64,000 bases of DNA, from assembly GCA_030747075.1 (NCBI GenBank), contig JASLLL010000007.1:45048-109047 (forward strand), read 5' to 3'. A program made the position numbers and the translations under genes. A model generated the notes under the pieces. It did no database searches and was not told where the DNA came from. It saw only the letters and a program-made list of their open reading frames with translations. The stretch's first letter is position 1; every line of letters starts with the position of its first letter. Source of the stretch: Gemmatimonadota bacterium. Lineage in GTDB: Bacteria; ARS69. Of the stretch, positions 1 to 64,000 are shown one piece after another.

Positions 1-375
1 GATTACGCGCTTCTTCACCTTGGGCATCTTGTCAAAAACATAGAACTCTTGCGACGCAGGCGGAGGAGGAGGCGGAGGAGGAAGATCATCAAGGTCCAGC
101 GCGGTGTCCTCAATCGTCTCTTCTTCGTCCACGCTCTCGTCAATGGCCTCGACCGGAATCTTCGGGCGCTGGATCTCCTTAGGCGGCGGCGGGATCTCGA
201 TCTCCGGAGGGAGCTCGATAACCTCCAGCTCCTCAGTCACCATCCTGTAGGGAGTGATGTTGATTTCACCCCAGACAGCGAACACAAGCAGGTGCATGCC
301 CAGCGAGATCGCCAGCGCGACATCAAAGTACTTGCGGTACTGATCCTTGAACCGGACATTGGCGGTCGCGGACAC
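1..375 (-). CDS. tonB: TonB-family energy transducer (3' end outside window)
   Basis: The visible 125 codons show a cytoplasmic N-terminus, one membrane segment at about residues 17-33 (ALAISLGMHLLVFAVW), and a periplasmic stretch rich in proline and acidic residues, including DLPPPPPPPP. It then reaches the sequence (MPKVKKRVI) that normally leads into the TonB C-terminal domain, which lies beyond the left edge. The GTG start at 373-375 sits 4 bases after the exbD stop, and the purine-rich end of exbD (aaggaaggggg) acts as ribosome binding site. As the last gene of an exbB-exbD-exbD-tonB operon it should couple the proton motive force to outer-membrane receptors such as the one at 7.3-10 kb. 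The family call is secure from architecture and context; the missing C-terminus prevents subtyping. Confidence 0.85.
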   Translation of the reverse strand, partial: MSATANVRFKDQYRKYFDVALAISLGMHLLVFAVWGEINITPYRMVTEELEVIELPPEIEIPPPPKEIQRPKIPVEAIDESVDEEETIEDTALDLDDLPPPPPPPPASQEFYVFDKMPKVKKRVI

Positions 376-379
376 GGAA

Positions 380-796
380 TCAGCCCCCTTCCTTCTCAAA
401 ATCGGTCGTGAAGGAGACCCGAGTGGCGTTGGCCAGCTTCAGTTGCTCCATCACCTGGTCCACTACCCGAAAGGGAGTCTGCTTGTCGGTATTGAACGCC
501 ACGATGAGCGCGGGATTCGCCACGAGCTTCATATAGACGAGCCCTTCCACCTGATCCACGGCAACGATCTTGTCATTGATGCTGATCTGTGAAGCCCGGT
601 CGATCCATATGTGAGAAACCCTCTCGCGCGGCACCTTCACCGCGGCTTCCGCCTTGGGCATCTCGACAGGCAAACCATCCTCCAGCTTGAAGATGGTGGT
701 GACCATGAAGAACACCAGCAGGAGAAAGGCAATGTCCGCCATCGAGGAGGTCGGGATGTTCTGGCCGACATTGGACTTCCTCGAAAACTTGGCCAT
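380..796 (-). CDS. exbD: ExbD/TolR biopolymer transport protein (second copy)
   Basis: A 138-residue protein with the ExbD layout: a short basic N-terminus, the membrane segment with the functional aspartate (SSMADIAFLLLVFFMVTTIF, residues 17-36; D21), and a periplasmic domain of about 100 residues. It should sit in the inner membrane as part of the ExbB-ExbD proton channel that powers TonB. Its ATG overlaps the preceding exbD stop by one base (TAATG), indicating translational coupling. It is a diverged paralogue of that gene; paired exbD genes are common in FCB bacteria and may form mixed dimers. Confidence 0.93.
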   Translation of the reverse strand: MAKFSRKSNVGQNIPTSSMADIAFLLLVFFMVTTIFKLEDGLPVEMPKAEAAVKVPRERVSHIWIDRASQISINDKIVAVDQVEGLVYMKLVANPALIVAFNTDKQTPFRVVDQVMEQLKLANATRVSFTTDFEKEGG

Positions 797-1212
797 TATT
801 GCACCACTTCCATTCCCTTGATGGAGATCTTCGCCGCATCCGCAAGGCGGAGTTCATCCAGAATGTCCACCATGGTGCCATAGAATGCGTCGGGGTGAAT
901 CTCCAGCTGAATGACGAGCTTTTCATTCTCCCCGATGCGTCTTCGCACCTCCGCTTCGATGCCCGAAACCGGAATCCCCGCGCCGTCCAGATAGATCAGA
1001 TTGTTGGCCTGAGCTTTGATCTTCAGGATGTTCTTCTGGGAGATGGTCGCCGTCTCCGAAGCCTGACCGGGAAGCTGCATGGGCAGCCCCTGTTCGACAT
1101 TGAAGATGGTACTCACCAGGAAGAAAATCAGCAGAAGGAACGCGATGTCGGACATCGACGCGGTCGAGATGTCGTCATCCGTTCGCTTCCGTCTTTTGAA
1201 CTTCACCGCCAT
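796..1212 (-). CDS. exbD: ExbD/TolR biopolymer transport protein (first copy)
   Basis: A 138-residue ExbD homologue. A basic head (KFKRRKR) precedes the single membrane helix carrying the conserved aspartate (STASMSDIAFLLLIFFLVST; D22), followed by a periplasmic domain. It lies 60 bases after exbB and overlaps the second exbD by one base. It should combine with ExbB to form the proton-driven motor for TonB. The two ExbD copies have equal length and the same membrane motif but clearly different periplasmic domains, so they look like an old duplication. Confidence 0.94.
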   Translation of the reverse strand: MAVKFKRRKRTDDDISTASMSDIAFLLLIFFLVSTIFNVEQGLPMQLPGQASETATISQKNILKIKAQANNLIYLDGAGIPVSGIEAEVRRRIGENEKLVIQLEIHPDAFYGTMVDILDELRLADAAKISIKGMEVVQ

Positions 1213-1272
1213 GACGCGTGCTCCTCGTGGCGGGGGGAGGCAACGCCCCGCACCCCGCCGAAGGCTGTCGGA

Positions 1273-2163
1273 CTACTCGGCAGCTGACCGCTCCAGCCCG
1301 AGATCCACCAGTGTGTCCACCAGATCCGCAGAGGTCTCCTGCATCTCGATCACGAAGCGATCAATCTGCGAGACGAAGTAGTTGTGGAAGATGGACATCG
1401 GGATCGCGATCACGAGCCCGGCCATGGTCGTCAGGAGTGCTTCGGAAATCCCGCTGGCCACAAGCTTCGCGTTGACCTGATCCGCCGCGGCAATCGCGTC
1501 GAATGCAGAGACCATCCCCGAGACCGTCCCGAGGAAACCGAGAAGCGGCGCGACATTCGCGATGGTTCCCAAGGCCAGCAACCCTCTTTCCAGGAAGGAG
1601 AGTTCGATCACACCGGCGCTCTCGATGGCCTTCTCAGTGGCTTCCACACTCACGGTGGCTCGCCGAAGACCCGCGTGCAAAATGGCGGGGATCGGCCCAC
1701 GCGTCTTCTCGCAAAGCGCAGCAGCGGCCTCCACGCCCTCGGTGCGCAAAGTGGTGATCACTCCGTTCATGAGAGTGCGGATGTTGGTCCGCGCTCGGCT
1801 GAGCGTCCAGAACCGCTCAATGATGAAAGCCACACCTGCAATCAGCAGGATCAGGAGCGGCCACATGAACTTGCCGCCCTTCTGGAAGTACTCTACCGCC
1901 CCGCTTCCCGCGAACTTCTCCAGGAACCCCGGGCTGCCGCCGACTTCTTCGACCACATCCAGATCATCAAAGCCGCTGCCCCACGCCAGAGAATCAACCG
2001 CAGCCGAATCTACCGCAGCGGAGTCCACAGGCGCGGCTGCGAGAGTCGCGCTGTCGCCGGGAGCGTCGGCGCCACCCTCCTGGGCGACGACCGTAACGCC
2101 GGTGATCCCGCAAAGCGCGAGGGCCGCACCGATCGAGAGGATCTGCTTCCGCACCTTTCGCAT
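1273..2163 (-). CDS. exbB: ExbB/TolQ/MotA family proton channel with N-terminal extension
   Basis: A 296-residue protein starting at ATG 2163, chosen because AAGGAG lies 8 bases upstream and the first residues form a signal-like helix (ILSIGAALALCGITGVTVV). A low-complexity Ala/Asp/Ser linker with a repeated AAVDS unit follows. The three ExbB membrane helices come next, at about residues 100-118, 193-217 and 243-263, with the glycine-rich LLGFLGTVSGM motif in the second. It forms the inner-membrane core of the TonB motor. The extra N-terminal signal plus linker, absent from enterobacterial ExbB, is typical of FCB homologues. It is the first gene of exbB-exbD-exbD-tonB, with a good promoter upstream. 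Confidence 0.93.
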   Translation of the reverse strand: MRKVRKQILSIGAALALCGITGVTVVAQEGGADAPGDSATLAAAPVDSAAVDSAAVDSLAWGSGFDDLDVVEEVGGSPGFLEKFAGSGAVEYFQKGGKFMWPLLILLIAGVAFIIERFWTLSRARTNIRTLMNGVITTLRTEGVEAAAALCEKTRGPIPAILHAGLRRATVSVEATEKAIESAGVIELSFLERGLLALGTIANVAPLLGFLGTVSGMVSAFDAIAAADQVNAKLVASGISEALLTTMAGLVIAIPMSIFHNYFVSQIDRFVIEMQETSADLVDTLVDLGLERSAAE

Positions 2164-2307
2164 TTCGATGGTTCTCCTTCGACATGGAACCAGGGCTGAC
2201 GAGAGGATCTCGGAGAATACCCGGGTCCGCATCATTTGCTCCGTTTCCCAAAACCGTTCCCGGAGCCGCTGAGTGTTTTCAAGCCACCAAGACTAAATGG
2301 GTTAGGC

Positions 2308-2337
2308 ATCTTATTGCCCGATTTCTCAGAGTGTCAA
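2308..2337 (-). promoter_or_regulatory. sigma70-type promoter for exbB-exbD-exbD-tonB
   Basis: On the minus strand TTGACA (2337-2332) is separated by 18 bases from TAAGAT (2313-2308). The -35 is a perfect consensus hexamer. Transcription would begin near 2301, giving a leader of about 140 bases before exbB. This separates the exbB operon from the GWxTD gene that ends at 2371. Confidence 0.7.
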
Positions 2338-2370
2338 CCCGGATTTTGGAGAACGCGCCTCAAAGGCCCG

Positions 2371-3924
2371 TCAGTGCCCGGGACCTCCCTCGCTGGACAC
2401 AAGATGGAAATCACCGCTCCCGAATTCGTCCGCGAATATGAACTTCAACCCTCGGTGCGCACGCTGATCCACGGTTCGGCGGTCTCGCAGTTCCTGCCCG
2501 GGACCATCGTAGATCCAGACGATGAGTTCCTTGCTCTTGATCGTGGTCCCCCCCCTCTGGGAGCTGAGGGATCGGGAAAGCTCATCCGAAGGATCTCCCC
2601 GGCCACGAAACTCCGCGGAGGGCAGCGACTGCAGTGCGATCCTCTCCCCCGGATTCGTCACCTGCTCGCGAAGGCCGTCTTCCCGAAATCCTGATGACGA
2701 GTATTCGGTGATCCGATCATCCGGCTCCCCATACCGGACAAAGACACGGCCCCGGTCGGTGAGTATTCCCCGCTCCAGGGTCGAACTGAAGTTGCGGTCC
2801 GCAAAGTCGATCCGGCTGCGGAACTGCATGCGGATTTCGTTCTCCGGAGTTCCCGGCGACGGATCCAACCCTCTCCAGAACTCGTTCAGAAAGTACTCCC
2901 TTCCCGCAGGAGACAACCCCTCATACTGCCGCAGTTCTCCCGGATACAGGATCAGCGTCAGCTCCCGGAGGACTTCCTCTTCCTCGCGGGTCCAGGACTC
3001 GGCCCTCCACATCACCTCGAACGGACTCCGGGCGGATGCAATCCTGCCGGAGTCGGGGTCGCGGAGCGTCAGTTCCGCCTCATAGAGGCCCGCCGGGGTG
3101 ATCGCAAGCAGGTCCAGTTCCTCCATGACAATCCACGCGCCCGACGACGGCCGAACACGACGCGTTCTCGCCAGCAATTCCTGCCCCGCCGCATCCAGAA
3201 TCCGGATGCGCACAATGAAGCCCGGAGACTCCGAAGACGGTTCGGGAGAGTAGACCTCCGCAAAGAGGCTGAGTCTTGGAGCAAAAAGACCGAACCGCCC
3301 GGACGGGCTTGGCTCCAGGTTCGTCCCGTGCCGCCAGGCCCCGGAGTCTACGGTATCCAGTCGGCGAACCGTTCCCAGAACCAAGCTGGAGAGAGCCAGG
3401 CTCTCCTTTCCTGGATCCGGTACTGAAAACCGACTCTCAAACTGGCCGGTTCGGTGCCCGCCTCCACGAATCATGTAGAGAAGACCCGGCTTGGAGGAAG
3501 CATAGTCCTCCATCCGGATCCGCAGGGAATACTCTCCGGGCTCCAGAAGAGCGCGGTCAATGATCGTCTGCAGAATCCCCCGGTCGGTCGTGTCCAGTCT
3601 CTCGGAAGCCACCGGGCAGAGCTTCGACTCTCTGCTCAGGACCGTGGTGCCGTCGTGGTCAAGAACCGCGATCGTCAGTCGGAGGTCGGCCTCATGGGTG
3701 GAGCCTGTCTGGCGAAAGGTGATCTGATCGTTGCTGACAGATATGTGAAACTCCGCCTCCACGAGTTCGCCGGCGACGCGAAACAGGGCCGTTCGCGCAT
3801 AGAAGGCAATCTCACCGGAGGAGGCACTCCCCGACACTCCCGCCGCGGCCGGGAGGGCGAAATGCCCAACGGCCAGCAACAGAACCGGACTGCATTTCAG
3901 GAGAGAAATGGGGCGCGCGCGCAT
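2371..3924 (-). CDS. GWxTD-domain secreted protein
   Basis: A 517-residue protein with a signal peptide (about residues 1-28, ending LPAAAG), a long beta-rich middle and a C-terminal domain from about residue 340. That domain carries the hallmark of GWxTD proteins: EFWRGLDPSPGTPENE, then a run of aromatic/acidic residues, then RGILTDRGRVFVRYGEPD. The signature tryptophan is replaced here (GILTD at about residue 386). GWxTD proteins are known mainly from FCB and acidobacterial genomes, are predicted to be exported, and have no established biochemical role. It is the last gene of the receptor/PorV operon, 61 bases after the PorV-like gene. Possible roles in envelope assembly are guesses. Confidence 0.8.
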   Translation of the reverse strand: MRARPISLLKCSPVLLLAVGHFALPAAAGVSGSASSGEIAFYARTALFRVAGELVEAEFHISVSNDQITFRQTGSTHEADLRLTIAVLDHDGTTVLSRESKLCPVASERLDTTDRGILQTIIDRALLEPGEYSLRIRMEDYASSKPGLLYMIRGGGHRTGQFESRFSVPDPGKESLALSSLVLGTVRRLDTVDSGAWRHGTNLEPSPSGRFGLFAPRLSLFAEVYSPEPSSESPGFIVRIRILDAAGQELLARTRRVRPSSGAWIVMEELDLLAITPAGLYEAELTLRDPDSGRIASARSPFEVMWRAESWTREEEEVLRELTLILYPGELRQYEGLSPAGREYFLNEFWRGLDPSPGTPENEIRMQFRSRIDFADRNFSSTLERGILTDRGRVFVRYGEPDDRITEYSSSGFREDGLREQVTNPGERIALQSLPSAEFRGRGDPSDELSRSLSSQRGGTTIKSKELIVWIYDGPGQELRDRRTVDQRAHRGLKFIFADEFGSGDFHLVSSEGGPGH

Positions 3925-3985
3925 CGTTCACATGACTCCGAACTCTGGCACATCCCCCGGGTGACCGCACCGGGCCAACCTGGGG

Positions 3986-4951
3986 TCAGAAGCGAAGTTC
4001 TGCCGAGACCTTGTGGGTTCCCACCAGAAACTTCATGTCCGAGTAGGCGTAGTCCACCCGCATCCATGACGCCGAACCGGTAGGGAACTCCACGCCGAAC
4101 CCACCCGCGAGACCCTCCTCGTCACGATTGTAGCGATAGCCGCCACGGATCTGCAGCGTGACATTGGGTTCGAAGGCTTTCAGCGTGTATTCTGCTCCGA
4201 CGCTCGCCCTTTCCGCGTTGTCGGACGGGTGATCGAACTCCGCCGCCGCCAGAAGGTTGTGATTCGCACTGGAGTAGACATCCATCGCCGTGCCCACGCG
4301 GAACATCGTGGGAAGCGGGAAGTCCTGTTCGAGGAACCGGAGAGACGGCCCCAGGTTCTGGATGGCCATTCCGATCCGGATGGTCTTGTAGTCTGTGAAA
4401 TAGAGCGTCCCAAGGTCCACGGCCACGCCGTCCGCATTGGCATCGGCGAGCCCCATGTGAATGTACTTGGCCGTCAGGCCAAAGGAGAACCGGTCGATGA
4501 GATTGCGCGCCCAGGTCAACGCCAGGTTGAAGTCACCGGCATCGAAGTTCCGGCCCGTTCCCTCCGGACTGTATGCGGTGCGAATGGCCATGGGGTCCAT
4601 CTGCAGAACCGTCGAACTGAACGCGAAGGCGCCGGGAAGGCCGTGGTAAGTGAATGCATAGCCGACAAACTCGTGGGAAATGTCCGCGGGCCAGGAACTA
4701 TGGTTCAGCGAAACACGACTGGTCCCGTCGCGCGTGATTCGAGCCACGCCGGCAGGGTTCCAGAAAATGCAACTGGCGTCGTCCGCCACCGCGACGAAGG
4801 TCTCCCCCATCCCAACAGCCCGGCCGCCGACACCTATCTTCAAGAACTGGGCCCCTGCTGTACCCACCTTCTTGAAGATCTTGGCCGCATCCGCCGAAGG
4901 GGCGGACAGAATGGCCACTGCGGCAATCGCCACACACAGGCGCGTCTTCAA
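3986..4951 (-). CDS. PorV/PorQ-like (UPF0164 family) outer-membrane protein
   Basis: A 321-residue protein with a signal peptide ending near SAPSADA and the family's N-terminal block: AGAQFLKIGVGGRAVGMGE, then a variant of the usual FWNPAGVA motif. Alternating beta-strand sequence follows to the end, and it terminates in an aromatic residue (SAELRF), as outer-membrane barrels do. The start is TTG 4951, because AAGGGAGG lies 7 bases upstream and it leads straight into the signal peptide; an in-frame ATG at 5026 has no such support. In type IX secretion, PorV shuttles substrates to the cell surface. The neighbouring large secreted protein with a Por-type C-terminal domain fits that picture, but no core PorK-N genes are in view. 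Confidence 0.82.
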   Translation of the reverse strand: MKTRLCVAIAAVAILSAPSADAAKIFKKVGTAGAQFLKIGVGGRAVGMGETFVAVADDASCIFWNPAGVARITRDGTSRVSLNHSSWPADISHEFVGYAFTYHGLPGAFAFSSTVLQMDPMAIRTAYSPEGTGRNFDAGDFNLALTWARNLIDRFSFGLTAKYIHMGLADANADGVAVDLGTLYFTDYKTIRIGMAIQNLGPSLRFLEQDFPLPTMFRVGTAMDVYSSANHNLLAAAEFDHPSDNAERASVGAEYTLKAFEPNVTLQIRGGYRYNRDEEGLAGGFGVEFPTGSASWMRVDYAYSDMKFLVGTHKVSAELRF

Positions 4952-5027
4952 GATGAAACCTCCCTTACCGGTCGACCCGGAACAGTTCCCACATTCGGGG
5001 GAACACCGTCCACAATCCGCGAACAAG

Positions 5028-7250
5028 CTAACGGATCACGGCGAACTTGCCAATGGTCTCCTGCCCGCCGGGCGTGATCACATGATAGAGATAAATGCCG
5101 CTGACGGTATCCTGGTTGTTCATCGAAATCAGGTTGGAGTGCGTCCACTCATACTCCCCCGTTCGCCCATCCCCGCCATGGTGTTCGATCGTTTGTACAA
5201 GATCTCCGGAAAGCGAGAAGATGCGGATGGTCGCTCGCGGGGGAAGGTTGATGAACCGAAGTCGACGACCCGTAGGCTCAAAGTCCGTTTCCTCCAGATC
5301 CCACTCCGCTCCGAGATAATACGGATTCGGGACGACCGCCACTTCGTCGAGGGTCTGCGTTGCCGACCAACCGGCCATGACCTTGGCCATGTTCTGTGAG
5401 TACTTCCCGAACTTCGGCTCCACTGTCCGGACCCTGGTGGTTTCCGGACTTCCGGGGGTGGTCAAGCTGTCGATCTCCGTGGTGTAGACGCCGCGGTCAT
5501 AGGCCGTTACTGCATACCAGTACCAGAAGCCATTGTGAACGCGGGTATCCACGAAGCGGTACATGCCCACTCCACTCAGCCCCGTATCAATCTTGGCCAA
5601 CTCGGTACTGTCGAAGTCCGCGATCAATCTCCACATGGCGTCTGACGGGATGTTGGCTTCTCGCCTCCATCCTTCCGCCTTCCAGACCTGATAGCCTGCA
5701 AAGTCGATCTCCCGGGTCAGCGGGTCCGGCACTCCCTCCGGGAAATCATCCCACTCCATGCTCACATACTGATCGCCGGCCTGAAGGCGGACATTCGGGG
5801 GAGGGGGTGGAGAACTGGTGGCCCAGTGAATCACCTCTCCCTGATCGTCAATGAAGCCATTGTACACGCGCTGCGCCTGGATGGGATTCGTGAAGTCGGG
5901 CTTGCGAATCGTCTCCCCTCCCGCGTCGAAGCTCTCCAGCATCTCACCGCATACAAACGCCACCTGGAATGTCAGCGTGGAGCCGGGAGGAATCTTGGCG
6001 AAGGGCCCGGCGGACACCAGGAATCGGTAGTCATCCGGCTTGCCCGTATTCGCATCAATCGTCGGGCGAGTGTCGCTGTTGCCGCGAAGGAATCGATAGC
6101 GGTCCACATCATCGCGAGGGTCCTGATCTCCGCCCGACCAGACGCGGTAGGCATGAATCCGCACAGACTCCGGCGCGAAGAGATCCTCGGGAGCCCCACC
6201 CGATTCGTCTACGGTGTGCCCCAGGAACAGAACCCCGACATACCCCGGGACATCATCGTTTGCATTGTCTCCACCCACCTCGTCGAAGGTGTAGCCCATG
6301 GTGAGCTTCAGCCGAAGAGGGTCCTCATCTCCGGTGGGAGCGATGAGCGTGTCCAGCGTGGCGAAACCCGACTGGTCGTCTTCCCAGTACTTGAGATCCT
6401 GATCGTCGATCCCGATATCGCCATCCACCATGAAGCCCAGATAGGCACTTTCCACATCCCAGCCCACTCCGTCCATCACCTGAGAGATGTTCGTGACGGT
6501 GAACTCAATCCCGACAAAGTCGTCAAACTGAGGGTCCGTCCAGACATAGCTCTCCTGCTGAATGCGGAGCCCAAGCGGTTCATGGAAGTCAGCCGGGTCC
6601 GACCAGAACTGATTCGCGAAGGTGGAAGTATCGTAGTAAACGGTTCGGAACATCTGCTGGGAAATCCCGGCGAAGTCCTCGTCTATGCGACCGTCGAAGT
6701 CGTTGTCCTGCCCGTCCAGTCCGTCCTCGTCTGCCGTGCCGTCTCCGTCGTCATCAAACCCTCGCAGTCCGGAAGGGGCACCCTCAAAGGTCTCACAAAT
6801 CCCCGAGGGAGGACTGCCGCACCCCTCATCGTTCTCCATGTTCCAGTATTCACCGAACTGGTACAGCCCGGCCGAGACAATCGTGTCCGGTTGGCCTCCG
6901 CGATTGAGCACCCCGCCGATCCAGAGACCCGCCGCGTACAGGTACTCGTTGTTCGATCCTGCGGGCCACTCCCCCGAAGGGTTCGTGAGGTCTGCGCTGC
7001 CACGACCGAAGCGTCCACGGTTGGACACATGCAGGAGCAGGTTTCCAGCATCGTGGAACCAACCTGCAAACTCATCGATGCGATAAGGCGGAAGCTGCGG
7101 ACTGTTCTCCGGGACCACGCGTGCCACAGCCGTCTGCCCGACAGAAAGAAGGCCCGCGATCAGGCACAAGACTCCCACGCACCTGGCAAAGGGACTTCCC
7201 CCGCTACTGCAAGTTCTACTCCTCTGGCTCTCCACTCCCCATCCTCTCAT
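5028..7250 (-). CDS. Large secreted protein with Ca-binding-like repeats and FlgD/Por-type C-terminal domain
   Basis: A 740-residue protein of unknown function. ATG 7250 lies 4 bases after the receptor stop; longer starts would overlap that gene. A signal peptide (hydrophobic core VGVLCLIAGLLSVG) precedes a beta-rich exported region. An aspartate-rich calcium-loop-like segment lies near residues 160-190 (DDDGDGTADEDGLDGQDND and DGRIDED). A proline run (SSPPPPPN) leads into a probable fibronectin-like module. The last 80 residues (VVPNPYYLG, LRFINLPPRATIRIFSLSG, then VSGIYLYHV) match the FlgD-like or type IX sorting-type C-terminal Ig fold. It is probably anchored or displayed at the surface and handled with the PorV-like protein encoded next. 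Confidence 0.75.
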   Translation of the reverse strand: MRGWGVESQRSRTCSSGGSPFARCVGVLCLIAGLLSVGQTAVARVVPENSPQLPPYRIDEFAGWFHDAGNLLLHVSNRGRFGRGSADLTNPSGEWPAGSNNEYLYAAGLWIGGVLNRGGQPDTIVSAGLYQFGEYWNMENDEGCGSPPSGICETFEGAPSGLRGFDDDGDGTADEDGLDGQDNDFDGRIDEDFAGISQQMFRTVYYDTSTFANQFWSDPADFHEPLGLRIQQESYVWTDPQFDDFVGIEFTVTNISQVMDGVGWDVESAYLGFMVDGDIGIDDQDLKYWEDDQSGFATLDTLIAPTGDEDPLRLKLTMGYTFDEVGGDNANDDVPGYVGVLFLGHTVDESGGAPEDLFAPESVRIHAYRVWSGGDQDPRDDVDRYRFLRGNSDTRPTIDANTGKPDDYRFLVSAGPFAKIPPGSTLTFQVAFVCGEMLESFDAGGETIRKPDFTNPIQAQRVYNGFIDDQGEVIHWATSSPPPPPNVRLQAGDQYVSMEWDDFPEGVPDPLTREIDFAGYQVWKAEGWRREANIPSDAMWRLIADFDSTELAKIDTGLSGVGMYRFVDTRVHNGFWYWYAVTAYDRGVYTTEIDSLTTPGSPETTRVRTVEPKFGKYSQNMAKVMAGWSATQTLDEVAVVPNPYYLGAEWDLEETDFEPTGRRLRFINLPPRATIRIFSLSGDLVQTIEHHGGDGRTGEYEWTHSNLISMNNQDTVSGIYLYHVITPGGQETIGKFAVIR

Positions 7251-7254
7251 CAGA

Positions 7255-9993
7255 TCACCACTCATATGCCACGCCAAAGCGGAAGGAGCGAGGCTCACCG
7301 TATACCCGCGGATCATTCAGCGGGACCAGAATGTCGTCCGGGGTTCCCATGGTGTCGTGAAGGTTGTACGCCCCGCCCAGTTCTCCGAACTCGGTGAAGT
7401 ACTCCTGATAGTAGGAGTTGGCCGGCGACGGGGAAATGTAGGGTGTCACCGTCACGACATTCTTGCGGTCCAGGAGGTTTCTCCCCTCAACGAAGAGCCG
7501 GAACTCCTGCCCGTACAGCGAATATTGTTTGTTCGCCTTCATGGAGAAGTACATGGTGTACGGAAGCCGGATGGAGTTGAAGAACTCGGCCCGCACAATC
7601 CGATCCCCAAGTCGCTTGGGTGTAGTCGGGGAACCCGATGCGATGGAGAAGTCCGCGTTGACACCCCAGATGCCCGGATCGGAGAGGTACAGGTACATGT
7701 TGAAGACATGGCTCCGGTCCCAGTCGAGCGGGATCTCCTTGATCGGCTCCCGGTCTGCGGCCTCCCCGGACACCACCACCGCCTGCAGGACATCGGACGA
7801 AGAGCCCGTCGCCTTGGACAGCGTGTAGGCGAGTCCTCCTCTCCAGTAGTGGGAGAACCGCTTCTCCAGCGTCAGCTCCAGCCCACGAACGGAACCGTAG
7901 TCTTTGTTGATGAAGACAAATGGGGCGAAGGCGTCCTGCTCCGTTTCGTTCTCGGCTTCCAGCGCTTCCGCCCCGGTCAGCCCGAAGATGTCCTTGAAGA
8001 AGACCGACCCGTCCACCCAGACCTCGTCGCTGAGCTGACGCCGAACGCCGAACTGATAGGAAATGGTGGTCTCCGGCTCCAGGAAAGCGTTGCCCACAGT
8101 CTGGTTTCCGGGCGCGGGATTGTCGCTGTAGTCGAAGATCCACTCCAGATTCGGCAACTGGAAGAAGCGACCATAATGGAAGTGGAGAACATCCCGATCA
8201 GAAATGGGATACGACATCCCCACTCGCGGAGAAACCTGTGCTCGCCAGCGCTCCAGAAGAGATGTCCCCTGCGTGGGCCTCTGGAGGGCAAGCACACGCT
8301 GATTGGCAAGACGGATGGCGCTTTCCCCAGGGTCGAAGAAGTCAAACCGCAGGCCAAGGTTCATGACCATTGATTTCTTGTAACGAAGCCGATCCTGCAC
8401 ATAGAACACGCCGCCCATGGCGCGCTCAGAGTACTGATTGGGAGAACTCCCCTGATCGTTGTCCTCGGAGGGGGCATACCGATCGTCTTTGGAGAGGTCG
8501 TAGTAGTCCAGCGTGGCGCCCGTCTTGAACTCGTGGGTGTCCCCAACCTTGACCTGGTAATCCGACCTCCAGGTAATCTGCAGCGATTCCCGCTCTGTCC
8601 AGTCGGGGAAGTCTCCTGAGATCGCATAGAAGAGGTTCTCCGGATCCCGCTCCCGATCGTTTCCCCGGAACGGAACATACTCCCCGGGGCTCTTCCCTCC
8701 GACATCCTCGTGATAGCGCGTCTTGAAGTAGGCGACTCGCGTCTTGAAATAGGACCCTTCACTCACGGGGTGGGTGTACGACAGCTTGTACTGGTTGATC
8801 TTCGTCGTCTGATCGGTGAGGTGCGCAGGCCCGTTGTAATAGGTGTAGGTGGAGTCCAGCGGGGCATGCCACCAGTGCTCAAGATCCTCCGACCAGTACC
8901 CGACGCGGCTGAACCCGTGGTGATACCAGTCCCTGCGACTGCTGGAGAAGAGAACCTCGCCGGATATCTTCTTGGCTCCGGGGAGTACATAGGTGAGCTT
9001 CCCCTGCCCGGACAGAAGGTTTCGCTTCCGATCCCGGAAACTGGCCAGTTCCCAGTCGTTGAATGTCAGCTTCTGTGCGGGTCTCTCCTCCAGTGTCCGG
9101 AGGTAAGTATCCGAAAAGGTGCCCTCTCCCGATGCATAGAACCGCAGGCGGTTGCCCGTAAAGGGAACGGGGCCTCCGAAACCCAACGAGAAGCTGTCGT
9201 AGTTGAAGTAGGTCTTGTCCGGCGCGCCGAAGTCGTCCGTCATGAACTTGAACTGCCCCGTGTACTTCTCCGTGCCTTCCTTGGTCTTGATCTGAATGAC
9301 CGCGGACTGAGCGTTTCCATATTCCGCATCCATGCCGCCCGAAATCATGTTCAGTTCCGAAAGCGACTGAAGCGACACTTCCATCGTGCCGCCGGAAGAC
9401 CCGGCGAATGCATCCGAGACGGGCATTCCGTCCACATAGGTCTTGATCTCGCCAGACCGCCCTCCACGCACGAAAAGCTCTCCGCCGAGAGAGGTCACGC
9501 CCGCCTGCGTGGCGATGGCCTCTTCCACCGTGTTGATGGCACGGATCTTCGCTTCATCCTGCTTGAACGACTGAATGGAGGCGGACTCTTCCTTCTTCAG
9601 GACATCGTAGGCGTCCGTGCGAATGTCGACGACATCCACTTCCAGAACCACCGACTCCTCAAGCCGAATCTCCAGTGGGGTGGTGCGGTTGGCGTCCACG
9701 CGCACATTCGCCACCTCCAGAGACTCAAAGCCCATCATAACGACGCGCACAACATGAGTGCCCACGGGAACTTCCGAGATGGCGAAGGAGCCATCGTCCC
9801 GGGCGAGCGAACCGCGCGCTGTGTTCTTGACGACGACATTGGCGTAGGCAAGAGGCTTGCCCGTCGAGTCATCCAGCACGACCCCCCGGATACTCCCGGT
9901 GACGCCCTGAGCCTGAACCGGCGCGGCGCCCGAGAGACACAGGGCGGCGAGGATTGGAAGGACAAAGGCCGTCATGGCGTGAGCTTTGCGCAT
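7255..9993 (-). CDS. TonB-dependent receptor with carboxypeptidase-regulatory N-terminal domain
   Basis: A 912-residue outer-membrane receptor. ATG 9993 is preceded by AGAAGGGTG and opens a signal peptide ending PVQAQG. Residues about 30-115 form a carboxypeptidase-regulatory-like beta-sandwich (GSIRGVVLDDSTGKPLAYAN). The plug domain follows, with INTVEEAIATQAGV, ELFVRGGRSGEIKTYVDGM and DAEYGNAQSAVIQIKTKEG. The remainder is a long 22-strand-type barrel ending in aromatic residues (FGVAYEW). The architecture is SusC/CirA-like, but no SusD partner is present, and the substrate cannot be read from sequence. It heads an operon with the secreted protein, PorV-like and GWxTD genes behind a strong promoter and structured leader. 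Confidence 0.9.
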   Translation of the reverse strand: MRKAHAMTAFVLPILAALCLSGAAPVQAQGVTGSIRGVVLDDSTGKPLAYANVVVKNTARGSLARDDGSFAISEVPVGTHVVRVVMMGFESLEVANVRVDANRTTPLEIRLEESVVLEVDVVDIRTDAYDVLKKEESASIQSFKQDEAKIRAINTVEEAIATQAGVTSLGGELFVRGGRSGEIKTYVDGMPVSDAFAGSSGGTMEVSLQSLSELNMISGGMDAEYGNAQSAVIQIKTKEGTEKYTGQFKFMTDDFGAPDKTYFNYDSFSLGFGGPVPFTGNRLRFYASGEGTFSDTYLRTLEERPAQKLTFNDWELASFRDRKRNLLSGQGKLTYVLPGAKKISGEVLFSSSRRDWYHHGFSRVGYWSEDLEHWWHAPLDSTYTYYNGPAHLTDQTTKINQYKLSYTHPVSEGSYFKTRVAYFKTRYHEDVGGKSPGEYVPFRGNDRERDPENLFYAISGDFPDWTERESLQITWRSDYQVKVGDTHEFKTGATLDYYDLSKDDRYAPSEDNDQGSSPNQYSERAMGGVFYVQDRLRYKKSMVMNLGLRFDFFDPGESAIRLANQRVLALQRPTQGTSLLERWRAQVSPRVGMSYPISDRDVLHFHYGRFFQLPNLEWIFDYSDNPAPGNQTVGNAFLEPETTISYQFGVRRQLSDEVWVDGSVFFKDIFGLTGAEALEAENETEQDAFAPFVFINKDYGSVRGLELTLEKRFSHYWRGGLAYTLSKATGSSSDVLQAVVVSGEAADREPIKEIPLDWDRSHVFNMYLYLSDPGIWGVNADFSIASGSPTTPKRLGDRIVRAEFFNSIRLPYTMYFSMKANKQYSLYGQEFRLFVEGRNLLDRKNVVTVTPYISPSPANSYYQEYFTEFGELGGAYNLHDTMGTPDDILVPLNDPRVYGEPRSFRFGVAYEW

Positions 9994-10150
9994 CGGGTCA
10001 CCCTTCTCGCACGGCGAAGGCCGGGGAAACATGCCGGACTACGGAGGCTCGCCGACGCAACACTGCGCCTCGGCGAGCCTTCGGTTGCGCCCTTCCAAAC
10101 GGCGCAACCCCTTGGCAAGACAGGAGAAACGCACATCAATCCATAAGACG
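9994..10150 (-). other. Structured 5' leader of the TonB-receptor operon
   Basis: About 157 bases lie between the predicted transcription start (near 10151) and the receptor ATG. Reading the transcript, a first hairpin pairs GGTTGCGCC with GGCGCAACC (10109-10101 with 10091-10083; 9 bp, 9-base loop). A second pairs AGGCTCGCCGA with TCGGCGAGCCT (10080-10070 with 10055-10045; perfect 11 bp), with an inner TGCG/CGCA extension. The hairpins are only 2 bases apart. I do not recognise a named riboswitch. A run of four G before the first hairpin could pair with the TTTCCCC downstream. Together with the promoters this accounts for the gene-free stretch 9994-10348. Confidence 0.6.
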
Positions 10151-10157
10151 CGCGGCC

Positions 10158-10186
10158 ACTATAGCGAAGCCCCTCAGGGGTGTCAA
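10158..10186 (-). promoter_or_regulatory. Strong sigma70-type promoter for the TonB-receptor operon
   Basis: On the minus strand TTGACA (10186-10181), 17 bases, then TATAGT (10163-10158), a near-perfect housekeeping promoter. The spacer contains an interrupted palindrome (CCCCTGAGGGG) that could be an operator. It faces away from the ABC ATPase promoter at 10273, so 9994-10348 is a divergent control region. Confidence 0.85.
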
Positions 10187-10272
10187 GCAGCCACAACTCC
10201 CCGTCACTGCCTGAGTTGCGTCGGTGCGGGCGAAGCCGGGCGGCGCTCCCGTCGGGACCCTCCTCCCCCCGA

Positions 10273-10301
10273 TTGACACCCCATTCCCTCGACTCTATTC
10301 T
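10273..10301 (+). promoter_or_regulatory. Sigma70-type promoter for the ABC ATPase gene
   Basis: TTGACA (10273-10278), a 17-base spacer and TATTCT (10296-10301) lie about 50 bases upstream of the GTG start at 10349, predicting a leader of about 40 bases. The -35 is consensus and the -10 matches the key positions TA and the final T. Confidence 0.8.
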
Positions 10302-10348
10302 GCCCCCTCGCACCGTCCGGTATCCTCATCACCCGGGAGCCTTGCTCC

Positions 10349-12136
10349 GTGAATGCGCCCCCAAAGACCGTCCTTAAGATCGAAGGCCTCCGGACTCAGT
10401 TCCAGGTGGAGGAAGGAACGGTTCACGCCGTTCGAGATATCGATCTGGAGATCCTGGAAGGCCGGACACTCGGGCTGGTGGGAGAATCCGGGTCAGGCAA
10501 GTCCGTCACCAGTCTGTCGGTGATGCGGCTGCTCCCGGAGAGGATCGCGCATCTGGAGGCGAACGGAGTCCGGTTCCTCGGGCAGGATCTCCTTTCGCTT
10601 CCGGAGAAGGAGATGCGGCACATCCGGGGCGGACGGATGAGCATGATCTTCCAGGAGCCGATGACCTCGCTGAATCCCGTTCTGACGGTGGGCAGTCAGG
10701 TGATCGAGGCCATTCGGATTCATCAGACGCTGGGCAAGTCGGAAGCCCGGGAACGGACGGTCGACCTCTTCGAAGAAGTGGGGATTCCGGAGCCATCCCG
10801 ACGGGTGGACTCGTATCCCCACGAACTCTCCGGCGGGCAGCAACAGCGCGTCATGATCGCCATGGCGCTCTCGTGCAATCCCCGGCTTCTGATCGCAGAC
10901 GAGCCGACGACCGCGCTCGATGTCACGATTCAGGCTCAAGTACTGGAACTCCTGCGCCAACTCCGCGACACACGCAGCATGTCGATCCTCTTCATCACGC
11001 ACGACCTGGGGGTCATCGCCGAGATCGCCGATGATGTGGCGGTCATGTACGACGGGAAGATCGTCGAGCACGGACCGGTCCTTGACCTCTTCACCGCTCC
11101 GTCTCATCCCTACACCCGGGGGCTTCTGGCCTGCCGCCCCCGGCTTGAACAAAGGCTCTCCCGACTGCCCATGGTGTCCGACTTCATGGAAGTCCATCGC
11201 GACCCGGAAGAAGGCGCCGTCCTTCGCGAGCGCATCATGCCTCCGGAGAGACAGGCGGAACTGGAGCGAGTCTCCACCCCCTGCGCACCCCTCCCAGACG
11301 CGCAACCTGTCCTGCGGGTGGAAGGTCTCAAGGTCCACTTTCCGATTCGCAGGGGCCTCCTTCAGCGGGTCGTGGATCACACGCGCGCCGTAGACGGGCT
11401 GGACCTTGAAGTCCACGAAGGGCGCACACTCGGGCTCGTCGGAGAGTCCGGATGCGGGAAGACGACCGCCGCGCGCGCCATTCTCCGGCTGCAGGAGCCG
11501 ACGGAGGGCACGGTCTCGTTCCGGGGGACGGACCTCGCGTCGCTGAGCCGACACGAGCTTCGGAAGATCCGCGGCGAACTCCAGATCATTTTCCAGGATC
11601 CCTATGGCTCGCTCAATCCGCGCCTCTCCGTGGAGAGCGCCATCACGGAGCCCATGCAGATTCACCGTGTCGGAACCAGTCGCTCCGATCGCCGGGACCG
11701 CGCGGCCGCCCTGCTGGAAGAGGTCGCGCTGAGCGCGGATCACCTGCGACGATACCCGCATGAGTTCTCCGGCGGGCAACGCCAGAGAATCTGCATCGCC
11801 CGGGCTCTCTCGGTAAACCCGTCGTTCATCATCTGCGACGAATCCGTTTCCGCCCTCGATGTCTCCGTGCAGGCTCAGGTCCTGAACCTCCTGAGAGACC
11901 TCCAGGACCGGCGCGGCCTCACCTACATTTTCATCAGCCATGATCTCGCGGTGGTGAAGTTCATGGCGGATACCATCTCCATCATGCACGCCGGGAGGAT
12001 CGTGGAATCCGGACCCGCAGAGGACATCTACGCAGATCCGAAGCAGGCCTACACGCGGAGTCTGATCTCCGCCATCCCTGACGACAGCCTGGACGCCATC
12101 CGGAAGCGCGTGGCGGGCCGCGCCGCCACACCCTGA
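10349..12136 (+). CDS. Fused dual-ATPase subunit of a dipeptide/oligopeptide ABC transporter
   Basis: A 595-residue protein with two complete ABC ATPase halves, equivalent to DppD plus DppF or to YejF/GsiA. First half: Walker A GESGSGKS (about residue 45), signature LSGGQQQR, Walker [13 protein letters not shown]. Second half: Walker A GESGCGKT (about residue 370), signature FSGGQRQR, Walker [13 protein letters not shown]. Each half ends in the oligopeptide-transporter C-terminal segment ([21 protein letters not shown]). It should energise peptide import through the permeases encoded convergently at 12141-14245; the two stop codons are only 4 bases apart. GTG start with CGGGAG upstream. Substrate is not evident. 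Confidence 0.93.
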
Positions 12137-12140
12137 CCGG

Positions 12141-13283
12141 CTACTCCACGCCGTCGGGGCGCGTTCTTGGATCCAGCGCGTCACGCAGGCCGTCGCCCAG
12201 CAGGTTGTAGGACACGACGGTCAGGACAATCGCCAACCCGGGGAATGTCGAGATCCACCATGCTCCCAGGAGATTGTCCCTGCCCTGATTGATGATGTTC
12301 CCCCACGACGCGGTCGGTGGCTGCACTCCCAGCCCGAGGAATGACAGCACAGCTTCCACCAGAATCACATCACCGATCATGAGCGTAGCCGCGACGATGA
12401 CCGGTGACAGTGTGTTCGGCAGCAGGTGACGGAGGATTGTCCGGTGCGCCGGAATACCCAGAGCGCGCGTCGCCTCGACGAACTCCTGCTCGCGCAGTGA
12501 GAGGATCTGCCCCCGCACGAGCCTCGCAACTCCCATCCAGCCGGTCAGCCCGAGGACCGCGACAATCAGCCAGATCTTCGGACTGTAGATGGCAATGAGC
12601 GTCAAAATGATGAACAGCTTGGGGAATGCGATCAGCACATCCACGACACGCATGACCACCCAGTCCACGCGGTCACCGAAGTAGCCTGCGATGCATCCGA
12701 AGAACAGACCCAGCGTGATCGCGAGGGTGACCGCCACGAATCCGATGGAGAGTGATATCCGCGAGCCGTAGATCACTCGCGAGAGAATGTCCCGTCCGAA
12801 CTTGTCGGTTCCCATCGGGTGATCTTGACGGGGCGAAAGAAACCGCGTCCGCACGATGTCCTCCTGCGCATTCGGATCATGCGGCGCAAGAAGAGGCGCG
12901 AGAATCGCCACACAGTACAGCGTCAGCACCAGAAAGAGCCCCGTCCGCGCAATACGATTTCGCATGAACCTGCGGTAAGCGATTCGCGCGCGACTCGTCC
13001 CCGCCGTTGCTTCCGAGTCGGATGCGCTCTCGAGCGATCGAATCCGGCGACAATCCACCGTGGATGCGACCGGAATCCCAATCAGAGCCAGAGCCAGGAA
13101 CACCACCGCCGACATGAGGCCGCCCCCTCCCCCGCCGTGCAGGACTTCGCTCACCTCCGCGCGGGAACCGACCGCGACTGCCCAGAACGCCAGCCACGCC
13201 ACGGCGAAGAGCACGCCGCGGGCCCATCTCCGATGAAGCAGGTGGCCCGCCCCCGGGACAGCGGAAAGCACGCGACGCATCAT
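12141..13283 (-). CDS. Oligopeptide ABC transporter permease (OppC/DppC type) with extra N-terminal membrane domain
   Basis: A 380-residue permease. The start ATG 13283 overlaps the stop of the upstream permease (ATGA). The last 280 residues are ordinary DppC: an OppC N-terminal segment (RFMRNRIARTGLFLVL) and a DPNAQED-type linker. The permease domain follows, with MGTDKFGRDILSRVIYGSRI and the ATPase-contact loop EATRALGIPAHRTILRHLLP. The first 100 residues are unusual: a short PGAGHLLHRRWARG motif and two extra helices (VLFAVAWLAFWAVAVG and MSAVVFLALALIGIPVAS) joined by a glycine run. That piece resembles small PGxGQ-type membrane modules found alone in other genomes, so this looks like a fusion. 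It is the last gene of the long operon. Confidence 0.9.
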   Translation of the reverse strand: MMRRVLSAVPGAGHLLHRRWARGVLFAVAWLAFWAVAVGSRAEVSEVLHGGGGGGLMSAVVFLALALIGIPVASTVDCRRIRSLESASDSEATAGTSRARIAYRRFMRNRIARTGLFLVLTLYCVAILAPLLAPHDPNAQEDIVRTRFLSPRQDHPMGTDKFGRDILSRVIYGSRISLSIGFVAVTLAITLGLFFGCIAGYFGDRVDWVVMRVVDVLIAFPKLFIILTLIAIYSPKIWLIVAVLGLTGWMGVARLVRGQILSLREQEFVEATRALGIPAHRTILRHLLPNTLSPVIVAATLMIGDVILVEAVLSFLGLGVQPPTASWGNIINQGRDNLLGAWWISTFPGLAIVLTVVSYNLLGDGLRDALDPRTRPDGVE

Positions 13284-14245
13284 TCGTAGCGAATCCTGGG
13301 ATCCACGACTGCGTACAGCACATCCGCAATCAGGTTCCCGCCCACGACCATGACACCCGCGATGAGATTGACCGCCATGACCACGGGATAGTCCCTCGCG
13401 AAGATCGCGCCCACAGTCAGGCGCCCCATGCCCGGCCACGCGAAGATCGTCTCCGTGACCACCGCGCCCGACATGAGAAACGGAATGTAGAGTCCGAGGA
13501 GCGTCACCAGGGGAATCAGCGCGTTTCGCAGCGCGTGCCGGAACACGACCACGCGTTCAGGCAGTCCCTTCGCGCGGGCGGTTCGAATGTAGTCCTGCCG
13601 GATCACCTCCAGGAGGCTCCCGCGCATGAACCGCGCAACGGAAGCAGCCGACGCAATCCCCAGCACGAACACAGGCAGCACAAGATGGAGCGCCCGGTCC
13701 CACAGCCTGGGCAGAAACGCCATGTACTCCGCATCCACGGAGGCCATCTGGCTCGCGGGGAGGATGCCCAGCTTCAGCGAGAAGACAATGATGAGTACCA
13801 GCCCCAGCCAGAACCCCGGCATCGAGTAGACGAAGAGCGCCCCGAGCGTGAGCACATTGTCGATCCAGGAGTACTGACGGGCGGCGGAAACCAGACCGAC
13901 CGCAACTCCCACGACGAGATCGAGCAGCAGCGCGAGGAATGTCAGGATGAGCGTGTTCGGAACCGTCTCAGCGAGAATCTCCGCCACCGGTCTGTGATGC
14001 GAGAAGGAGACGCCGAACTCCCCCTGGGCCAGCGCGCCGAGCCACTTCACATACTGCACATGAAGAGGCTGATCCAGTCCCAGACGCACACGCACCGTCT
14101 CCATGACGGAGGGGTCAATCTCCGGATTGAAGTACATCGCCATGGGGTCACCCGGAGCCAGCCGGATGATGAAGAAGGTCAGCGTCGCCAAGGCCCATAC
14201 CAACGGGATTGAGGCCAGCACGCGCCGAATGATGAAGCGAATCAT
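13280..14245 (-). CDS. Oligopeptide ABC transporter permease (OppB/DppB type)
   Basis: A 321-residue inner-membrane permease with the DppB pattern. It has an N-terminal helix followed by RLAPGDPMAMYFNP, a periplasmic loop (LGLDQPLHVQYVKWLG) and five further helices. The cytoplasmic contact motif is YIRTARAKGLPERVVVFRHAL, and the end is VLYAVVDPRIRYE. With the DppC-type partner it forms the channel for peptides delivered by the two lipoproteins encoded just upstream. The gap to the preceding gene is 69 bases and the overlap with the next is 4 bases. Confidence 0.94.
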   Translation of the reverse strand: MIRFIIRRVLASIPLVWALATLTFFIIRLAPGDPMAMYFNPEIDPSVMETVRVRLGLDQPLHVQYVKWLGALAQGEFGVSFSHHRPVAEILAETVPNTLILTFLALLLDLVVGVAVGLVSAARQYSWIDNVLTLGALFVYSMPGFWLGLVLIIVFSLKLGILPASQMASVDAEYMAFLPRLWDRALHLVLPVFVLGIASAASVARFMRGSLLEVIRQDYIRTARAKGLPERVVVFRHALRNALIPLVTLLGLYIPFLMSGAVVTETIFAWPGMGRLTVGAIFARDYPVVMAVNLIAGVMVVGGNLIADVLYAVVDPRIRYE

Positions 14246-14314
14246 CTTTCTCCCCCGCGCGGCATACGAACGCCTCTCCGGGGAGCCGCGAGGGCGTCTG
14301 CCGAATCCTGCAGC

Positions 14315-15934
14315 CTAGCTCGCATAGCGACGGTCCCCCGGGGCAATCCACCACTCCCCGGCGTTCAGCAGAAACCCGCGCACATCCGTCTCCACTCCCC
14401 GGATGCGCCGCGACACACCGACCGAGTAGTTCAGTTCGAACAAGACCGTATACGGTTGCTCCTGATGAAGCACGCGCTGGAACTCCCGCCAGATCGGCAG
14501 AGCGTCCGCATGGGTCCGCGCAAGCAACCCGCGATCGATCAATGCGTCTACCTCACGATTCGTGTAGCTCCCCATATTGTACTTTCCCAAGACCGCATCG
14601 GAGTGGAATGTGTCGTACGGATTGACCACGAAGTCCGACTGCCACGCCATGTGGTAAGCGTCGAAGTCCTTCGCCATGATCTCATCGAGAAACACCGTCC
14701 ACTCCCTCACCTCCGGGGTCGCCGCGATCCCGATGCGCGCCAGATCAGCCTGAATCATCACCAGCGTATCTTCGCGGAGCTGGTTCCCCAGATTCGTCTT
14801 GATCCGGAACTCGAACTTCTGCCCATCCCGGTCCAGGACGCCGTCTCCGTCTGTGTCCCGCCAGCGAAGTTCCGCGAGGATCCGCGAAGCCTCCGTCGGA
14901 TCGTACGGATGGGGCGCGATCTCCGTGGCATACGCCTGGGATAGCGACATGATCGGATGCGCGGTCACCTTGCCCTGACCGAACACCAGCGCGTCGAGAA
15001 TGCCCTGCCGGTTGATGGCCATCGTCATCGCGCGCCGGACCGCACTCTCGGCAAAGAGCGGGTTCTGAATATTCCATCCGATGAACTGAAACCCCCGCTG
15101 CGGAACCGTCTTCACGCGGTAGCGATCCTCCTCGCGAAGGCCCGGGACGGAGGAGAAACGCAGCCGCTCCACGATGTCCAGTTCACCACTGCGAAACGCC
15201 GTCTCCACCGCAGTCTGGTCCGGAATGACCCGCACGACGATCCGATCCAGCCAGGGTCGTCCCGCAAAGTGATCCGGGTTCGCCTCCAGGACCAACTCCC
15301 GATCACGCTTCCATCGAACGAAACGAAAGGGGCCGTTTCCGATCGGTGCCCGGTTGAAGGACGCGGACTCCATGAGTTCCGCGGGAACATCGCCCAGGAG
15401 GTGGTGCGGAAGAATCACACGACGCAGTGCCGGCAACTGGTCCGCATAGGCACGCGCGAATCGGAACACCACGGTGTGGGGCCCGACGGCCTCCACTTCC
15501 TCCAGCGGACGCAGCGATCCCACATCCGGGTAACCCAGGAGAGGGTTCTTCATCATGCGAAATGTGAACACGACATCGGCCGCCGTCGTCGGCACGCCGT
15601 CATGCCAGAGGACATCGTCGCGAAGGGTGACCGTAATCTCGCGCCGGTCCCCGGAGAACTCCCAGGCGCTTGCCAGTGCTCTTTCAAGTTCGAAATCCGC
15701 CCCCCAACGAAAGAGTGGCGTGTACAGGAGGTTCGTCATGACCTCCGTCGCGTTGGCATCGGTGGAGACGAACTCGTTCAGCCCGTCCAGGTCGGAAAAG
15801 AGCCCGATCACGCAAGTCCCCCCGGGGACGGGGCCGGCGGAGGGCTCTTCCGCCTCGCGTGCGCCTCTCTCGGACCCGCAGCCGACGACGAAGATCAGTG
15901 CGGCCGAGACAATCCACGCCCGCCCACGGCTCAC
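14315..15934 (-). CDS. Peptide-binding lipoprotein (solute-binding family 5), second copy
   Basis: A 539-residue lipoprotein with signal and lipobox FVVGC (Cys about 19), followed by the family 5 fold. Landmarks are an early LNEFVSTDANATEVMTNLLY segment, LRDDVLWHDGVPTTAADVVF, FNRAPIGNGPFRFVRW and the domain-II helix RRAMTMAINRQGILDALVFG. The GTG start overlaps the stop of the first copy (GTGA). It aligns along its whole length with the upstream protein, so the pair is a tandem duplication that has diverged. It should capture peptides outside the membrane for the DppBC-type permeases that follow. A short DTDGDGVLDRDG calcium-loop-like insertion is present only in this copy. Confidence 0.92.
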   Translation of the reverse strand: MSRGRAWIVSAALIFVVGCGSERGAREAEEPSAGPVPGGTCVIGLFSDLDGLNEFVSTDANATEVMTNLLYTPLFRWGADFELERALASAWEFSGDRREITVTLRDDVLWHDGVPTTAADVVFTFRMMKNPLLGYPDVGSLRPLEEVEAVGPHTVVFRFARAYADQLPALRRVILPHHLLGDVPAELMESASFNRAPIGNGPFRFVRWKRDRELVLEANPDHFAGRPWLDRIVVRVIPDQTAVETAFRSGELDIVERLRFSSVPGLREEDRYRVKTVPQRGFQFIGWNIQNPLFAESAVRRAMTMAINRQGILDALVFGQGKVTAHPIMSLSQAYATEIAPHPYDPTEASRILAELRWRDTDGDGVLDRDGQKFEFRIKTNLGNQLREDTLVMIQADLARIGIAATPEVREWTVFLDEIMAKDFDAYHMAWQSDFVVNPYDTFHSDAVLGKYNMGSYTNREVDALIDRGLLARTHADALPIWREFQRVLHQEQPYTVLFELNYSVGVSRRIRGVETDVRGFLLNAGEWWIAPGDRRYAS

Positions 15935-17511
15935 GACGCCCCTCCGGCAGGGCGCCAGCGGTGGACCTCTACCAACGCCCCGCGCGAATCCATCGGCGCC
16001 TCAGCAACGCGGTCGCGGCGGTACGGGTAGTTGGCCTCTCCGGCGTAGAGCACCGACACGGGCTCGAGGCGATGCATGACCTCCTGGAACTCCCGCCAGA
16101 TCCGTTTCGTCTCTTCCCGATCCTGTGTCACACGCGCCCGATCCATCAGGCTGTCCGTAACCGGATGAGAGAACGAAATGGAGTTGTGCCCGCCTGCGAT
16201 CGCGCGCGTGTGAAAGTTGTCCTCCGGGTCGAAGACGAAATCAGTGCGGCTCGCCAGCACCGTCGCGTCAAAGTCCTTTGCGTAGATCTTCTCCAGATAG
16301 ACCGTCCACTCAAAGAACTCCGTATCCACGCCAATCCCCAGTTCTTGATAGTCCGCCTGCACCATCGTCGCGATTTCCTCCGAGATCTCGTTTCCTGAAA
16401 TCAGCGTGAAGGTGAACTCAAAGCGTTGACCGTCCTTCATGCGGATGCCCTTTGAGTCGCGCTCCGACCACCCCGCTTCGTCGAGAAGTCGTCCGGCAGC
16501 CGCCGGGTCGAAGGGGTACGGCTCGATCCCCGGGTGAAACGCCCAGTGTTCCGGATAGATGGTCGTCGCGATAACCTGTCCAAAGCCGACCCGGAACGCA
16601 TCCACGATCGTCTGCCGGTCGGTCACCATCGTGAGTGCCCGGCGAACACGCGGGTCGGCGAACAACGCGGCGCGATGATTCCAGCCGATATAGGTATAGG
16701 TCCGATCGGAGAAGCGCCCGAACCCGTACTCGGCGCGGCCTTCCAGTGCCTGAAAGAAGCGGCTGGGCATCCGATGGTACACATGCACGCCGCCCGTCTC
16801 CAGTTCGGTGCGGAGCGTCGTTTCTTCGGGGATGATCCGGAACACAAGCCTGTCGAAGCCGGCCCGCCCGAGCGCGCAGGTCTCGCTGGCGTCGAAGACC
16901 AGGCGATCCTCCGCCACCCACTCCCGCAGTCGCCAGAACGCATTCCCCACGGGCGCCCGGTTGAAGGGGAGCGACGGAAGCGCCGCTGCCGTAGCGCCGG
17001 AGAGGAGGTGCGCGGGCAGAACATGAAAGCGCGTGTCATTCACCGGTTCCGCCACCGCCTTCCGGAAGCGAAAGCGCACTGTCCGCGGGTCCGGAGCGTC
17101 ACACGACTCAATGTGGCGAATCTGTCCCTTGTCGCGATAGGGAATGTCCGGGTCCGCCATTCGGTCGAAGGTGAACTTTACATCGTCGGCGGTAGTCGGG
17201 ACACCATCCTCCCAGACAACATCCTCGCGAAGCGTGTAAGTCAGAACGAGTCCATCGTCAGAGAGTTCCCAGGACTCGGCGAGCATCGGACGATCTGCAA
17301 GTTCCGGCGGAGGCCCGAAATCCGTGAGCTTCAGGAAGAGGAGATCGGCCATCTCGGTCGCCTGCGAACTGGTCGAAAGAAGCGGGTTCAGAAGATCCGG
17401 CTGGTAGCCCATTCCCCAGACCAGCGTCCGTCCCGCCCCGTTACCGGGGGAACCGCACGAAAGCCCCATCAGCACAACCGCCGCGAGGAGGAATGCGAGG
17501 GTGGCCCTCAC
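15931..17511 (-). CDS. Peptide-binding lipoprotein (solute-binding family 5), first copy
   Basis: A 526-residue protein starting at GTG 17511, which overlaps the stop of the upstream membrane-protein gene (GTGA). Signal helix FLLAAVVLMGLSC ends in a lipobox cysteine. Family 5 landmarks are LREDVVWEDGVPTTADDVKF, FNRAPVGNAFWRLREW and RRALTMVTDRQTIVDAFRVG. Sequences upstream of 17511 in this frame are the shadow of the membrane gene and are excluded. It is paralogous to the next gene. The tight coupling to a gene of unknown function upstream is the notable point: peptide uptake and the MutL-centred module appear to be expressed together. Confidence 0.92.
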   Translation of the reverse strand: MRATLAFLLAAVVLMGLSCGSPGNGAGRTLVWGMGYQPDLLNPLLSTSSQATEMADLLFLKLTDFGPPPELADRPMLAESWELSDDGLVLTYTLREDVVWEDGVPTTADDVKFTFDRMADPDIPYRDKGQIRHIESCDAPDPRTVRFRFRKAVAEPVNDTRFHVLPAHLLSGATAAALPSLPFNRAPVGNAFWRLREWVAEDRLVFDASETCALGRAGFDRLVFRIIPEETTLRTELETGGVHVYHRMPSRFFQALEGRAEYGFGRFSDRTYTYIGWNHRAALFADPRVRRALTMVTDRQTIVDAFRVGFGQVIATTIYPEHWAFHPGIEPYPFDPAAAGRLLDEAGWSERDSKGIRMKDGQRFEFTFTLISGNEISEEIATMVQADYQELGIGVDTEFFEWTVYLEKIYAKDFDATVLASRTDFVFDPEDNFHTRAIAGGHNSISFSHPVTDSLMDRARVTQDREETKRIWREFQEVMHRLEPVSVLYAGEANYPYRRDRVAEAPMDSRGALVEVHRWRPAGGAS

Positions 17512-18200
17512 CCGGCATCCTCTTCCGACGCGCCTCTCCCGCCACGCCTCGCCCAGAGGGCCAGGAAGACCGCGACGCACACCAGCAGCATCCACGACAC
17601 CCGGCCATGCGCGATAAGATCCCGAGAGCGCCCGATGGCCAGCGAGATCCGCGACATCACCGTGTATCCGAAACTCGCGCCGAAGGACACCATCAGGAAC
17701 CAGACGCCGATCCGCGTCACAACCCCCAGCGCCCCGCGATGCTCTCTTGAGAAGTAGAAGTACAGGAGGCTGGATGACAGCCCCAGCACCAGGATGGCAT
17801 TGCTCACGGCTCCTGCCCCGCCGTGCACCACATCCAACATCGTCGACTGAAGCTGGATGATGAGATCTCCCGACCCGAATGCCACAACATTGATCCCCGA
17901 ATACATCCCCACGACGAAGGCCAGCGGCCACCTGGACAACCAGGAGTGCTTTTCGGAAAACCGCGTGAACATGAGAAGGGAGAGCCCCAGAGGAATCCAC
18001 TTGAGCAGATCCCCCTCCGCAAGCGGAACGATGAGGTTGGGCCGCACCGTCTCCTGCCAGGCCATGGCGATCCCGTACCCCGCCGTGATCCCCACAAAGA
18101 CATGCTCGGCGAACTTGTACAGAGGATTGTCCCGATACAGGAAGCTCAGTATGCAGAATGTGAGTGCCAGGCTGATCCACACATGCAGAGCGTCGATCAT
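17508..18200 (-). CDS. Seven-helix inner-membrane protein of unknown function
   Basis: A 230-residue, very hydrophobic protein with about seven membrane segments (for example ALHVWISLALTFCILSFLY, FVGITAGYGIAMAW, GLSLLMFTRF and WMLLVCVAVFLALWA). It has a cytoplasmic basic/acidic tail (ARRGGRGASEEDAG). No family motif is recognised. ATG overlaps the upstream stop by 4 bases, and its own stop overlaps the first peptide-binding gene by 4, so it sits inside a translationally coupled chain. It is probably a structural or channel subunit of the membrane complex encoded by 17.5-23.8 kb, though this is inferred only from the operon. Confidence 0.72.
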   Translation of the reverse strand: MIDALHVWISLALTFCILSFLYRDNPLYKFAEHVFVGITAGYGIAMAWQETVRPNLIVPLAEGDLLKWIPLGLSLLMFTRFSEKHSWLSRWPLAFVVGMYSGINVVAFGSGDLIIQLQSTMLDVVHGGAGAVSNAILVLGLSSSLLYFYFSREHRGALGVVTRIGVWFLMVSFGASFGYTVMSRISLAIGRSRDLIAHGRVSWMLLVCVAVFLALWARRGGRGASEEDAG

Positions 18201-19039
18201 GACTCTCTCCGCCGACGAAGGAAGTACATCACATTCCCGAAGAGAATGAACACGATGATCAGCACATGGCTCGCGCTCTGCGCCGCCATCCCTCCGACCG
18301 CTTCCCCCGGACGCCCCACGAGAAGTTCATACTCGGCCGCGCCCTTCATTCCGGCCGAGAGCCCGACCAGTTGCTTGGGAATGGCCTGATAGTACGGCAC
18401 ATAGTCCGGCCCGCTCACCGCTGTACACGCGCCGCCGATCCGCACTCCGTACTGGCTCCGTGCGATCTGGACATACTCCTTGATCCCGGGCACCCCGGCG
18501 GAGACATTGATCAGCATCTCCACATCGTCATAGCGAAACACCTCGCGCATGAGCGGCAGCGAATCCACCGGTGTCCCGTCGCGGTCGAAGGGGAAGGCCT
18601 CGTGAATCGACTTCCCCATGGAGCGAATCACGATCTGCCGACCCTCCTTGTAGCCCAGGTGCACATAATCCACGCCCGGGACATATCCATACTCCGACTC
18701 CAGCCCCACTTCCTCCAGCACCCTCTCCGTGATGGGAGGAGCCGGTGCCCACAGGCTGACCATGACCATGCGAATCCGCTTTTCCGCCAGATGATGCAGG
18801 ACCGCAATGTGGAAGGGGAGCAACTCCGGTTTTCCCGGGGGATCGTAGTCTGCGGACACCAGCACGATCGACCCTTCCGGCAATGCCTCTACGGCATCGT
18901 ACAGATCCCGCACCATCGGTGAGATCGGGATGGGCAGGCTCACCGGAAACAGGAGCGGAAGCATGATCGCCAGCGAGAGAATGACGAAGAGCCACCGTCG
19001 GTCCACGAACTCCAGCCTATGGAAGAATCCACCGGTCAT
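18197..19039 (-). CDS. Membrane-anchored protein of unknown function
   Basis: A 280-residue protein with one helix near the N-terminus (FVILSLAIMLPLLFPVSLPI) and one at the C-terminus (SHVLIIVFILFGNVMYFL). They bracket a soluble domain of about 200 residues. That domain alternates strands and helices (GSIVLVSADYDPPGKPELLP, RIRMVMVSLWAP, GVDYVHLGYKEG, VEMLINVSAGVPGIKEYVQI), suggesting a Rossmann-like sheet. I do not recognise the family. It begins 3 bases after the upstream stop and overlaps the downstream start by 4. Its soluble domain is similar in style to that of the 19688-20833 protein, so the two may be partners. Confidence 0.72.
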   Translation of the reverse strand: MTGGFFHRLEFVDRRWLFVILSLAIMLPLLFPVSLPIPISPMVRDLYDAVEALPEGSIVLVSADYDPPGKPELLPFHIAVLHHLAEKRIRMVMVSLWAPAPPITERVLEEVGLESEYGYVPGVDYVHLGYKEGRQIVIRSMGKSIHEAFPFDRDGTPVDSLPLMREVFRYDDVEMLINVSAGVPGIKEYVQIARSQYGVRIGGACTAVSGPDYVPYYQAIPKQLVGLSAGMKGAAEYELLVGRPGEAVGGMAAQSASHVLIIVFILFGNVMYFLRRRRES

Positions 19040-19042
19040 GGA

Positions 19043-19678
19043 CTACTTGCCCCCCAGATGCGCGCGTTCCAGCCCGAGGATGACACGCAGTCCCGTAGAG
19101 ATGGCGCCGAGCGCGGCCCCCATCAGGATGGCTCGCTTCCCCGCCAGATTGGGGACCTCCATGATCCAGTCCTTCACGCCCGGGAACCCGCCGAGAAAGG
19201 ACTCCGGCCCCCAGATGTACGCGCCCACCGGAACCTGCCCGAGCATCACGATGACCGCCGCACCGAGCAGCAAGACCGCTTCCGTGCTCCTTGCCCGGAA
19301 GGCCCGGTACGCTGCGGAAGTGATGAAGAACGCAAGGAGCGAAAACATGGTGGCGCCCAACGGATCAAAGACGGTGTCGTACAGCCAGAGGAAAGGGCCG
19401 CCCTTGTGGTCGTGGAAGATCCCCAGTCCTGCCATCCCGACAAGGCTCACGACAAGGACAGCGCTGTAGGCCCATCCCTCGTCGCGGCGAGAGATGCGCC
19501 CGCCATGAATCCGCAGGACATTGGCCACGGCCAGCACATAGGTGAAGGCCACGACGATGAGCCCCCACTGCTCCATCTCTGTCACGAATGCCGCGAAGGA
19601 GCGATGCGGCACGAAGAACTCCGCGATCATCACCGTTCCGGCCACCAGCGTCAGAACCCAGGGAACCCAGCGTTTCAT
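19043..19678 (-). CDS. Six-helix inner-membrane protein of unknown function
   Basis: A 211-residue membrane protein with about six helices (VLTLVAGTVMIAEFFV, GLIVVAFTYVLAVANVL, YSAVLVVSLVGMAGLGIF, MFSLLAFFITSAAYRAF, VLLLGAAVIVMLGQVPVGAY, AILMGAALGAISTGLRVIL). The loop HDHKGGPFLWLYDTVFDPLG and the GATMFSLLAFFITSAAYRAFR stretch are distinctive and look conserved rather than random hydrophobic sequence. Function unknown. It lies 9 bases after the upstream gene and 3 bases before the next. Confidence 0.72.
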   Translation of the reverse strand: MKRWVPWVLTLVAGTVMIAEFFVPHRSFAAFVTEMEQWGLIVVAFTYVLAVANVLRIHGGRISRRDEGWAYSAVLVVSLVGMAGLGIFHDHKGGPFLWLYDTVFDPLGATMFSLLAFFITSAAYRAFRARSTEAVLLLGAAVIVMLGQVPVGAYIWGPESFLGGFPGVKDWIMEVPNLAGKRAILMGAALGAISTGLRVILGLERAHLGGK

Positions 19679-19687
19679 TCCGTCCTC

Positions 19688-20833
19688 CTACCGCACCAGG
19701 AACCAGTCGCGGAAGCCCGAGACTCCCAGCGACTCCATGAGAGTACCGACAAGCAGAAGACTCACGAACAACACCTTCGCCCAGTCCGCGGCCTTCAAGT
19801 TGGAGAGGAGCATGGGATCTTCGGACATGTAGGCGCTTGCCGCAAAAAACTCCTCACCGATCAGTGTGTAATCGCACGCGGCAATAAAGAACGGCAACTG
19901 CGTCACCTCCGCTGTCCCCGCGATCTGGATGGAGCCCGCGGCAAAGCCTGTCTCGGCGAAAATCAGCGACTCCGCAAAGAAGCGGCCCAGATAGAGATTC
20001 GCGGCAGGCTTCTCGCGCAGGATGATCCCGTTGACCCCGGCGCAGTAGGCAAACTGCTCGGTCGAGATGAAACGCACCGAGTCCGTCTGATACGCATCCG
20101 GACGCCCCGCTTCCATGCAGGACTGCTTCACCACCTCGTCCGCCACTGCCATGACGAATGGTGTCCGAGTGGGGACGCGCACCGGCACATCGTGACGGGC
20201 CGTCTCCCGGGCGACACGCGAGAGGATCATCATCGACGCGATGGTCTGGATGTCTTCCACATCCTCGATCCCGGGAACATAGAGAACCGAGCGGCCCATT
20301 TCCGTCGCCCGGCCGATGGCCTCGTCGATCGCGGCGACTGCCGGCAACTTCCTCACATGGAACCGTGCGCCCCGCGATGCACGCGCGATATTCACCAGGA
20401 CAAACGCGAAGAAGGTGGACAGAAGAAGGAGAACATTGATGCGTTGAGAGTTGAAGAACTGCGGCTTTGAAACTGCGGGCGCGGTCTCTGCCGGAAGAGA
20501 CTCACTGCCGTCAGGGAACAGGGTCGTCAAACGATAGACGAGGGACACGCCATCGGGCGGCCCCTCCTCATTGCCGTTCCTGGCATCGATAAAGACGCCC
20601 TCGGACAGCGCGACCACTCCCACATCGCGTGCAACTCCGTCCTCACCCACGCGCTCCAGCCGGACCCGAAGATCCTCCGGCGCACTCTCCGGCACATCCC
20701 AGCGAACGGTGATGGACCGTCCGCCGTCGTCGGGTGTGTCGTGCGCCGCGAGCCCCTCCGGCACCCGGCTGGCACCGGCGGGGACTGCCGGCGCTATCGC
20801 CAGAGAGACGGCCAGTGCCGCGGCGCGGATCAA
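19688..20833 (-). CDS. Exported N-domain / cytoplasmic-domain membrane protein (possibly DUF6754-like)
   Basis: A 381-residue protein. A signal helix (AAALAVSLAIAPAVPAGA) is followed by a fibronectin-III-like domain of about 85 residues (ITVRWDVPESAPEDLRVRLE to LVYRLTTLFPDGSES). A membrane helix comes next (INVLLLLSTFFAFVLVNIA). A soluble alpha/beta domain of about 200 residues follows (SVLYVPGIEDVEDIQTIASM, TPFVMAVADEVVKQ, FISTEQFAYCAGVNGI). It closes with a last helix (VLFVSLLLVGTLMESLGV). From memory this resembles proteins annotated DUF6754, but that is untested. It would link periplasmic recognition to a cytoplasmic module and overlaps the upstream gene by 4 bases. Confidence 0.7.
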   Translation of the reverse strand: MIRAAALAVSLAIAPAVPAGASRVPEGLAAHDTPDDGGRSITVRWDVPESAPEDLRVRLERVGEDGVARDVGVVALSEGVFIDARNGNEEGPPDGVSLVYRLTTLFPDGSESLPAETAPAVSKPQFFNSQRINVLLLLSTFFAFVLVNIARASRGARFHVRKLPAVAAIDEAIGRATEMGRSVLYVPGIEDVEDIQTIASMMILSRVARETARHDVPVRVPTRTPFVMAVADEVVKQSCMEAGRPDAYQTDSVRFISTEQFAYCAGVNGIILREKPAANLYLGRFFAESLIFAETGFAAGSIQIAGTAEVTQLPFFIAACDYTLIGEEFFAASAYMSEDPMLLSNLKAADWAKVLFVSLLLVGTLMESLGVSGFRDWFLVR

Positions 20834-21957
20834 CTCTCGATGATCTCTACATTGGCCCGCGGGAGCATGTGGTCCTCTCCGTTCGGCAGCTTCACATGAA
20901 GGACCCGGACCATCGCGCCCGACGGGAGTTCGTGAAGCGGCGACGGAAGACCCTGCACAATCCCCAGTTCTCCGAAGTGCGGCTCCCGAATGATCCGAAC
21001 CTGCGTACCCGTCTGGAGCCCGCCCGCCACCACGGCGGCCACCGGCCCTCCCTCGGCACGGACATCCGACCGAGGGACCACAATCTCCGGCCGAATCACG
21101 CCGGCCCGAATCTGCGTGGCTCCGTTGATCGAGGCTTCCATTCCCACGCAGGAGCGAAGCAGATCGAAGGTGGCCTGCGCCATGCCGATCTGGCCGAAAC
21201 CTTCCGTAATGACGACGGTCAGCCCTTTTTCCTCGTTCCCCGTGATCGCCACGCCGATGTCGTAGCCGAGGAAGTCACGGATGGTCGCATCGTCGATCCC
21301 GCCGGCGACGATGCCGAGAACGCCGCACGAAACCGCCTTCTCCAGCGCGGCGGAGGTGACCAGCGAGCCACCCACCAGAATGGTCCCTTCATGCTCGGCC
21401 GCAATTCCCGTGGCTTCCAGCACTTCGTCCGGAGACTCCACCGCCATCATGACCTTGCCGCAGGTCTCCCCGCCGATCCCGAAAATCCCCTGAATGAAAC
21501 TGCCGTGGGTCTGCACCACCGCGCCTTCGCCCTCGCGGACCTCCACGACCTCTCCATCGACATAGGCATCCACCTCCACCGGCATGGGCGGTTCCCGGAG
21601 TAGAACCTGCCCCGTCACGCTGGACACATTCTCAATGGTGCCTCGAATGGGAGACTTCACGCTCGACTTGAAGAGCCCGAACAGCGTGGAACTCCGCGCG
21701 ATGATGTCGTCCTTTTCGACGGCGTCGCCGGGGTGCTTCTCCATCTTCTCGGGAACCTCTTCGGGCAACACCGAAAGCAGATTCGCAACATTCACACTGT
21801 GAACATTCCCCGGAAGTTCCGTGCGAGCCACCACCTGTTCGGATGTGACCCGGTCCCCCGAGGCCACCACTACCTCTCCGCGAAGGGGAAGAATGCGCTC
21901 CTTGTTGAGCGCGGTGAGTTCGGTAACCCGGAGCCCGGGCGTGTACGCGTGTGCCAT
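20830..21957 (-). CDS. Soluble protein with RnfC/biotinyl-type barrel-sandwich domain and KOW-like C-terminus
   Basis: A 375-residue cytoplasmic protein. Residues about 15-55 resemble the RnfC N-terminal beta structure (ILPLRGEVVVASGDRVTSEQ). Residues about 70-135 form a lipoyl/biotinyl-like barrel-sandwich (GDAVEKDDIIARS, SPIRGTIENVSSVTGQVLL) without the lysine used for cofactor attachment. A glycine-rich alpha/beta part follows (GTILVGGSLVTSAALEKAVS, GVLGIVAGGIDDATI, ITEGFGQIGM). The C-terminal 60 residues resemble a KOW-type barrel (LQTGTQVRIIREPHFGELGI). No iron-sulfur ligands are visible. It lies 24 bases after the MutL-like gene and overlaps the next by 4, so it is probably a partner of the actin-fold protein. 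Confidence 0.65.
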   Translation of the reverse strand: MAHAYTPGLRVTELTALNKERILPLRGEVVVASGDRVTSEQVVARTELPGNVHSVNVANLLSVLPEEVPEKMEKHPGDAVEKDDIIARSSTLFGLFKSSVKSPIRGTIENVSSVTGQVLLREPPMPVEVDAYVDGEVVEVREGEGAVVQTHGSFIQGIFGIGGETCGKVMMAVESPDEVLEATGIAAEHEGTILVGGSLVTSAALEKAVSCGVLGIVAGGIDDATIRDFLGYDIGVAITGNEEKGLTVVITEGFGQIGMAQATFDLLRSCVGMEASINGATQIRAGVIRPEIVVPRSDVRAEGGPVAAVVAGGLQTGTQVRIIREPHFGELGIVQGLPSPLHELPSGAMVRVLHVKLPNGEDHMLPRANVEIIES

Positions 21958-21981
21958 CGTTTATCCTCTCTTCCGGGCGGG

Positions 21982-23820
21982 TCAGACGACCGCCGCGGCC
22001 TCCTCGGTGGGGTACGCGTCCATGGCCGTCGTCCACCCGCGCAGCTTCTCCACGCGATCCGGATCCGCCGGGTCCAGCGCGAGCGGCCGCCCGCGACCAT
22101 CGAGTACGAGTCCTGTGACGCCGCCGTGAAGCGTCGTCTCAACCAGCTTCCCGGGGCCATTCCCGAGATCGCAGCCCTTGGCGGGAGTCAGGCGCGCGAG
22201 CACCGTCGTCCCCGGCCCCAGCGGCAGCAATACCAGATCCCCGCTGGCCACCTTGTGCGTCTCCGTCAAGCCCTCTTCGGAAGTGAGCTCCGCCGTGAGG
22301 ATGGTCTTCCCGGGCTTCACTGATCCCACGGGAGCCACGCAGGTCCCCAGCCAGATCAGGCAGTCCTTCTCGAAGACCTCGGTGGCCGCTTCCGGATGCA
22401 CCGCGGCCAGAACCCCCAGTTGCGGCATCATGAAGATGGAGTCCACGCCCAGCCGGGTAATGCCCTCCGGCAGGAACGCATCCACCATCATCATCGCGGA
22501 CTGATTGCGTCGGGGGGCGTGGGAAAGGACGCCGCCGGAACCGATGAGCAGGTCCAGCGACATCATATCGACAATGGTCTCCCCGGTGCTGGACTGCGCG
22601 AAGGTATCCGATACCGTCCGCTCCTTCTGGACGCCGCGCAGACCGACCGCCATATCCTTGTGCTGAACGAAGGCCAGGCGAAGCGCCTCCCGTGCGAGCG
22701 CCTGCTCCACCATCAACGCCTCCATCGTGTGCGGAATGGTGGTGGGGCGAATCATCTTGTTCCGAATCCGGTTTCGCAACCCCTTCTCCTCTACCGTGAA
22801 CGGAACCCAGCGCATCACATTCTCGATGCCGGCTTCGGTCAGCACATTGGAGATGGAATAGCTCATGCCGAGATTGGCGGAGACGGTCCGGTTGAAGACA
22901 TCCCCAAAGACCGAGAACACATCGGTGGTAGCCCCGCCGATATCCACACCGACCACATTCAGTCCCTGCTGCTCGGCAATGGTGCGGATGATGTTCCCTA
23001 CCGCCCCCGGCGTCGGCATGATGGGAACGCCCACCCAATCCATGAGCTTCCGGTAGCCGGGAGCCTGCGCCATGACATGCTCCATGAACAGGTCGTGGAT
23101 CTTCTCCCGGGCCGGGCCGAGGTTCTCGCGCTCCATCACCGGCCGCAGGTTGTCCACGACAGCCAGATCCGTCTTCTCGCCCAGCGTCGATTCGATCTGT
23201 TCCGACGCCTTGCGGTTCCCGGCATAGATGACAGGGAGCTGATAGGTGCTGCCCAGGCGCGGGCGCGGGTCTGCTGCGGAGATAATCTCCGCCAGTTTGA
23301 CGACATGCTCCACGGTTCCGCCGTCGATACCGCCTGAGAGGAGGATCATGTCCGGGCGCAGATGACGAATGCGTCGGATCTGCTCGTGCGGAAGCCGCCC
23401 GTCATTGGAAGCCAGCGCATCCATCACGATGGCACCGGCTCCCAGAGCGGCGCGCTCCGCGCTTTCGGCGGTCATGGTCTTGACCACGCCCGCGACCATC
23501 ATCTGAAGCCCACCGCCCGCACTGGAGGTGGAGACATAGAGGTCCACGCCCGTTCCGTCTTCCCGGCAGGGCGTCACGATTCCGTCGCCCTCCAGGAACT
23601 TCCGGTCCGCGAGCTCTTCGACCTCTTCGATGGCATTGAGAACTCCCTTCGTCACATCTTCGAAGGGCGCCTCTACGGTCGTGGGAGCTTCCCCGCGAAC
23701 GATGAGGCGGTACTCTCCTTCCCGATACTCAATCAGGATGGCCTTCGTCGTCGTACTCCCGCAGTCCGTGGCCAGAATGCTCCGGATCTGCGAAGGGTCC
23801 AGCGTGGGTATCTCCGACAT
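21982..23820 (-). CDS. MutL-type (glutamate mutase L-like) actin/hexokinase-fold ATPase
   Basis: A 612-residue protein of the MutL family (not the mismatch-repair MutL), named from a gene next to glutamate mutase. The phosphate-1 motif is ILATDCGSTTTKAILIE (about residues 14-30). A second ASKHA block is GVDIGGATTDVFSVFGDVFN (about residues 292-311). GGIDGGTVEHVVKLAEI and LIGSGGVLSHAPRRNQSAM complete the ATP-binding fold. Such proteins are proposed to act as reactivases or chaperones for B12 enzymes. No glutamate mutase or other B12 enzyme is visible here, so the client may instead be the co-encoded membrane module. It starts 69 bases after the small conserved-looking gene, with GAGGAAGAG just upstream. 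Confidence 0.85.
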   Translation of the reverse strand: MSEIPTLDPSQIRSILATDCGSTTTKAILIEYREGEYRLIVRGEAPTTVEAPFEDVTKGVLNAIEEVEELADRKFLEGDGIVTPCREDGTGVDLYVSTSSAGGGLQMMVAGVVKTMTAESAERAALGAGAIVMDALASNDGRLPHEQIRRIRHLRPDMILLSGGIDGGTVEHVVKLAEIISAADPRPRLGSTYQLPVIYAGNRKASEQIESTLGEKTDLAVVDNLRPVMERENLGPAREKIHDLFMEHVMAQAPGYRKLMDWVGVPIMPTPGAVGNIIRTIAEQQGLNVVGVDIGGATTDVFSVFGDVFNRTVSANLGMSYSISNVLTEAGIENVMRWVPFTVEEKGLRNRIRNKMIRPTTIPHTMEALMVEQALAREALRLAFVQHKDMAVGLRGVQKERTVSDTFAQSSTGETIVDMMSLDLLIGSGGVLSHAPRRNQSAMMMVDAFLPEGITRLGVDSIFMMPQLGVLAAVHPEAATEVFEKDCLIWLGTCVAPVGSVKPGKTILTAELTSEEGLTETHKVASGDLVLLPLGPGTTVLARLTPAKGCDLGNGPGKLVETTLHGGVTGLVLDGRGRPLALDPADPDRVEKLRGWTTAMDAYPTEEAAAVV

Positions 23821-23889
23821 CTCTTCCTCGTTCTCGATCCCGGCGAGCCCGGAGTCCCCCCCCGGTCGATTCCCCCGAAGGAGAAACCG

Positions 23890-24258
23890 TTACGCCTTCA
23901 GTTTTCGCTTCTTCTCTTCCGCGCGCTCGATGCGCACAATCATCCTCTCCATGGTGCTTCGATCTTCCAGAAGCAATGCCACGCGATCCAGTTCCTTCGC
24001 GTCAAACACCGTGTGAACAATCGGCGACAGAAAGTGGAGAAACTGGCTTCCCACGAACGACAGCGGCTTCGACGACTCCAACATGAACACCGCCGGAACC
24101 TCCATCCCCCAGCGCACCACTGCGGCCGCGATGCGGTCCAGGAGTTCCTCGTCCTCCTGAGAGAGAGCCCCCCCATGCTCGCGGATCGGCGGAGGCGCCC
24201 CTCCCGACTCTTCAGGCCGACGCGGCTCCGTCTTTCTGCCCCACCATTTCTTCAGCAA
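23890..24258 (-). CDS. Small conserved-looking protein of unknown function
   Basis: A 122-residue protein with a basic head (LKKWWGRK), an acidic helical segment (LSQEDEELLDRIAAAVVRWG) and then VPAVFMLESSKPLSFVGSQF. That last stretch looks like a conserved motif in which a proline-rich turn precedes a helix. A charged helical tail follows (MERMIVRIERAEEKKRKLKA). I do not know the family. The TTG start at 24258 has GAGGTG 7 bases upstream and lies inside the end of the preceding gene (47-base overlap in another frame), which implies coupled expression. It lies immediately upstream of the MutL-type gene and probably belongs to its module. Confidence 0.68.
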   Translation of the reverse strand: MLKKWWGRKTEPRRPEESGGAPPPIREHGGALSQEDEELLDRIAAAVVRWGMEVPAVFMLESSKPLSFVGSQFLHFLSPIVHTVFDAKELDRVALLLEDRSTMERMIVRIERAEEKKRKLKA

Positions 24259-24655
24259 ACCGCTTCACCTCTTCCCCGTTGTCTTCCAGGAGCAGCGTCT
24301 CTCCTCGAAAGGAATCCCGCCAGGTGTCCCGATGGTAGGGCGACAACAACAGCACCCTTCGATCTATTCTCACCCTCCGAAAGTCCGACCATGGTCGGCT
24401 CCATGTCCTCCAGGGCCGGGCGATCTCCACTCCCTTCCCGTCAAGCCGGTACCTCGTCGGGAAAAAGAACGGCGCAAACGAAGCAAACAACACCACCGCC
24501 GACAGTACCGTCAACAAGCGATCCACCGACACCCTCGCCACCACTCCCACGCAAAGCGCGGACGCCAGAAGCGCGAACGCTCCCGCGGCAGGCCTTCGTG
24601 CCAGGGGCCACGCCCTCCAGCAGATCTCCCGGGCGACCGAATCCGGCCCCGTCAC
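24212..24655 (-). CDS. Small membrane protein, probably PH-like
   Basis: A 147-residue protein with two adjacent helices (AAGAFALLASALCVGVVARV and LLTVLSAVVLFASFAPFFFP). A short beta-rich domain follows (YRLDGKGVEIARPWRTW, DFRRVRIDRRVLLLSP, GETLLLEDNGEEVKRFAEEM), resembling bacterial PH-like membrane proteins. GTG 24655 overlaps the gcvPB stop (GTGA); TTG 24661 is an alternative. It links the glycine-cleavage genes to the MutL module without a gap. The PH-like call rests on fold pattern only. Confidence 0.65.
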   Translation of the reverse strand: MTGPDSVAREICWRAWPLARRPAAGAFALLASALCVGVVARVSVDRLLTVLSAVVLFASFAPFFFPTRYRLDGKGVEIARPWRTWSRPWSDFRRVRIDRRVLLLSPYHRDTWRDSFRGETLLLEDNGEEVKRFAEEMVGQKDGAASA

Positions 24656-26157
24656 CCGCAACGCCCCGGCCAGCAGAGGTCCGGCCGACGAGCGGCGCGA
24701 GCCTCGTCCACGCGAGACACCGGCGTTGTATGCGGGGCCGCCTTCACGACCTCGGGGGATTCCCTGACCTCCCGCGCGATGGCGTTCATCGCGGCGGCGA
24801 AGCGATCCAGAGTCTCGACGCTCTCGGACTCCGTCGGTTCGATCATCATCGCCTCTTCCACGATCAGTGGGAAGTACACCGTGGGAGGATGAAAACCGAA
24901 GTCCAGAAGGCGTTTGGCCATATCATGGGTTCGCACACCCAGAGCCTTCTGACGCGTCCCCGAGATCACGAACTCATGCATGCAGGCGCGATCGTACGGA
25001 ATCTCGAAGTCCTCCGCTACAAGGCTTTTCAGATAGTTCGCCCCGAGAACGGCCCCCTCCGAAATATCCCGCAGGCCCTCCGCCCCGTGGTAGAGCAGGT
25101 AGGCGTACGCGCGAGCGAGCACCCCGAAGTTCCCCAGATGCGTGTGAACGCGCCCGGCCGACCGGGGCCGGTCCGTATCCAGAAAGAAGGTCCCGTCCTG
25201 GCGCCGGGTTGGCAGGGGGGCGGGAAGATAGGGCGACAGCGCCTCCGACGCGCCAATCGGCCCCGCACCCGGACCGCCGCCGCCGTGAGGCGTGGCGAAG
25301 GTCTTGTGCAGGTTCAGATGAAGCAGGTCGAAGGGGACATCGCCCGGGCGCATCAGGCCGATGATCGCGTTGAAGTTCGCGCCGTCCATGTAGAGCAGCG
25401 CACCGGCATCGTGGACGATGCGCGCAATCTCCAGAATGCGTGACTCGAAGAGCCCCAGCGTGTTGGGAAGCGTCAGCATGACCACCGCCGTCTTGTCGCT
25501 GACCGCCTCGGCGAGCTTCCCGGGATCCACTTCTCCGTCTGCTCCGGAGAGCGCTTCCACCGTGCGGAATCCGGCGAGCGAAGAACTGGCCGGATTCGTG
25601 CCGTGCGCGCTGTCCGGGACAATGACCTCCGTCCGGTCTTCCCCGCGATCCTCAAAGTAGCGTCGAGCCATGAGAAGACAGGTCAGCTCTCCGTGCGCCC
25701 CGGCGGCGGGCTGGAGAGACATCCGGTGCATCCCGGTAATGACGGACAGTCGGTCCGCCAGATCCACCAGTAGCTCCAGCGCTCCCTGCGACGCTTCTTC
25801 CGGCGCGTGCGGATGGAGATCCCGCAAACCGGGAGCCGCCGCCGCCACTTCGCACATCTTCGGGTTGTACTTCATCGTGCACGACCCGAGCGGGTACATG
25901 TCCTTCTCGATATGGTGGTTGAGGTTCGACAAGCGCGTGAAGTGGCGCACGACCGCAAGTTCGGAGTTCTCCGGCAGATCCGGCGGAGTCTCCCGCAGAA
26001 AGCGGGCCGCGATGCCGGGGGTATCCCCCGAAAGCGTCGATTCCTCCGGCAGGCGGTACCCTCTCCGGCCGCTCCGGGACATCTCGAAGAGCGTGGGTTC
26101 CACCACCGTCATCGGAACCTCTTCGGCGGCGGCGGAAGTCGGGCGATCAACGGTCAT
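24652..26157 (-). CDS. gcvPB: Glycine dehydrogenase (decarboxylating) subunit 2, P-protein
   Basis: A 501-residue C-terminal half of a split glycine cleavage P-protein. It decarboxylates glycine with pyridoxal phosphate and passes the aminomethyl group to GcvH. Landmarks: MYPLGSCTMKYNPKMCE, DSAHGTNPASSSLAGF, DGANFNAIIGLMRPGD and the PLP-lysine region HLNLHKTFATPHGGGGPGAG. ATG 26157 overlaps the gcvPA stop (ATGA) with GGAGAGGGTGAG upstream, so longer starts are rejected. It is the last gene of gcvT-gcvH-gcvPA-gcvPB. Length is normal for the two-subunit form. Confidence 0.97.
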   Translation of the reverse strand: MTVDRPTSAAAEEVPMTVVEPTLFEMSRSGRRGYRLPEESTLSGDTPGIAARFLRETPPDLPENSELAVVRHFTRLSNLNHHIEKDMYPLGSCTMKYNPKMCEVAAAAPGLRDLHPHAPEEASQGALELLVDLADRLSVITGMHRMSLQPAAGAHGELTCLLMARRYFEDRGEDRTEVIVPDSAHGTNPASSSLAGFRTVEALSGADGEVDPGKLAEAVSDKTAVVMLTLPNTLGLFESRILEIARIVHDAGALLYMDGANFNAIIGLMRPGDVPFDLLHLNLHKTFATPHGGGGPGAGPIGASEALSPYLPAPLPTRRQDGTFFLDTDRPRSAGRVHTHLGNFGVLARAYAYLLYHGAEGLRDISEGAVLGANYLKSLVAEDFEIPYDRACMHEFVISGTRQKALGVRTHDMAKRLLDFGFHPPTVYFPLIVEEAMMIEPTESESVETLDRFAAAMNAIAREVRESPEVVKAAPHTTPVSRVDEARAARRPDLCWPGRCG

Positions 26158-27539
26158 GGGCTCACCCTCTCCTTCGCTGCGCAGTCGGCAAGTACGCAAC
26201 CCATGGCTTTGGCATAGGCGTCCACCTCGCTCCACAGTCGTTTCTCCGTCACCGCAATCAGAAGTCCCTCTCCGCCCCCCGGCACTTCCTCCACAGGAAT
26301 CCCCGCGAGGATCCCGTGCTCTGCCATCCGCCTCAGAACCTCCGACGCCGCCGCGCAATCCGGGAGGCGCACGGCAAACTCGCGGAAGAAGGGTGCGTCC
26401 GGGTCCGCCAGCGCCAGTCCGTCGATCGCCGTCAATCGCTCCGCGAGGGCATGTGCCTTCTTCGCGGAAAGCTCAGCGGCGAGCTTCCGGCCGGTCTCTC
26501 CCAGAAGAGCGGTCGAGATGGTGGCGGCCAGTGCGGTGAGTGCCTGATTCGTGCAGATGTTCGAAGTGGCCCGGGCGCGACGAATATGCTGTTCCCGTGT
26601 CTGGAGGGTCAGCGTGAAGGCACGACGGCCCTTCGCGTCCGGGGCGATGCCCGCAATCCGACCCGGCATGCGCCGCAGGAAGCTCTTTCGGGCGGCCATC
26701 ACGCCTGCTCCCGGCCCTCCGAAACTCATCGGGGTTCCGAGTGACTGGGCCTCGGCGACGGCAATGTCCGCGCCATACTCCCCGGGGGGCTGAAGCAGCG
26801 CCAGGGAGGAGAGATCCACCGAGGCGACAAAGAGCGGCGCGTCTTCCGCCTCAAGGGAGGCCCCGGCAAGGCGCATGTCTTCCAGAGCCCCCAGGTAGTT
26901 GGGGTGCTGGAGGACCACAGCGCACACGCCGTCGAGCGCGTCCGGCGTCAGTCCCGACACATCCGTGCGCGCACCCTGAGCCGGAAGTTCCCGGATCACG
27001 AGACCGGAGGGCGCGGTGATCGTGCGAAGCACCTCCATCGCCTGCGGATGCAGATGCGGCGACACCAGCACGGTCCGACCCGGGCGGGAATCCTTCGCAA
27101 CGAGCACGGCCTCGGCGAGGGCCGTCCCGCAGTCGTACATGGAGGCATTCGCAAGGTCCAGCGCCATCAGGCGACAGACGATCGTCTGGAACTCGTAGAT
27201 GGCCTGAAGCGTTCCCTGGCTCACTTCCGCCTGATACGGAGTGTAGGCGGTCATGAACTCCGGGCGGGAGAGGAGCGCTCCGGTGGCCGACGGGACGCAG
27301 ACATCGTAGAACCCGCCCCCGGCGAAGCAGACCTGCTCTCCTGCGGAGCGATTCCGGCCGGCGAGCTTCGCGATGCGATCCAGCGTCTCCGACTCCGAGA
27401 GACCGGCCTCCAGCGGGAGGTCTTCCGTGAGGCGAAGTCGCTCGGGAATCTCACCCACCAGGTCCGCAAAGCTCTCCGCTCCGATCACCTGGAGCATGTG
27501 CTCCCGATCGGCCTTTGTATGCTGAACGAAGGAGTTCAT
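26154..27539 (-). CDS. gcvPA: Glycine dehydrogenase (decarboxylating) subunit 1, P-protein
   Basis: A 461-residue N-terminal half of the split P-protein. Landmarks: FAGGGFYDVCVPSATGALLS, EFMTAYTPYQAEVSQGTLQA, FQTIVCRLMALDLANASMYD and TSNICTNQALTALAATI. It pairs with GcvPB to form the active decarboxylase. ATG 27539 shares one base with the gcvH stop (TGATG), and gcvPB begins within its own stop codon. The catalytic lysine is on the partner subunit, as expected. Confidence 0.97.
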   Translation of the reverse strand: MNSFVQHTKADREHMLQVIGAESFADLVGEIPERLRLTEDLPLEAGLSESETLDRIAKLAGRNRSAGEQVCFAGGGFYDVCVPSATGALLSRPEFMTAYTPYQAEVSQGTLQAIYEFQTIVCRLMALDLANASMYDCGTALAEAVLVAKDSRPGRTVLVSPHLHPQAMEVLRTITAPSGLVIRELPAQGARTDVSGLTPDALDGVCAVVLQHPNYLGALEDMRLAGASLEAEDAPLFVASVDLSSLALLQPPGEYGADIAVAEAQSLGTPMSFGGPGAGVMAARKSFLRRMPGRIAGIAPDAKGRRAFTLTLQTREQHIRRARATSNICTNQALTALAATISTALLGETGRKLAAELSAKKAHALAERLTAIDGLALADPDAPFFREFAVRLPDCAAASEVLRRMAEHGILAGIPVEEVPGGGEGLLIAVTEKRLWSEVDAYAKAMGCVLADCAAKERVSP

Positions 27540-27919
27540 CAGGCGCCGATGTGGTCCGCGTATTCTTCCGCGGAGAGCAGGTCTTCCATCTTCCATTCAG
27601 CGGACGGCTCCGCGCGGAGCAGCCAGCCCTCTCCATACGGATCTTCGTTCACGGTCTCCGGGGTGTCCGCCAGTCGTGTGTTCATGTCCACCACGACCCC
27701 GTTCAAAGGCGCGAAGAGATCCGAGACGCTCTTCACCGACTCCACGCTGCCGAAGACCACTCCGACCTCCATCTGCGTTCCGAGTTCCGGCAGTTCCACA
27801 TAGACGATATCCCCCAGTTCCTGCTGGGCGAAATCCGTAAGCCCCAAGACCACGACCCCGTCTTCCATGAGGACCCACTCGTGATCCTTGGTGTATCGGA
27901 GTTCCCCGGGAATGTTCAT
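27539..27919 (-). CDS. gcvH: Glycine cleavage system H protein
   Basis: A 126-residue lipoyl carrier. The lipoylated lysine lies in GSVESVKSVSDLFAPLNG (about residue 64), and the C-terminal NEDPYGEGWLLRA motif is typical. It shuttles the aminomethyl intermediate between P and T proteins. ATG 27919 opens MNIPGELRYTKDHEW, the usual N-terminus. It lies 82 bases after gcvT and overlaps gcvPA by one base. Confidence 0.97.
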   Translation of the reverse strand: MNIPGELRYTKDHEWVLMEDGVVVLGLTDFAQQELGDIVYVELPELGTQMEVGVVFGSVESVKSVSDLFAPLNGVVVDMNTRLADTPETVNEDPYGEGWLLRAEPSAEWKMEDLLSAEEYADHIGA

Positions 27920-28001
27920 CGAACCAGACCTCCCTGTCCCCCTGGAGGGACGCGTGGTTGCACTCGCATCCGGCCCGCCCGGAACGCGGGACTGAGGCGG
28001 G

Positions 28002-29099
28002 CTACAAGAACGACTTGCGGACCCTGTGGGCCGCGACCTCCCGATCCCGGATCCGGATCACGAACTCCTTGGCCCGGGCCGCCGCCCGGTCCACACGCGC
28101 CAGCGCGATCCCCCGCCCAAGCGATGGGCTGAAGGTACCGCTGGTCACTCGCCCGGCTTCCTCTCCATCGGCCAACACCACGCACCCCGGCCTCGGGATG
28201 AGCCGCTTTCCATCCTCCGGGGGCACCACGGACAGGCCGACCGTGGAGAACGGAACGCCGGAGACCTTCTGTGCCTCCAGCGCGTCGCGACCGAGAAAAT
28301 CCCCCTTGTCCATCTTCACCACCCCGCCCAGTCCGGCTTCCCAGGCGGTCACGTCCTCGTCCATGTCCTGCCCGTAAAGACGGTACTGCTTTTCCAGACG
28401 AAGGGTATCCCGGCTGCCCAACCCGGCAGGCCCTGCCCCCACCGACTTCCCCGCCTTCAAGAGAGCCTCCCAGACGATCGCCGCGTCCGACGACGGAAGA
28501 AACAGTTCGAACCCGTCCTCGCCGGTATAGCCGGTACGCGCCAGCACTCCGGGTACACCCGCGAAGTGTCCGCGCGCCACTCCGAAGGCGGGCACCGAAG
28601 GGAGATCAATCTCGGTCAGATCCGAAAGAATCTCCGCGGCCCGCGGCCCCTGCCACGCAAGAAGGACCGTCCGGTCGGACACATTGCGCAGATCCACATC
28701 CTCCGGAAGATGCGCCGCCATCCAGTCACAGTCCTTCTCCCGGTTTCCCGCGTTCAGCACCGCAAGGAAGCGGTCGTCCAGTCGATAGAGAATGAGATCG
28801 TCGATCACCCCGCCGCGGGTATTCAGCATGAGGGTGTATTGCGCACGGAGAGGCTCAACGCGGGAGAGATCATTGGTCGTCAGGCGATCCAGAAAGGCCC
28901 GAGTCCCGGCCCCACGGATTTCCACGACTCCCATGTGGGACACATCGAACAGCCCCGCGCTCTCCCGAACGCGTCGATGCTCCGCCAGGATCCCGTCGTA
29001 GGAGAGCGGCATTCGGAAGCCGGCAAAGTCCACAAGCCGGGCGCCGGAGGCTTCATGAACTTCGCAGAGCGCGGTTCGTCGGGACGAATCCACCACCAT
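28002..29099 (-). CDS. gcvT: Glycine cleavage system T protein (aminomethyltransferase)
   Basis: A 365-residue folate-dependent aminomethyltransferase that releases ammonia and makes methylene-tetrahydrofolate. Landmarks: VDFAGFRMPLSYDGILAEHR, SAGLFDVSHMGVVEIRG, RTGYTGEDGFELFLPSS and the C-terminal barrel from about residue 280. ATG 29099 is preferred because AAGGGAG lies 6 bases upstream; ATG 29105 would sit directly on that site. It is the first gene of the glycine cleavage operon, which appears to continue into the MutL module. Confidence 0.96.
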   Translation of the reverse strand: MVVDSSRRTALCEVHEASGARLVDFAGFRMPLSYDGILAEHRRVRESAGLFDVSHMGVVEIRGAGTRAFLDRLTTNDLSRVEPLRAQYTLMLNTRGGVIDDLILYRLDDRFLAVLNAGNREKDCDWMAAHLPEDVDLRNVSDRTVLLAWQGPRAAEILSDLTEIDLPSVPAFGVARGHFAGVPGVLARTGYTGEDGFELFLPSSDAAIVWEALLKAGKSVGAGPAGLGSRDTLRLEKQYRLYGQDMDEDVTAWEAGLGGVVKMDKGDFLGRDALEAQKVSGVPFSTVGLSVVPPEDGKRLIPRPGCVVLADGEEAGRVTSGTFSPSLGRGIALARVDRAAARAKEFVIRIRDREVAAHRVRKSFL

Positions 29100-29160
29100 C
29101 TTCATCTCCCTTGAGATGCCAATGCCCGCTTTCTTGGGGAAATCCGGAGACGGGAGCGAG

Positions 29161-29189
29161 AGAGTACCAGACCCCGCCGGGAGTCCCAA
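29161..29189 (-). promoter_or_regulatory. Possible promoter for the glycine cleavage operon
   Basis: On the minus strand TTGGGA (29189-29184), 17 bases, then TACTCT (29166-29161), about 60 bases upstream of gcvT. Spacing is ideal but both hexamers depart from consensus. A small hairpin (CTGCAA/TTGCAG) lies further upstream in the 29100-29266 gap. I see no glycine riboswitch core. Confidence 0.4.
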
Positions 29190-29266
29190 GACCTTGTTTT
29201 GAGTTCAGGTTCACCTCGAGCTTGGCGGCCTATTCTACTGCAATGCCCTAGGTTGCAGACCCTCCA

Positions 29267-31147
29267 CTACCCCACAAAGATCGGGCGGTGCGACAGGAGC
29301 AGCGGGTGGTTTCTCTGAGCGAACGGTTTTCCCTCCGCCAGTGCCTCCATCCGCGCGATCAGTTCGTCACGAGATCCGTGGAACTCCTCCGCCCCGCGAA
29401 CTCGAACCTGCAGGTCTCCGCCCCCCTTTTCGCGGTCACCAATCACCGCGATGAAGGGCACCCACTCCTTCTCAGCCGCCCGGATCTTCCGCCCCAGCGA
29501 CATATCCCGATCATCCACATCCGCGCGGAAGGGCCACTCGTCGGCCAGTTCCTCGCAGTAGGGGATGTGCTCATCTGAGACCGGAAGGAACCGAATCTGG
29601 GTCGGTGCAAGCCAGAACGGGAACGAGGCCTTCTGCCCCTTCTTCATGAGAGCCGCCTGATGTTCCAGGATGGCGTAGACATTCCGGTCGATCGAACCCG
29701 AAATGGATGCGTGCAGCATGAGCGGCGTACACCGCTCCCCTTCTTCGTCCGCAAACTCGATCCCGAAGCGATCGCAGTTTTCCACATCGATCTGAACCGT
29801 GCTGAGAGCCGAAGCCTTGTTGTGGTTATCCAGCACATTGAACTCGAACTTCAGCACGAAGTAGAAGAACCGCTCTTCCCAGATCTCCAGAAGAACCGGC
29901 CGATCCATCTTCTTTACGAGCCCCTGAATGAACTCGCGGTTTTCGTCGTAGAAGCTGCGCACCACCCGAATGGCCATGGCATATGGCACGCCGAGATCTT
30001 CCATCCACTTTCGGGACAAGTCGAACTGGCGGCTGAATTCCTCTCGCGCCTGCGCTTCATCCCGGCACAGCGTGTGCATGTCCGGCATGGTGAAGGTACG
30101 CAGACGACGCAGTCCTGCCAGCTCGCCACTCTGTTCCCGCCGGAAGGAGAAGTGCGTCAGTTCGTAGATCCGCACCGGGAGCTGTCGGTAGCTCATGCGC
30201 ATGTCGTGCTTCATGAGGTACTGCCCGAAGCACGCTGCGAACCGAAGGAAGTACTCCTTCTTCTCGCTCTTCAGCACATACTGCCGCGCCGGAAAGCGAT
30301 CCAGGTACTTGGCGAGGTTCGGGTGGAGATAGTCGTACATGATGGGCGTCTCGACACGCATCGCACCGTAGTCATTCATCATGTCGTTCACATGGTCTTC
30401 CATCAGCTTCTTCACGAGGTGTCCCTTGGGATACCAGCGGAAGTTCCCTGCGTCCGACCCCGGTTCATAGTCCACCAGTTCATGCGTCCGCATGAGTTTC
30501 ACATGGGGAGGCTCATCCTCGGAGACTCGCGACCCGGCCGTCTCATAGGCGTGCAGGCGCCCCTCCAGCGGCGCGGATCGGAAGTTGAAATCCTCCGCCG
30601 GGGTTTCCTCTCCATCCGGCGTGAGAATGACCACTCGGGAGCGAAGCCCTTCCTCCGCGGCCACCGCCTTCGATTCTGCCGCATCGGCGCCCGCAGCACC
30701 CTTGCCGCCGCTTCCGGTGATGGTGAGCGCCTGTTCGGAAAGCGGATGTCCCTTGGCGCGGATGTCGAAGGCCTTGTAGTAGCCGAAGGGCGAACGGTGC
30801 ATCACCGGCGTCCCCTCCGCCTCCGCGAAGGCCTCCCACATCAGGTCCAGGATCTTCTGCGCCATCCGGGGGCTCGCCAGATCGGACGAGAGGTGTGCAT
30901 ACGGATACAGCCACAGCGACTCCGGCTTCAGGCGGGCCGCGTGCTGGAGGATCTTCTCCCGAGCCTCCGCCACGACGCCGCCCGGCGAATCCTCATCCCC
31001 TTTCTCGATGGAGAGAAAGCAGACCAGCGAATCTCCGGAGGATCCCGATCGGTCTTCTTCGCCCACTTCCCGGGCAGCGGCGGCAACGGTGGTCTCCTCC
31101 GTCACCTCAAAGGAGAACTCTTCCGCGTGAATCATGAGGATGCGCAT
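29267..31147 (-). CDS. thrS: Threonyl-tRNA synthetase, archaeal type
   Basis: A 626-residue class II synthetase that charges tRNA-Thr. The N-terminal 145 residues match the archaeal editing domain rather than the bacterial TGS/N2 domains: start MRILMIHAEEFSFEV, then LWLYPYAHLSSDLASPR and SPFGYYKAFDI. A low-complexity Ala/Gly/Glu linker (about residues 145-175) precedes the catalytic core: DYGAMRVETPIMYD, motif 2 region HFSFRREQSGELAGLRRLRT and motif 3 region LHASISGSIDRNVYAILEH. The anticodon-binding domain follows at the C-terminus. ATG 31147 with AAGGAA upstream and its own promoter. An archaeal-type enzyme in an otherwise bacterial gene set suggests ancient transfer. Confidence 0.93.
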   Translation of the reverse strand: MRILMIHAEEFSFEVTEETTVAAAAREVGEEDRSGSSGDSLVCFLSIEKGDEDSPGGVVAEAREKILQHAARLKPESLWLYPYAHLSSDLASPRMAQKILDLMWEAFAEAEGTPVMHRSPFGYYKAFDIRAKGHPLSEQALTITGSGGKGAAGADAAESKAVAAEEGLRSRVVILTPDGEETPAEDFNFRSAPLEGRLHAYETAGSRVSEDEPPHVKLMRTHELVDYEPGSDAGNFRWYPKGHLVKKLMEDHVNDMMNDYGAMRVETPIMYDYLHPNLAKYLDRFPARQYVLKSEKKEYFLRFAACFGQYLMKHDMRMSYRQLPVRIYELTHFSFRREQSGELAGLRRLRTFTMPDMHTLCRDEAQAREEFSRQFDLSRKWMEDLGVPYAMAIRVVRSFYDENREFIQGLVKKMDRPVLLEIWEERFFYFVLKFEFNVLDNHNKASALSTVQIDVENCDRFGIEFADEEGERCTPLMLHASISGSIDRNVYAILEHQAALMKKGQKASFPFWLAPTQIRFLPVSDEHIPYCEELADEWPFRADVDDRDMSLGRKIRAAEKEWVPFIAVIGDREKGGGDLQVRVRGAEEFHGSRDELIARMEALAEGKPFAQRNHPLLLSHRPIFVG

Positions 31148-31186
31148 GGCGTTCCTTCCCGGGACGGCAGCCCGACGAGTACGCCG

Positions 31187-31212
31187 CCATTATGTTCACA
31201 CAGCGGCCGGGG

Positions 31213-31216
<4 letters not shown>
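31187..31216 (-). promoter_or_regulatory. Promoter for thrS, -35 overlapping the uvrA stop codon
   Basis: On the minus strand TTGACC (31216-31211), 18 bases, then TAATGG (31192-31187). The -35 includes the uvrA stop region (stop at 31213-31215). It matches closely the promoter at 36871-36900 in sequence, spacing and placement over an upstream stop codon. Confidence 0.65.
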
Positions 31217-34056
<2,840 letters not shown>

Positions 34057-34090
34057 GTCAAACCACCTTTCCCGTCCGGTCCGCCTTCCG

Positions 34091-34909
34091 TCAGAAGACG
34101 CGCGGTGCCAGAATCGCCAGGAGTCCCACGAGCGCGCAGTACGGCGCGAAGAAGTGCAGCCGCCCCGAGCGGATCACCCGAAGGAACCCGATGAGAGCGA
34201 CCAGTCCCGTCGCGAACGCCGCCACGAAGGCGATCCCCAGCGCGCCGCCCGCCCCGGCCTCGGAGGCTCGGGCGAGGTCCGGGAGCTTCAGCACCAGCGA
34301 CCCCAGAATCAGCGGAACGGCGGCCAGGAACGAGAACTCCGCAGCGGCCGGCCGGGCCACTCCGCGACGGAGCGCCGCCCAGAGAGTCGCCCCGGACCGG
34401 GAGATCCCGGGCAAGACGGCGACGGCCTGTGCGCATCCGATCCAGATGGCATCCTTCCAGCTCACGGGAGCCTGCCCGGGTTCCAGCCTGCGCGTCGAAA
34501 AGAGAAGCGCACCGGTCATCATCAGAAACACGCCGACCGCATCCGTGCTGGCGAAGGCGGCTTCCACACGGTCCTCCAGGAAGAGACCGACCGCAGCGCC
34601 GGGGACCGTGGCCACAAGGACCCGAGCGGCCAGTCCTTCGTCATCGCCCAAAGAGCGGCGCCGCAACCCCCGCATTGGCAGAAGAACCAGCCCCCGGGCC
34701 AGCCGCCGCGCTCCCTCGTGAAAGACGGTCAGGATGGCCAGCAGCGTTCCCGCGTGAACGAGCACCACCATCCCGATACCGCCCTCCCGGGAACCCAGGG
34801 CCGCTTCCAGAAGAGCCAGGTGGCCGGAACTGGATACCGGCAGGAACTCCGTAAGCCCCTGAAGAACACCGGTCAGGAGCGCTTCCCACCCGGAGTTCAA
34901 GATCGGCAC
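34091..34909 (-). CDS. uppP: Undecaprenyl-diphosphatase
   Basis: A 272-residue multi-helix inner-membrane phosphatase (BacA/UppP). It regenerates undecaprenyl phosphate, the lipid carrier needed by MraY and MurG, and can confer bacitracin resistance. Both active-site motifs are present: [14 protein letters not shown] near the N-terminus and [11 protein letters not shown] in the middle. The GTG start at 34909 overlaps trpA by 13 bases; TTG 34900, which overlaps the trpA stop by four bases (TTGA), is an equally good start. Confidence 0.95.
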
Positions 34910-35697
34910 CCCGCCAACGCGGCCGACAGCGCGCGGGCTTCGGAGCGAAGCGCGGCCACGGCCTTCGCCCCGGCCTCTTCCGCGAGGGCGACCAGGCGGC
35001 TCCCCACGATCACGCCGTCGGCCAGTTGCCCGACTTCGCGAGCCTGCTCGGGAGTGGATACGCCAAAGCCTACTCCAACCGGGATGTCCGAGATCTCCCG
35101 CACGCCGTCAAGTACCGGCCGGAAGGCGGCGGACAGCGCGGTCCGTTCACCCGTCACGCCGAGGCGACTCACGCAGTAGACGAAGCCGGTGGTCAACTCC
35201 ACCGCCTGCCGGATCCTCTCCGGGCCGGAAGTCGGCGCGACCAGGAACACGGTGCCGATACCCGCCTCTCGCTGACCGTCAAGAAAAGGCCCCGCCTCCT
35301 CGGGAGGGAGGTCCGTCAGAATGAGTCCCCGAACACCCGCGGCGGCGGCGTCTTGAGGGAAGCGCTCCCAGCCGTACCGGAGGACGGGGTTCAGATAGCT
35401 CATGAGAACAATGGGGACACCGGTCTTCTCATGGATGGCCGCGGCGCACTCCAGCACATCGCCCGTGCGGGTTCCCGCGGCAAGCGCTCGCTCGGACGCG
35501 CGCTGAATCACCGGCCCGTCGGCCAACGGGTCGGAGAAGGGCACCCCCAGTTCGAGCACTCCCGCCCCGCCTTCCACGAGGGCGCAGGCGTAGTCCACGG
35601 TCTGGGCAAGCCCTGGATCTCCGGCCGTCAGATAGGGTACCAGCACCGCGTCCCCGGCAGCCACGGACCGGCGGAAGACCCGGGACAGGGCGCTCAC
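34897..35697 (-). CDS. trpA: Tryptophan synthase alpha chain
   Basis: A 266-residue TIM-barrel enzyme that cleaves indole-3-glycerol phosphate. The catalytic glutamate lies in [20 protein letters not shown] (E50) and the catalytic aspartate in [27 protein letters not shown] and [10 protein letters not shown] form the phosphate site. GTG 35697 directly follows the TAG of the TPR gene without any gap. No trpB or other trp gene is in the window, so TrpA is separated from its usual partner. Confidence 0.96.
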
Positions 35698-36825
35698 CTA
35701 AGCCTCCTCTTTCGAGAGAATCTCTTCCGAGCGCCGATAGGCTTCCCGCGCGGGAAGCGGGTCCCCTCTTTTGTCGAAGGCAACCCCCAGATGGTAGTAG
35801 GCCCGGCCGTTTTCCGGATCCAGCGCGATGGTCCTCTCGAACTCGGTGATGGCCTCTTCCACGCGGTCCATCTTGTTGAGAACACAACCGAGTTCGTAGT
35901 GTGCGCAAGCTTCGTCCGGCGCAACCCGAAGAGCATCCCGAAGTGTCCTCACGGCTCGCTCGTACTGCCCTTTCTTCTGATGAGCATCCGCAAGCGCCCG
36001 AAGGATGATGGCATTGTTCGGCGCCGTGGTGACCGCCCGGCGCAGTTCCTCCACCGCCTGCCCGCACTGTCCCCGGTCCAGGTACGCCACCCCCAGATTG
36101 AAGCGGGCTTCCGCATTGTGGGGATCACACTCCAGCGCAAGAAAGAACTCCTCGATGGCCTCGTCAAACTGATGGTGCTCCCCATAGAGCGCCCCCAGAT
36201 TCAGATGCCACTCCGCTCGCTCCGGTTCCAGTTCCACGGCCCGCCGGATTTCCTCGACCGCGTGGTCAAACTCCCCCGCCCGATCGAGCAACACGCCCAG
36301 ATTCCCATGGGCCCGTGCGAAGGAAGGATCCGCTTCGACCGCGGCGCGATACGCCTCCATCGCTTCCTGATTCCGCTCGTTATTCGCATGCGTCACGCCA
36401 AGGTGGTAGTAGGCCTCCGCTGAACCCCCGGACAACTCCAGAGCCTTGCGGTGGTGCTGCAGTGCGGCATCCTTGTCCCCCGCGAAATCGAGGGCCTTCG
36501 CGTACTGACTGTGCGCGGTGGCACTCTCCGGATCCAGCGCAAGGCACCGGCTGAAACTGTCGAGTGCTTCGGGAATCAAATGCGCTCTCCGCGCAGCCAG
36601 TCCGCTGGCGAAGGCGCGGTCGAAATCCTCCGGAAGAAGCTCCGAGATGCGTGCCAGCGCCCGATACTCGCCGCGAGCCTCCCGCTCCCGCGCACAGGCG
36701 TCGGCCAGGGCCTCCCAGCGCCCGACATCCCGCGCCCCGGATCCGCTCACCGCTTTCTCGGCTTCCGCCACGCGCCGCGAGATGCCGTTCCCGGTGTCGT
36801 GCCATTTCCTGAACCAGTTGAACAC
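35698..36825 (-). CDS. Tetratricopeptide-repeat protein
   Basis: A 375-residue protein built almost entirely of TPR units from about residue 75 onward, roughly eight in a row, with consensus blocks such as AHSQYAKALDFAGDKDAALQ, AEAYYHLGVTHANNERNQEA and GRAYYHLGVAFDKRGD. There is no signal peptide; the start MFNWFRKW is amphipathic and may touch the membrane. TPRs mediate protein-protein contacts, and the partner is unknown. GTG start 36825 lies 45 bases from a good promoter. It is the first gene of TPR-trpA-uppP-uvrA. Confidence 0.85.
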   Translation of the reverse strand: MFNWFRKWHDTGNGISRRVAEAEKAVSGSGARDVGRWEALADACAREREARGEYRALARISELLPEDFDRAFASGLAARRAHLIPEALDSFSRCLALDPESATAHSQYAKALDFAGDKDAALQHHRKALELSGGSAEAYYHLGVTHANNERNQEAMEAYRAAVEADPSFARAHGNLGVLLDRAGEFDHAVEEIRRAVELEPERAEWHLNLGALYGEHHQFDEAIEEFFLALECDPHNAEARFNLGVAYLDRGQCGQAVEELRRAVTTAPNNAIILRALADAHQKKGQYERAVRTLRDALRVAPDEACAHYELGCVLNKMDRVEEAITEFERTIALDPENGRAYYHLGVAFDKRGDPLPAREAYRRSEEILSKEEA

Positions 36826-36870
36826 ACGCGCCTCCCGCCTCCCGGATCCACCGGGAGCGCCACGGGCGCT

Positions 36871-36900
36871 ACATTATGCGTGCGACCAGACGGCGGTCAA
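36871..36900 (-). promoter_or_regulatory. Promoter for the TPR-trpA-uppP-uvrA operon
   Basis: On the minus strand TTGACC (36900-36895), 18 bases, then TAATGT (36876-36871). The -35 overlaps the stop codon of the MglA-like gene (36897-36899). A small hairpin TCCCGG/CCGGGA lies in the short leader. Confidence 0.7.
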
Positions 36901-37862
36901 GCCGGGCCGGACTCCGTCCGGAGTTCCAGCACCAGCCGGACCGGGCGGGTCCCGTCACCGAGCGCACCGGGGGGAATCACAATGGTGCGCTCAATCACGA
37001 TCGGCGAAGGCGTGGAGGCCATCGGTGCGACCTTCGTCTCCGGAGCCACGGTCGCCGTACACTGCACGGCATCGAACCCGCGTTGGATCACAAGCTCGTT
37101 GGGGACGGATTCGGTCGGGACTGCCCCGCTCGCCTCCGACACACTTTCCCGCACAGCCCGCACCGCTGCGCGGTCGAGCGATTCTTCCCTCGCAGTCAGT
37201 GGCGGAGCTTTCGTCTCACTTTTCGACACGGCCGGAACCGCAGGCGGCGACTCCTGTGCCACCTCACCCTCACCCTTCAATTGCGCCTTCAGGCGATCCG
37301 TCAGCAGCCCGGCGATCCGATCAAAGGTCTCCGACACCCCTTCCCCGGTCACCGCAGTAGCTTCCACGCATGGAACTCCGTCCGGGTTGAGGGCCGCCTC
37401 CAGTTCTTCCACCGGCATGGCACCGGGCATGTCCCGTTTGTTGTACTGGATGACCCACGGGACCTCTTCCAGTGCCGCGCCGTACTCCAGCAGATTCGTT
37501 CGGAGGTTGCGCAGACTTTCGAGGTTCGCGTCCAGTTCCGAGCGCCGCGAGTCCGCGACGAACACAATCCCGTCTGCACCCTTCAAGACCAACTTGCGAG
37601 TCGCGTTGTAGTACACCTGTCCCGGGACCGTGTAGAGAAGGAAGCGCACCTTGAAGCCGCCGATGCTGCCACGGCTCACAGGTAGAAGGTCGAAGAACAG
37701 CGTCCGCTCCGCTTTGGTCTTCATGGACACCATCTTGCCCCGCGTGTCTGCGGGAGTGACCCCGTAGAGGTGTTCCAGATTCGATGTCTTCCCGGAGAGA
37801 CCCGGCCCGTAATAGACGATTTTTCCGCTGAGCTCTCGCCCGGTGTAATTGAAGACCACCAC
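36897..37862 (-). CDS. MglA-like Ras-superfamily GTPase with C-terminal extension
   Basis: A 321-residue protein. Residues 1-195 are MglA-like: GRELSGKIVYYGPGLSGKTS with the P-loop GPGLSGKT, the switch region LFFDLLPV, YTVPGQVYYNATRKLVLKGA (G3 with Pro-Gly-Gln) and the G4 NKRD motif. MglA controls polarity and motility in myxobacteria, but related GTPases occur widely in non-motile lineages. The extra 125 residues are acidic and proline/alanine-rich and end in a predicted beta segment (PVRLVLELRTE); this extension is not part of canonical MglA. GTG 37862 has GGAGG 8 bases upstream. No MglB gene is adjacent. Confidence 0.85.
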   Translation of the reverse strand: MVVFNYTGRELSGKIVYYGPGLSGKTSNLEHLYGVTPADTRGKMVSMKTKAERTLFFDLLPVSRGSIGGFKVRFLLYTVPGQVYYNATRKLVLKGADGIVFVADSRRSELDANLESLRNLRTNLLEYGAALEEVPWVIQYNKRDMPGAMPVEELEAALNPDGVPCVEATAVTGEGVSETFDRIAGLLTDRLKAQLKGEGEVAQESPPAVPAVSKSETKAPPLTAREESLDRAAVRAVRESVSEASGAVPTESVPNELVIQRGFDAVQCTATVAPETKVAPMASTPSPIVIERTIVIPPGALGDGTRPVRLVLELRTESGPA

Positions 37863-38060
37863 TGGACCCGCCTCCTGCCTCCCGGCAATCCCGGCTACCG
37901 CTCCCCGCCGCGGGGGGCACCTCCCGCGTTGGATGCAAGCCCTGTGCCGCACGCTGCGAGGAGGTCGACGGGGCTTTCACAAACCCCCTCAACTCGCGGG
38001 GGTTCCGACGGTTACGGCTTTGTCGGCCCCTTGCTCCCGTGCGATCGTGCTCCATCCGGT
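37863..38060 (-). other. Long structured leader upstream of the MglA-like gene
   Basis: The gene-free stretch 37863-38181 holds no credible reading frame. On the minus strand two hairpins compete for the same bases. In one, GGGGCCGAC (38030-38022) pairs with GTCGGAACCCC (38009-37999) across a 12-base loop, with an AA bulge. In the other, AACCCCC (38004-37998) pairs with GGGGGTT (37988-37982). They cannot form together, a layout seen in attenuators and riboswitches. I could not find a convincing minus-strand promoter, so the leader's 5' end is unknown. Confidence 0.5.
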
Positions 38061-38121
38061 GGGCACCTGACCCGTTGCAAGCTGCGAAACTCCGGCAGCC
38101 TGCACGGTCCCCCGACCCGCC

Positions 38122-38151
38122 TTGACAGCCCGGCCTGACCGTCGCTACCGT
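38122..38151 (+). promoter_or_regulatory. Promoter for the acyltransferase-glycosyltransferase genes
   Basis: TTGACA (38122-38127), 18 bases, then TACCGT (38146-38151), 31 bases before the acyltransferase ATG at 38182. Consensus -35, moderate -10, with a predicted leader of about 25 bases. Confidence 0.6.
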
Positions 38152-38181
38152 GACCGCCTTGCAAACCCGGTCAGGTGTCCT

Positions 38182-39030
38182 ATGCGCGATCCTCTTCTTT
38201 TTCAACTGCTCTGTGGGGTCGCCAGGTTCCTTCCCCTCCGCGCGGGGTATACGATGGCGGACCTGCTCTCACGGGCTCATCGGCGACTCTGCCCGGAACG
38301 GCAGCGCGCGGTCCTGGCCAACCTGGAAGTACTGCGCGGCGTGAACTCCACCGACCCCCGTCTCGCGCAGGAGGTCTTTCGGCACTACGGGAGGACGATG
38401 TTCGAGTTTCTTCGCGGGCCAGACATTCCCGAAGTGGAGTTGCGCTTCCGCGGGTTCGAGCATCTCCATGCCGCGCTGGACCGCGGTTCGGGCGCAATCC
38501 TCGCGGCACTTCACACGGGCAACTGGGTGCTCGGTGGAGTCCGGCTGGCGGCCCGGGGAGTTCCCGTCAATGCGGTGGCGGGGGTTCAGATGAGCGAGAA
38601 ATGGACGGGTGTCGTTCGACGCAGACATGCCGCCGCTGGAATCCGAATCCTGCCCGCCGGACTCTCCGCCACCCGGGAGATGATTGCACGGCTCGGCAGA
38701 AACGAAACGCTGGTACTCCTGCCCGACGGCGATGTCTTCCGCAAGGGCGTGGAGGTCCCGCTCGCCGGGCGATCCGTCCCCCTCCCCGCCGGACCGGCCC
38801 GACTCGCCGCACGAACCGGCGCCGCGCTTCTCCCCGTGATTCCGTTGCGCCTTCCGGACGGAACTCACTCGCTTGAGTTCATCGAGGAGATTCCGATCCA
38901 CGGAACCTCCCACGCCGAGATACGCTGCGCCACCACGCTCCTGGCCGCCCGAATGGAGAAGGCCCTTTGCGAGCATGCAAATCAGTGGTCCATCTTCCGG
39001 CCCTTCTTCGAGGGACGCACCGCCGCATGA
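38182..39030 (+). CDS. LpxL/PatA-family lysophospholipid acyltransferase
   Basis: A 282-residue membrane-associated acyltransferase of the lipid A biosynthesis (HtrB/LpxL) superfamily. The catalytic histidine is in AALHTGNWVLGGVRLAA (about residue 113). The second block is LVLLPDGDVFRKGVEVPLAG, and the C-terminal ANQWSIFRPFF is typical (compare WSWFHRRW-like ends). ATG 38182 has AGGTG 5 bases upstream. It is followed after 19 bases by a PimA-like glycosyltransferase, the same order as patA-pimA in actinobacteria. It may therefore acylate a glycolipid rather than lipid A; both readings are open. Confidence 0.85.
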   Translation: MRDPLLFQLLCGVARFLPLRAGYTMADLLSRAHRRLCPERQRAVLANLEVLRGVNSTDPRLAQEVFRHYGRTMFEFLRGPDIPEVELRFRGFEHLHAALDRGSGAILAALHTGNWVLGGVRLAARGVPVNAVAGVQMSEKWTGVVRRRHAAAGIRILPAGLSATREMIARLGRNETLVLLPDGDVFRKGVEVPLAGRSVPLPAGPARLAARTGAALLPVIPLRLPDGTHSLEFIEEIPIHGTSHAEIRCATTLLAARMEKALCEHANQWSIFRPFFEGRTAA

Positions 39031-39049
39031 CGACCCGCTGGAGAACCCC

Positions 39050-40186
39050 ATGAGGATCGCCATCGTCGCCCAGCCGTACTATCCGCAAAATGGCGGCATC
39101 ACGGAGAATGTCCACCATACGGCGTTGGAACTGCGGGAGCGCGGACACGAGGTGGATATCATCACCTCGCGTTTTCGCGGTCATGAACACAGCACGCCCG
39201 GGGTCCATCGTGTCGGGCGCAATGTTCTGGTTCCGCATCTTGGCGCCTTCTCCAACATGAACGCCGACCCGAGGCTTCGTCCGCAGGTGGCACGCATCTA
39301 CCGCGACCACTCCTTCGATGTGATCCATGTCCACACGCCTCTTTCCCCAACGCTCCCTCTCGTCGCCATCCGGGAAGCACCCGCCGGGGTACCGGTCGTG
39401 GGCACCTTCCATGCCAGCGCACCGGCGAGTGCCGGATACCGCGCCTTTCGCCCGTGGCTGAACTCGTTTGCCACTCGACTCAATGCGCGAATCGCCGTCT
39501 CGCAGTCCGCCCGGCGCTTCGCCAGGCACTACTTTCCGGGGGAGTACCGCATCGTTCCCAACGGCGTGGACCCGACCCGATTCCGCCCGGGGCTGCCACC
39601 CATTGAGGGGATCACGCAAGGCCCACCCACCATTCTGTTGGTCGGGCGTTTCTATCCGAGGAAGGGCGTCCCCGTCCTCTTGAGAGCGCTTCCCCGGATC
39701 GCTCGCGAGATTCCCGGGCTTCGTGTGCTCATCGTGGGAGATGGCCCGCTGGGAGCATGGTACAGGTCTCGCGCCACGCGCCTCCCCTGCGAGGTTCGCT
39801 TCCTGGGAGAGCTCTCGACGACCCAGATCCCTCGCGCGTATGCCGCGGCCGATCTCTTCGTGGCACCGGCCACGCGAAACGAGAGCTTCGGCATTGTTCA
39901 TCTGGAAGCGATGGCGTCCGGGGTGCCTATCGTCGCCAGCCGGATCGAAGGGTACGCTGAGACGCTGGACCACGGGCGTGAAGCTCTTCTCTTTCGGCCG
40001 TCGGACTCCGACGATCTCGCGCAAGCGGCGATCGCTGTACTGCAAAATCCCGAGCGCGCGCGCAGCATGGCGCAGCATGGACGCACCAAGGCCGCCCGCA
40101 TGAGCTGGGCGCGGATCGCTCTCGAACTGGAATCGCTTTATCTGGAACAGCTCTCCAGGCCACCGAGTTTCGCCATCGCCTCCTGA
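39050..40186 (+). CDS. GT4-family glycosyltransferase (PimA-like)
   Basis: A 378-residue retaining GT-B enzyme. The N-domain begins MRIAIVAQPYYPQNGGITEN with the glycine-rich acceptor loop. HVHTPLSPTLPLVA and VVGTFHASAPASAGY follow as in PimA. The C-domain has ILLVGRFYPRKGVPVLLRAL, VGDGPLGAWY, and the catalytic EX7E motif within APATRNESFGIVHLEAMASG. ATG 39050 has GGAG 7 bases upstream. It probably transfers a sugar to a membrane lipid acceptor, working with the acyltransferase encoded just before it. Confidence 0.9.
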   Translation: MRIAIVAQPYYPQNGGITENVHHTALELRERGHEVDIITSRFRGHEHSTPGVHRVGRNVLVPHLGAFSNMNADPRLRPQVARIYRDHSFDVIHVHTPLSPTLPLVAIREAPAGVPVVGTFHASAPASAGYRAFRPWLNSFATRLNARIAVSQSARRFARHYFPGEYRIVPNGVDPTRFRPGLPPIEGITQGPPTILLVGRFYPRKGVPVLLRALPRIAREIPGLRVLIVGDGPLGAWYRSRATRLPCEVRFLGELSTTQIPRAYAAADLFVAPATRNESFGIVHLEAMASGVPIVASRIEGYAETLDHGREALLFRPSDSDDLAQAAIAVLQNPERARSMAQHGRTKAARMSWARIALELESLYLEQLSRPPSFAIAS

Positions 40187-40290
40187 CGCCGCTCTTCGGA
40201 GTGCTGGACACGAACCCGTCCTTGCGCAAGACTCGTTCTCCGTCCGGACCGACAGCGGCGTCCGGCAAACCTCACGCGGGGGCGAATCCA

Positions 40291-42324
40291 ATGAGTACAC
40301 GCAAGATCGGCGTCGTCGGCGCAGGAACCATGGGCAGTGGAATTGCCCAGAAGATCGCAACCGAGGGCTTTCAGGTCGTGTTGGTCGACCGCTCCATCGA
40401 CCTTGCCCGTGCCGGGGTCGAGCAGATCCGACAGCTTCTCGCGCAGGCCGTGGAACGCAGGATCTTCCGCGAGGAGCAGGCCGCGGAGATCGTGTCCCGA
40501 GTCACGCCCGCCGGGCGCATGGAAGACCTGGCCGACACGGAGCTCGTGATTGAAGCGGTATTTGAGGATCTGAATGTCAAGCGAGAGCTGTTTGCCACAC
40601 TCGACACACTGCTTCCCGCGAACACGATGTTCGCCACCAACACCTCCAGCTTTCTCGTGGAAGATGTGGCGTCGGCTACGAACCGCGCGGACCGCGTCGT
40701 CGGCCTCCACTACTTCTTCCACCCCGCCAAGAACCGCCTCGTCGAAGTCGTCCCCGGCAAAGACACTTCCCCGGCCACGCGCGACTACGCCTGGACCTTC
40801 TGCGAAGCCACCGGAAAGACGCCCATCCACTCCGGCGACTCGCCGGGGTTCGTGGTCAATCGGTACTTCGTTCCGTGGATCAATGAAGCCGTGCGCCTTC
40901 TTGATGAAGGCGTCGCGGACATCCCCACCATTGAAGCGGCGGCCATGAAGGCCTTCGCCATCGGCATGGGTCCGTTCCAGCTGATGAATGTCACCGGCAT
41001 CCCCATTGGCATGCACGCCGCCACGACACTGGGCGACCGTCTCGGCCCGTTCTACGCCCCCGCCGACGCGCTGGTGCGGCAGGCGGCCACCGGAGAGCTC
41101 TGGGACTTCCAGGGAGACGCGGACGAAACCCGATTCGACACGATCCGCGACCGCCTTCTGGGCGTCACTTTCCTGATTGCCGCTGCACTGGTGGACGAAG
41201 GCGTCTGTTCCGTGGAAGACGCCGACATCGGCGCCCGGGTCGGACTTCGGTGGGCGAAGGGTCCGTTCGAGCTGGCGAACCGGTTCGGTACCGACGAGGC
41301 CGCCCGCATGGCGGACGAACTCGCCGACCGCTGGGACACGCTGGAAAGCCCTCTTCTCCTGTCCGAACGACGCGCATCGGCGGAGCCTTTCCGCTTCCGG
41401 CTTGTGCAGCTGGATGTCGGCGACGGAATCGCAGAGATCACGCTGAACCGGCCCGATGCACTGAACGCACTGAACGAGGAGGTCGTGGCCCAGCTGGACA
41501 CCGCCTTCACCGAGGCGGATACCCGCACCGATGTCTCCACCATTGTGATTCGCGGGGCGGGAAAGGCGTTTGTCGCGGGCGCGGACATCAAGTTCTTCGT
41601 GGACCGCATCGACGCAAAGGACCACGACTCTATCCACGCGTTCACGAAAAGCGGGCAGGCACTGTTCCGCCGGATCGACGAGTCCGAAAAGCTCGTGATC
41701 TGCCGCCTCGACGGCTTGTCGCTTGGCGGCGGGTCGGAACTGGCGCTGTGCGCCGATGTCATCCTCGCCTCCGACCGCGGAAGCCTCGGATTCCCGGAGA
41801 CCGGGATCGGCATCTACCCGGGGCTTGGTGGAACGCAGCGAACCACGCGCCGAATCGGCGTCCCGCTGGCCCGCTGGATGGTTCTGACGGGGACACCGGT
41901 AGACGCCCGCACCGCGCTTGCGATGGGACTCGTCGACGAGCTCGTCCCCATCGAGAAGATGTCCGCCCGGATTCAGGAACTCCACACGAGCGGATCGCCG
42001 CACTCGGGAGCTTCGCACACGCCGGAAGGCCTCCTGAAGGAGATCGCAGGCCTCTTCGCAGAGGCGGATGTGGAAGCCCTCCTGGCCGGGGAACTGCCCG
42101 AGGGCGCCGAGGCTGCTGCTCGTGAAGCGGGGCGCGTGAAGCACAAGGCCCCCGTCGCCACGCGAATCGCCGACAGACTCGTTCGCGAGGGGGCAGCCCT
42201 TCCTCTTGCAGACGGGCTGGAGATGGAGCTTTCGCATCTCGACGAGATCTTCCGTACGCAGGACGCCTACATCGGGTTGTCCAGTGTCCTCGCACGCAAG
42301 CGCCCCGAGTTTACCGGGTCCTGA
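40291..42324 (+). CDS. Bifunctional 3-hydroxyacyl-CoA dehydrogenase / enoyl-CoA hydratase
   Basis: A 677-residue fusion. Residues 1-375 are the NAD-dependent 3-hydroxyacyl-CoA dehydrogenase: Rossmann motif IGVVGAGTMGSGIA, LHYFFHPAKNRLVEVV and SPGFVVNRYFVPWINEA. Residues about 380-677 are a crotonase-fold hydratase: ITLNRPDALNALN, GKAFVAGADI, and the catalytic glutamates in GLSLGGGSELAL and GFPETGIGIYPGLGGTQR. The order, dehydrogenase first, is opposite to FadB/FadJ. It matches archaeal-type fusions such as the crotonyl-CoA hydratase/3-hydroxybutyryl-CoA dehydrogenase. It acts in fatty-acid or C4 acyl-CoA metabolism. The next gene follows after only 18 bases. Confidence 0.92.
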   Translation: MSTRKIGVVGAGTMGSGIAQKIATEGFQVVLVDRSIDLARAGVEQIRQLLAQAVERRIFREEQAAEIVSRVTPAGRMEDLADTELVIEAVFEDLNVKRELFATLDTLLPANTMFATNTSSFLVEDVASATNRADRVVGLHYFFHPAKNRLVEVVPGKDTSPATRDYAWTFCEATGKTPIHSGDSPGFVVNRYFVPWINEAVRLLDEGVADIPTIEAAAMKAFAIGMGPFQLMNVTGIPIGMHAATTLGDRLGPFYAPADALVRQAATGELWDFQGDADETRFDTIRDRLLGVTFLIAAALVDEGVCSVEDADIGARVGLRWAKGPFELANRFGTDEAARMADELADRWDTLESPLLLSERRASAEPFRFRLVQLDVGDGIAEITLNRPDALNALNEEVVAQLDTAFTEADTRTDVSTIVIRGAGKAFVAGADIKFFVDRIDAKDHDSIHAFTKSGQALFRRIDESEKLVICRLDGLSLGGGSELALCADVILASDRGSLGFPETGIGIYPGLGGTQRTTRRIGVPLARWMVLTGTPVDARTALAMGLVDELVPIEKMSARIQELHTSGSPHSGASHTPEGLLKEIAGLFAEADVEALLAGELPEGAEAAAREAGRVKHKAPVATRIADRLVREGAALPLADGLEMELSHLDEIFRTQDAYIGLSSVLARKRPEFTGS

Positions 42325-42342
42325 CGCAAAGGAGACCTTCCA

Positions 42343-42972
42343 TTGTCCCACGACGCCTTCCAGCTCCGCGCATACTGCTTTCTCGATCGGATGCAGACGC
42401 AGTACGCCTCGTTCCTCGGGAGCATTACGCAAGGCGACCTGCCGGTGGAGGGGATGGCCTCTCTTTATGTCGAGATGGCCCCGGGAAACGAAGTGTTTCG
42501 GGTCGTCGACATTGCTCTTAAGGCGACCGATGTCAGACCGGGCGCACAGATCGTCGAGCGGGAGTTCGGGATGTTCGAGGTTCATTCCTTCTCGCAGGCG
42601 GCGGTGCTGGAAGCCGGTGAAGTCGTGCTTGCCCGGCTGGGGCTGTCGGTCGAGGACCGCGTTCGCCCGGTGATCGCATCCAAACAGGTGATCACCAATG
42701 TGGATCCGTATCAGGCGCAGCTTCTGAACCGATTTCGCCGCGGCAGCATGATCCTCTCCGGGCAGACGCTTCTCGTGCTGGAAGTCGCACCGGCCGCCTA
42801 TGTCAACCTGGCGGCGAATGAAGCGGAGAAGGGCGCAGACATCAGCATTGTACATGTCGCGTCTGTCGGAAGATTCGGGCGTATGTGGCTGGCGGGCGGC
42901 GAAGCCGAGATCCTCGCCGCCGAAGAGGCCGCCACCTCCGCACTGGAAGGTGTCACCGGCCAGGACGAGTAG
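42343..42972 (+). CDS. Tandem BMC-domain (EutL-like) microcompartment-type protein
   Basis: A 209-residue protein read as two diverged copies of the bacterial-microcompartment fold. The first copy spans about residues 28-100: GMASLYVEMAPGNEVFRVVD, ALKATDVRPG, then AAVLEAGEVVLARLG. The second spans about residues 125-205: LLVLEVAPAAYVNLAANEAE, KGADISIVHVASVGRFGRMW, then EILAAEEAATSALEG. Each shows the BMC pattern of strand, helix (xxAADxAxKxA), strand and a final Ala/Glu-rich helix; the layout and length match BMC-T trimers of the EutL type. The TTG start at 42343 has AAAGGAG 8 bases upstream. No other shell, vertex or signature-enzyme genes are nearby, so a role in a closed shell is unproven. 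Confidence 0.6.
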   Translation: MSHDAFQLRAYCFLDRMQTQYASFLGSITQGDLPVEGMASLYVEMAPGNEVFRVVDIALKATDVRPGAQIVEREFGMFEVHSFSQAAVLEAGEVVLARLGLSVEDRVRPVIASKQVITNVDPYQAQLLNRFRRGSMILSGQTLLVLEVAPAAYVNLAANEAEKGADISIVHVASVGRFGRMWLAGGEAEILAAEEAATSALEGVTGQDE

Positions 42973-42996
42973 CCCGGCTCCACCCGGGGTGTCCCG

Positions 42997-43767
42997 TCAG
43001 GCTCCGGACTCTGCGCTTCCGTCCGATCCCTTGTCGACGAACGCCTTCATCAGTTCCAGCGGGACCGGGAAGACGATCGTGGAGTTGTTTTCCGTCGCCA
43101 CCTCCGCCAGCGTGCCAAGGAATCGAAGCTGGATGGCCGCCGGTTCCTTCCCGATGACGGCTGCCGCTTCCGCGAGCTTGTGCGCAGCCTGGAACTCTCC
43201 TTCGGCAGTGATGATCTTCGCGCGGCGTTCCCGTTCCGCCTCTGCCTGACGAGCCATCGCCCGCTGCATCTCATGAGGAAGGTCCACATGCTTGATCTCC
43301 ACCATCCCCACCTTGATTCCCCACGGATCGGTCTGGCGATCCAGAATGCTCTGGAGCTCCATGTTGATGTCTTCCCGACTCGACAGGAGATGGTCCAGCT
43401 CCGACTGCCCCAGAACCGACCGAAGGGTGGTCTGTGCCAGCTGAGAAGTGGCGTACATGTAGTCCTCCACCTCCACGATCGCCTTTTTGGGATCCACGAC
43501 ACGGAAGTAAATGACCGCATTCACCGTGACGGAGACATTGTCGCGCGTGATGATATCCTGCGGCGGGACATCAAACGCCACCGTCCGAAGCCCCACGCGA
43601 ACCATCTTCTCCAGGAACGGCACCAGCAGAATAAGCCCCGGGCCTCGCGCTCCTACCAGACGCCCCAGTCGAAACACCACGCCGCGTTCGTACTCGCGGA
43701 GGATCCGGATCATGTTGAACAGCAGGAAGACAATAAAAATCAGAATCGGCAGACCTGTCAGTGCCAT
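42997..43767 (-). CDS. SPFH/stomatin-like membrane protein (slipin)
   Basis: A 256-residue protein with an N-terminal membrane helix ([18 protein letters not shown]) and the SPFH domain: [57 protein letters not shown] and [16 protein letters not shown] charged coiled-coil follows ([20 protein letters not shown]). ATG 43767 is chosen because GGGAGG lies 8 bases upstream; GTG 43776 would abut that site. It is encoded directly after NfeD, the standard slipin-NfeD pair thought to organise membrane microdomains and protein quality control. Confidence 0.94.
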
Positions 43768-43772
43768 GACGA

Positions 43773-45122
43773 TCACCTCCCGGTTTGGTTCAAGTCCGTG
43801 GACACCGGCGAATTCTCACCCTCCGGAGCGGTGCTCCGCACTCGAAGGAGAAGACCCTCGACGCTCTCCACCTGAACAGCGGTTCCCCGTTCCATGACTT
43901 CCGACGCATGCGCATCCCACAACTCCCCGCGCACCGACACTTTTCCCTTCGGCGCAAGCCGGGTCGCGGCGGTTCCCGTAAGCCCCACGAGGCCTTCGCG
44001 ACCGGTGACCGGCTTTCGGCGCATCGCACGCACGGAAAGCGACACCGCCACCGCAAAGAGCCCCGCGATGAAGAGGGTCAAGGGCAGGATCACGCGAAGA
44101 GAAGCACGAAGCGCAGGCTCCGGCGAATCGAAAAGCATGAGGCCGCCGAGCACGCTGGACGCAAGCCCGGCCACCGTCAGCATTCCATGGCTGGCCACCT
44201 TGACCTCCAGAAGCAGAAACACGCCCCCCAGCAGCAGCAGCAGCAATCCGGCAGCGCTGATGGGAAGCGTCTGCATGGAGAAGAGTGCAAGAACCAGAAA
44301 GACCGCCCCGACCACGCCGGGGAGGATGACGCCCGGATTCGAAAGTTCGAAGAAGAGACCGTAGAACCCGAGGATCAGAAGGAAGTAGGCGACATTCGGA
44401 TTGGCCAGCAGCGCCAGGATACGGAACCGAAGGTCCACCTCCTGCCTTGCAATCCGGGCGTCAGTCAGCAGAAGAGTGACTTCGCCGGAGGGGGTCGCGA
44501 CGATGCACCCGTCCGCTTCCGCCAGGAGTTCCTCCACGCTGTCGGCGATCAGATCGATCGCGCCCGCGTCCAACGCCTCCTCGGATGTACTGGACACGGC
44601 TTCCCGCACCGTGGACTCCGCCCACTCAACGCTTCTCCCCCGGCGTTGGGCAATCGTCCGAATGAACGCCGCCGCATCGTTCTGGATCTTGCTGCCCATG
44701 GTACTGTCCGGTGAGTCACCACCTCCCATCATCACGGGGGACGCCGCGCCGATATTCGTTCCCGGGGCCATTGCCGCAACATGGCCGGCCAGCGTGATGA
44801 ACGCCCCCGCGGAGGCGGCGCGGGCTCCCGCCGGGCCCACCCACACAAGGACCGGCACTTCCGAATGCAGAATCTCCGTCACGATATCCCGCGTCGCGTC
44901 CAGAAGCCCCCCCGGGGTATCCAGCTCCAGCACGAACGCCTCCGCCCCGGCCGCGTGCGCTTCGTCCAACGCCTTCGCCACGACATCCGCGGTCACCGGC
45001 GTAATGGCGTCGTCCCAGCGGAGCAGATGGACGAGGGGCTGCTCCGATGCCCCGCCCGAAGCCGCCAAGAGCACGACGGCCGCGGCAGCCAGTCCAGCCA
45101 CCTGCCACCATGATTGCTTCAT
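43773..45122 (-). CDS. NfeD membrane-bound serine protease (ClpP-class)
   Basis: A 449-residue protein. A signal peptide is followed by the ClpP/crotonase-fold Ser-Lys protease domain: [20 protein letters not shown], the nucleophile serine in [16 protein letters not shown], and a candidate general-base lysine in [12 protein letters not shown]. Several helices come next ([20 protein letters not shown] and others). A C-terminal OB-fold NfeD domain follows ([20 protein letters not shown]). This is the long NfeD form, which cleaves stomatin partners. ATG overlaps the recG stop (ATGA), and the stomatin start lies 5 bases after its stop. Confidence 0.94.
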
Positions 45123-47140
45123 GTTCGCTCCTCCCCCGATGGAATCCGCAAGCCGTCCAGCATGGCTTCCGCCGCCACGCGTGCACGCTCCGCCAGAGAG
45201 GCGATCCGCTTCCCCGCACCGGGGCCCAACCCGGCGAACAGACCTTCGTGACCGCTCTGTCGAAGCCCCAAGAGTTCCCCGGGCCCGCGCATCGCAAGGT
45301 CGATCTCCGCGAGGCGAAGCCCGTCCGACACTTCCACGAGCGTCTCAAGGCGCTCGCGGGAACCGGCCGGAGCGCTCTCCGACTCGACCAGCCAACAGTA
45401 CCCCTTCTGGCCGCGTCGCGCGATGCGTCCTCGCAACTGATGAAGCTGGGCCAGCCCGAGGCGATCCGCCCCCTCCACCCAGAGAATCGACGCGCCCGGC
45501 ACATCAATCCCCACCTCGATGACGGTGGTGGCGACCAGTGCGCGCAAGTGCCCCTCGGCGAATCGCTCCAGAATCTGCTCCCGCCTGCCCGCCGGAACGC
45601 GACCGTGCACCAGTGCCACGGACTCCTCACCCGCAAGTTCAGCCATCTCACGGAAGAGGCCTTCGGCGCCTTCCTCTTCGCCGTCAATGCGAGGCCGGAC
45701 AAGGAACGCCTGCTGACCCTCCCCCATGCGGTCATGCACCCAGCGAAGGCCTGCGCGCCGCTTGTTTCGTGGAACCAGGCGCGTGGTGACTTCGCCTGAT
45801 GCGTCCGCGCGCGGCTGGAGCATGGAGAGATCCGAGTCGCCAAACGAAAGCAGCGCCAGCGTGCGCGGGATCGGCGTGGCGGACATCACGAGAAGGTGCG
45901 GACGGTCCCCCTTGCTTTGAAGCGTCTGGCGTTGCCGGACTCCGAAGCGATGCTGTTCATCCACAATGACCAGCCCCAGCTTCTGGAATCGCGTGGCCTC
46001 CGACAGGAGCGCGTGAGTGCCCACCGCAAGGCGGGCCTCCCCGGTCGCCAGGTGTTCCCGCGCGACCCGGGCTTCCCCGGCCGGGAGCGACCCCGTGAGA
46101 AGGACGGAACTCTTCGCCACCCGTGGGCTGAGCGTCTCCAGCGTGCGGAAGTGCTGGCGCGCCAGAAGGTCCGTCGGCGCGAGAAGAGCCGACTGCCACC
46201 CTCTGGAGGCCGCTTCGCAGATCGCGGCCAGCGCGACCACCGTCTTTCCGGAACCGACCTCCCCGGCAAGCAGCCGCTCCATGGGGTGCGTGCGAGCCAG
46301 GTCGACCGTGATCTCCTCGACCGCCTGGCGCTGCGACTCGGACAGGGGAAACGGAAGCTCCCCAACCAGCGCGGCCGCGCCGGTGCCTCTCCCGTCTGAC
46401 TTCGGGGCCGGAAGCATCCTTCGGGCTCGATTGCGACGACACAGATTCCACTCCAGCCGAAAAAACTCGTCGAACAGGAGACGCTCCCGACCGCGCTCCG
46501 CATCCGCAAGATCCTGCGGGCGATGCACGGCGTGCAATGCCTCCGCGAGCGAGACGACCTTCGCCAGCCTTCGCACTTCCTCGGGAAGAGGATCGGGCGG
46601 CATCGGGTCGCGCAGCGCATGACCGACCAGTTCCCGAAGAAGGCGCTGCCCGATACCCTCCGTGAGCGGATAGACCGGGCGAGTGCCCTGAAGGCGCATG
46701 GGCACTTCTGCGTCGACCGTCTTCAGCCGCGCAAACTCGGGGTGCACCAGCGCTCCCTTCTCGGAGAGCCTTCCCGACAGCGCCACGGCAACCCCGCTGG
46801 AGAGTTCGCGCGAGAGATAGCCCGCGCGGAACCACATGGCTTCCATGCGTCCGGTGTCGTCTTTGAGCTGGATCCGAAGAGTGGAGCGCCCGCGTCGGTG
46901 CAGGGTGCTGCGCGAGATGACGCCCCGCACCACGACCCACGAACCCGCAGACTGAGCTCGCGCTGAGGCAATCGAGCGAAGCCCCCCGCGATCCTCAAAG
47001 GAACGCGGCACATGGCGAAGGAGATCGGCAACGGTGTCAATGCCCAGATGCTTCAGGCGGGCGGCCCTCACAGGACCGACGCCGGGAAGCCGGACAATGG
47101 AGTCCTCGGGGACGGGGGTCCCCCTCTGCGTCGGGATCAC
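45119..47140 (-). CDS. recG: ATP-dependent DNA helicase RecG
   Basis: A 673-residue helicase that remodels stalled replication forks and Holliday junctions. The N-terminal wedge/OB region includes RLPGVGPVRAARLKHLGI and LKDDTGRMEAMWFRAGYL. The helicase motifs follow: Walker A LLAGEVGSGKTVVALAA, DEQH box in VIVDEQHRFGVRQR, motif III MSATPIPRTLALLSFGD, and LVATTVIEVGIDVPGASILW. The C-terminus has QLRGRIARRGQKGYC. GTG start 47140 with GGAGG 5 bases upstream. It lies 23 bases after ftsZ and overlaps the NfeD gene. Confidence 0.97.
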   Translation of the reverse strand: MIPTQRGTPVPEDSIVRLPGVGPVRAARLKHLGIDTVADLLRHVPRSFEDRGGLRSIASARAQSAGSWVVVRGVISRSTLHRRGRSTLRIQLKDDTGRMEAMWFRAGYLSRELSSGVAVALSGRLSEKGALVHPEFARLKTVDAEVPMRLQGTRPVYPLTEGIGQRLLRELVGHALRDPMPPDPLPEEVRRLAKVVSLAEALHAVHRPQDLADAERGRERLLFDEFFRLEWNLCRRNRARRMLPAPKSDGRGTGAAALVGELPFPLSESQRQAVEEITVDLARTHPMERLLAGEVGSGKTVVALAAICEAASRGWQSALLAPTDLLARQHFRTLETLSPRVAKSSVLLTGSLPAGEARVAREHLATGEARLAVGTHALLSEATRFQKLGLVIVDEQHRFGVRQRQTLQSKGDRPHLLVMSATPIPRTLALLSFGDSDLSMLQPRADASGEVTTRLVPRNKRRAGLRWVHDRMGEGQQAFLVRPRIDGEEEGAEGLFREMAELAGEESVALVHGRVPAGRREQILERFAEGHLRALVATTVIEVGIDVPGASILWVEGADRLGLAQLHQLRGRIARRGQKGYCWLVESESAPAGSRERLETLVEVSDGLRLAEIDLAMRGPGELLGLRQSGHEGLFAGLGPGAGKRIASLAERARVAAEAMLDGLRIPSGEERT

Positions 47141-47163
47141 CGGGTCCTCCCCCGGCGCCGCGA

Positions 47164-48315
47164 TCAGTCCATCTGCTTTCGCAGGAATGTGGGCGTCTCC
47201 AGATCGTCGTCCACAAAGGAGCGGATCACGCGCTTTGTCGGCTCTCCTCTGGTCTCCGCTCGTCTGAAGGCGGGTCGATCAAGATCTCCGCCCAGCGGCA
47301 CGACCCGAGGTTCCATGGACGAAGAGGCGGAGTCGACCCGCATCCCCTCCTCTCCCTCTGCACCGATTCCGGTCGCAATCACCGTGACCTGGATCTCGCC
47401 GGCCCGATCGGGATCGATGACCGCGCCGAAGAACAGGTTGGCATCCTCGCCGGCCGCTTCGTGAATGACGGAAGTGGCGCTGCTCACATCGCTCAGCGAG
47501 AGATCCTCCCCGCCGGTGATGCTGACCAGCACGCCTCGAGCCCCTGAGATGGAGACCTCTTCCAGGAGCGGACTGGTTACGGCCACGCGGGCCGCCGCTT
47601 CCGCACGCGCCTCACCCTCTGCGGTTCCGGTGCCCATGAGAGCGTCACCCATCTTCGACATGACCGTCCTGACATCCGCGAAGTCCAGGTTGACAAGCCC
47701 GGGGACGGCAATCAGGTCCGAAATACCGCGAGTGGCCTGCATGAGGACATCATCTGCCATGCGGAACGCTTCGGACAGAGGGGTGTCGTCCTGAACGATC
47801 GAGAGGAGTCGCTGGTTGGGGATGACGATCAGCGTGTCCACATGGTCCTTGAGCGCAAGCAACCCTTCCCGCGCTTGACGGATGCGCGGGGTGCCCTCGA
47901 ACTCGAAGGGCCTGCTGACCACAGCCACCGTCAGCGCGTTCATTTCCTTGGCGATCTCCGCGATGACCGGCGCGGCACCCGTTCCGGTGCCCCCGCCCAT
48001 TCCAGCGGTGACGAACACCATGTCCGAACCTTCCAGGGCCTCGGCGACGGCATCCCGGCTCTCTTCCACCGCGCGGCGCCCGACCTCCGGGTTTCCCCCG
48101 GATCCAAGTCCCCGCGTCACTGTCTCTCCGAGCTGGAGGCGCACGGGCGCGGAAGACGCGCCAAGAGCCTGCAGATCCGTGTTGGCCGCAATGAAGTCGC
48201 AGCCGGTCAGACCGGCTTTCAGCATTCTGTTGATGGCGTTGCCGCCCGCTCCGCCGACGCCGATCACTCGGATCGTCGCGAGGCGCTGCACATCCTCGGC
48301 ATACTCGAAAGGCAT
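47164..48315 (-). CDS. ftsZ: Cell division protein FtsZ
   Basis: A 383-residue tubulin-like GTPase that forms the division ring. Landmarks: [26 protein letters not shown], the tubulin signature [19 protein letters not shown], and the C-terminal partner-binding tail [14 protein letters not shown], which binds FtsA. ATG 48315 ([10 protein letters not shown]) is chosen over a longer frame because family alignment begins here and GGGGAG lies just upstream. It is separated from ftsA by an unusually long, repeat-filled gap of 384 bases. Confidence 0.98.
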
Positions 48316-48417
48316 GGACTCCCCCCCCACCACACTCACCCGGGCCGAGCGGCCCTCCCAACCACACAACCATTGGATACCACCTGGCAGGGTCTTTGCC
48401 TAGCCCGGATTTCTACT

Positions 48418-48703
48418 TTCGGGTGGCGGGAGGATTCGTCCGGGGAGTGAATGGCAAGAAGGCCAGGTCCCCTTCCCCCGGGACCTCCACCGAAGCCAGG
48501 TCCCCGTCCCCCAAGACCTCGACTAGTTCGGGTGGCGGGAGGGTTCGTCGCGAGGGTTCGTCAGGGGAGTGAGTGGCAAGGAGTCGGGCCGGGATCGACC
48601 GGAGGCGGGGCCATGGCCCCGTCGAGGATCGATCGCGGCCCAGCGACGCAGCCAATCTCCCCCTGCCGAAGCCGCAGCAGAACCCTCCCGCCACCCGAAC
48701 TAG
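48418..48703. repeat. Composite repeat cluster in the ftsA-ftsZ intergenic region
   Basis: The gap 48316-48699 holds no convincing gene. It contains a 23-base unit (starting TTCGGGTGGCGGGAGG) at 48418-48440 and 48527-48549. A perfect 24-bp inverted repeat lies at 48523-48546 and 48680-48703. A 17-base unit GGGGAGTGARTGGCAAG occurs at 48442-48458 and 48564-48580. Two copies of a 28-base unit with period 33 lie at 48462-48489 and 48495-48522, and a 16-bp palindrome CGGGGCCATGGCCCCG at 48606-48621. The right inverted arm includes the ftsA stop codon. The arrangement resembles a REP/MITE-like element or a fold-back RNA. Confidence 0.85.
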
Positions 48704-49932
48704 AAGAAGTCCTCGACCCACCGCTTCATCTGCCCGGCCAGGCGCCCCAGCGCTTTCCCGCCCCCGAATGACGGGCGGCCCTGCTCGTCGTCTTCACGAT
48801 GCGCATACCGGACAAGGCCGACAGCCGTGGCAAGATCGGGTGAATCAACGCCTTCGGGATACTCCGCCAGTCCGAACGGTGCCCCCTGCTTTGCGGGGAG
48901 GTTGAACATCCGCTCCGCCATTTCCAGCGTTCCGGAGAGCTGACTGCCTCCTCCGGTGAGCACAAGGCCTGCCGCGAGAAGGTCCCAGTAGTCGGTCTTC
49001 TTCACTTCGCGGTAGGACAGCGCCAGGATCTCCTCCATTCGCGGCTGCACAATCTGGTTCAGGATGCTGCGGCTCACGGTTCGCTCCGGTCGGCCGTTGA
49101 CTCCGGGTACCGTGATCTCTTCCTCCAGACCTTCCTCGGGACGAAGCGTTGCGTGCGCGCGTTTGATCTCGTCCGCTGCGGCAAGAGGTGTCCGGAGCCC
49201 GATGGCGATGTCGTTCGTGACATTCGTCCCCCCGACTCCGACCACCGCCGTGTGCTTCAGTCCGCCATCCGCGAAGACTGCCACATCCGTCGTGCCCCCG
49301 CCGATATCCACCAGGACCGCTCCCAGTTCCATTTCGTCCTGAGTGAGAACGGCGGTGCTCGCGGCAACCGACCCCAGGACGACGCGTTCCACTTCCAGCC
49401 CGGCTCGACGCACGCACTTCAGGAGATTCTGAATGGGAGTGGAAGCACCCGTGATGATGTGAACTTCCGTCTCAAGACGCACACCCGTCATGCCCACGGG
49501 ATCGTGAATCCCGCCCTGATCGTCCACCGTGAACTCCTGCGGCATCACATGGATGATCTCCCGGTCCCCCGGAAGCGCGATGGCACGCGCGGCTTCGATG
49601 ACGCGCTCCACATCGCCGCGCGAGATCTCGTTGTCCGGGTTGCGGACCGCGATGACTCCGCGGCTGTTGATGCTCTTGATGTGATCTCCGGCGATCCCCA
49701 CGGTGACCGATTCCACGGAAGTCCCCGCCTGCGTCTCCGCGATCTCCATGGCTGCTTCGATGGAGTCGATCGTCCGCTCCAGATTGATCACGACGCCCTT
49801 CTTGATGCCGCGGGTGGGGCTCATGCCCAGCCCCTGGATCTCCAGGAGCCCGTCGTCGTTGGGTGCTGCAATCACTGCTGCAGTGCGGGTACTCCCCAGA
49901 TCGAGTCCCGCGAGGATTCCATTCGATGCCAT
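48700..49932 (-). CDS. ftsA: Cell division protein FtsA
   Basis: A 410-residue actin-like protein that tethers FtsZ to the membrane. Landmarks: LAGLDLGSTRTAAVIA (phosphate 1), the 1C domain region GVVINLERTIDSIEAAMEIA, VDIGGGTTDVAVFADGGLKH (phosphate 2) and GLVLTGGGSQLSGTLEMAE. A C-terminal amphipathic helix (GQMKRWVEDFF) serves as membrane anchor. ATG 49932 follows ftsQ by 25 bases. Confidence 0.97.
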   Translation of the reverse strand: MASNGILAGLDLGSTRTAAVIAAPNDDGLLEIQGLGMSPTRGIKKGVVINLERTIDSIEAAMEIAETQAGTSVESVTVGIAGDHIKSINSRGVIAVRNPDNEISRGDVERVIEAARAIALPGDREIIHVMPQEFTVDDQGGIHDPVGMTGVRLETEVHIITGASTPIQNLLKCVRRAGLEVERVVLGSVAASTAVLTQDEMELGAVLVDIGGGTTDVAVFADGGLKHTAVVGVGGTNVTNDIAIGLRTPLAAADEIKRAHATLRPEEGLEEEITVPGVNGRPERTVSRSILNQIVQPRMEEILALSYREVKKTDYWDLLAAGLVLTGGGSQLSGTLEMAERMFNLPAKQGAPFGLAEYPEGVDSPDLATAVGLVRYAHREDDEQGRPSFGGGKALGRLAGQMKRWVEDFF

Positions 49933-49957
49933 TCCCGCTCCCGCCCTTGGATGTCCG

Positions 49958-50749
49958 TCAGCGTCCAGCCGACCGTCCGGGCCGCCAGACCGCCGTCTCC
50001 CCTGTGATCACACGCAGCGTACCCTGTCTCCCCCCCTCGGAGTCCAGCCTTTCGCGAAGAAACGCCGACACATTGCGAACCGCGTCCCCCGGTGGTACCG
50101 CCTCCCAGATCACCGCTGTGAAGCCCTCGCCCGGCAGTTCCAGCTTGAGCTCCCCCCCCGGCATGAGCGTGATGATACAGCGTGCTTCGAATGCGCCCGC
50201 TCCCTCAAGCAGTTGTGCCAGCTCTACCGCCCGGCGAAGGCCGTCGACATCCAGCCCCGTTTCCGGTGATCCCACGCCCCGGATTCTCGGGAGAGTCGGC
50301 CCCGGTTCTCCCGCCGGGAGGATTCGCAGGCCCGCCGACACGCCCACGAGTAACCCGTCCCAGACGAGCCCCGCGACGGCATGGGCCTCTCGCACCTCCA
50401 GCTTCACAACCCGGGGGGAGGGACGCAGCACACGGGCCTCCCGGACCAGAGGGTGTGCGAGGAGCCGATCCCTGGCCTTCGAACCTTCCAGCGCCAGCCA
50501 GGAGTCCCCGATGGAGATGCCCGATGTGGCCAGCACTTCTCCTGCCGGAACCCGTTCCGCCCCTTCCACGCGGATGTCGCGAACCGCCAGTCGTGGCCAG
50601 GCCGCCAGCGCATACCAGCCGGCCTGTACGCCCCAGCTGGCAATCCCCAGCACCACAAGCCCCCCCGCGAAAAGCGCTGCCCGGCGCCCCGGCCTCGGGA
50701 CACGCGTGCTTCGGCGACCTCGCCGCCGCCGGGACCTTCCCCGGGTCAT
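49958..50749 (-). CDS. ftsQ: Cell division protein FtsQ
   Basis: A 263-residue bitopic protein. It has a highly basic cytoplasmic head (RGRSRRRRGRRSTR), one helix (ALFAGGLVVLGIASWGVQAG), a POTRA domain (VRDIRVEGAERVPAGEVLAT to VREARVLRPSPRVVKLEV) and the FtsQ C-terminal domain. It links early and late divisome proteins. Its ATG overlaps the murB stop (ATGA). The call relies on architecture plus position between murB and ftsA. Confidence 0.92.
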   Translation of the reverse strand: MTRGRSRRRRGRRSTRVPRPGRRAALFAGGLVVLGIASWGVQAGWYALAAWPRLAVRDIRVEGAERVPAGEVLATSGISIGDSWLALEGSKARDRLLAHPLVREARVLRPSPRVVKLEVREAHAVAGLVWDGLLVGVSAGLRILPAGEPGPTLPRIRGVGSPETGLDVDGLRRAVELAQLLEGAGAFEARCIITLMPGGELKLELPGEGFTAVIWEAVPPGDAVRNVSAFLRERLDSEGGRQGTLRVITGETAVWRPGRSAGR

Positions 50750-51660
50750 GTCACCCCCACGAGTTTCACTTCCAGCTCCAGTTCGACTCCGTGAACCGCC
50801 ACCACTCGTTCCCGGATGCGCTCAATCAGCCGAAGCACATCCGACGCGGTGGCTTCCCCATTCCGGTTGATCAGGAAGTTTCCGTGCTCTCGCGAGACGC
50901 AGGCACCTCCCTCGGTGGCGCCCTTCAGCCCGGCCTGGTCGATCAGTCGCCCCGCGGACTCTCCGGGCGGGTTCTTGAACATGCATCCCGCAGAGCGGGC
51001 GCGATCCGGCTGATCCCGGCGTCGGCGCGCCCAGAGTTCTTCGATGGCGGCGCCAACCCTTTCCGGGTCGTCTTCTTCCACCGCAACGCGCCCTGACGCA
51101 ATGATGAAACCGTCTGGAAGGCGGCACTCGCGATACGCCATCGAGAGGTCTCTCGCCGGGAGCGTCCGAACGGCGCCTTCCCGGTCCACGCCCGTCACCG
51201 AGATCAGAACATCTGAAGTCTGACCCGCCCGCGTTCCGGCGTTCGTGGCCACCGCACCACCCCATGTCCCCGGAATCCCCGCACCGAACTCCAGCCCGGC
51301 CCATCCTGCGCGGGCCGCCTCCCGCAAGATGCTCCCCCATGGGCTCCCCGCGCCAATCTCGAGAACCCCCGGTTCCACCAGCGCCATTCCTCCCAGCGTT
51401 CCGGAGACGCGCACCACCACGCCTTCGAACCCGGCGTCGGCGACCAGGAGGTTCGAGCCGTTTCCCAGAACCAGCACGGTCTCATCCGCTTCGGTCAGGT
51501 GGGCTCGGAGCGTCGCCAGGCCTTCCAGTGTCTGCGGCGTCACGAGAATATCTGCCGGGCCACCGATGCGAAGGGTGGTGAGGCGGTTCAGCAGAACGCC
51601 GGTCCGCACCATCAGATCCGGCAGACCACTCAACTGATCCGCAAGCGGGCACGGCTTCAC
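50746..51660 (-). CDS. murB: UDP-N-acetylenolpyruvoylglucosamine reductase
   Basis: A 304-residue FAD enzyme that makes UDP-MurNAc. Landmarks: NRLTTLRIGGPADILVTPQT, VLGNGSNLLVADAGFEGVVV, FGAGIPGTWGGAVATNAGTR and SAGCMFKNPPGESAGRLIDQ. The catalytic proton donor, serine in E. coli (AGSFFKNP), is cysteine here, a variant known in other lineages. GTG 51660 overlaps the murC stop (GTGA); TTG 51675 is an alternative. Confidence 0.96.
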   Translation of the reverse strand: MKPCPLADQLSGLPDLMVRTGVLLNRLTTLRIGGPADILVTPQTLEGLATLRAHLTEADETVLVLGNGSNLLVADAGFEGVVVRVSGTLGGMALVEPGVLEIGAGSPWGSILREAARAGWAGLEFGAGIPGTWGGAVATNAGTRAGQTSDVLISVTGVDREGAVRTLPARDLSMAYRECRLPDGFIIASGRVAVEEDDPERVGAAIEELWARRRRDQPDRARSAGCMFKNPPGESAGRLIDQAGLKGATEGGACVSREHGNFLINRNGEATASDVLRLIERIRERVVAVHGVELELEVKLVGVT

Positions 51661-53078
51661 CGCGCCGGTGCGCAAAGGCTCTCCGGGAGACCCGCTGGAC
51701 TCGCGGCCAGTTTCGCCGCGAGAAGATCACCTGCCTTCCAGACATCCCCTGCTCCGAGAGTCAGGACCAGGTCTCCGGCGCGCACCTCCGGCAGGAGAAG
51801 GTCCACCGCTTTCTCCCATTGCGCCGCGATCTCCACTGCGGGCGCCCCGGCCTCTCGGGCGGCCCGGGCGATCATTTCTGCATCCACCCCGGGGATCGGA
51901 TCCTCTCCGGCGGCGTAGATCGAAGTGACAACAAGCCGATCCGTCAGAGCCAGCGCAGGACCAAACTCTTCGGCCAGATCCCGCGTGCGGCTGTATCGAT
52001 GCGGCTGAAACAGGGCCACAACCCGGCGGTCCGGCCAGCACTCACGCACAGCCGACAGCGTGGCCGCGATCTCCGTCGGATGGTGTGCATAGTCGTCGAT
52101 CACCAGTACGCCATCCGCGTCGGAGCGAATCTCCAGCCGTCTTGCAATCCCGCCGAACTCCTCCAACGCCTCTCGAATCTCCTCGAAGTCCACACCGAGA
52201 TCCCGAGCCACACAGATGGCCGCCAGTGCGTTCCGAACGCTGTGGTCTCCCGGCATGGCCAGCGACACGCGGCCCAGTTCGCAATCATTCTCAAAAACGG
52301 TGAACGAGCAGCGCCCATCCTCCATGCGTTTGTCTGCGGCTCGCACGGTCGCGTCTTCTGAAAACCCGTAAGTGATGACTCGCCTCTCCAGATCCGGCAG
52401 GAGGCCGCGCGTTCGCTCATCATCCACGCAGAGAATGGCCGCACCATAGAAGGGTACGCTGTTCGCAAAGCGCAGGAAGGTCTCGCGAATGCGTTCTTCC
52501 GATCCGTAGTAGTCCAGGTGCTCGCGATCGATGTTCGTAATCACTGCCAGTGCGGGGCTGAGACGCAAGAAGGAACCATCCGACTCGTCCGCCTCCGCCA
52601 CAAGCACGCGACCGCTCCCCAGTCTGGCGTGGACGCTCCACGCACGAAGCCTCCCCCCCACGACGATGGTCGGGTCCAGCCCGCCTCGTGCCACAGCAAG
52701 CGCCGTGAGCCATGTCGTGGTTGTCTTGCCGTGAGACCCACCCACCGCCACACCGAACTTCATGCGCATGAGCTCTGCAAGCATCTCTGCCCGCGGGATC
52801 ACCGGGACACCCGCGCTCCGGGCTGCCTGAACCTCGGCGTTGGTGTCGGAGACAGCGGACGAAATCACCACAACCTGCGCGTCGCCGAGGTGCGCGGCGG
52901 CGTGCCCGATCTCCACCCGGCACCCCAGCTCCTTCAGGCGGTGGGTGACATCACCCTCGACCAGATCGGACCCGGAGACCTCGTATCCCAGATTGGCCAG
53001 CACCTCGGCGATGCCGCACATACCGGTGCCGCCAATCCCCACGAAGTGGATGTTTCGAATCTTGTGGAACATCCCCAC
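51657..53078 (-). CDS. murC: UDP-N-acetylmuramate--L-alanine ligase
   Basis: A 473-residue Mur ligase adding the first stem residue, L-alanine. Landmarks: IHFVGIGGTGMCGIAEVLAN, ATP loop VAVGGSHGKTTTTWLTAL, AEADESDGSFLRLSP, NIDREHLDYYG and DDYAHHPTEIAATL. The GTG start at 53078 lies 3 bases after murG; ATG 53072 is a close alternative. It is in the expected position between murG and murB. Confidence 0.97.
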   Translation of the reverse strand: MGMFHKIRNIHFVGIGGTGMCGIAEVLANLGYEVSGSDLVEGDVTHRLKELGCRVEIGHAAAHLGDAQVVVISSAVSDTNAEVQAARSAGVPVIPRAEMLAELMRMKFGVAVGGSHGKTTTTWLTALAVARGGLDPTIVVGGRLRAWSVHARLGSGRVLVAEADESDGSFLRLSPALAVITNIDREHLDYYGSEERIRETFLRFANSVPFYGAAILCVDDERTRGLLPDLERRVITYGFSEDATVRAADKRMEDGRCSFTVFENDCELGRVSLAMPGDHSVRNALAAICVARDLGVDFEEIREALEEFGGIARRLEIRSDADGVLVIDDYAHHPTEIAATLSAVRECWPDRRVVALFQPHRYSRTRDLAEEFGPALALTDRLVVTSIYAAGEDPIPGVDAEMIARAAREAGAPAVEIAAQWEKAVDLLLPEVRAGDLVLTLGAGDVWKAGDLLAAKLAASPAGLPESLCAPAR

Positions 53079-53081
53079 CCC

Positions 53082-54191
53082 TCAACCTCCCTGCTTCTCG
53101 AGAAACCGCTGGCACGCCAGTGCCAGCACCGAACGGGCCGAAGACCGGCTCTCCGCCCGGCACGCCCTCGACATGGCCTCGCGGGTGGGAGCGTCTCGCA
53201 GCAGACGCTCCACCAGTCGTCCCAGCGACTCGGTGGTAAGGTCTTCTTCCGGAAGGACTCGCGCGGCCCCCGCCGCTTCCCGCTCTCGGGCATTCTCCAT
53301 CTGGTGGCCGCCCGCGGCAAATGGAAAAGGTACCAGCACGGCAGGAACTCCCGCCGCCGACAGCTCCGCCAGCGTGGTCGCTCCGGCCCGCGCCACCACA
53401 AGATCCGCGGCCGCGTAGGCGTCTCCGATCGCTTCGATGAAGGGCACCGTACGCACGCTCTCCGGCAGAGGTTCGGCCGCGGTCGAGTCCAGCCCGAAGC
53501 CCCGGTCCCCCGTCTGAATGATCCAGCTCACGCCCTCGCAGGTCTTCCCGTCCCGCGCCACGCCGAAAGCCGCGTGCGCCACGGCCCGCGCCCCCTGGCT
53601 TCCACCCAGCACCAGCACCACGCGGCCATTCGCGGAGAGCCCGAGTTCCGTCAGGAACCGCTCCCCGTCTCCTTCCTCCACCGACCGACGAACGGGCGTT
53701 CCGGTGACTCGTGCCCGAGAACGGCGCGGCAGGCGCGTCATCGCGACGGCATCCGAGACATGGACCTCGGTCGCGAAGAGCGAAGAGATGCGCGTCGCAA
53801 CCCCTGGCAGGCGATTCTGCTCCAGCACCAACGCCGGGATTCGCATCACCCACGCCAGAAAGACAAAAGGCCCGGAGACATATCCCCCGGTCCCTACCAC
53901 GACCTTCGGACGAACTCTTCTGAGCAATCGCCATGTGTCCAGGAAACCCGCAACCAGATAGTACGGTAGCGTCAGCCACGACCACCCGGGTCGCCGGGCC
54001 AGCCCGCGCATACGCACGAAGTCCGGTTCAAAGCCCGCTTGCCGAATCCACTCCGCACCCGGCTTCCCGGATGCGACCGCAAAGCGGACCGAAACCCCCT
54101 GCTGCTTTGCGGTCAGTTCCTCGGCCAGCGCGATTCCCGGGTAGATGTGCCCGCCCGTTCCGGAGGCGGCGATAAGAACTCCGCCATTCAT
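53082..54191 (-). CDS. murG: UDP-GlcNAc--lipid I N-acetylglucosaminyltransferase
   Basis: A 369-residue GT28 enzyme converting lipid I to lipid II at the inner membrane face. Landmarks: LIAASGTGGHIYPGIALAEE (G-loop 1), VVGTGGYVSGPFVFLA (G-loop 2), VLVLGGSQGARAV (G-loop 3) and ARAGATTLAELSAAGVPAVL with FPFAAGGHQMENA for sugar-nucleotide binding. ATG 54191 with GGAG 7 bases upstream. It lies 19 bases after ftsW. Confidence 0.97.
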   Translation of the reverse strand: MNGGVLIAASGTGGHIYPGIALAEELTAKQQGVSVRFAVASGKPGAEWIRQAGFEPDFVRMRGLARRPGWSWLTLPYYLVAGFLDTWRLLRRVRPKVVVGTGGYVSGPFVFLAWVMRIPALVLEQNRLPGVATRISSLFATEVHVSDAVAMTRLPRRSRARVTGTPVRRSVEEGDGERFLTELGLSANGRVVLVLGGSQGARAVAHAAFGVARDGKTCEGVSWIIQTGDRGFGLDSTAAEPLPESVRTVPFIEAIGDAYAAADLVVARAGATTLAELSAAGVPAVLVPFPFAAGGHQMENAREREAAGAARVLPEEDLTTESLGRLVERLLRDAPTREAMSRACRAESRSSARSVLALACQRFLEKQGG

Positions 54192-54210
54192 CAACCCTCT
54201 CCGAATCCGC

Positions 54211-55335
54211 TCATGCCACCACGCGTCGACGGCGCCCTCCGGTACGCGCCGAGATCGACAGCAGGATCCCCACTGCGCCCAGATTCATGACCATGGCCGA
54301 TCCCCCATAGCTAATGAAGGGAAGCGGCATACCCGCTGTCGGAACGAGTCCCAACACCACCAGGATATTCATCATCGCGACGAGCGCGACCATCATCGTC
54401 AACCCCAGTGCCAGAAACCTGCCGAACAGATCCGGTGCGCGATGGGCCACGCGAACCCCCCGCCACAGAAACATCGCGAACAGCGCGACAACCAGAACCG
54501 TCCCCACAAGTCCGAACTCCTCACCGAGGATCGCAAACACGAAGTCCGTGTGCGAGTCCGGAAGGAAGAACTCCGCCTGTCGCCCCTCTCCCGGCCCCAT
54601 TCCGATCAGCCCCCCCGACCCCAGGGCAACAAACGACTGATGGATCTGATAGCCGGCGTTCTGCGGGTCTCCCCCTTGGAGAAATGTGTTGAAACGCCGG
54701 GCAATGTGACTCTGCTGCGCTCCGAGGATCGCCACCACCGGGAGAACACATGCGCCGGATGCCATCATATGCGTAAGACGAGCCCCACCGAAGAAGAGCA
54801 TCGCGCCGGTCAGGAGTGAGATCGCAAGAACATTCCCATAGTTCGGTTGCTTCATGAGAAGCACGACAAAGACCCCGGCGACCGTACAGATCGGGGCGAA
54901 GCCGCGCCGATAGTCCCGGATGCGGCCTTCACCCTGGGAGAGAATGTGGGCGATGTAGACAACCAGTGCCATCTTCGCCAGTTCCGCTGGCTGCACCGCT
55001 GTGAAGCCAAGGTCGATCCAGCGAGTCGCACCCTTGCGAGTCACGGCCCACGGGAAGTCGGGTACGAGCGTCATCGCCAACAGCACGATGGAAGCTCCGA
55101 TCATCGGCATGGCCAGTCGGCGGGTTACGCGATAGTCGATCCTCGAGAAGAGGAACATCGTAATCAACCCGAGGCCCACCATGGACATGTGACGCAGGAA
55201 CATCGCGGTGCTGTTCCCGAAGTACCTCTGCGAAACCGGCGTGGTCGAAGAGAAAACTGCGGTGCTTCCGATAGCAAGCAGCACGAGCACGGTGCCGAAG
55301 AGCACGGGATCCCCCCCGGTGCCCCTAGCCTTCAT
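54211..55335 (-). CDS. ftsW: SEDS-family peptidoglycan polymerase FtsW
   Basis: A 374-residue protein with about ten helices that polymerises septal glycan from lipid II together with the class B PBP encoded in the same cluster. Landmarks: TRKGATRWIDLGFTAVQPAE, MKQPNYGNVLAISLLTGA, HTDFVFAILGEEFGLVG and LPFISYGGSAMVMNL. It overlaps the murD end by 11 bases. A basic tail (GGRRRRVV) closes the protein. Confidence 0.96.
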   Translation of the reverse strand: MKARGTGGDPVLFGTVLVLLAIGSTAVFSSTTPVSQRYFGNSTAMFLRHMSMVGLGLITMFLFSRIDYRVTRRLAMPMIGASIVLLAMTLVPDFPWAVTRKGATRWIDLGFTAVQPAELAKMALVVYIAHILSQGEGRIRDYRRGFAPICTVAGVFVVLLMKQPNYGNVLAISLLTGAMLFFGGARLTHMMASGACVLPVVAILGAQQSHIARRFNTFLQGGDPQNAGYQIHQSFVALGSGGLIGMGPGEGRQAEFFLPDSHTDFVFAILGEEFGLVGTVLVVALFAMFLWRGVRVAHRAPDLFGRFLALGLTMMVALVAMMNILVVLGLVPTAGMPLPFISYGGSAMVMNLGAVGILLSISARTGGRRRRVVA

Positions 55336-56746
55336 AGGTCTCCTCCTTGCGGCCTGAACCGCCGGTCAGTTGCCGGACAAGATCCCTGAAGGTCTCGCCT
55401 CGATGAGCGTAGTGGTCAAACTGATCAAAGCTCGCGCATCCGGGTGACAGCAATACTCGGTCGCCCGGTTGTGCGAGGGCCGCCGCCTGCGCGACGGCCT
55501 TCTCCAGCGTCCCCGAGCGCACCAGATCCGTGGCTCCGCGGAATGCGTCCTCCAGCAGCGAGCTGTCTTCCCCGATCAGAAAGACGGCGCGCGCGCCTTT
55601 TCCCACCGACTCTCTCACGCTCCGGAAGTCGCAGCCTTTGGCAACCCCTCCGGCGATCAGAATGGTCGGCACCTCTGCCTCCAGCGCCTTGGCGAGGCTT
55701 CCCGGGTTCGTGCTCTTCGAGTCGTTCACCCATTCGACGCCTCCGAGGGTCGCCACGGTCTCCATGCGATGCGGGAGCCCCCGAAACTCCCGCGCGCCGT
55801 CCGAGATGGCGTCCGCGGAGAGCCCGATGACCCGCGCTGCCAGAGACGCCGCCAGGAGGTTCTCCAGATTGTGCCCGCCGGGAAGATGCCACTCTGAAAG
55901 GGCGAAGACCGGGTCGGTCGCCCCGTCGGCACCCACCAGAGTAATCCGACCGTCCCGGATGAATGCCCCCGGCCCCGTGAAAGGATGCCGCCGGAAAAGG
56001 CGCGTCTGCGCCGGGAGCGTTGCGGCCCAGTCCGCAAGCACGGGATCGTCGCCGTTTAGAATGGCCACATCGCGCGGCTTCTGGTTTGCGAAGAGTCGCC
56101 GCTTCGACGCCGTGTAATGCTCGCTGTTGCCGTGCCAGTCGAAGTGGTCTTCGCCGAGGTTCAGGAGAACCGCCACATCCGGGCGAAACTCCTCGCAGGT
56201 GGCCAGCTGGAAGCTCGACACCTCCGCCACGACAAGGTCCCACTCTTCCCCGGCCAGCGAAGAGAGCGGCGTACCGACATTCCCTGCCACCGCGGTTCGT
56301 TGCCCGGCTGCCCGTCCCATGGCACCCAGCAGTTCCACGGTGGTGGTCTTGCCGTTCGTGCCGGTCACCGCGATCATCGGCGCGTCCAGAAACCACCAGC
56401 CCAGCTCGAGTTCGCTGCGCACCGGCAGTCCGTTTGCCCGAGCCTCGTCTAAGACGGGATTGCCGGGAGGGACACCCGGGCTTGCGATCACGAGATCCGC
56501 CCCCCGGAGCACTTCGGGACAATCCCCGCCGAGCCAGCCGTCGCCTCCGGGAATGCCTTCGCCCGAAACACCGAGTTCCGCCGCGCACCCCTGATCCGTC
56601 ACGCGCACCTTTGCGCCCGCCCGCTGGAGAAGAGCGGCCGCCGCCTTTCCGCTTCGGCCATACCCGAGCACCACGACCACGGCGTTCTCCAGGCAGGGCC
56701 CTCTTGCATTCAGCAGAGTCCGCGCGATGCCCGCTTCCCCTTTCAT
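55325..56746 (-). CDS. murD: UDP-N-acetylmuramoylalanine--D-glutamate ligase
   Basis: A 473-residue Mur ligase adding D-glutamate. Landmarks: VVVVLGYGRSGKAAAALLQR, IASPGVPPGNPVLDEA, ATP loop IAVTGTNGKTTTVELLGAM, AEVSSFQLATCEEF, NLGEDHFDWHG and VNDSKSTNPGSLAKAL. ATG 56746 overlaps the mraY stop (ATGA); the longer frame upstream is rejected for that reason. Confidence 0.97.
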   Translation of the reverse strand: MKGEAGIARTLLNARGPCLENAVVVVLGYGRSGKAAAALLQRAGAKVRVTDQGCAAELGVSGEGIPGGDGWLGGDCPEVLRGADLVIASPGVPPGNPVLDEARANGLPVRSELELGWWFLDAPMIAVTGTNGKTTTVELLGAMGRAAGQRTAVAGNVGTPLSSLAGEEWDLVVAEVSSFQLATCEEFRPDVAVLLNLGEDHFDWHGNSEHYTASKRRLFANQKPRDVAILNGDDPVLADWAATLPAQTRLFRRHPFTGPGAFIRDGRITLVGADGATDPVFALSEWHLPGGHNLENLLAASLAARVIGLSADAISDGAREFRGLPHRMETVATLGGVEWVNDSKSTNPGSLAKALEAEVPTILIAGGVAKGCDFRSVRESVGKGARAVFLIGEDSSLLEDAFRGATDLVRSGTLEKAVAQAAALAQPGDRVLLSPGCASFDQFDHYAHRGETFRDLVRQLTGGSGRKEETYEG

Positions 56747-57828
56747 CTCAACTTCAGCGTGGACAGCGACAGCAGCGCAAGAAGCCCCGCCACGATCCAG
56801 AATCGAACCACGACCTTGTTCTCCGCCCACCCCATCAACTCAAAGTGATGGTGAATGGGGGCCATGCGGAAGATCCGCTTCCCGCGGATCTTGAACGATG
56901 CCACCTGGAGAATCACGGAGACCGCCTCGAGCACGAAGAGACCCCCCACCATGGCCAGAATCAGCTCCATCTTGAGGAGGATGGCCACGGTTCCCAGTGC
57001 CCCTCCCAGCGCGAGTGACCCTGTGTCCCCCATGAAGACTTCCGCAGGGTGCGCGTTGTACCAGAGGAAGCCGAGCGCGGCGCCCAGCATGGACGCACAG
57101 AAGACCGCCAGTTCGCCGCTTCCCTGCAGATACGGGATCTTCAGGTATTCGGAGAACCCTGCGTGCCCGGACACATAGGACAAGCCTGCGAAGGCCAGCG
57201 CCGCAAAGACCATGACGCCGATCGCCAGTCCGTCCAGGCCGTCGGTCAGATTCACCGCATTGGATGTCCCGGCGATGACCAGAATCACAAACGGAATGTA
57301 CGCCCAGCCCAGATCGATCAGCGTCTCCTTGAGGAAAGGGACCGTGGTCTGTGTCGCAAGATTCGGATCCTCCGGGTACGCCACGAGAATCGCCCCCACG
57401 ATCAGTCCCAGCGAAACCTGCCCGGCAATCTTCGCACGGCCGACCAGCCCGCGAGGGTGGCCGCGAACGACCTGCAGGTAATCGTCGAGGAAGCCGATGG
57501 CACCCATCCAGAGTGTGGCAAACAGTGCAATGCGAACCTGCGGGCATCTCATGTCCGCCCAGAGAACCGTGGGAAGTACGATGGCGGCCAGAATCAGGAG
57601 ACCGCCCATGGTCGGAGTCCCGGTCTTGGTCTGATGCGCCGTCGGGCCCTCGTCCCGGACGCGCTTGAGAACTCCACGGTTGCGGAGTTTCGCGATCACC
57701 CACGGCCCCAGCACCACCGATAGCGTGAACGCCGTCAGCGCCGCATAGGCAGCCCGAAAGGTAATGTACCGAAACACATTGAAGACGAAGAGCTGGTCGC
57801 GAAGCGGATAGAGAAGCTCATACAGCAT
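56743..57828 (-). CDS. mraY: Phospho-N-acetylmuramoyl-pentapeptide-transferase
   Basis: A 361-residue ten-helix enzyme making lipid I from UDP-MurNAc-pentapeptide and undecaprenyl phosphate. Landmarks: EGPTAHQTKTGTPTMGGLLI, the aspartate-rich FLDDYLQV, NAVNLTDGLDGLAIG, NAHPAEVFMGDTGSLALGG and the final APIHHHFELMGW. ATG 57828 overlaps the murF end by 11 bases. Confidence 0.98.
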   Translation of the reverse strand: MLYELLYPLRDQLFVFNVFRYITFRAAYAALTAFTLSVVLGPWVIAKLRNRGVLKRVRDEGPTAHQTKTGTPTMGGLLILAAIVLPTVLWADMRCPQVRIALFATLWMGAIGFLDDYLQVVRGHPRGLVGRAKIAGQVSLGLIVGAILVAYPEDPNLATQTTVPFLKETLIDLGWAYIPFVILVIAGTSNAVNLTDGLDGLAIGVMVFAALAFAGLSYVSGHAGFSEYLKIPYLQGSGELAVFCASMLGAALGFLWYNAHPAEVFMGDTGSLALGGALGTVAILLKMELILAMVGGLFVLEAVSVILQVASFKIRGKRIFRMAPIHHHFELMGWAENKVVVRFWIVAGLLALLSLSTLKLR

Positions 57829-59209
57829 GATCTTCTCCGCACCGACGCGAGATCAGCTCGTCCACGACGATCTCCAACCCCATGCCGCGTGAACCCTTGA
57901 CCAGAACGGCGTCCCCCGGACCGACCCATTCGCCCAATGTCCGAGCCGCCGAGTCCGCATCCGACGCGGCGAGAATCTCCGGACGGGTGGACTTCCCGCC
58001 CTCGGCATGCGCCGCATGGAGCGCATCCCCCACGAGGATCGCGAAGTCGGGCCCCGTACTCTTCAGGTGCTCCATGAGTTCAGCGTGCAGCGAGGCGGAC
58101 TCCCCGCCAAGTTCCAGCATGTCTCCGAGAACGACGGCCTTCCGTCCGACTGTTTCCAGTCCGGCGAACCAGTCGAGAGCGGCCACGGCAGACCGGGGGT
58201 TTGAGTTGTAGGAGTCGTCTACAAGCAAGGCCCCGCCCACCTCGCGAACCGACAACCGGCCCGGGACCCCTTCGAATGTGGCCAGCGCCTCCAGCCCTCG
58301 CGAAATGGGAACCCCGTGGGCTTCACCCAGAGCAAGCGCAAAGAGCGCGTTTCGCACCTGATGGGGGCCGGGGACCATCAGCGAACCCTCGTGACCGCCC
58401 GACACACGAAAACGCGTGCCCGCTGTTCCCACCGGAATGAGGTTCTTCGCACGAAGATCGTTCCCCAGGTCGAACCCGACTCGCACGACATGGCGGCTCG
58501 CGCGGGACGCGGCCTCCGCCAGATGGAGATCGTCGCCATCCACCACGCAGATGCCCTCGGCGGGCACTGCCGCGAACAGCGCGAGTTTCTCGCCAAGGAC
58601 ACCCTCTACCGACCCGAACCCGTCCAGATGCGCGGGCGCGACATTGGTCAGCGCCGCCGCCGTAGGGCGCGCGATCCCTGCCAGACGAGCGATCTCCCCC
58701 GGGCGGGATGCGGCCAGTTCCAGGACGACAGCGTCCGGAGTTCCCTCGATTTCGAGAAGGGTGCGCGACAGCCCTTCGACCGTGTTGAAGTTGCCGGGAG
58801 ATCGTTCCACCCGGCCGACCCCCGAAAGAACCAGCGCCGTCATCTCCTTCACGCTGGTCTTCCCGACAGATCCCGTAATCCCGATGACCGGACAATCCCA
58901 TGCGTCACGCACGGAGGCCGCCAGCATGGAGAGCGCGTCCAACGGCTCCGCATGGCGAATCACCGCAGAGCCTCGCGGGAGCGCGCCCGACCATCCGGAG
59001 CGCACCACCACGACGGAACAGCCGGACCCGAAGGCTCCCGGGACGAAGTCCTCGCCCCGGAAACTGGCACCATCGAGAGCGAAGAACACATCGCCCGTCC
59101 GGGCCACCCGGCTGTCCGTCGTGACGGCGCCCACGCGTACGCCCCCTTCCCCTTCCAGCGTCCCACCCGTGATCCGCGCGACTTCCGCCGCAGTCCAGCG
59201 CCCCACCAT
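57818..59209 (-). CDS. murF: UDP-MurNAc-tripeptide--D-alanyl-D-alanine ligase
   Basis: A Mur ligase of about 463 residues that completes the pentapeptide. Landmarks: WTAAEVARITGGTLEGEGG, VTTDSRVARTGDVFFALDG, ATP loop GITGSVGKTSVKEMTAL, NFNTVEGLSRTLLEIEG, LTNVAPAHLDGFGSVEGV and DDSYNSNPRSAVAAL. The exact start is uncertain: ATG 59209, GTG 59206 (GGAGG 5 bases upstream) and GTG 59224 (GTGA overlap with murE) are all possible. Confidence 0.96.
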   Translation of the reverse strand: MVGRWTAAEVARITGGTLEGEGGVRVGAVTTDSRVARTGDVFFALDGASFRGEDFVPGAFGSGCSVVVVRSGWSGALPRGSAVIRHAEPLDALSMLAASVRDAWDCPVIGITGSVGKTSVKEMTALVLSGVGRVERSPGNFNTVEGLSRTLLEIEGTPDAVVLELAASRPGEIARLAGIARPTAAALTNVAPAHLDGFGSVEGVLGEKLALFAAVPAEGICVVDGDDLHLAEAASRASRHVVRVGFDLGNDLRAKNLIPVGTAGTRFRVSGGHEGSLMVPGPHQVRNALFALALGEAHGVPISRGLEALATFEGVPGRLSVREVGGALLVDDSYNSNPRSAVAALDWFAGLETVGRKAVVLGDMLELGGESASLHAELMEHLKSTGPDFAILVGDALHAAHAEGGKSTRPEILAASDADSAARTLGEWVGPGDAVLVKGSRGMGLEIVVDELISRRCGEDHAV

Positions 59210-59220
59210 GACCTCCGGCG

Positions 59221-60753
59221 TCACTGTGGCTTGTCCACGGAAGCGGCAGCCGCCGCCAGAATCTCCCGTTCGGGGAAGGGGTGGTCGATGCCTGCGACGG
59301 ACTGAACCGTCTCGTGGCCTTTCCCGACGGCCAGCACGACATCTCCCTCGTCGGCGAGCGTGACCGCCCGCAGAAGCGCCTCCTCCCGATCCGGCACCAC
59401 CTCCACCCGCTCCCTGCGACACCCCTCCCCCATCATCTGCGCAATGATCTCGTCGGGATCTTCGTTTCGCGGGTTGTCCGCCGTGAAGATGGCCACATCC
59501 GCCAGCGTCGAGGCCAGTTCCCCCATGACCGGACGCTTGGACGAATCACGATCGCCGCCGCATCCCAGGACCACGAGAACACGCCCCCGCGCGATCCGGC
59601 GAGCCACCTCCAGCGCAAGCCGAAGCCCATCCGGCGTGTGAGCATAGTCCACGAAAGCGTCAAAGCGCCCGGTGTGAACACGCTCGAATCGCCCGGAAGG
59701 AAGTTCCGCCTGCTCAAGGCCGCGCACCGTATCCGCCAGCGAGATCCCCATCCCATGGGCCAGCGCCGCCGCCGCCAGGGCGTTTTCGATATTGTGCAAT
59801 CCCGGCAACCCAATCCGGGTGTCCGCGGATCCCGCCGGAGTGGTGAGGCAAAACGCACTGCCCGAACCGGTCGAACGGACCCCGTGGGCGGTCACATCCC
59901 CATCACCACCACCCGTCGAGAAGAGGAGGACCTCTTCTACCCCGTCCCGGATACGATCCGCCCAGGGGTCGTTCGCATTGATGACTGCCCGCGGACCACC
60001 GGGGCCCGATCCGGGCGCCAGGAGTTCGCGGAACAGGCGCGCCTTGGAGCGCCCGTACGCGTCCATGTCTCCGTGCCAGTCCAGGTGCTCCGGCGAGAGG
60101 TTGAGAAACGCCGCTCCCGCAAAGGACATGCCGTCAACGCGACGAAGGTCCAGAGCATGGGACGAGACCTCCAGCGCCGCCATGCTCGCACCCTGTTCCA
60201 CCGCGTCCGACAGGGCCGCCTGAAGATCCGGTGCCTCCGGAGTGGTCCGAGCCTGCGGGGAGACACCTGCGGGAAGGCTGGTTCCGAGCGTCCCGATCAT
60301 CGCGGGCTTCCGACCGGCCACACTCCCGATCGACCGCAGCAGATAGACCGTGGTGGTCTTGCCGTTCGTCCCGGTGACGCCGATCACGGGAAGTCGATCC
60401 GCAGGATGCCCCCACGCCCTTGCAGCAAGCATCGCCACCGCGAGACGCGGTTCGTCCGCCTCGACCCATCCGAGGTCGGTGCGATCCGGAGCGGCCACAC
60501 CGCTGGCAACCACCACGGCGGATGCCCCGCGCTCTCTGGCATCTTCCAGGTAGGCGACCCCGTCCGCGTGCTGTCCCCGCAAGGCCACGAAGACATCGCC
60601 CGGTGTGATCTTCCGGGAATCAAGCTGCACTCGTCTCACCGGCAGGTGGCCGCCGCGCAGAACGCGCATCCCGTCCAGACCGCCCACGAGGTCGCTCAGG
60701 GTACGGCCCGTCGTTCGCCTTCGGCGTTCACTCATCGCCGCCGCGAAGATCAT
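59221..60753 (-). CDS. murE: UDP-MurNAc-L-alanyl-D-glutamate--meso-DAP ligase
   Basis: A 510-residue Mur ligase adding the third stem residue. Landmarks: LDSRKITPGDVFVALRG, ATP loop GVTGTNGKTTTVYLLRS, ALEVSSHALDLRRVDGM, NLSPEHLDWHGDM and DYAHTPDGLRLAL. The specificity motif is DNPR (in TADNPRNEDPDEI), which indicates meso-diaminopimelate rather than lysine and so Gram-negative-type peptidoglycan. ATG 60753 overlaps the ftsI stop (ATGA) with AGGAG 8 bases upstream. Confidence 0.97.
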   Translation of the reverse strand: MIFAAAMSERRRRTTGRTLSDLVGGLDGMRVLRGGHLPVRRVQLDSRKITPGDVFVALRGQHADGVAYLEDARERGASAVVVASGVAAPDRTDLGWVEADEPRLAVAMLAARAWGHPADRLPVIGVTGTNGKTTTVYLLRSIGSVAGRKPAMIGTLGTSLPAGVSPQARTTPEAPDLQAALSDAVEQGASMAALEVSSHALDLRRVDGMSFAGAAFLNLSPEHLDWHGDMDAYGRSKARLFRELLAPGSGPGGPRAVINANDPWADRIRDGVEEVLLFSTGGGDGDVTAHGVRSTGSGSAFCLTTPAGSADTRIGLPGLHNIENALAAAALAHGMGISLADTVRGLEQAELPSGRFERVHTGRFDAFVDYAHTPDGLRLALEVARRIARGRVLVVLGCGGDRDSSKRPVMGELASTLADVAIFTADNPRNEDPDEIIAQMMGEGCRRERVEVVPDREEALLRAVTLADEGDVVLAVGKGHETVQSVAGIDHPFPEREILAAAAASVDKPQ

Positions 60754-62324
60754 CCGGCCTTCTCCTCTTCCGGGTTGGAGAGGACCGTTGCGAGTTCGCC
60801 CGGTTGCCGCAAAGCCAGAATGCTGCCCTCCACCACCCGCCGGAAACAGGGGGCCGCAATGCTTCCGCCGTACCCCACCCCGCGCGGCGCTTCCACCATG
60901 ATCGCGCCGACAAGCGTCGGCCGCTCCGCCGGGAGGTATCCCACGAACGATGCAATGTGGCGGCGCGGGTCGTAGCGACCGGTGCGCGGGTCCACATACT
61001 GCGCCGTTCCCGTCTTCCCGCAGACACGAAGACCGGGGATCGCGGCCTCTGTCCCGGTGCCTTCGCAGACCACGGCGGCCAGCATGGCGGTGAGGCTCTC
61101 GGCAGTGGATCGCGAAATCACACGGCGTACAGCGCGGGGGCGGAAAGACCGCACCAGCGAACCATTCGGCGCCCGCACCTCTCGAACGATCCGGGGCTTC
61201 ATGAGGAGCCCGCCATTCGCGATGGAGGAGTATGCGCAAGCCAGCTGGACCATGGTGACGGAGACTTCCTGCCCGATGGCGATCGACTCCAGGGAGCGAC
61301 CCGACCAGTCTGCCGGGCGGCGAAGCGTGCCACTGACCTCGCCCGGAAGATCAATCCCCGTGATGCAGCCGAACCCGAACGCCCGCGCATACTCGTAGAG
61401 GCGATTGCGGCCGACCCGTCGCGCCAGGCGTGCCGTTGCGGTATTGATCGACTGCGCGATTGTCTCTTCGACCGTCACCCAGCCATAGTCCTCCTTGTCG
61501 TGAAGAGGGCTTCCTCCCGCAAGGCTCATTTCCAGCGAGGATTCCAGCAGCGTCGAAGGAGTCGCAAGGCCCTCTTCCAGCGCGGCCGCCACCGTCACCA
61601 CCTTGAAGGTGGACCCCGGCTCGTTCCGATCGGTAACGATGCGGTTTCTGCGCGCACCCCACTCTGATGCAGCATAGCGACCCGGGTCGAAACCGGGCCA
61701 GCAGCCCATCGCAAGGATGTCTCCGGTACGCGGGTCCATGAACAGGCCCGAAGCGGAACGGGCACCGGTCCTCTCAACGGTCCGACGCAGTTCTCTCTCC
61801 AGAACAGACTGGGTGGTGGTATCGAGCGTCAGGTGCAGCGTCGCGCCGTCCTTCGGATCCTGGACGGTGCCCCACGATGCGGAGAACTTGAGACCCCTTC
61901 CGTCCCTGCCCACTGTTCGCTCGCCGGGGATACCGCGCACAAGCTCGTCGAAGCGCTCTTCCAGGCCTTCGGCACCGCGACCATCCGCCATGCAGAACCC
62001 CACGACATGGGCCCCGGTGGTCCCTTCGGGATAGAGGCGGGAAGGCTCCGTTCGCTCACGAAGATTGCCCGGCAGCGTGATGGCAAGCGGGGTGCCTTCG
62101 CGGTCGAGGATGGCTCCACGAGCCGCGGGCAGTTGCTGGCGATGCTCCTGTTGCCTTCTGGCTTCATCCTTCAGGGAGCGCGCCTGGATCACCTGCACCT
62201 GAACAAGGCGAGCCACGACCACCATGCCCACAATGCCTGCCAGGACCAATCCGAGAACAACGCGGGACTCAAACCGACCTGCCGCTCTCCGCTTCCCAGC
62301 CACCGCCGCCCCCTTCCGCGACAC
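60750..62324 (-). CDS. ftsI: Penicillin-binding protein 3 / FtsI class B transpeptidase
   Basis: A 524-residue bitopic transpeptidase for septal cross-linking. A basic head and one helix (VVLGLVLAGIVGMVVVARLV) precede the pedestal domain (RGAILDREGTPLAITLPGN). The transpeptidase motifs follow: SxxK in NEPGSTFKVVTVAAAL, SxN in AQSINTATARLA and KTG in RVCGKTGTAQYVDP. No PASTA domains are present. GTG start 62324 lies 4 bases after ftsL. Confidence 0.97.
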   Translation of the reverse strand: MSRKGAAVAGKRRAAGRFESRVVLGLVLAGIVGMVVVARLVQVQVIQARSLKDEARRQQEHRQQLPAARGAILDREGTPLAITLPGNLRERTEPSRLYPEGTTGAHVVGFCMADGRGAEGLEERFDELVRGIPGERTVGRDGRGLKFSASWGTVQDPKDGATLHLTLDTTTQSVLERELRRTVERTGARSASGLFMDPRTGDILAMGCWPGFDPGRYAASEWGARRNRIVTDRNEPGSTFKVVTVAAALEEGLATPSTLLESSLEMSLAGGSPLHDKEDYGWVTVEETIAQSINTATARLARRVGRNRLYEYARAFGFGCITGIDLPGEVSGTLRRPADWSGRSLESIAIGQEVSVTMVQLACAYSSIANGGLLMKPRIVREVRAPNGSLVRSFRPRAVRRVISRSTAESLTAMLAAVVCEGTGTEAAIPGLRVCGKTGTAQYVDPRTGRYDPRRHIASFVGYLPAERPTLVGAIMVEAPRGVGYGGSIAAPCFRRVVEGSILALRQPGELATVLSNPEEEKAG

Positions 62325-62328
62325 TCCC

Positions 62329-62682
62329 TCAGCCTGCCTCCCCGCTCACGGAGATCCAGACAACGTCTCCCCACGCCGGAGCCGAAAGCCCCAGACGCCG
62401 GTCGGCCAGCGGTGCAATCCTCTCCCAGGTGGACAACCTCGAACGCGCTCCCTCCAGACGCAGGAGCGTGCGTTCCATGGACTCCCGTCGTGAAACGAGG
62501 CCGTCACGCTCACGAAGAGCTTCGGAGAGCCGGAGGCGCTCCCACACACAAGAGAAGAGGAGCGGGACGCCGACGACCAGTACGACGACACCCCCCACAA
62601 CCCGCCGACGATCTCTCCTCCGCCGTCGCGATGTGGCCGCGGCCTGTCCCGCCCTCTCCGCGCTGTTCGTATTCGGACTCAA
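62329..62682 (-). CDS. ftsL: Cell division protein FtsL
   Basis: A 117-residue small bitopic protein: arginine-rich cytoplasmic head (SRRRRRDRRR), one helix (VVGGVVVLVVGVPLLFSCVW) and a coiled-coil (LRLSEALRERDGLVSRRES). The short C-terminal segment (LGLSAPAWGDVVWISV) is like those in other FtsL proteins. Sequence conservation is weak in this family, so the call depends on size, topology and position between rsmH and ftsI. TTG start 62682 overlaps the rsmH stop (TTGA). Confidence 0.88.
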   Translation of the reverse strand: MSPNTNSAERAGQAAATSRRRRRDRRRVVGGVVVLVVGVPLLFSCVWERLRLSEALRERDGLVSRRESMERTLLRLEGARSRLSTWERIAPLADRRLGLSAPAWGDVVWISVSGEAG

Positions 62683-63632
62683 CAGCTCTCTCCCGCATCC
62701 GGAAGGCGCTCGGCCGCCCGGAGTTTCGCGCTTCGCGAACGGGGGTTCTTTTCCCGTTCAGAACTCGACGCCACCACCGCCCGGCGCGTCAGAACCTGCA
62801 GCCACGCTCGATCTCCTCCGCATCTGCAAAGCGGAGACTCCGGCGGACACTCACAGGCCCGGGCCGCGTCCCGGAATGCCCGCTTCACGCGGCGATCCTC
62901 CAGGCTGTGAAAACTGATGGCCGCGACTCTCCCCCCCGGTGCCAGTACGCTCTGTAGACCGTCCAGCAGGCAGTCGAGTTGACCCAGTTCATCATTGACC
63001 GCAATCCGCAACGCCTGGAAGACACGCGCCGCCGACTTGGAGCGCCCATCCGGCCGACGCCCTGCAACACCCTCCAGGACCCGACGAAGGTCGGTCGTGG
63101 TCTCCATCGCGTCCCGATCCCGCGCCTCCAGAATGGCCCGCGCCACGCGCGGCGCCCGAGGCTCTTCTCCGAACTGCCGGAGGATCCGAATGAGCGCCTC
63201 CGGGTCCAGTTCGCTCAAGAACTCCCGGGCGGAGTGCCCCGAGGTCGGGTCGAATCGCATATCGAGCGGCCCGTCGCGCCGAGTGCTGAAGCCCCGTCCC
63301 GGGTCGTCGATCTGAGGTGAGCTGACCCCGAGATCCAGCAGGAGTCCGTCCACCGGTCCCCCGGCCCATTCGTGAGCAAGGCGCGGAAGGTCCGCATACG
63401 ATCCGTGCACGACCTGCGCGCGATCCCCGAATCCGGAGAACCGCCGTCGGACGAACTCCACGGCAGCGGGATCCCGGTCCACGGCAAGAAGGTGGATGTC
63501 CGGCCTTCTACGAAGCAACTCCAGGGAGTGGCCGGCGTGCCCCACCGTCCCGTCAACGACGCGTCTTGCGCTTGGCGCAGCCCAGAGGTCCACCGCTTGG
63601 TCCAGAAGGACCGGTTCGTGGCGGAAATCCAT
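62679..63632 (-). CDS. rsmH: 16S rRNA (cytosine-1402-N4)-methyltransferase
   Basis: A 317-residue SAM-dependent enzyme (MraW) modifying the ribosomal decoding site. Landmarks: FRHEPVLLDQAVDLW, VDGTVGHAGHSLELL, LAVDRDPAAVEFVRRRF, GLLLDLGVSSPQIDDPGRGF, FQALRIAVNDELGQL and AAISFHSLEDRRVKRAFRD. ATG 63632 is chosen to match the family start; a longer in-frame extension to 63785 would run towards mraZ without conserved sequence. Confidence 0.98.
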   Translation of the reverse strand: MDFRHEPVLLDQAVDLWAAPSARRVVDGTVGHAGHSLELLRRRPDIHLLAVDRDPAAVEFVRRRFSGFGDRAQVVHGSYADLPRLAHEWAGGPVDGLLLDLGVSSPQIDDPGRGFSTRRDGPLDMRFDPTSGHSAREFLSELDPEALIRILRQFGEEPRAPRVARAILEARDRDAMETTTDLRRVLEGVAGRRPDGRSKSAARVFQALRIAVNDELGQLDCLLDGLQSVLAPGGRVAAISFHSLEDRRVKRAFRDAARACECPPESPLCRCGGDRAWLQVLTRRAVVASSSEREKNPRSRSAKLRAAERLPDAGESC

Positions 63633-63720
63633 GGGCCCCCTCTTCATTCGTCGCGTCATCTCAGGAACCGGCAGTCCCCTCGCCTCACACCTCACCACGA
63701 CACCACCGGCCACCTCTCCC

Positions 63721-64000
63721 CTAGAGCAGGAACCTCTCCGCACGGTCCTCGAACGACGAAGCATCCGAGGCCATGTGGGTCTCATACCGTTCAGGATCCC
63801 AGAGTTCGAAGCGCGAAAGCGCTCCCAGAACCATCACTTCTCCACCCTTCTCAAGCCCGGCCAGTTCCAGCAGTTGAGACGGAACCGTGATCCGGCCCAC
63901 GCTGTCCATGCGGGCCTCGTAAGTGCTCTCCATGATCTGCCGGACATACAAGCGCGCCTCCCGGGAGTTGGCGGGCAGCGCTTCAAGCACCTGCTGCTGC
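63721..64000 (-). CDS. mraZ: MraZ transcriptional regulator (5' end outside window)
   Basis: The visible 93 codons are the C-terminal part of MraZ. They begin in a glutamine run at the right edge and continue with the second AbrB-like half (MDSVGRITVPSQLLELAGLE, VMVLGALSRFELWDPERYE). MraZ is the first gene of most dcw clusters and binds repeated boxes in its own promoter, which would lie beyond 64000. It ends 88 bases before rsmH. Confidence 0.93.
   Translation of the reverse strand, partial: QQQVLEALPANSREARLYVRQIMESTYEARMDSVGRITVPSQLLELAGLEKGGEVMVLGALSRFELWDPERYETHMASDASSFEDRAERFLL

Follow-up and report, generated by a model that had tools for sequence, protein, structure and literature searches.

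What does a MutL-type ATPase do in an operon of membrane proteins? GlmL-type proteins, its relatives, are thought to keep B12 mutases active. In the stretch of DNA analysed here (the window, 64,000 nucleotides of a Gemmatimonadota contig), however, such a protein is encoded in a run of eight genes that the original prediction took for an undescribed membrane system tied to the ATPase. Here, we describe the proteins of this run, follow them across other genomes, and weigh the explanations for their association.

Organization of the Locus

The eight genes were found where the original prediction had placed them, consecutive and co-directional on the minus strand at 17508-24661 in the ORF listing of the window. 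It had also described most stop/start pairs as overlapping or less than 25 bases apart, and the computed gaps agree. In transcription order they are -10 (gcvPB/PH149), -47 (PH149/S122), 69 (S122/MutL), 24 (MutL/BSH), -4 (BSH/FN3-DUF6754), 9 (FN3-DUF6754/TM211), 3 (TM211/ROS280) and -4 (ROS280/TM230), computed from the starts given by the ORF tool; later true starts could shrink the first overlaps.

The run is coupled on the same strand to genes that we do not claim as part of it: gcvT-gcvH-gcvPA-gcvPB directly upstream (24652..29189, minus strand), and two peptide-binding lipoproteins with OppB/OppC directly downstream (12141..17511, minus strand), the first of these oligopeptide-transporter genes starting within the stop of TM230. 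Glycine cleavage genes occupy the same upstream place in about 18 related loci. They are absent there in most Armatimonadota and not adjacent in most Planctomycetota, Riflebacteria and Zixibacteria loci either, and loci with these genes upstream in the window-type order cluster in a single part of the tree. A strict link to glycine cleavage was rejected in favor of a lineage-level association, frequent upstream but not universal. Oligopeptide genes also lie downstream in two further loci of the window's phylum and two of Eisenbacteria, a lipoate-ligase-like gene is found nearby downstream in 10 loci, and Tol-Pal genes adjoin BSH in Zixibacteria loci. What adjoins the run differs between lineages, with glycine cleavage, Tol-Pal or two-component genes as examples, and names no substrate.

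The ATPase and Its Barrel-Sandwich Partner

MutL (21982..23820, minus strand) matches PF13941 over profile positions 1-450 of 450 (E 1.4e-128, 429.9 bits against a curated cut-off of 27), which bears out its assignment to the MutL-type, GlmL-related ATPases of the ASKHA/actin fold. Since the phosphate-1, phosphate-2 and adenosine-type motifs are intact, and invariant in the alignment, the protein probably binds and hydrolyzes ATP. Homologues in other phyla are 56-83% identical to the window protein. GlmL and Or-4, accessory proteins of glutamate mutase and of ornithine degradation, share the ATPase family over the full domain; unlike them, the window protein carries a C-terminal extension of ~110 residues, lacks a mutase partner, and has BSH as its fixed partner. 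It falls below the NCBIfam cut-off for GlmL (NF040745, 235.3 against 475 bits) and below further equivalog or subfamily cut-offs (222 against 600 and 172 against 204 bits). The expected lack of glutamate mutase was also observed, with glutamate mutase E (PF06368) above cut-off in none of 40 carrier genomes, the window's genome included. Two methylmalonyl-CoA mutases are encoded on other contigs of that genome.

BSH (20830..21957, minus strand) consists of an RnfC/NqrA/lipoyl-like barrel-sandwich domain, a middle alpha/beta domain and a C-terminal KOW-like domain. The RnfC likeness originally noted is weak in the window protein (RnfC_N, E 0.0011, below cut-off) and stronger in profile searches with its relatives (RnfC_N 4.9e-8, NQRA_N 1.5e-5); a PDB profile search gave no significant match. 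RnfC and NqrA, which are cytosolic subunits of redox complexes that pump ions, have the N-terminal barrel-sandwich domain in common with BSH, which like them would be a cytosolic partner of a membrane complex. In contrast to both, BSH has a KOW C-terminus and an ATPase as partner, and its alignment holds no invariant or nearly invariant Cys of the kind sought for an RnfC-type iron-sulphur cluster. Because BSH is without conserved cysteines, a redox ion pump, an idea prompted by the RnfC-like domain, was set aside; no other Rnf/Nqr subunit was recognized among the eight window proteins. In three genomes MutL and BSH are fused into a single protein of 939-993 aa, and these fusions are divergent paralogues.

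The Membrane Proteins

FN3-DUF6754 (19688..20833, minus strand) is predicted to have a signal peptide, an exported FN3 domain, a TM helix, a cytoplasmic Rossmann-like domain and a C-terminal TM helix. The cytoplasmic domain belongs to DUF6754 (PF20539; E 8e-110, 366.4 bits against a cut-off of 27), catalogued as a domain of unknown function, and a literature search for "DUF6754" returned no paper naming it. The fibronectin-like domain noted originally is confirmed by both a titin FN3 profile match (E 5.7e-25) and the structure model (pLDDT 91.8). Residues 162-338 resemble the Sir2-like fold 1s7g (Z 12.2, 3.4 A over 145 residues) in a comparison whose query model includes FN3, which fills most of the match list; the Foldseek rows for this model and that of ROS280 are mostly poor long-rmsd alignments. 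The DUF6754 domain has many invariant polar residues (e.g., R175, T177, E178, E288, E294, Q303, Q312, D321, E327 and E328) and a mean identity of 64%, against 29% for FN3. Likewise, tandem copies at one locus are 54-79% identical in DUF6754 and 20-55% in FN3, as one would predict if the copies share a cytosolic partner that recognizes their inner face. Variants reach ~1000 aa, with long N-terminal exported regions.

ROS280 (18197..19039, minus strand) is predicted to have a TM anchor, an exported Rossmann-like domain and a C-terminal TM helix with invariant H258 and N269, a topology based on conserved R14/R15 and a C-terminal Arg cluster. Its model (pLDDT 95.9) confirms the Rossmann-like domain foreseen for one of these proteins. 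As its Z values lie near background (1kjn, Z 10.1), no more than "Rossmann-like" is claimed for it; a PDB profile search gave no significant match. TM211 (19043..19678, minus strand) has six predicted TM helices, N-in/C-in, and the motif ATMFSLLAFFIASAAYRAFRAR; TM230 (17508..18200, minus strand) has six in the family, a seventh in the window copy, and the motif FSFLYKDNPFYKFAEHLFVG. The original prediction would have been undercut had the membrane proteins been clearly assigned to known, unrelated transporters. TM211, TM230 and ROS280 had no significant match in Pfam or NCBIfam, ABC, ECF and other named transporter families included, although a missing match is no proof that they lie outside such families. 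Neither TM211 and TM230 nor DUF6754 and ROS280 are supported as mutual duplicates (hhalign probabilities of 0.4 and 3.1). None of the eight proteins matched the PADLOC anti-phage models, and a defence function was dropped on this account; the DUF6754 and TM230 proteins had no relatives on the viral contigs scanned.

Two proteins remain. PH149 (24212..24661, minus strand), a membrane protein, has two predicted helices followed by a cytoplasmic PH-like domain, its predicted PH character resting in the window on a weak bPH_6 match (E 0.011). Its homologues are found ahead of S122 in Eisenbacteria/Fermentibacteria-type genomes, Planctomycetota and Armatimonadota. S122 (23890..24258, minus strand), of ~120 aa, combines a conserved core (LTVPAIxFLESxKPLSFLGxQxLxF..P) with one weakly hydrophobic segment. 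It is present at 25 loci and adjoins DUF6754 in Armatimonadota.

Distribution and Co-inheritance

Does the gene set recur? The four-gene module of FN3-DUF6754, TM211, ROS280 and TM230 is near-complete at 83-88 of 88 DUF6754 loci (TM211 at 86, TM230 at 83) from a dozen or more bacterial phyla that have been little studied, a lower bound given that more than 550 loci were reported. All eight genes stand in the window's order in two Armatimonadota operons and also in Eisenbacteria/Fermentibacteria-type genomes. The original prediction had proposed that five or more genes co-occurring across phyla without glutamate mutase would mark a distinct system, and that neighborhoods failing to recur would speak against one; the full order, far outside the window's genome and with the mutase in 0/40 carriers, answers both points in its favor.

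BSH is present in one copy in nearly every carrier genome, MutL and BSH being single copy, while DUF6754 matches number 1-7 per genome (median 3, some fragmentary). Among 121 Armatimonadota genomes, MutL and BSH were both present in 108, alone in one each, and both absent from 11 (Fisher p 1e-13), and BSH and DUF6754 were both present in 102, single in 7 and 1, and both absent from 11 (Fisher p 3e-10). These values treat related genomes as independent, and counting losses on a tree is fairer. An RpoB tree built from 60 of the 121 genomes included 10 of the 11 that jointly lack MutL, BSH and DUF6754, and these represent 4-5 losses. In Armatimonadota the three genes are often unlinked, and in one single-contig genome they are separated by megabases or hundreds of kilobases. 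Co-inheritance shows a joint function, which does not imply a physical complex. Conserved order, co-occurrence and co-loss together give good support to the original prediction that a distinct membrane system linked to an ATPase exists.

A Proposed Shared ATPase Unit and the Alternatives

Together the eight genes have the appearance of a conserved cellular machine that may be driven by ATP. Our preferred explanation, held tentatively, is that they form one machine in which a MutL-BSH cytosolic unit docks on and energizes membrane modules. MutL would bind and hydrolyze ATP with BSH as its physically bound partner, and the unit would dock on the four-protein module at the conserved Rossmann domain that the latter has in the cytoplasm; S122 and the PH-like protein would sit at the membrane's inner face. 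An ATP-driven conformational change in MutL would travel by way of BSH to the module, whose helices would relay it to the exported FN3 and Rossmann domains, so that something is moved or assembled across or at the envelope. One unit would serve the 1-7 modules of a genome, which would be exchangeable, differing in their exported heads and alike in a conserved cytoplasmic domain. What the analysis shows is the gene set, its co-inheritance, the MutL-BSH fusion, copy numbers, domain folds and predicted topology; ATP hydrolysis, the docking, the energy transfer and a substrate are inferred. Two observations count against this model: none of the membrane subunits is similar to a known transporter, and the neighboring genes, which differ by lineage, name no substrate.

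Known systems offer partial parallels. In PilMNOP/FtsA-type systems, a cytosolic actin-fold protein is linked to proteins of the inner membrane that have exported domains; the overall layout is shared, but no sequence relation is seen and the membrane parts here are polytopic. Group II ECF transporters have one shared energizing unit and several exchangeable membrane parts. The logic is alike, but here no ABC ATPase is found among the eight proteins and the membrane part is a four-protein module.

MutL could instead be an ATP-switched organizer, in the manner of FtsA, PilM or MreB, of a trans-envelope structure rather than a source of power for transport, with the FN3 and Rossmann heads outside and the PH-like protein and S122 at the inner face. 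The actin-like fold, the high identity of MutL across phyla, the exported FN3 with its long variants and the Tol-Pal genes beside BSH in Zixibacteria are all consistent with such a scaffold. We nevertheless consider it rather unlikely, as the nearest MutL families are mutase accessory ATPases and not filament formers, a total of about 16 helices, including two six-helix subunits that carry invariant polar residues, seems more than an anchor would need, and a genome may hold 1-7 paralogous modules. MutL conservation, for its part, fits a filament or scaffold as readily as a motor, and to that extent counts against the preferred model. An enzyme kept active by MutL-BSH as an ATP-dependent activase is a less probable arrangement still: the DUF6754 and ROS280 Rossmann domains would be a membrane enzyme or receptor for a metabolite associated with one-carbon or lipoate pathways, in keeping with the invariant polar residues of DUF6754 and the nearby glycine cleavage and lipoate-ligase-like genes. 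However, no cofactor motif was identified, and glycine cleavage genes are not adjacent in most loci of Armatimonadota, Planctomycetota, Riflebacteria or Zixibacteria.

PF13941 membership and the two methylmalonyl-CoA mutases might suggest a drifted GlmL that reactivates an unseen B12 mutase, but this is very improbable and largely refuted by scores that reach at most about half of the GlmL and Or-4 cut-offs in NCBIfam, by the absence of glutamate mutase E above cut-off in the 40 carriers, and by constant partners that are BSH and membrane proteins. Least credible of all is ordinary inherited gene order with no joint function, for which the concentration of the glycine cleavage arrangement in one part of the tree speaks, against co-occurrence and co-loss even where the genes are unlinked, the MutL-BSH fusions and the identical eight-gene order in the distant Armatimonadota.

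Significance

A real cellular function is indicated because the gene set is so conserved, the ATPase in particular, and has repeatedly been lost whole; neither the model organisms that served as search controls nor the literature consulted shows this function, and queries there on DUF6754 and GlmL/MutL gave no description of the system. A large share of the MutL family is thereby set apart from B12 mutases, which matters because membership of the family is often all that lies behind the name "glutamate mutase L" given to MutL-type proteins. More tentatively than the single machine proposed above, we suggest an undescribed class of ATP-driven envelope machines spread over many little-studied phyla, whose ATPase (actin-fold, ASKHA, GlmL-family) and RnfC-like adaptor may energize several interchangeable four-protein membrane modules. 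If the system is indeed ATP-driven, an actin-fold ATPase would join the short list of ways in which bacteria energize membrane complexes.

Gene Organization and Encoded Proteins

Eight co-directional genes lie on the minus strand of the window (17508-24661) in the order PH149, S122, MutL, BSH, FN3-DUF6754, TM211, ROS280 and TM230. Their successive gaps of -47, 69, 24, -4, 9, 3 and -4 bases bear out the original observation of eight consecutive genes, most of them closely spaced. The run is flanked by gcvT-gcvH-gcvPA-gcvPB upstream and oligopeptide-transporter genes downstream. PH149 starts 10 bases before gcvPB ends, and at the other end of the run TM230 shares its last 4 bases with the beginning of a peptide-binding lipoprotein gene. 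Because of this spacing, the eight genes and both flanking groups probably form a single transcript. In the stretch beyond TM230 (10349-17511), two peptide-binding lipoproteins and OppB/OppC continue in the same direction and a fused OppD-OppF gene (10349-12136) runs the opposite way, with a comparable layout at loci L037 and L043.

Profile, structure models and topology prediction agree with the earlier expectation of an exported FN3-like domain, a Rossmann-like protein and two polytopic subunits. FN3-DUF6754 consists of a signal peptide, exported FN3 and a transmembrane (TM) helix, followed by a cytoplasmic Rossmann-like domain (top fold match Sir2; Z 12.2, 3.4 Å, 145 residues) and one further TM helix. 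ROS280 (model pLDDT 95.9; top fold match 1kjn, Z 10.1) has a Rossmann-like domain outside the membrane, anchored by two predicted TM helices, the second containing the invariant His258 and Asn269. Six TM helices each are predicted for the TM211 and TM230 families, two plus a cytoplasmic PH-like domain for PH149, and S122 has a single weakly hydrophobic segment. No significant Pfam or NCBIfam match was found for ROS280, TM211, TM230 or S122.

A PF13941 match covers the whole of MutL (E 1.4e-128). GlmL and Or-4, accessory proteins of glutamate mutase and ornithine degradation, belong to the same Pfam family, but MutL scores about half or less of their NCBIfam cut-offs and also falls under that of the GlmL subfamily. 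Its nucleotide-binding motifs (DCGSTTTKA, GVDIGGATTD and GSGGVLSHAP) are fully or almost fully conserved across 24 relatives, which are 56-83% identical to it. BSH comprises a barrel-sandwich domain of the type found in RnfC/NqrA and lipoyl proteins (relatives match RnfC_N at E 4.9e-8), a middle domain and, C-terminally, a KOW-like domain. In three genomes, a divergent paralogue unites MutL and BSH in one chain of 939-993 residues (L202 8047-10953, L203 8006-10825 and L195 12844-15825), and a fourth has divergent MutL-like and BSH-like genes as an adjacent pair (L205 2960-5537). Judged from sequence, the fusions suggest a physical link between MutL and BSH.

Recurrence, Copy Number and Joint Loss

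Scanning GTDB species genomes with DUF6754 gave at least 554 confirmed places, and we examined 88 loci: 79 among those listed in the scan, plus nine in the phylum to which the window belongs. TM211 is present in 86/88, ROS280 and TM230 in 83/88 each, the missing genes falling at contig ends in the cases inspected; MutL is found in 32, BSH in 35, S122 in 25 and PH149 in 18. By record names, the phyla include Zixibacteria, Eisenbacteria, WOR-3/Stahlbacteria, Cloacimonadota, Coatesbacteria, Fermentibacteria/Aegiribacteria, Latescibacterota, Edwardsbacteria, Riflebacteria, Armatimonadota, Planctomycetota and Poribacteria. Glutamate mutase E exceeded its cut-off in none of 40 carrier genomes, in line with a co-occurrence across phyla without this enzyme. 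The window's genome encodes two methylmalonyl-CoA mutases, both on other contigs.

Where a locus holds only the membrane module (FN3-DUF6754, TM211, ROS280 and TM230), the genome usually encodes BSH elsewhere: 34 of 35 genomes gave a match, two of them divergent or partial only, and nearly always there is one full copy. DUF6754 matches, by contrast, number 1-7 per genome (median 3, with some fragments among them). It is thus the membrane module that is repeated, often in tandem, while MutL-BSH occurs singly. The window's genome has a second module without MutL/BSH at L013 9491-13070, its DUF6754 domain 49% identical to the window copy.

Among 56 DUF6754 proteins, mean pairwise identity is 64% in the cytoplasmic domain vs. 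29% in the exported FN3; for tandem copies at one locus the ranges are 54-79% and 20-55%. FN3 is missing from many Armatimonadota copies (~260 residues), and three proteins of 935-1005 residues from Cloacimonadota-group genomes have a long N-terminal region with weak FN3-like matches (L199 5025-7832, L200 3380-6397 and L201 497-3415). Conserved cytoplasmic and divergent exported domains fit a shared inner partner with variable outer parts.

All eight genes keep the window's order at two Armatimonadota loci, L141 and L169. In many Armatimonadota genomes the set lies in two pieces, one with PH149, S122, DUF6754, TM211, ROS280 and TM230 and the other with MutL and BSH, or MutL and BSH are themselves apart. 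Of 121 Armatimonadota genomes, 108 carry MutL and BSH together, 11 carry neither and 2 only one of them (BSH and DUF6754: 102, 11 and 8). The 11 genomes without MutL and BSH are also those without DUF6754. A tree of RpoB sequences from 60 of the 121 genomes, with 10 of those 11 among them (G156 had no RpoB match), requires at least four to five changes. At least two involve several genomes, and incomplete assemblies therefore cannot account for all losses. Because the genes are often unlinked, their joint loss points to a joint function.

Neighboring Genes

In about 18 related loci the genes immediately upstream of the set are those for glycine cleavage; in 10, a gene resembling lipoate ligase (named by eye) is found a short way downstream, mostly as the next gene after TM230. 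Single neighbors of these types occur at L151, L179 and L204; the link is absent from most Armatimonadota, Planctomycetota, Riflebacteria and Zixibacteria loci. Several Zixibacteria have apparent Tol-Pal genes after BSH, and a response regulator adjoins BSH in six Armatimonadota loci (L143, L148, L160, L175, L176 and L178; some with a kinase). We read all of these as lineage-level associations. An exported protein of ~256 residues separates MutL from BSH at L181, L187, L188, L189, L192 and L197 (also L193 and L098), most of these loci continuing with TolQ/TolR/TonB/TolB/Pal-like genes after BSH. Nine module-only loci, mainly Zixibacteria (L034, L044, L050, L063, L068, L079, L087, L089 and L095), have S-adenosylmethionine synthetase, S-adenosylhomocysteinase and nucleotidyltransferase genes downstream; upstream, some carry genes resembling PTS enzyme I and sugar isomerase.

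Proposed Function

The ATPase family and DUF6754 were already catalogued. In the literature searched, which left most subscription journals and bioRxiv outside its coverage, no paper names DUF6754 and the work on GlmL/MutL holds nothing on the eight-gene system. The system as such is described in none of these sources. The main rival to the mechanism proposed here is an actin-like scaffold. Starting from the demonstrated gene set, co-inheritance, fusion, copy numbers, folds and predicted topology, we propose that MutL-BSH is a shared, putatively ATP-hydrolyzing unit. It would dock on the DUF6754 domain at the cytoplasmic side of every membrane module and put energy into a change that reaches the exported domains, the outcome of which may be transport or envelope assembly of a putative cargo.
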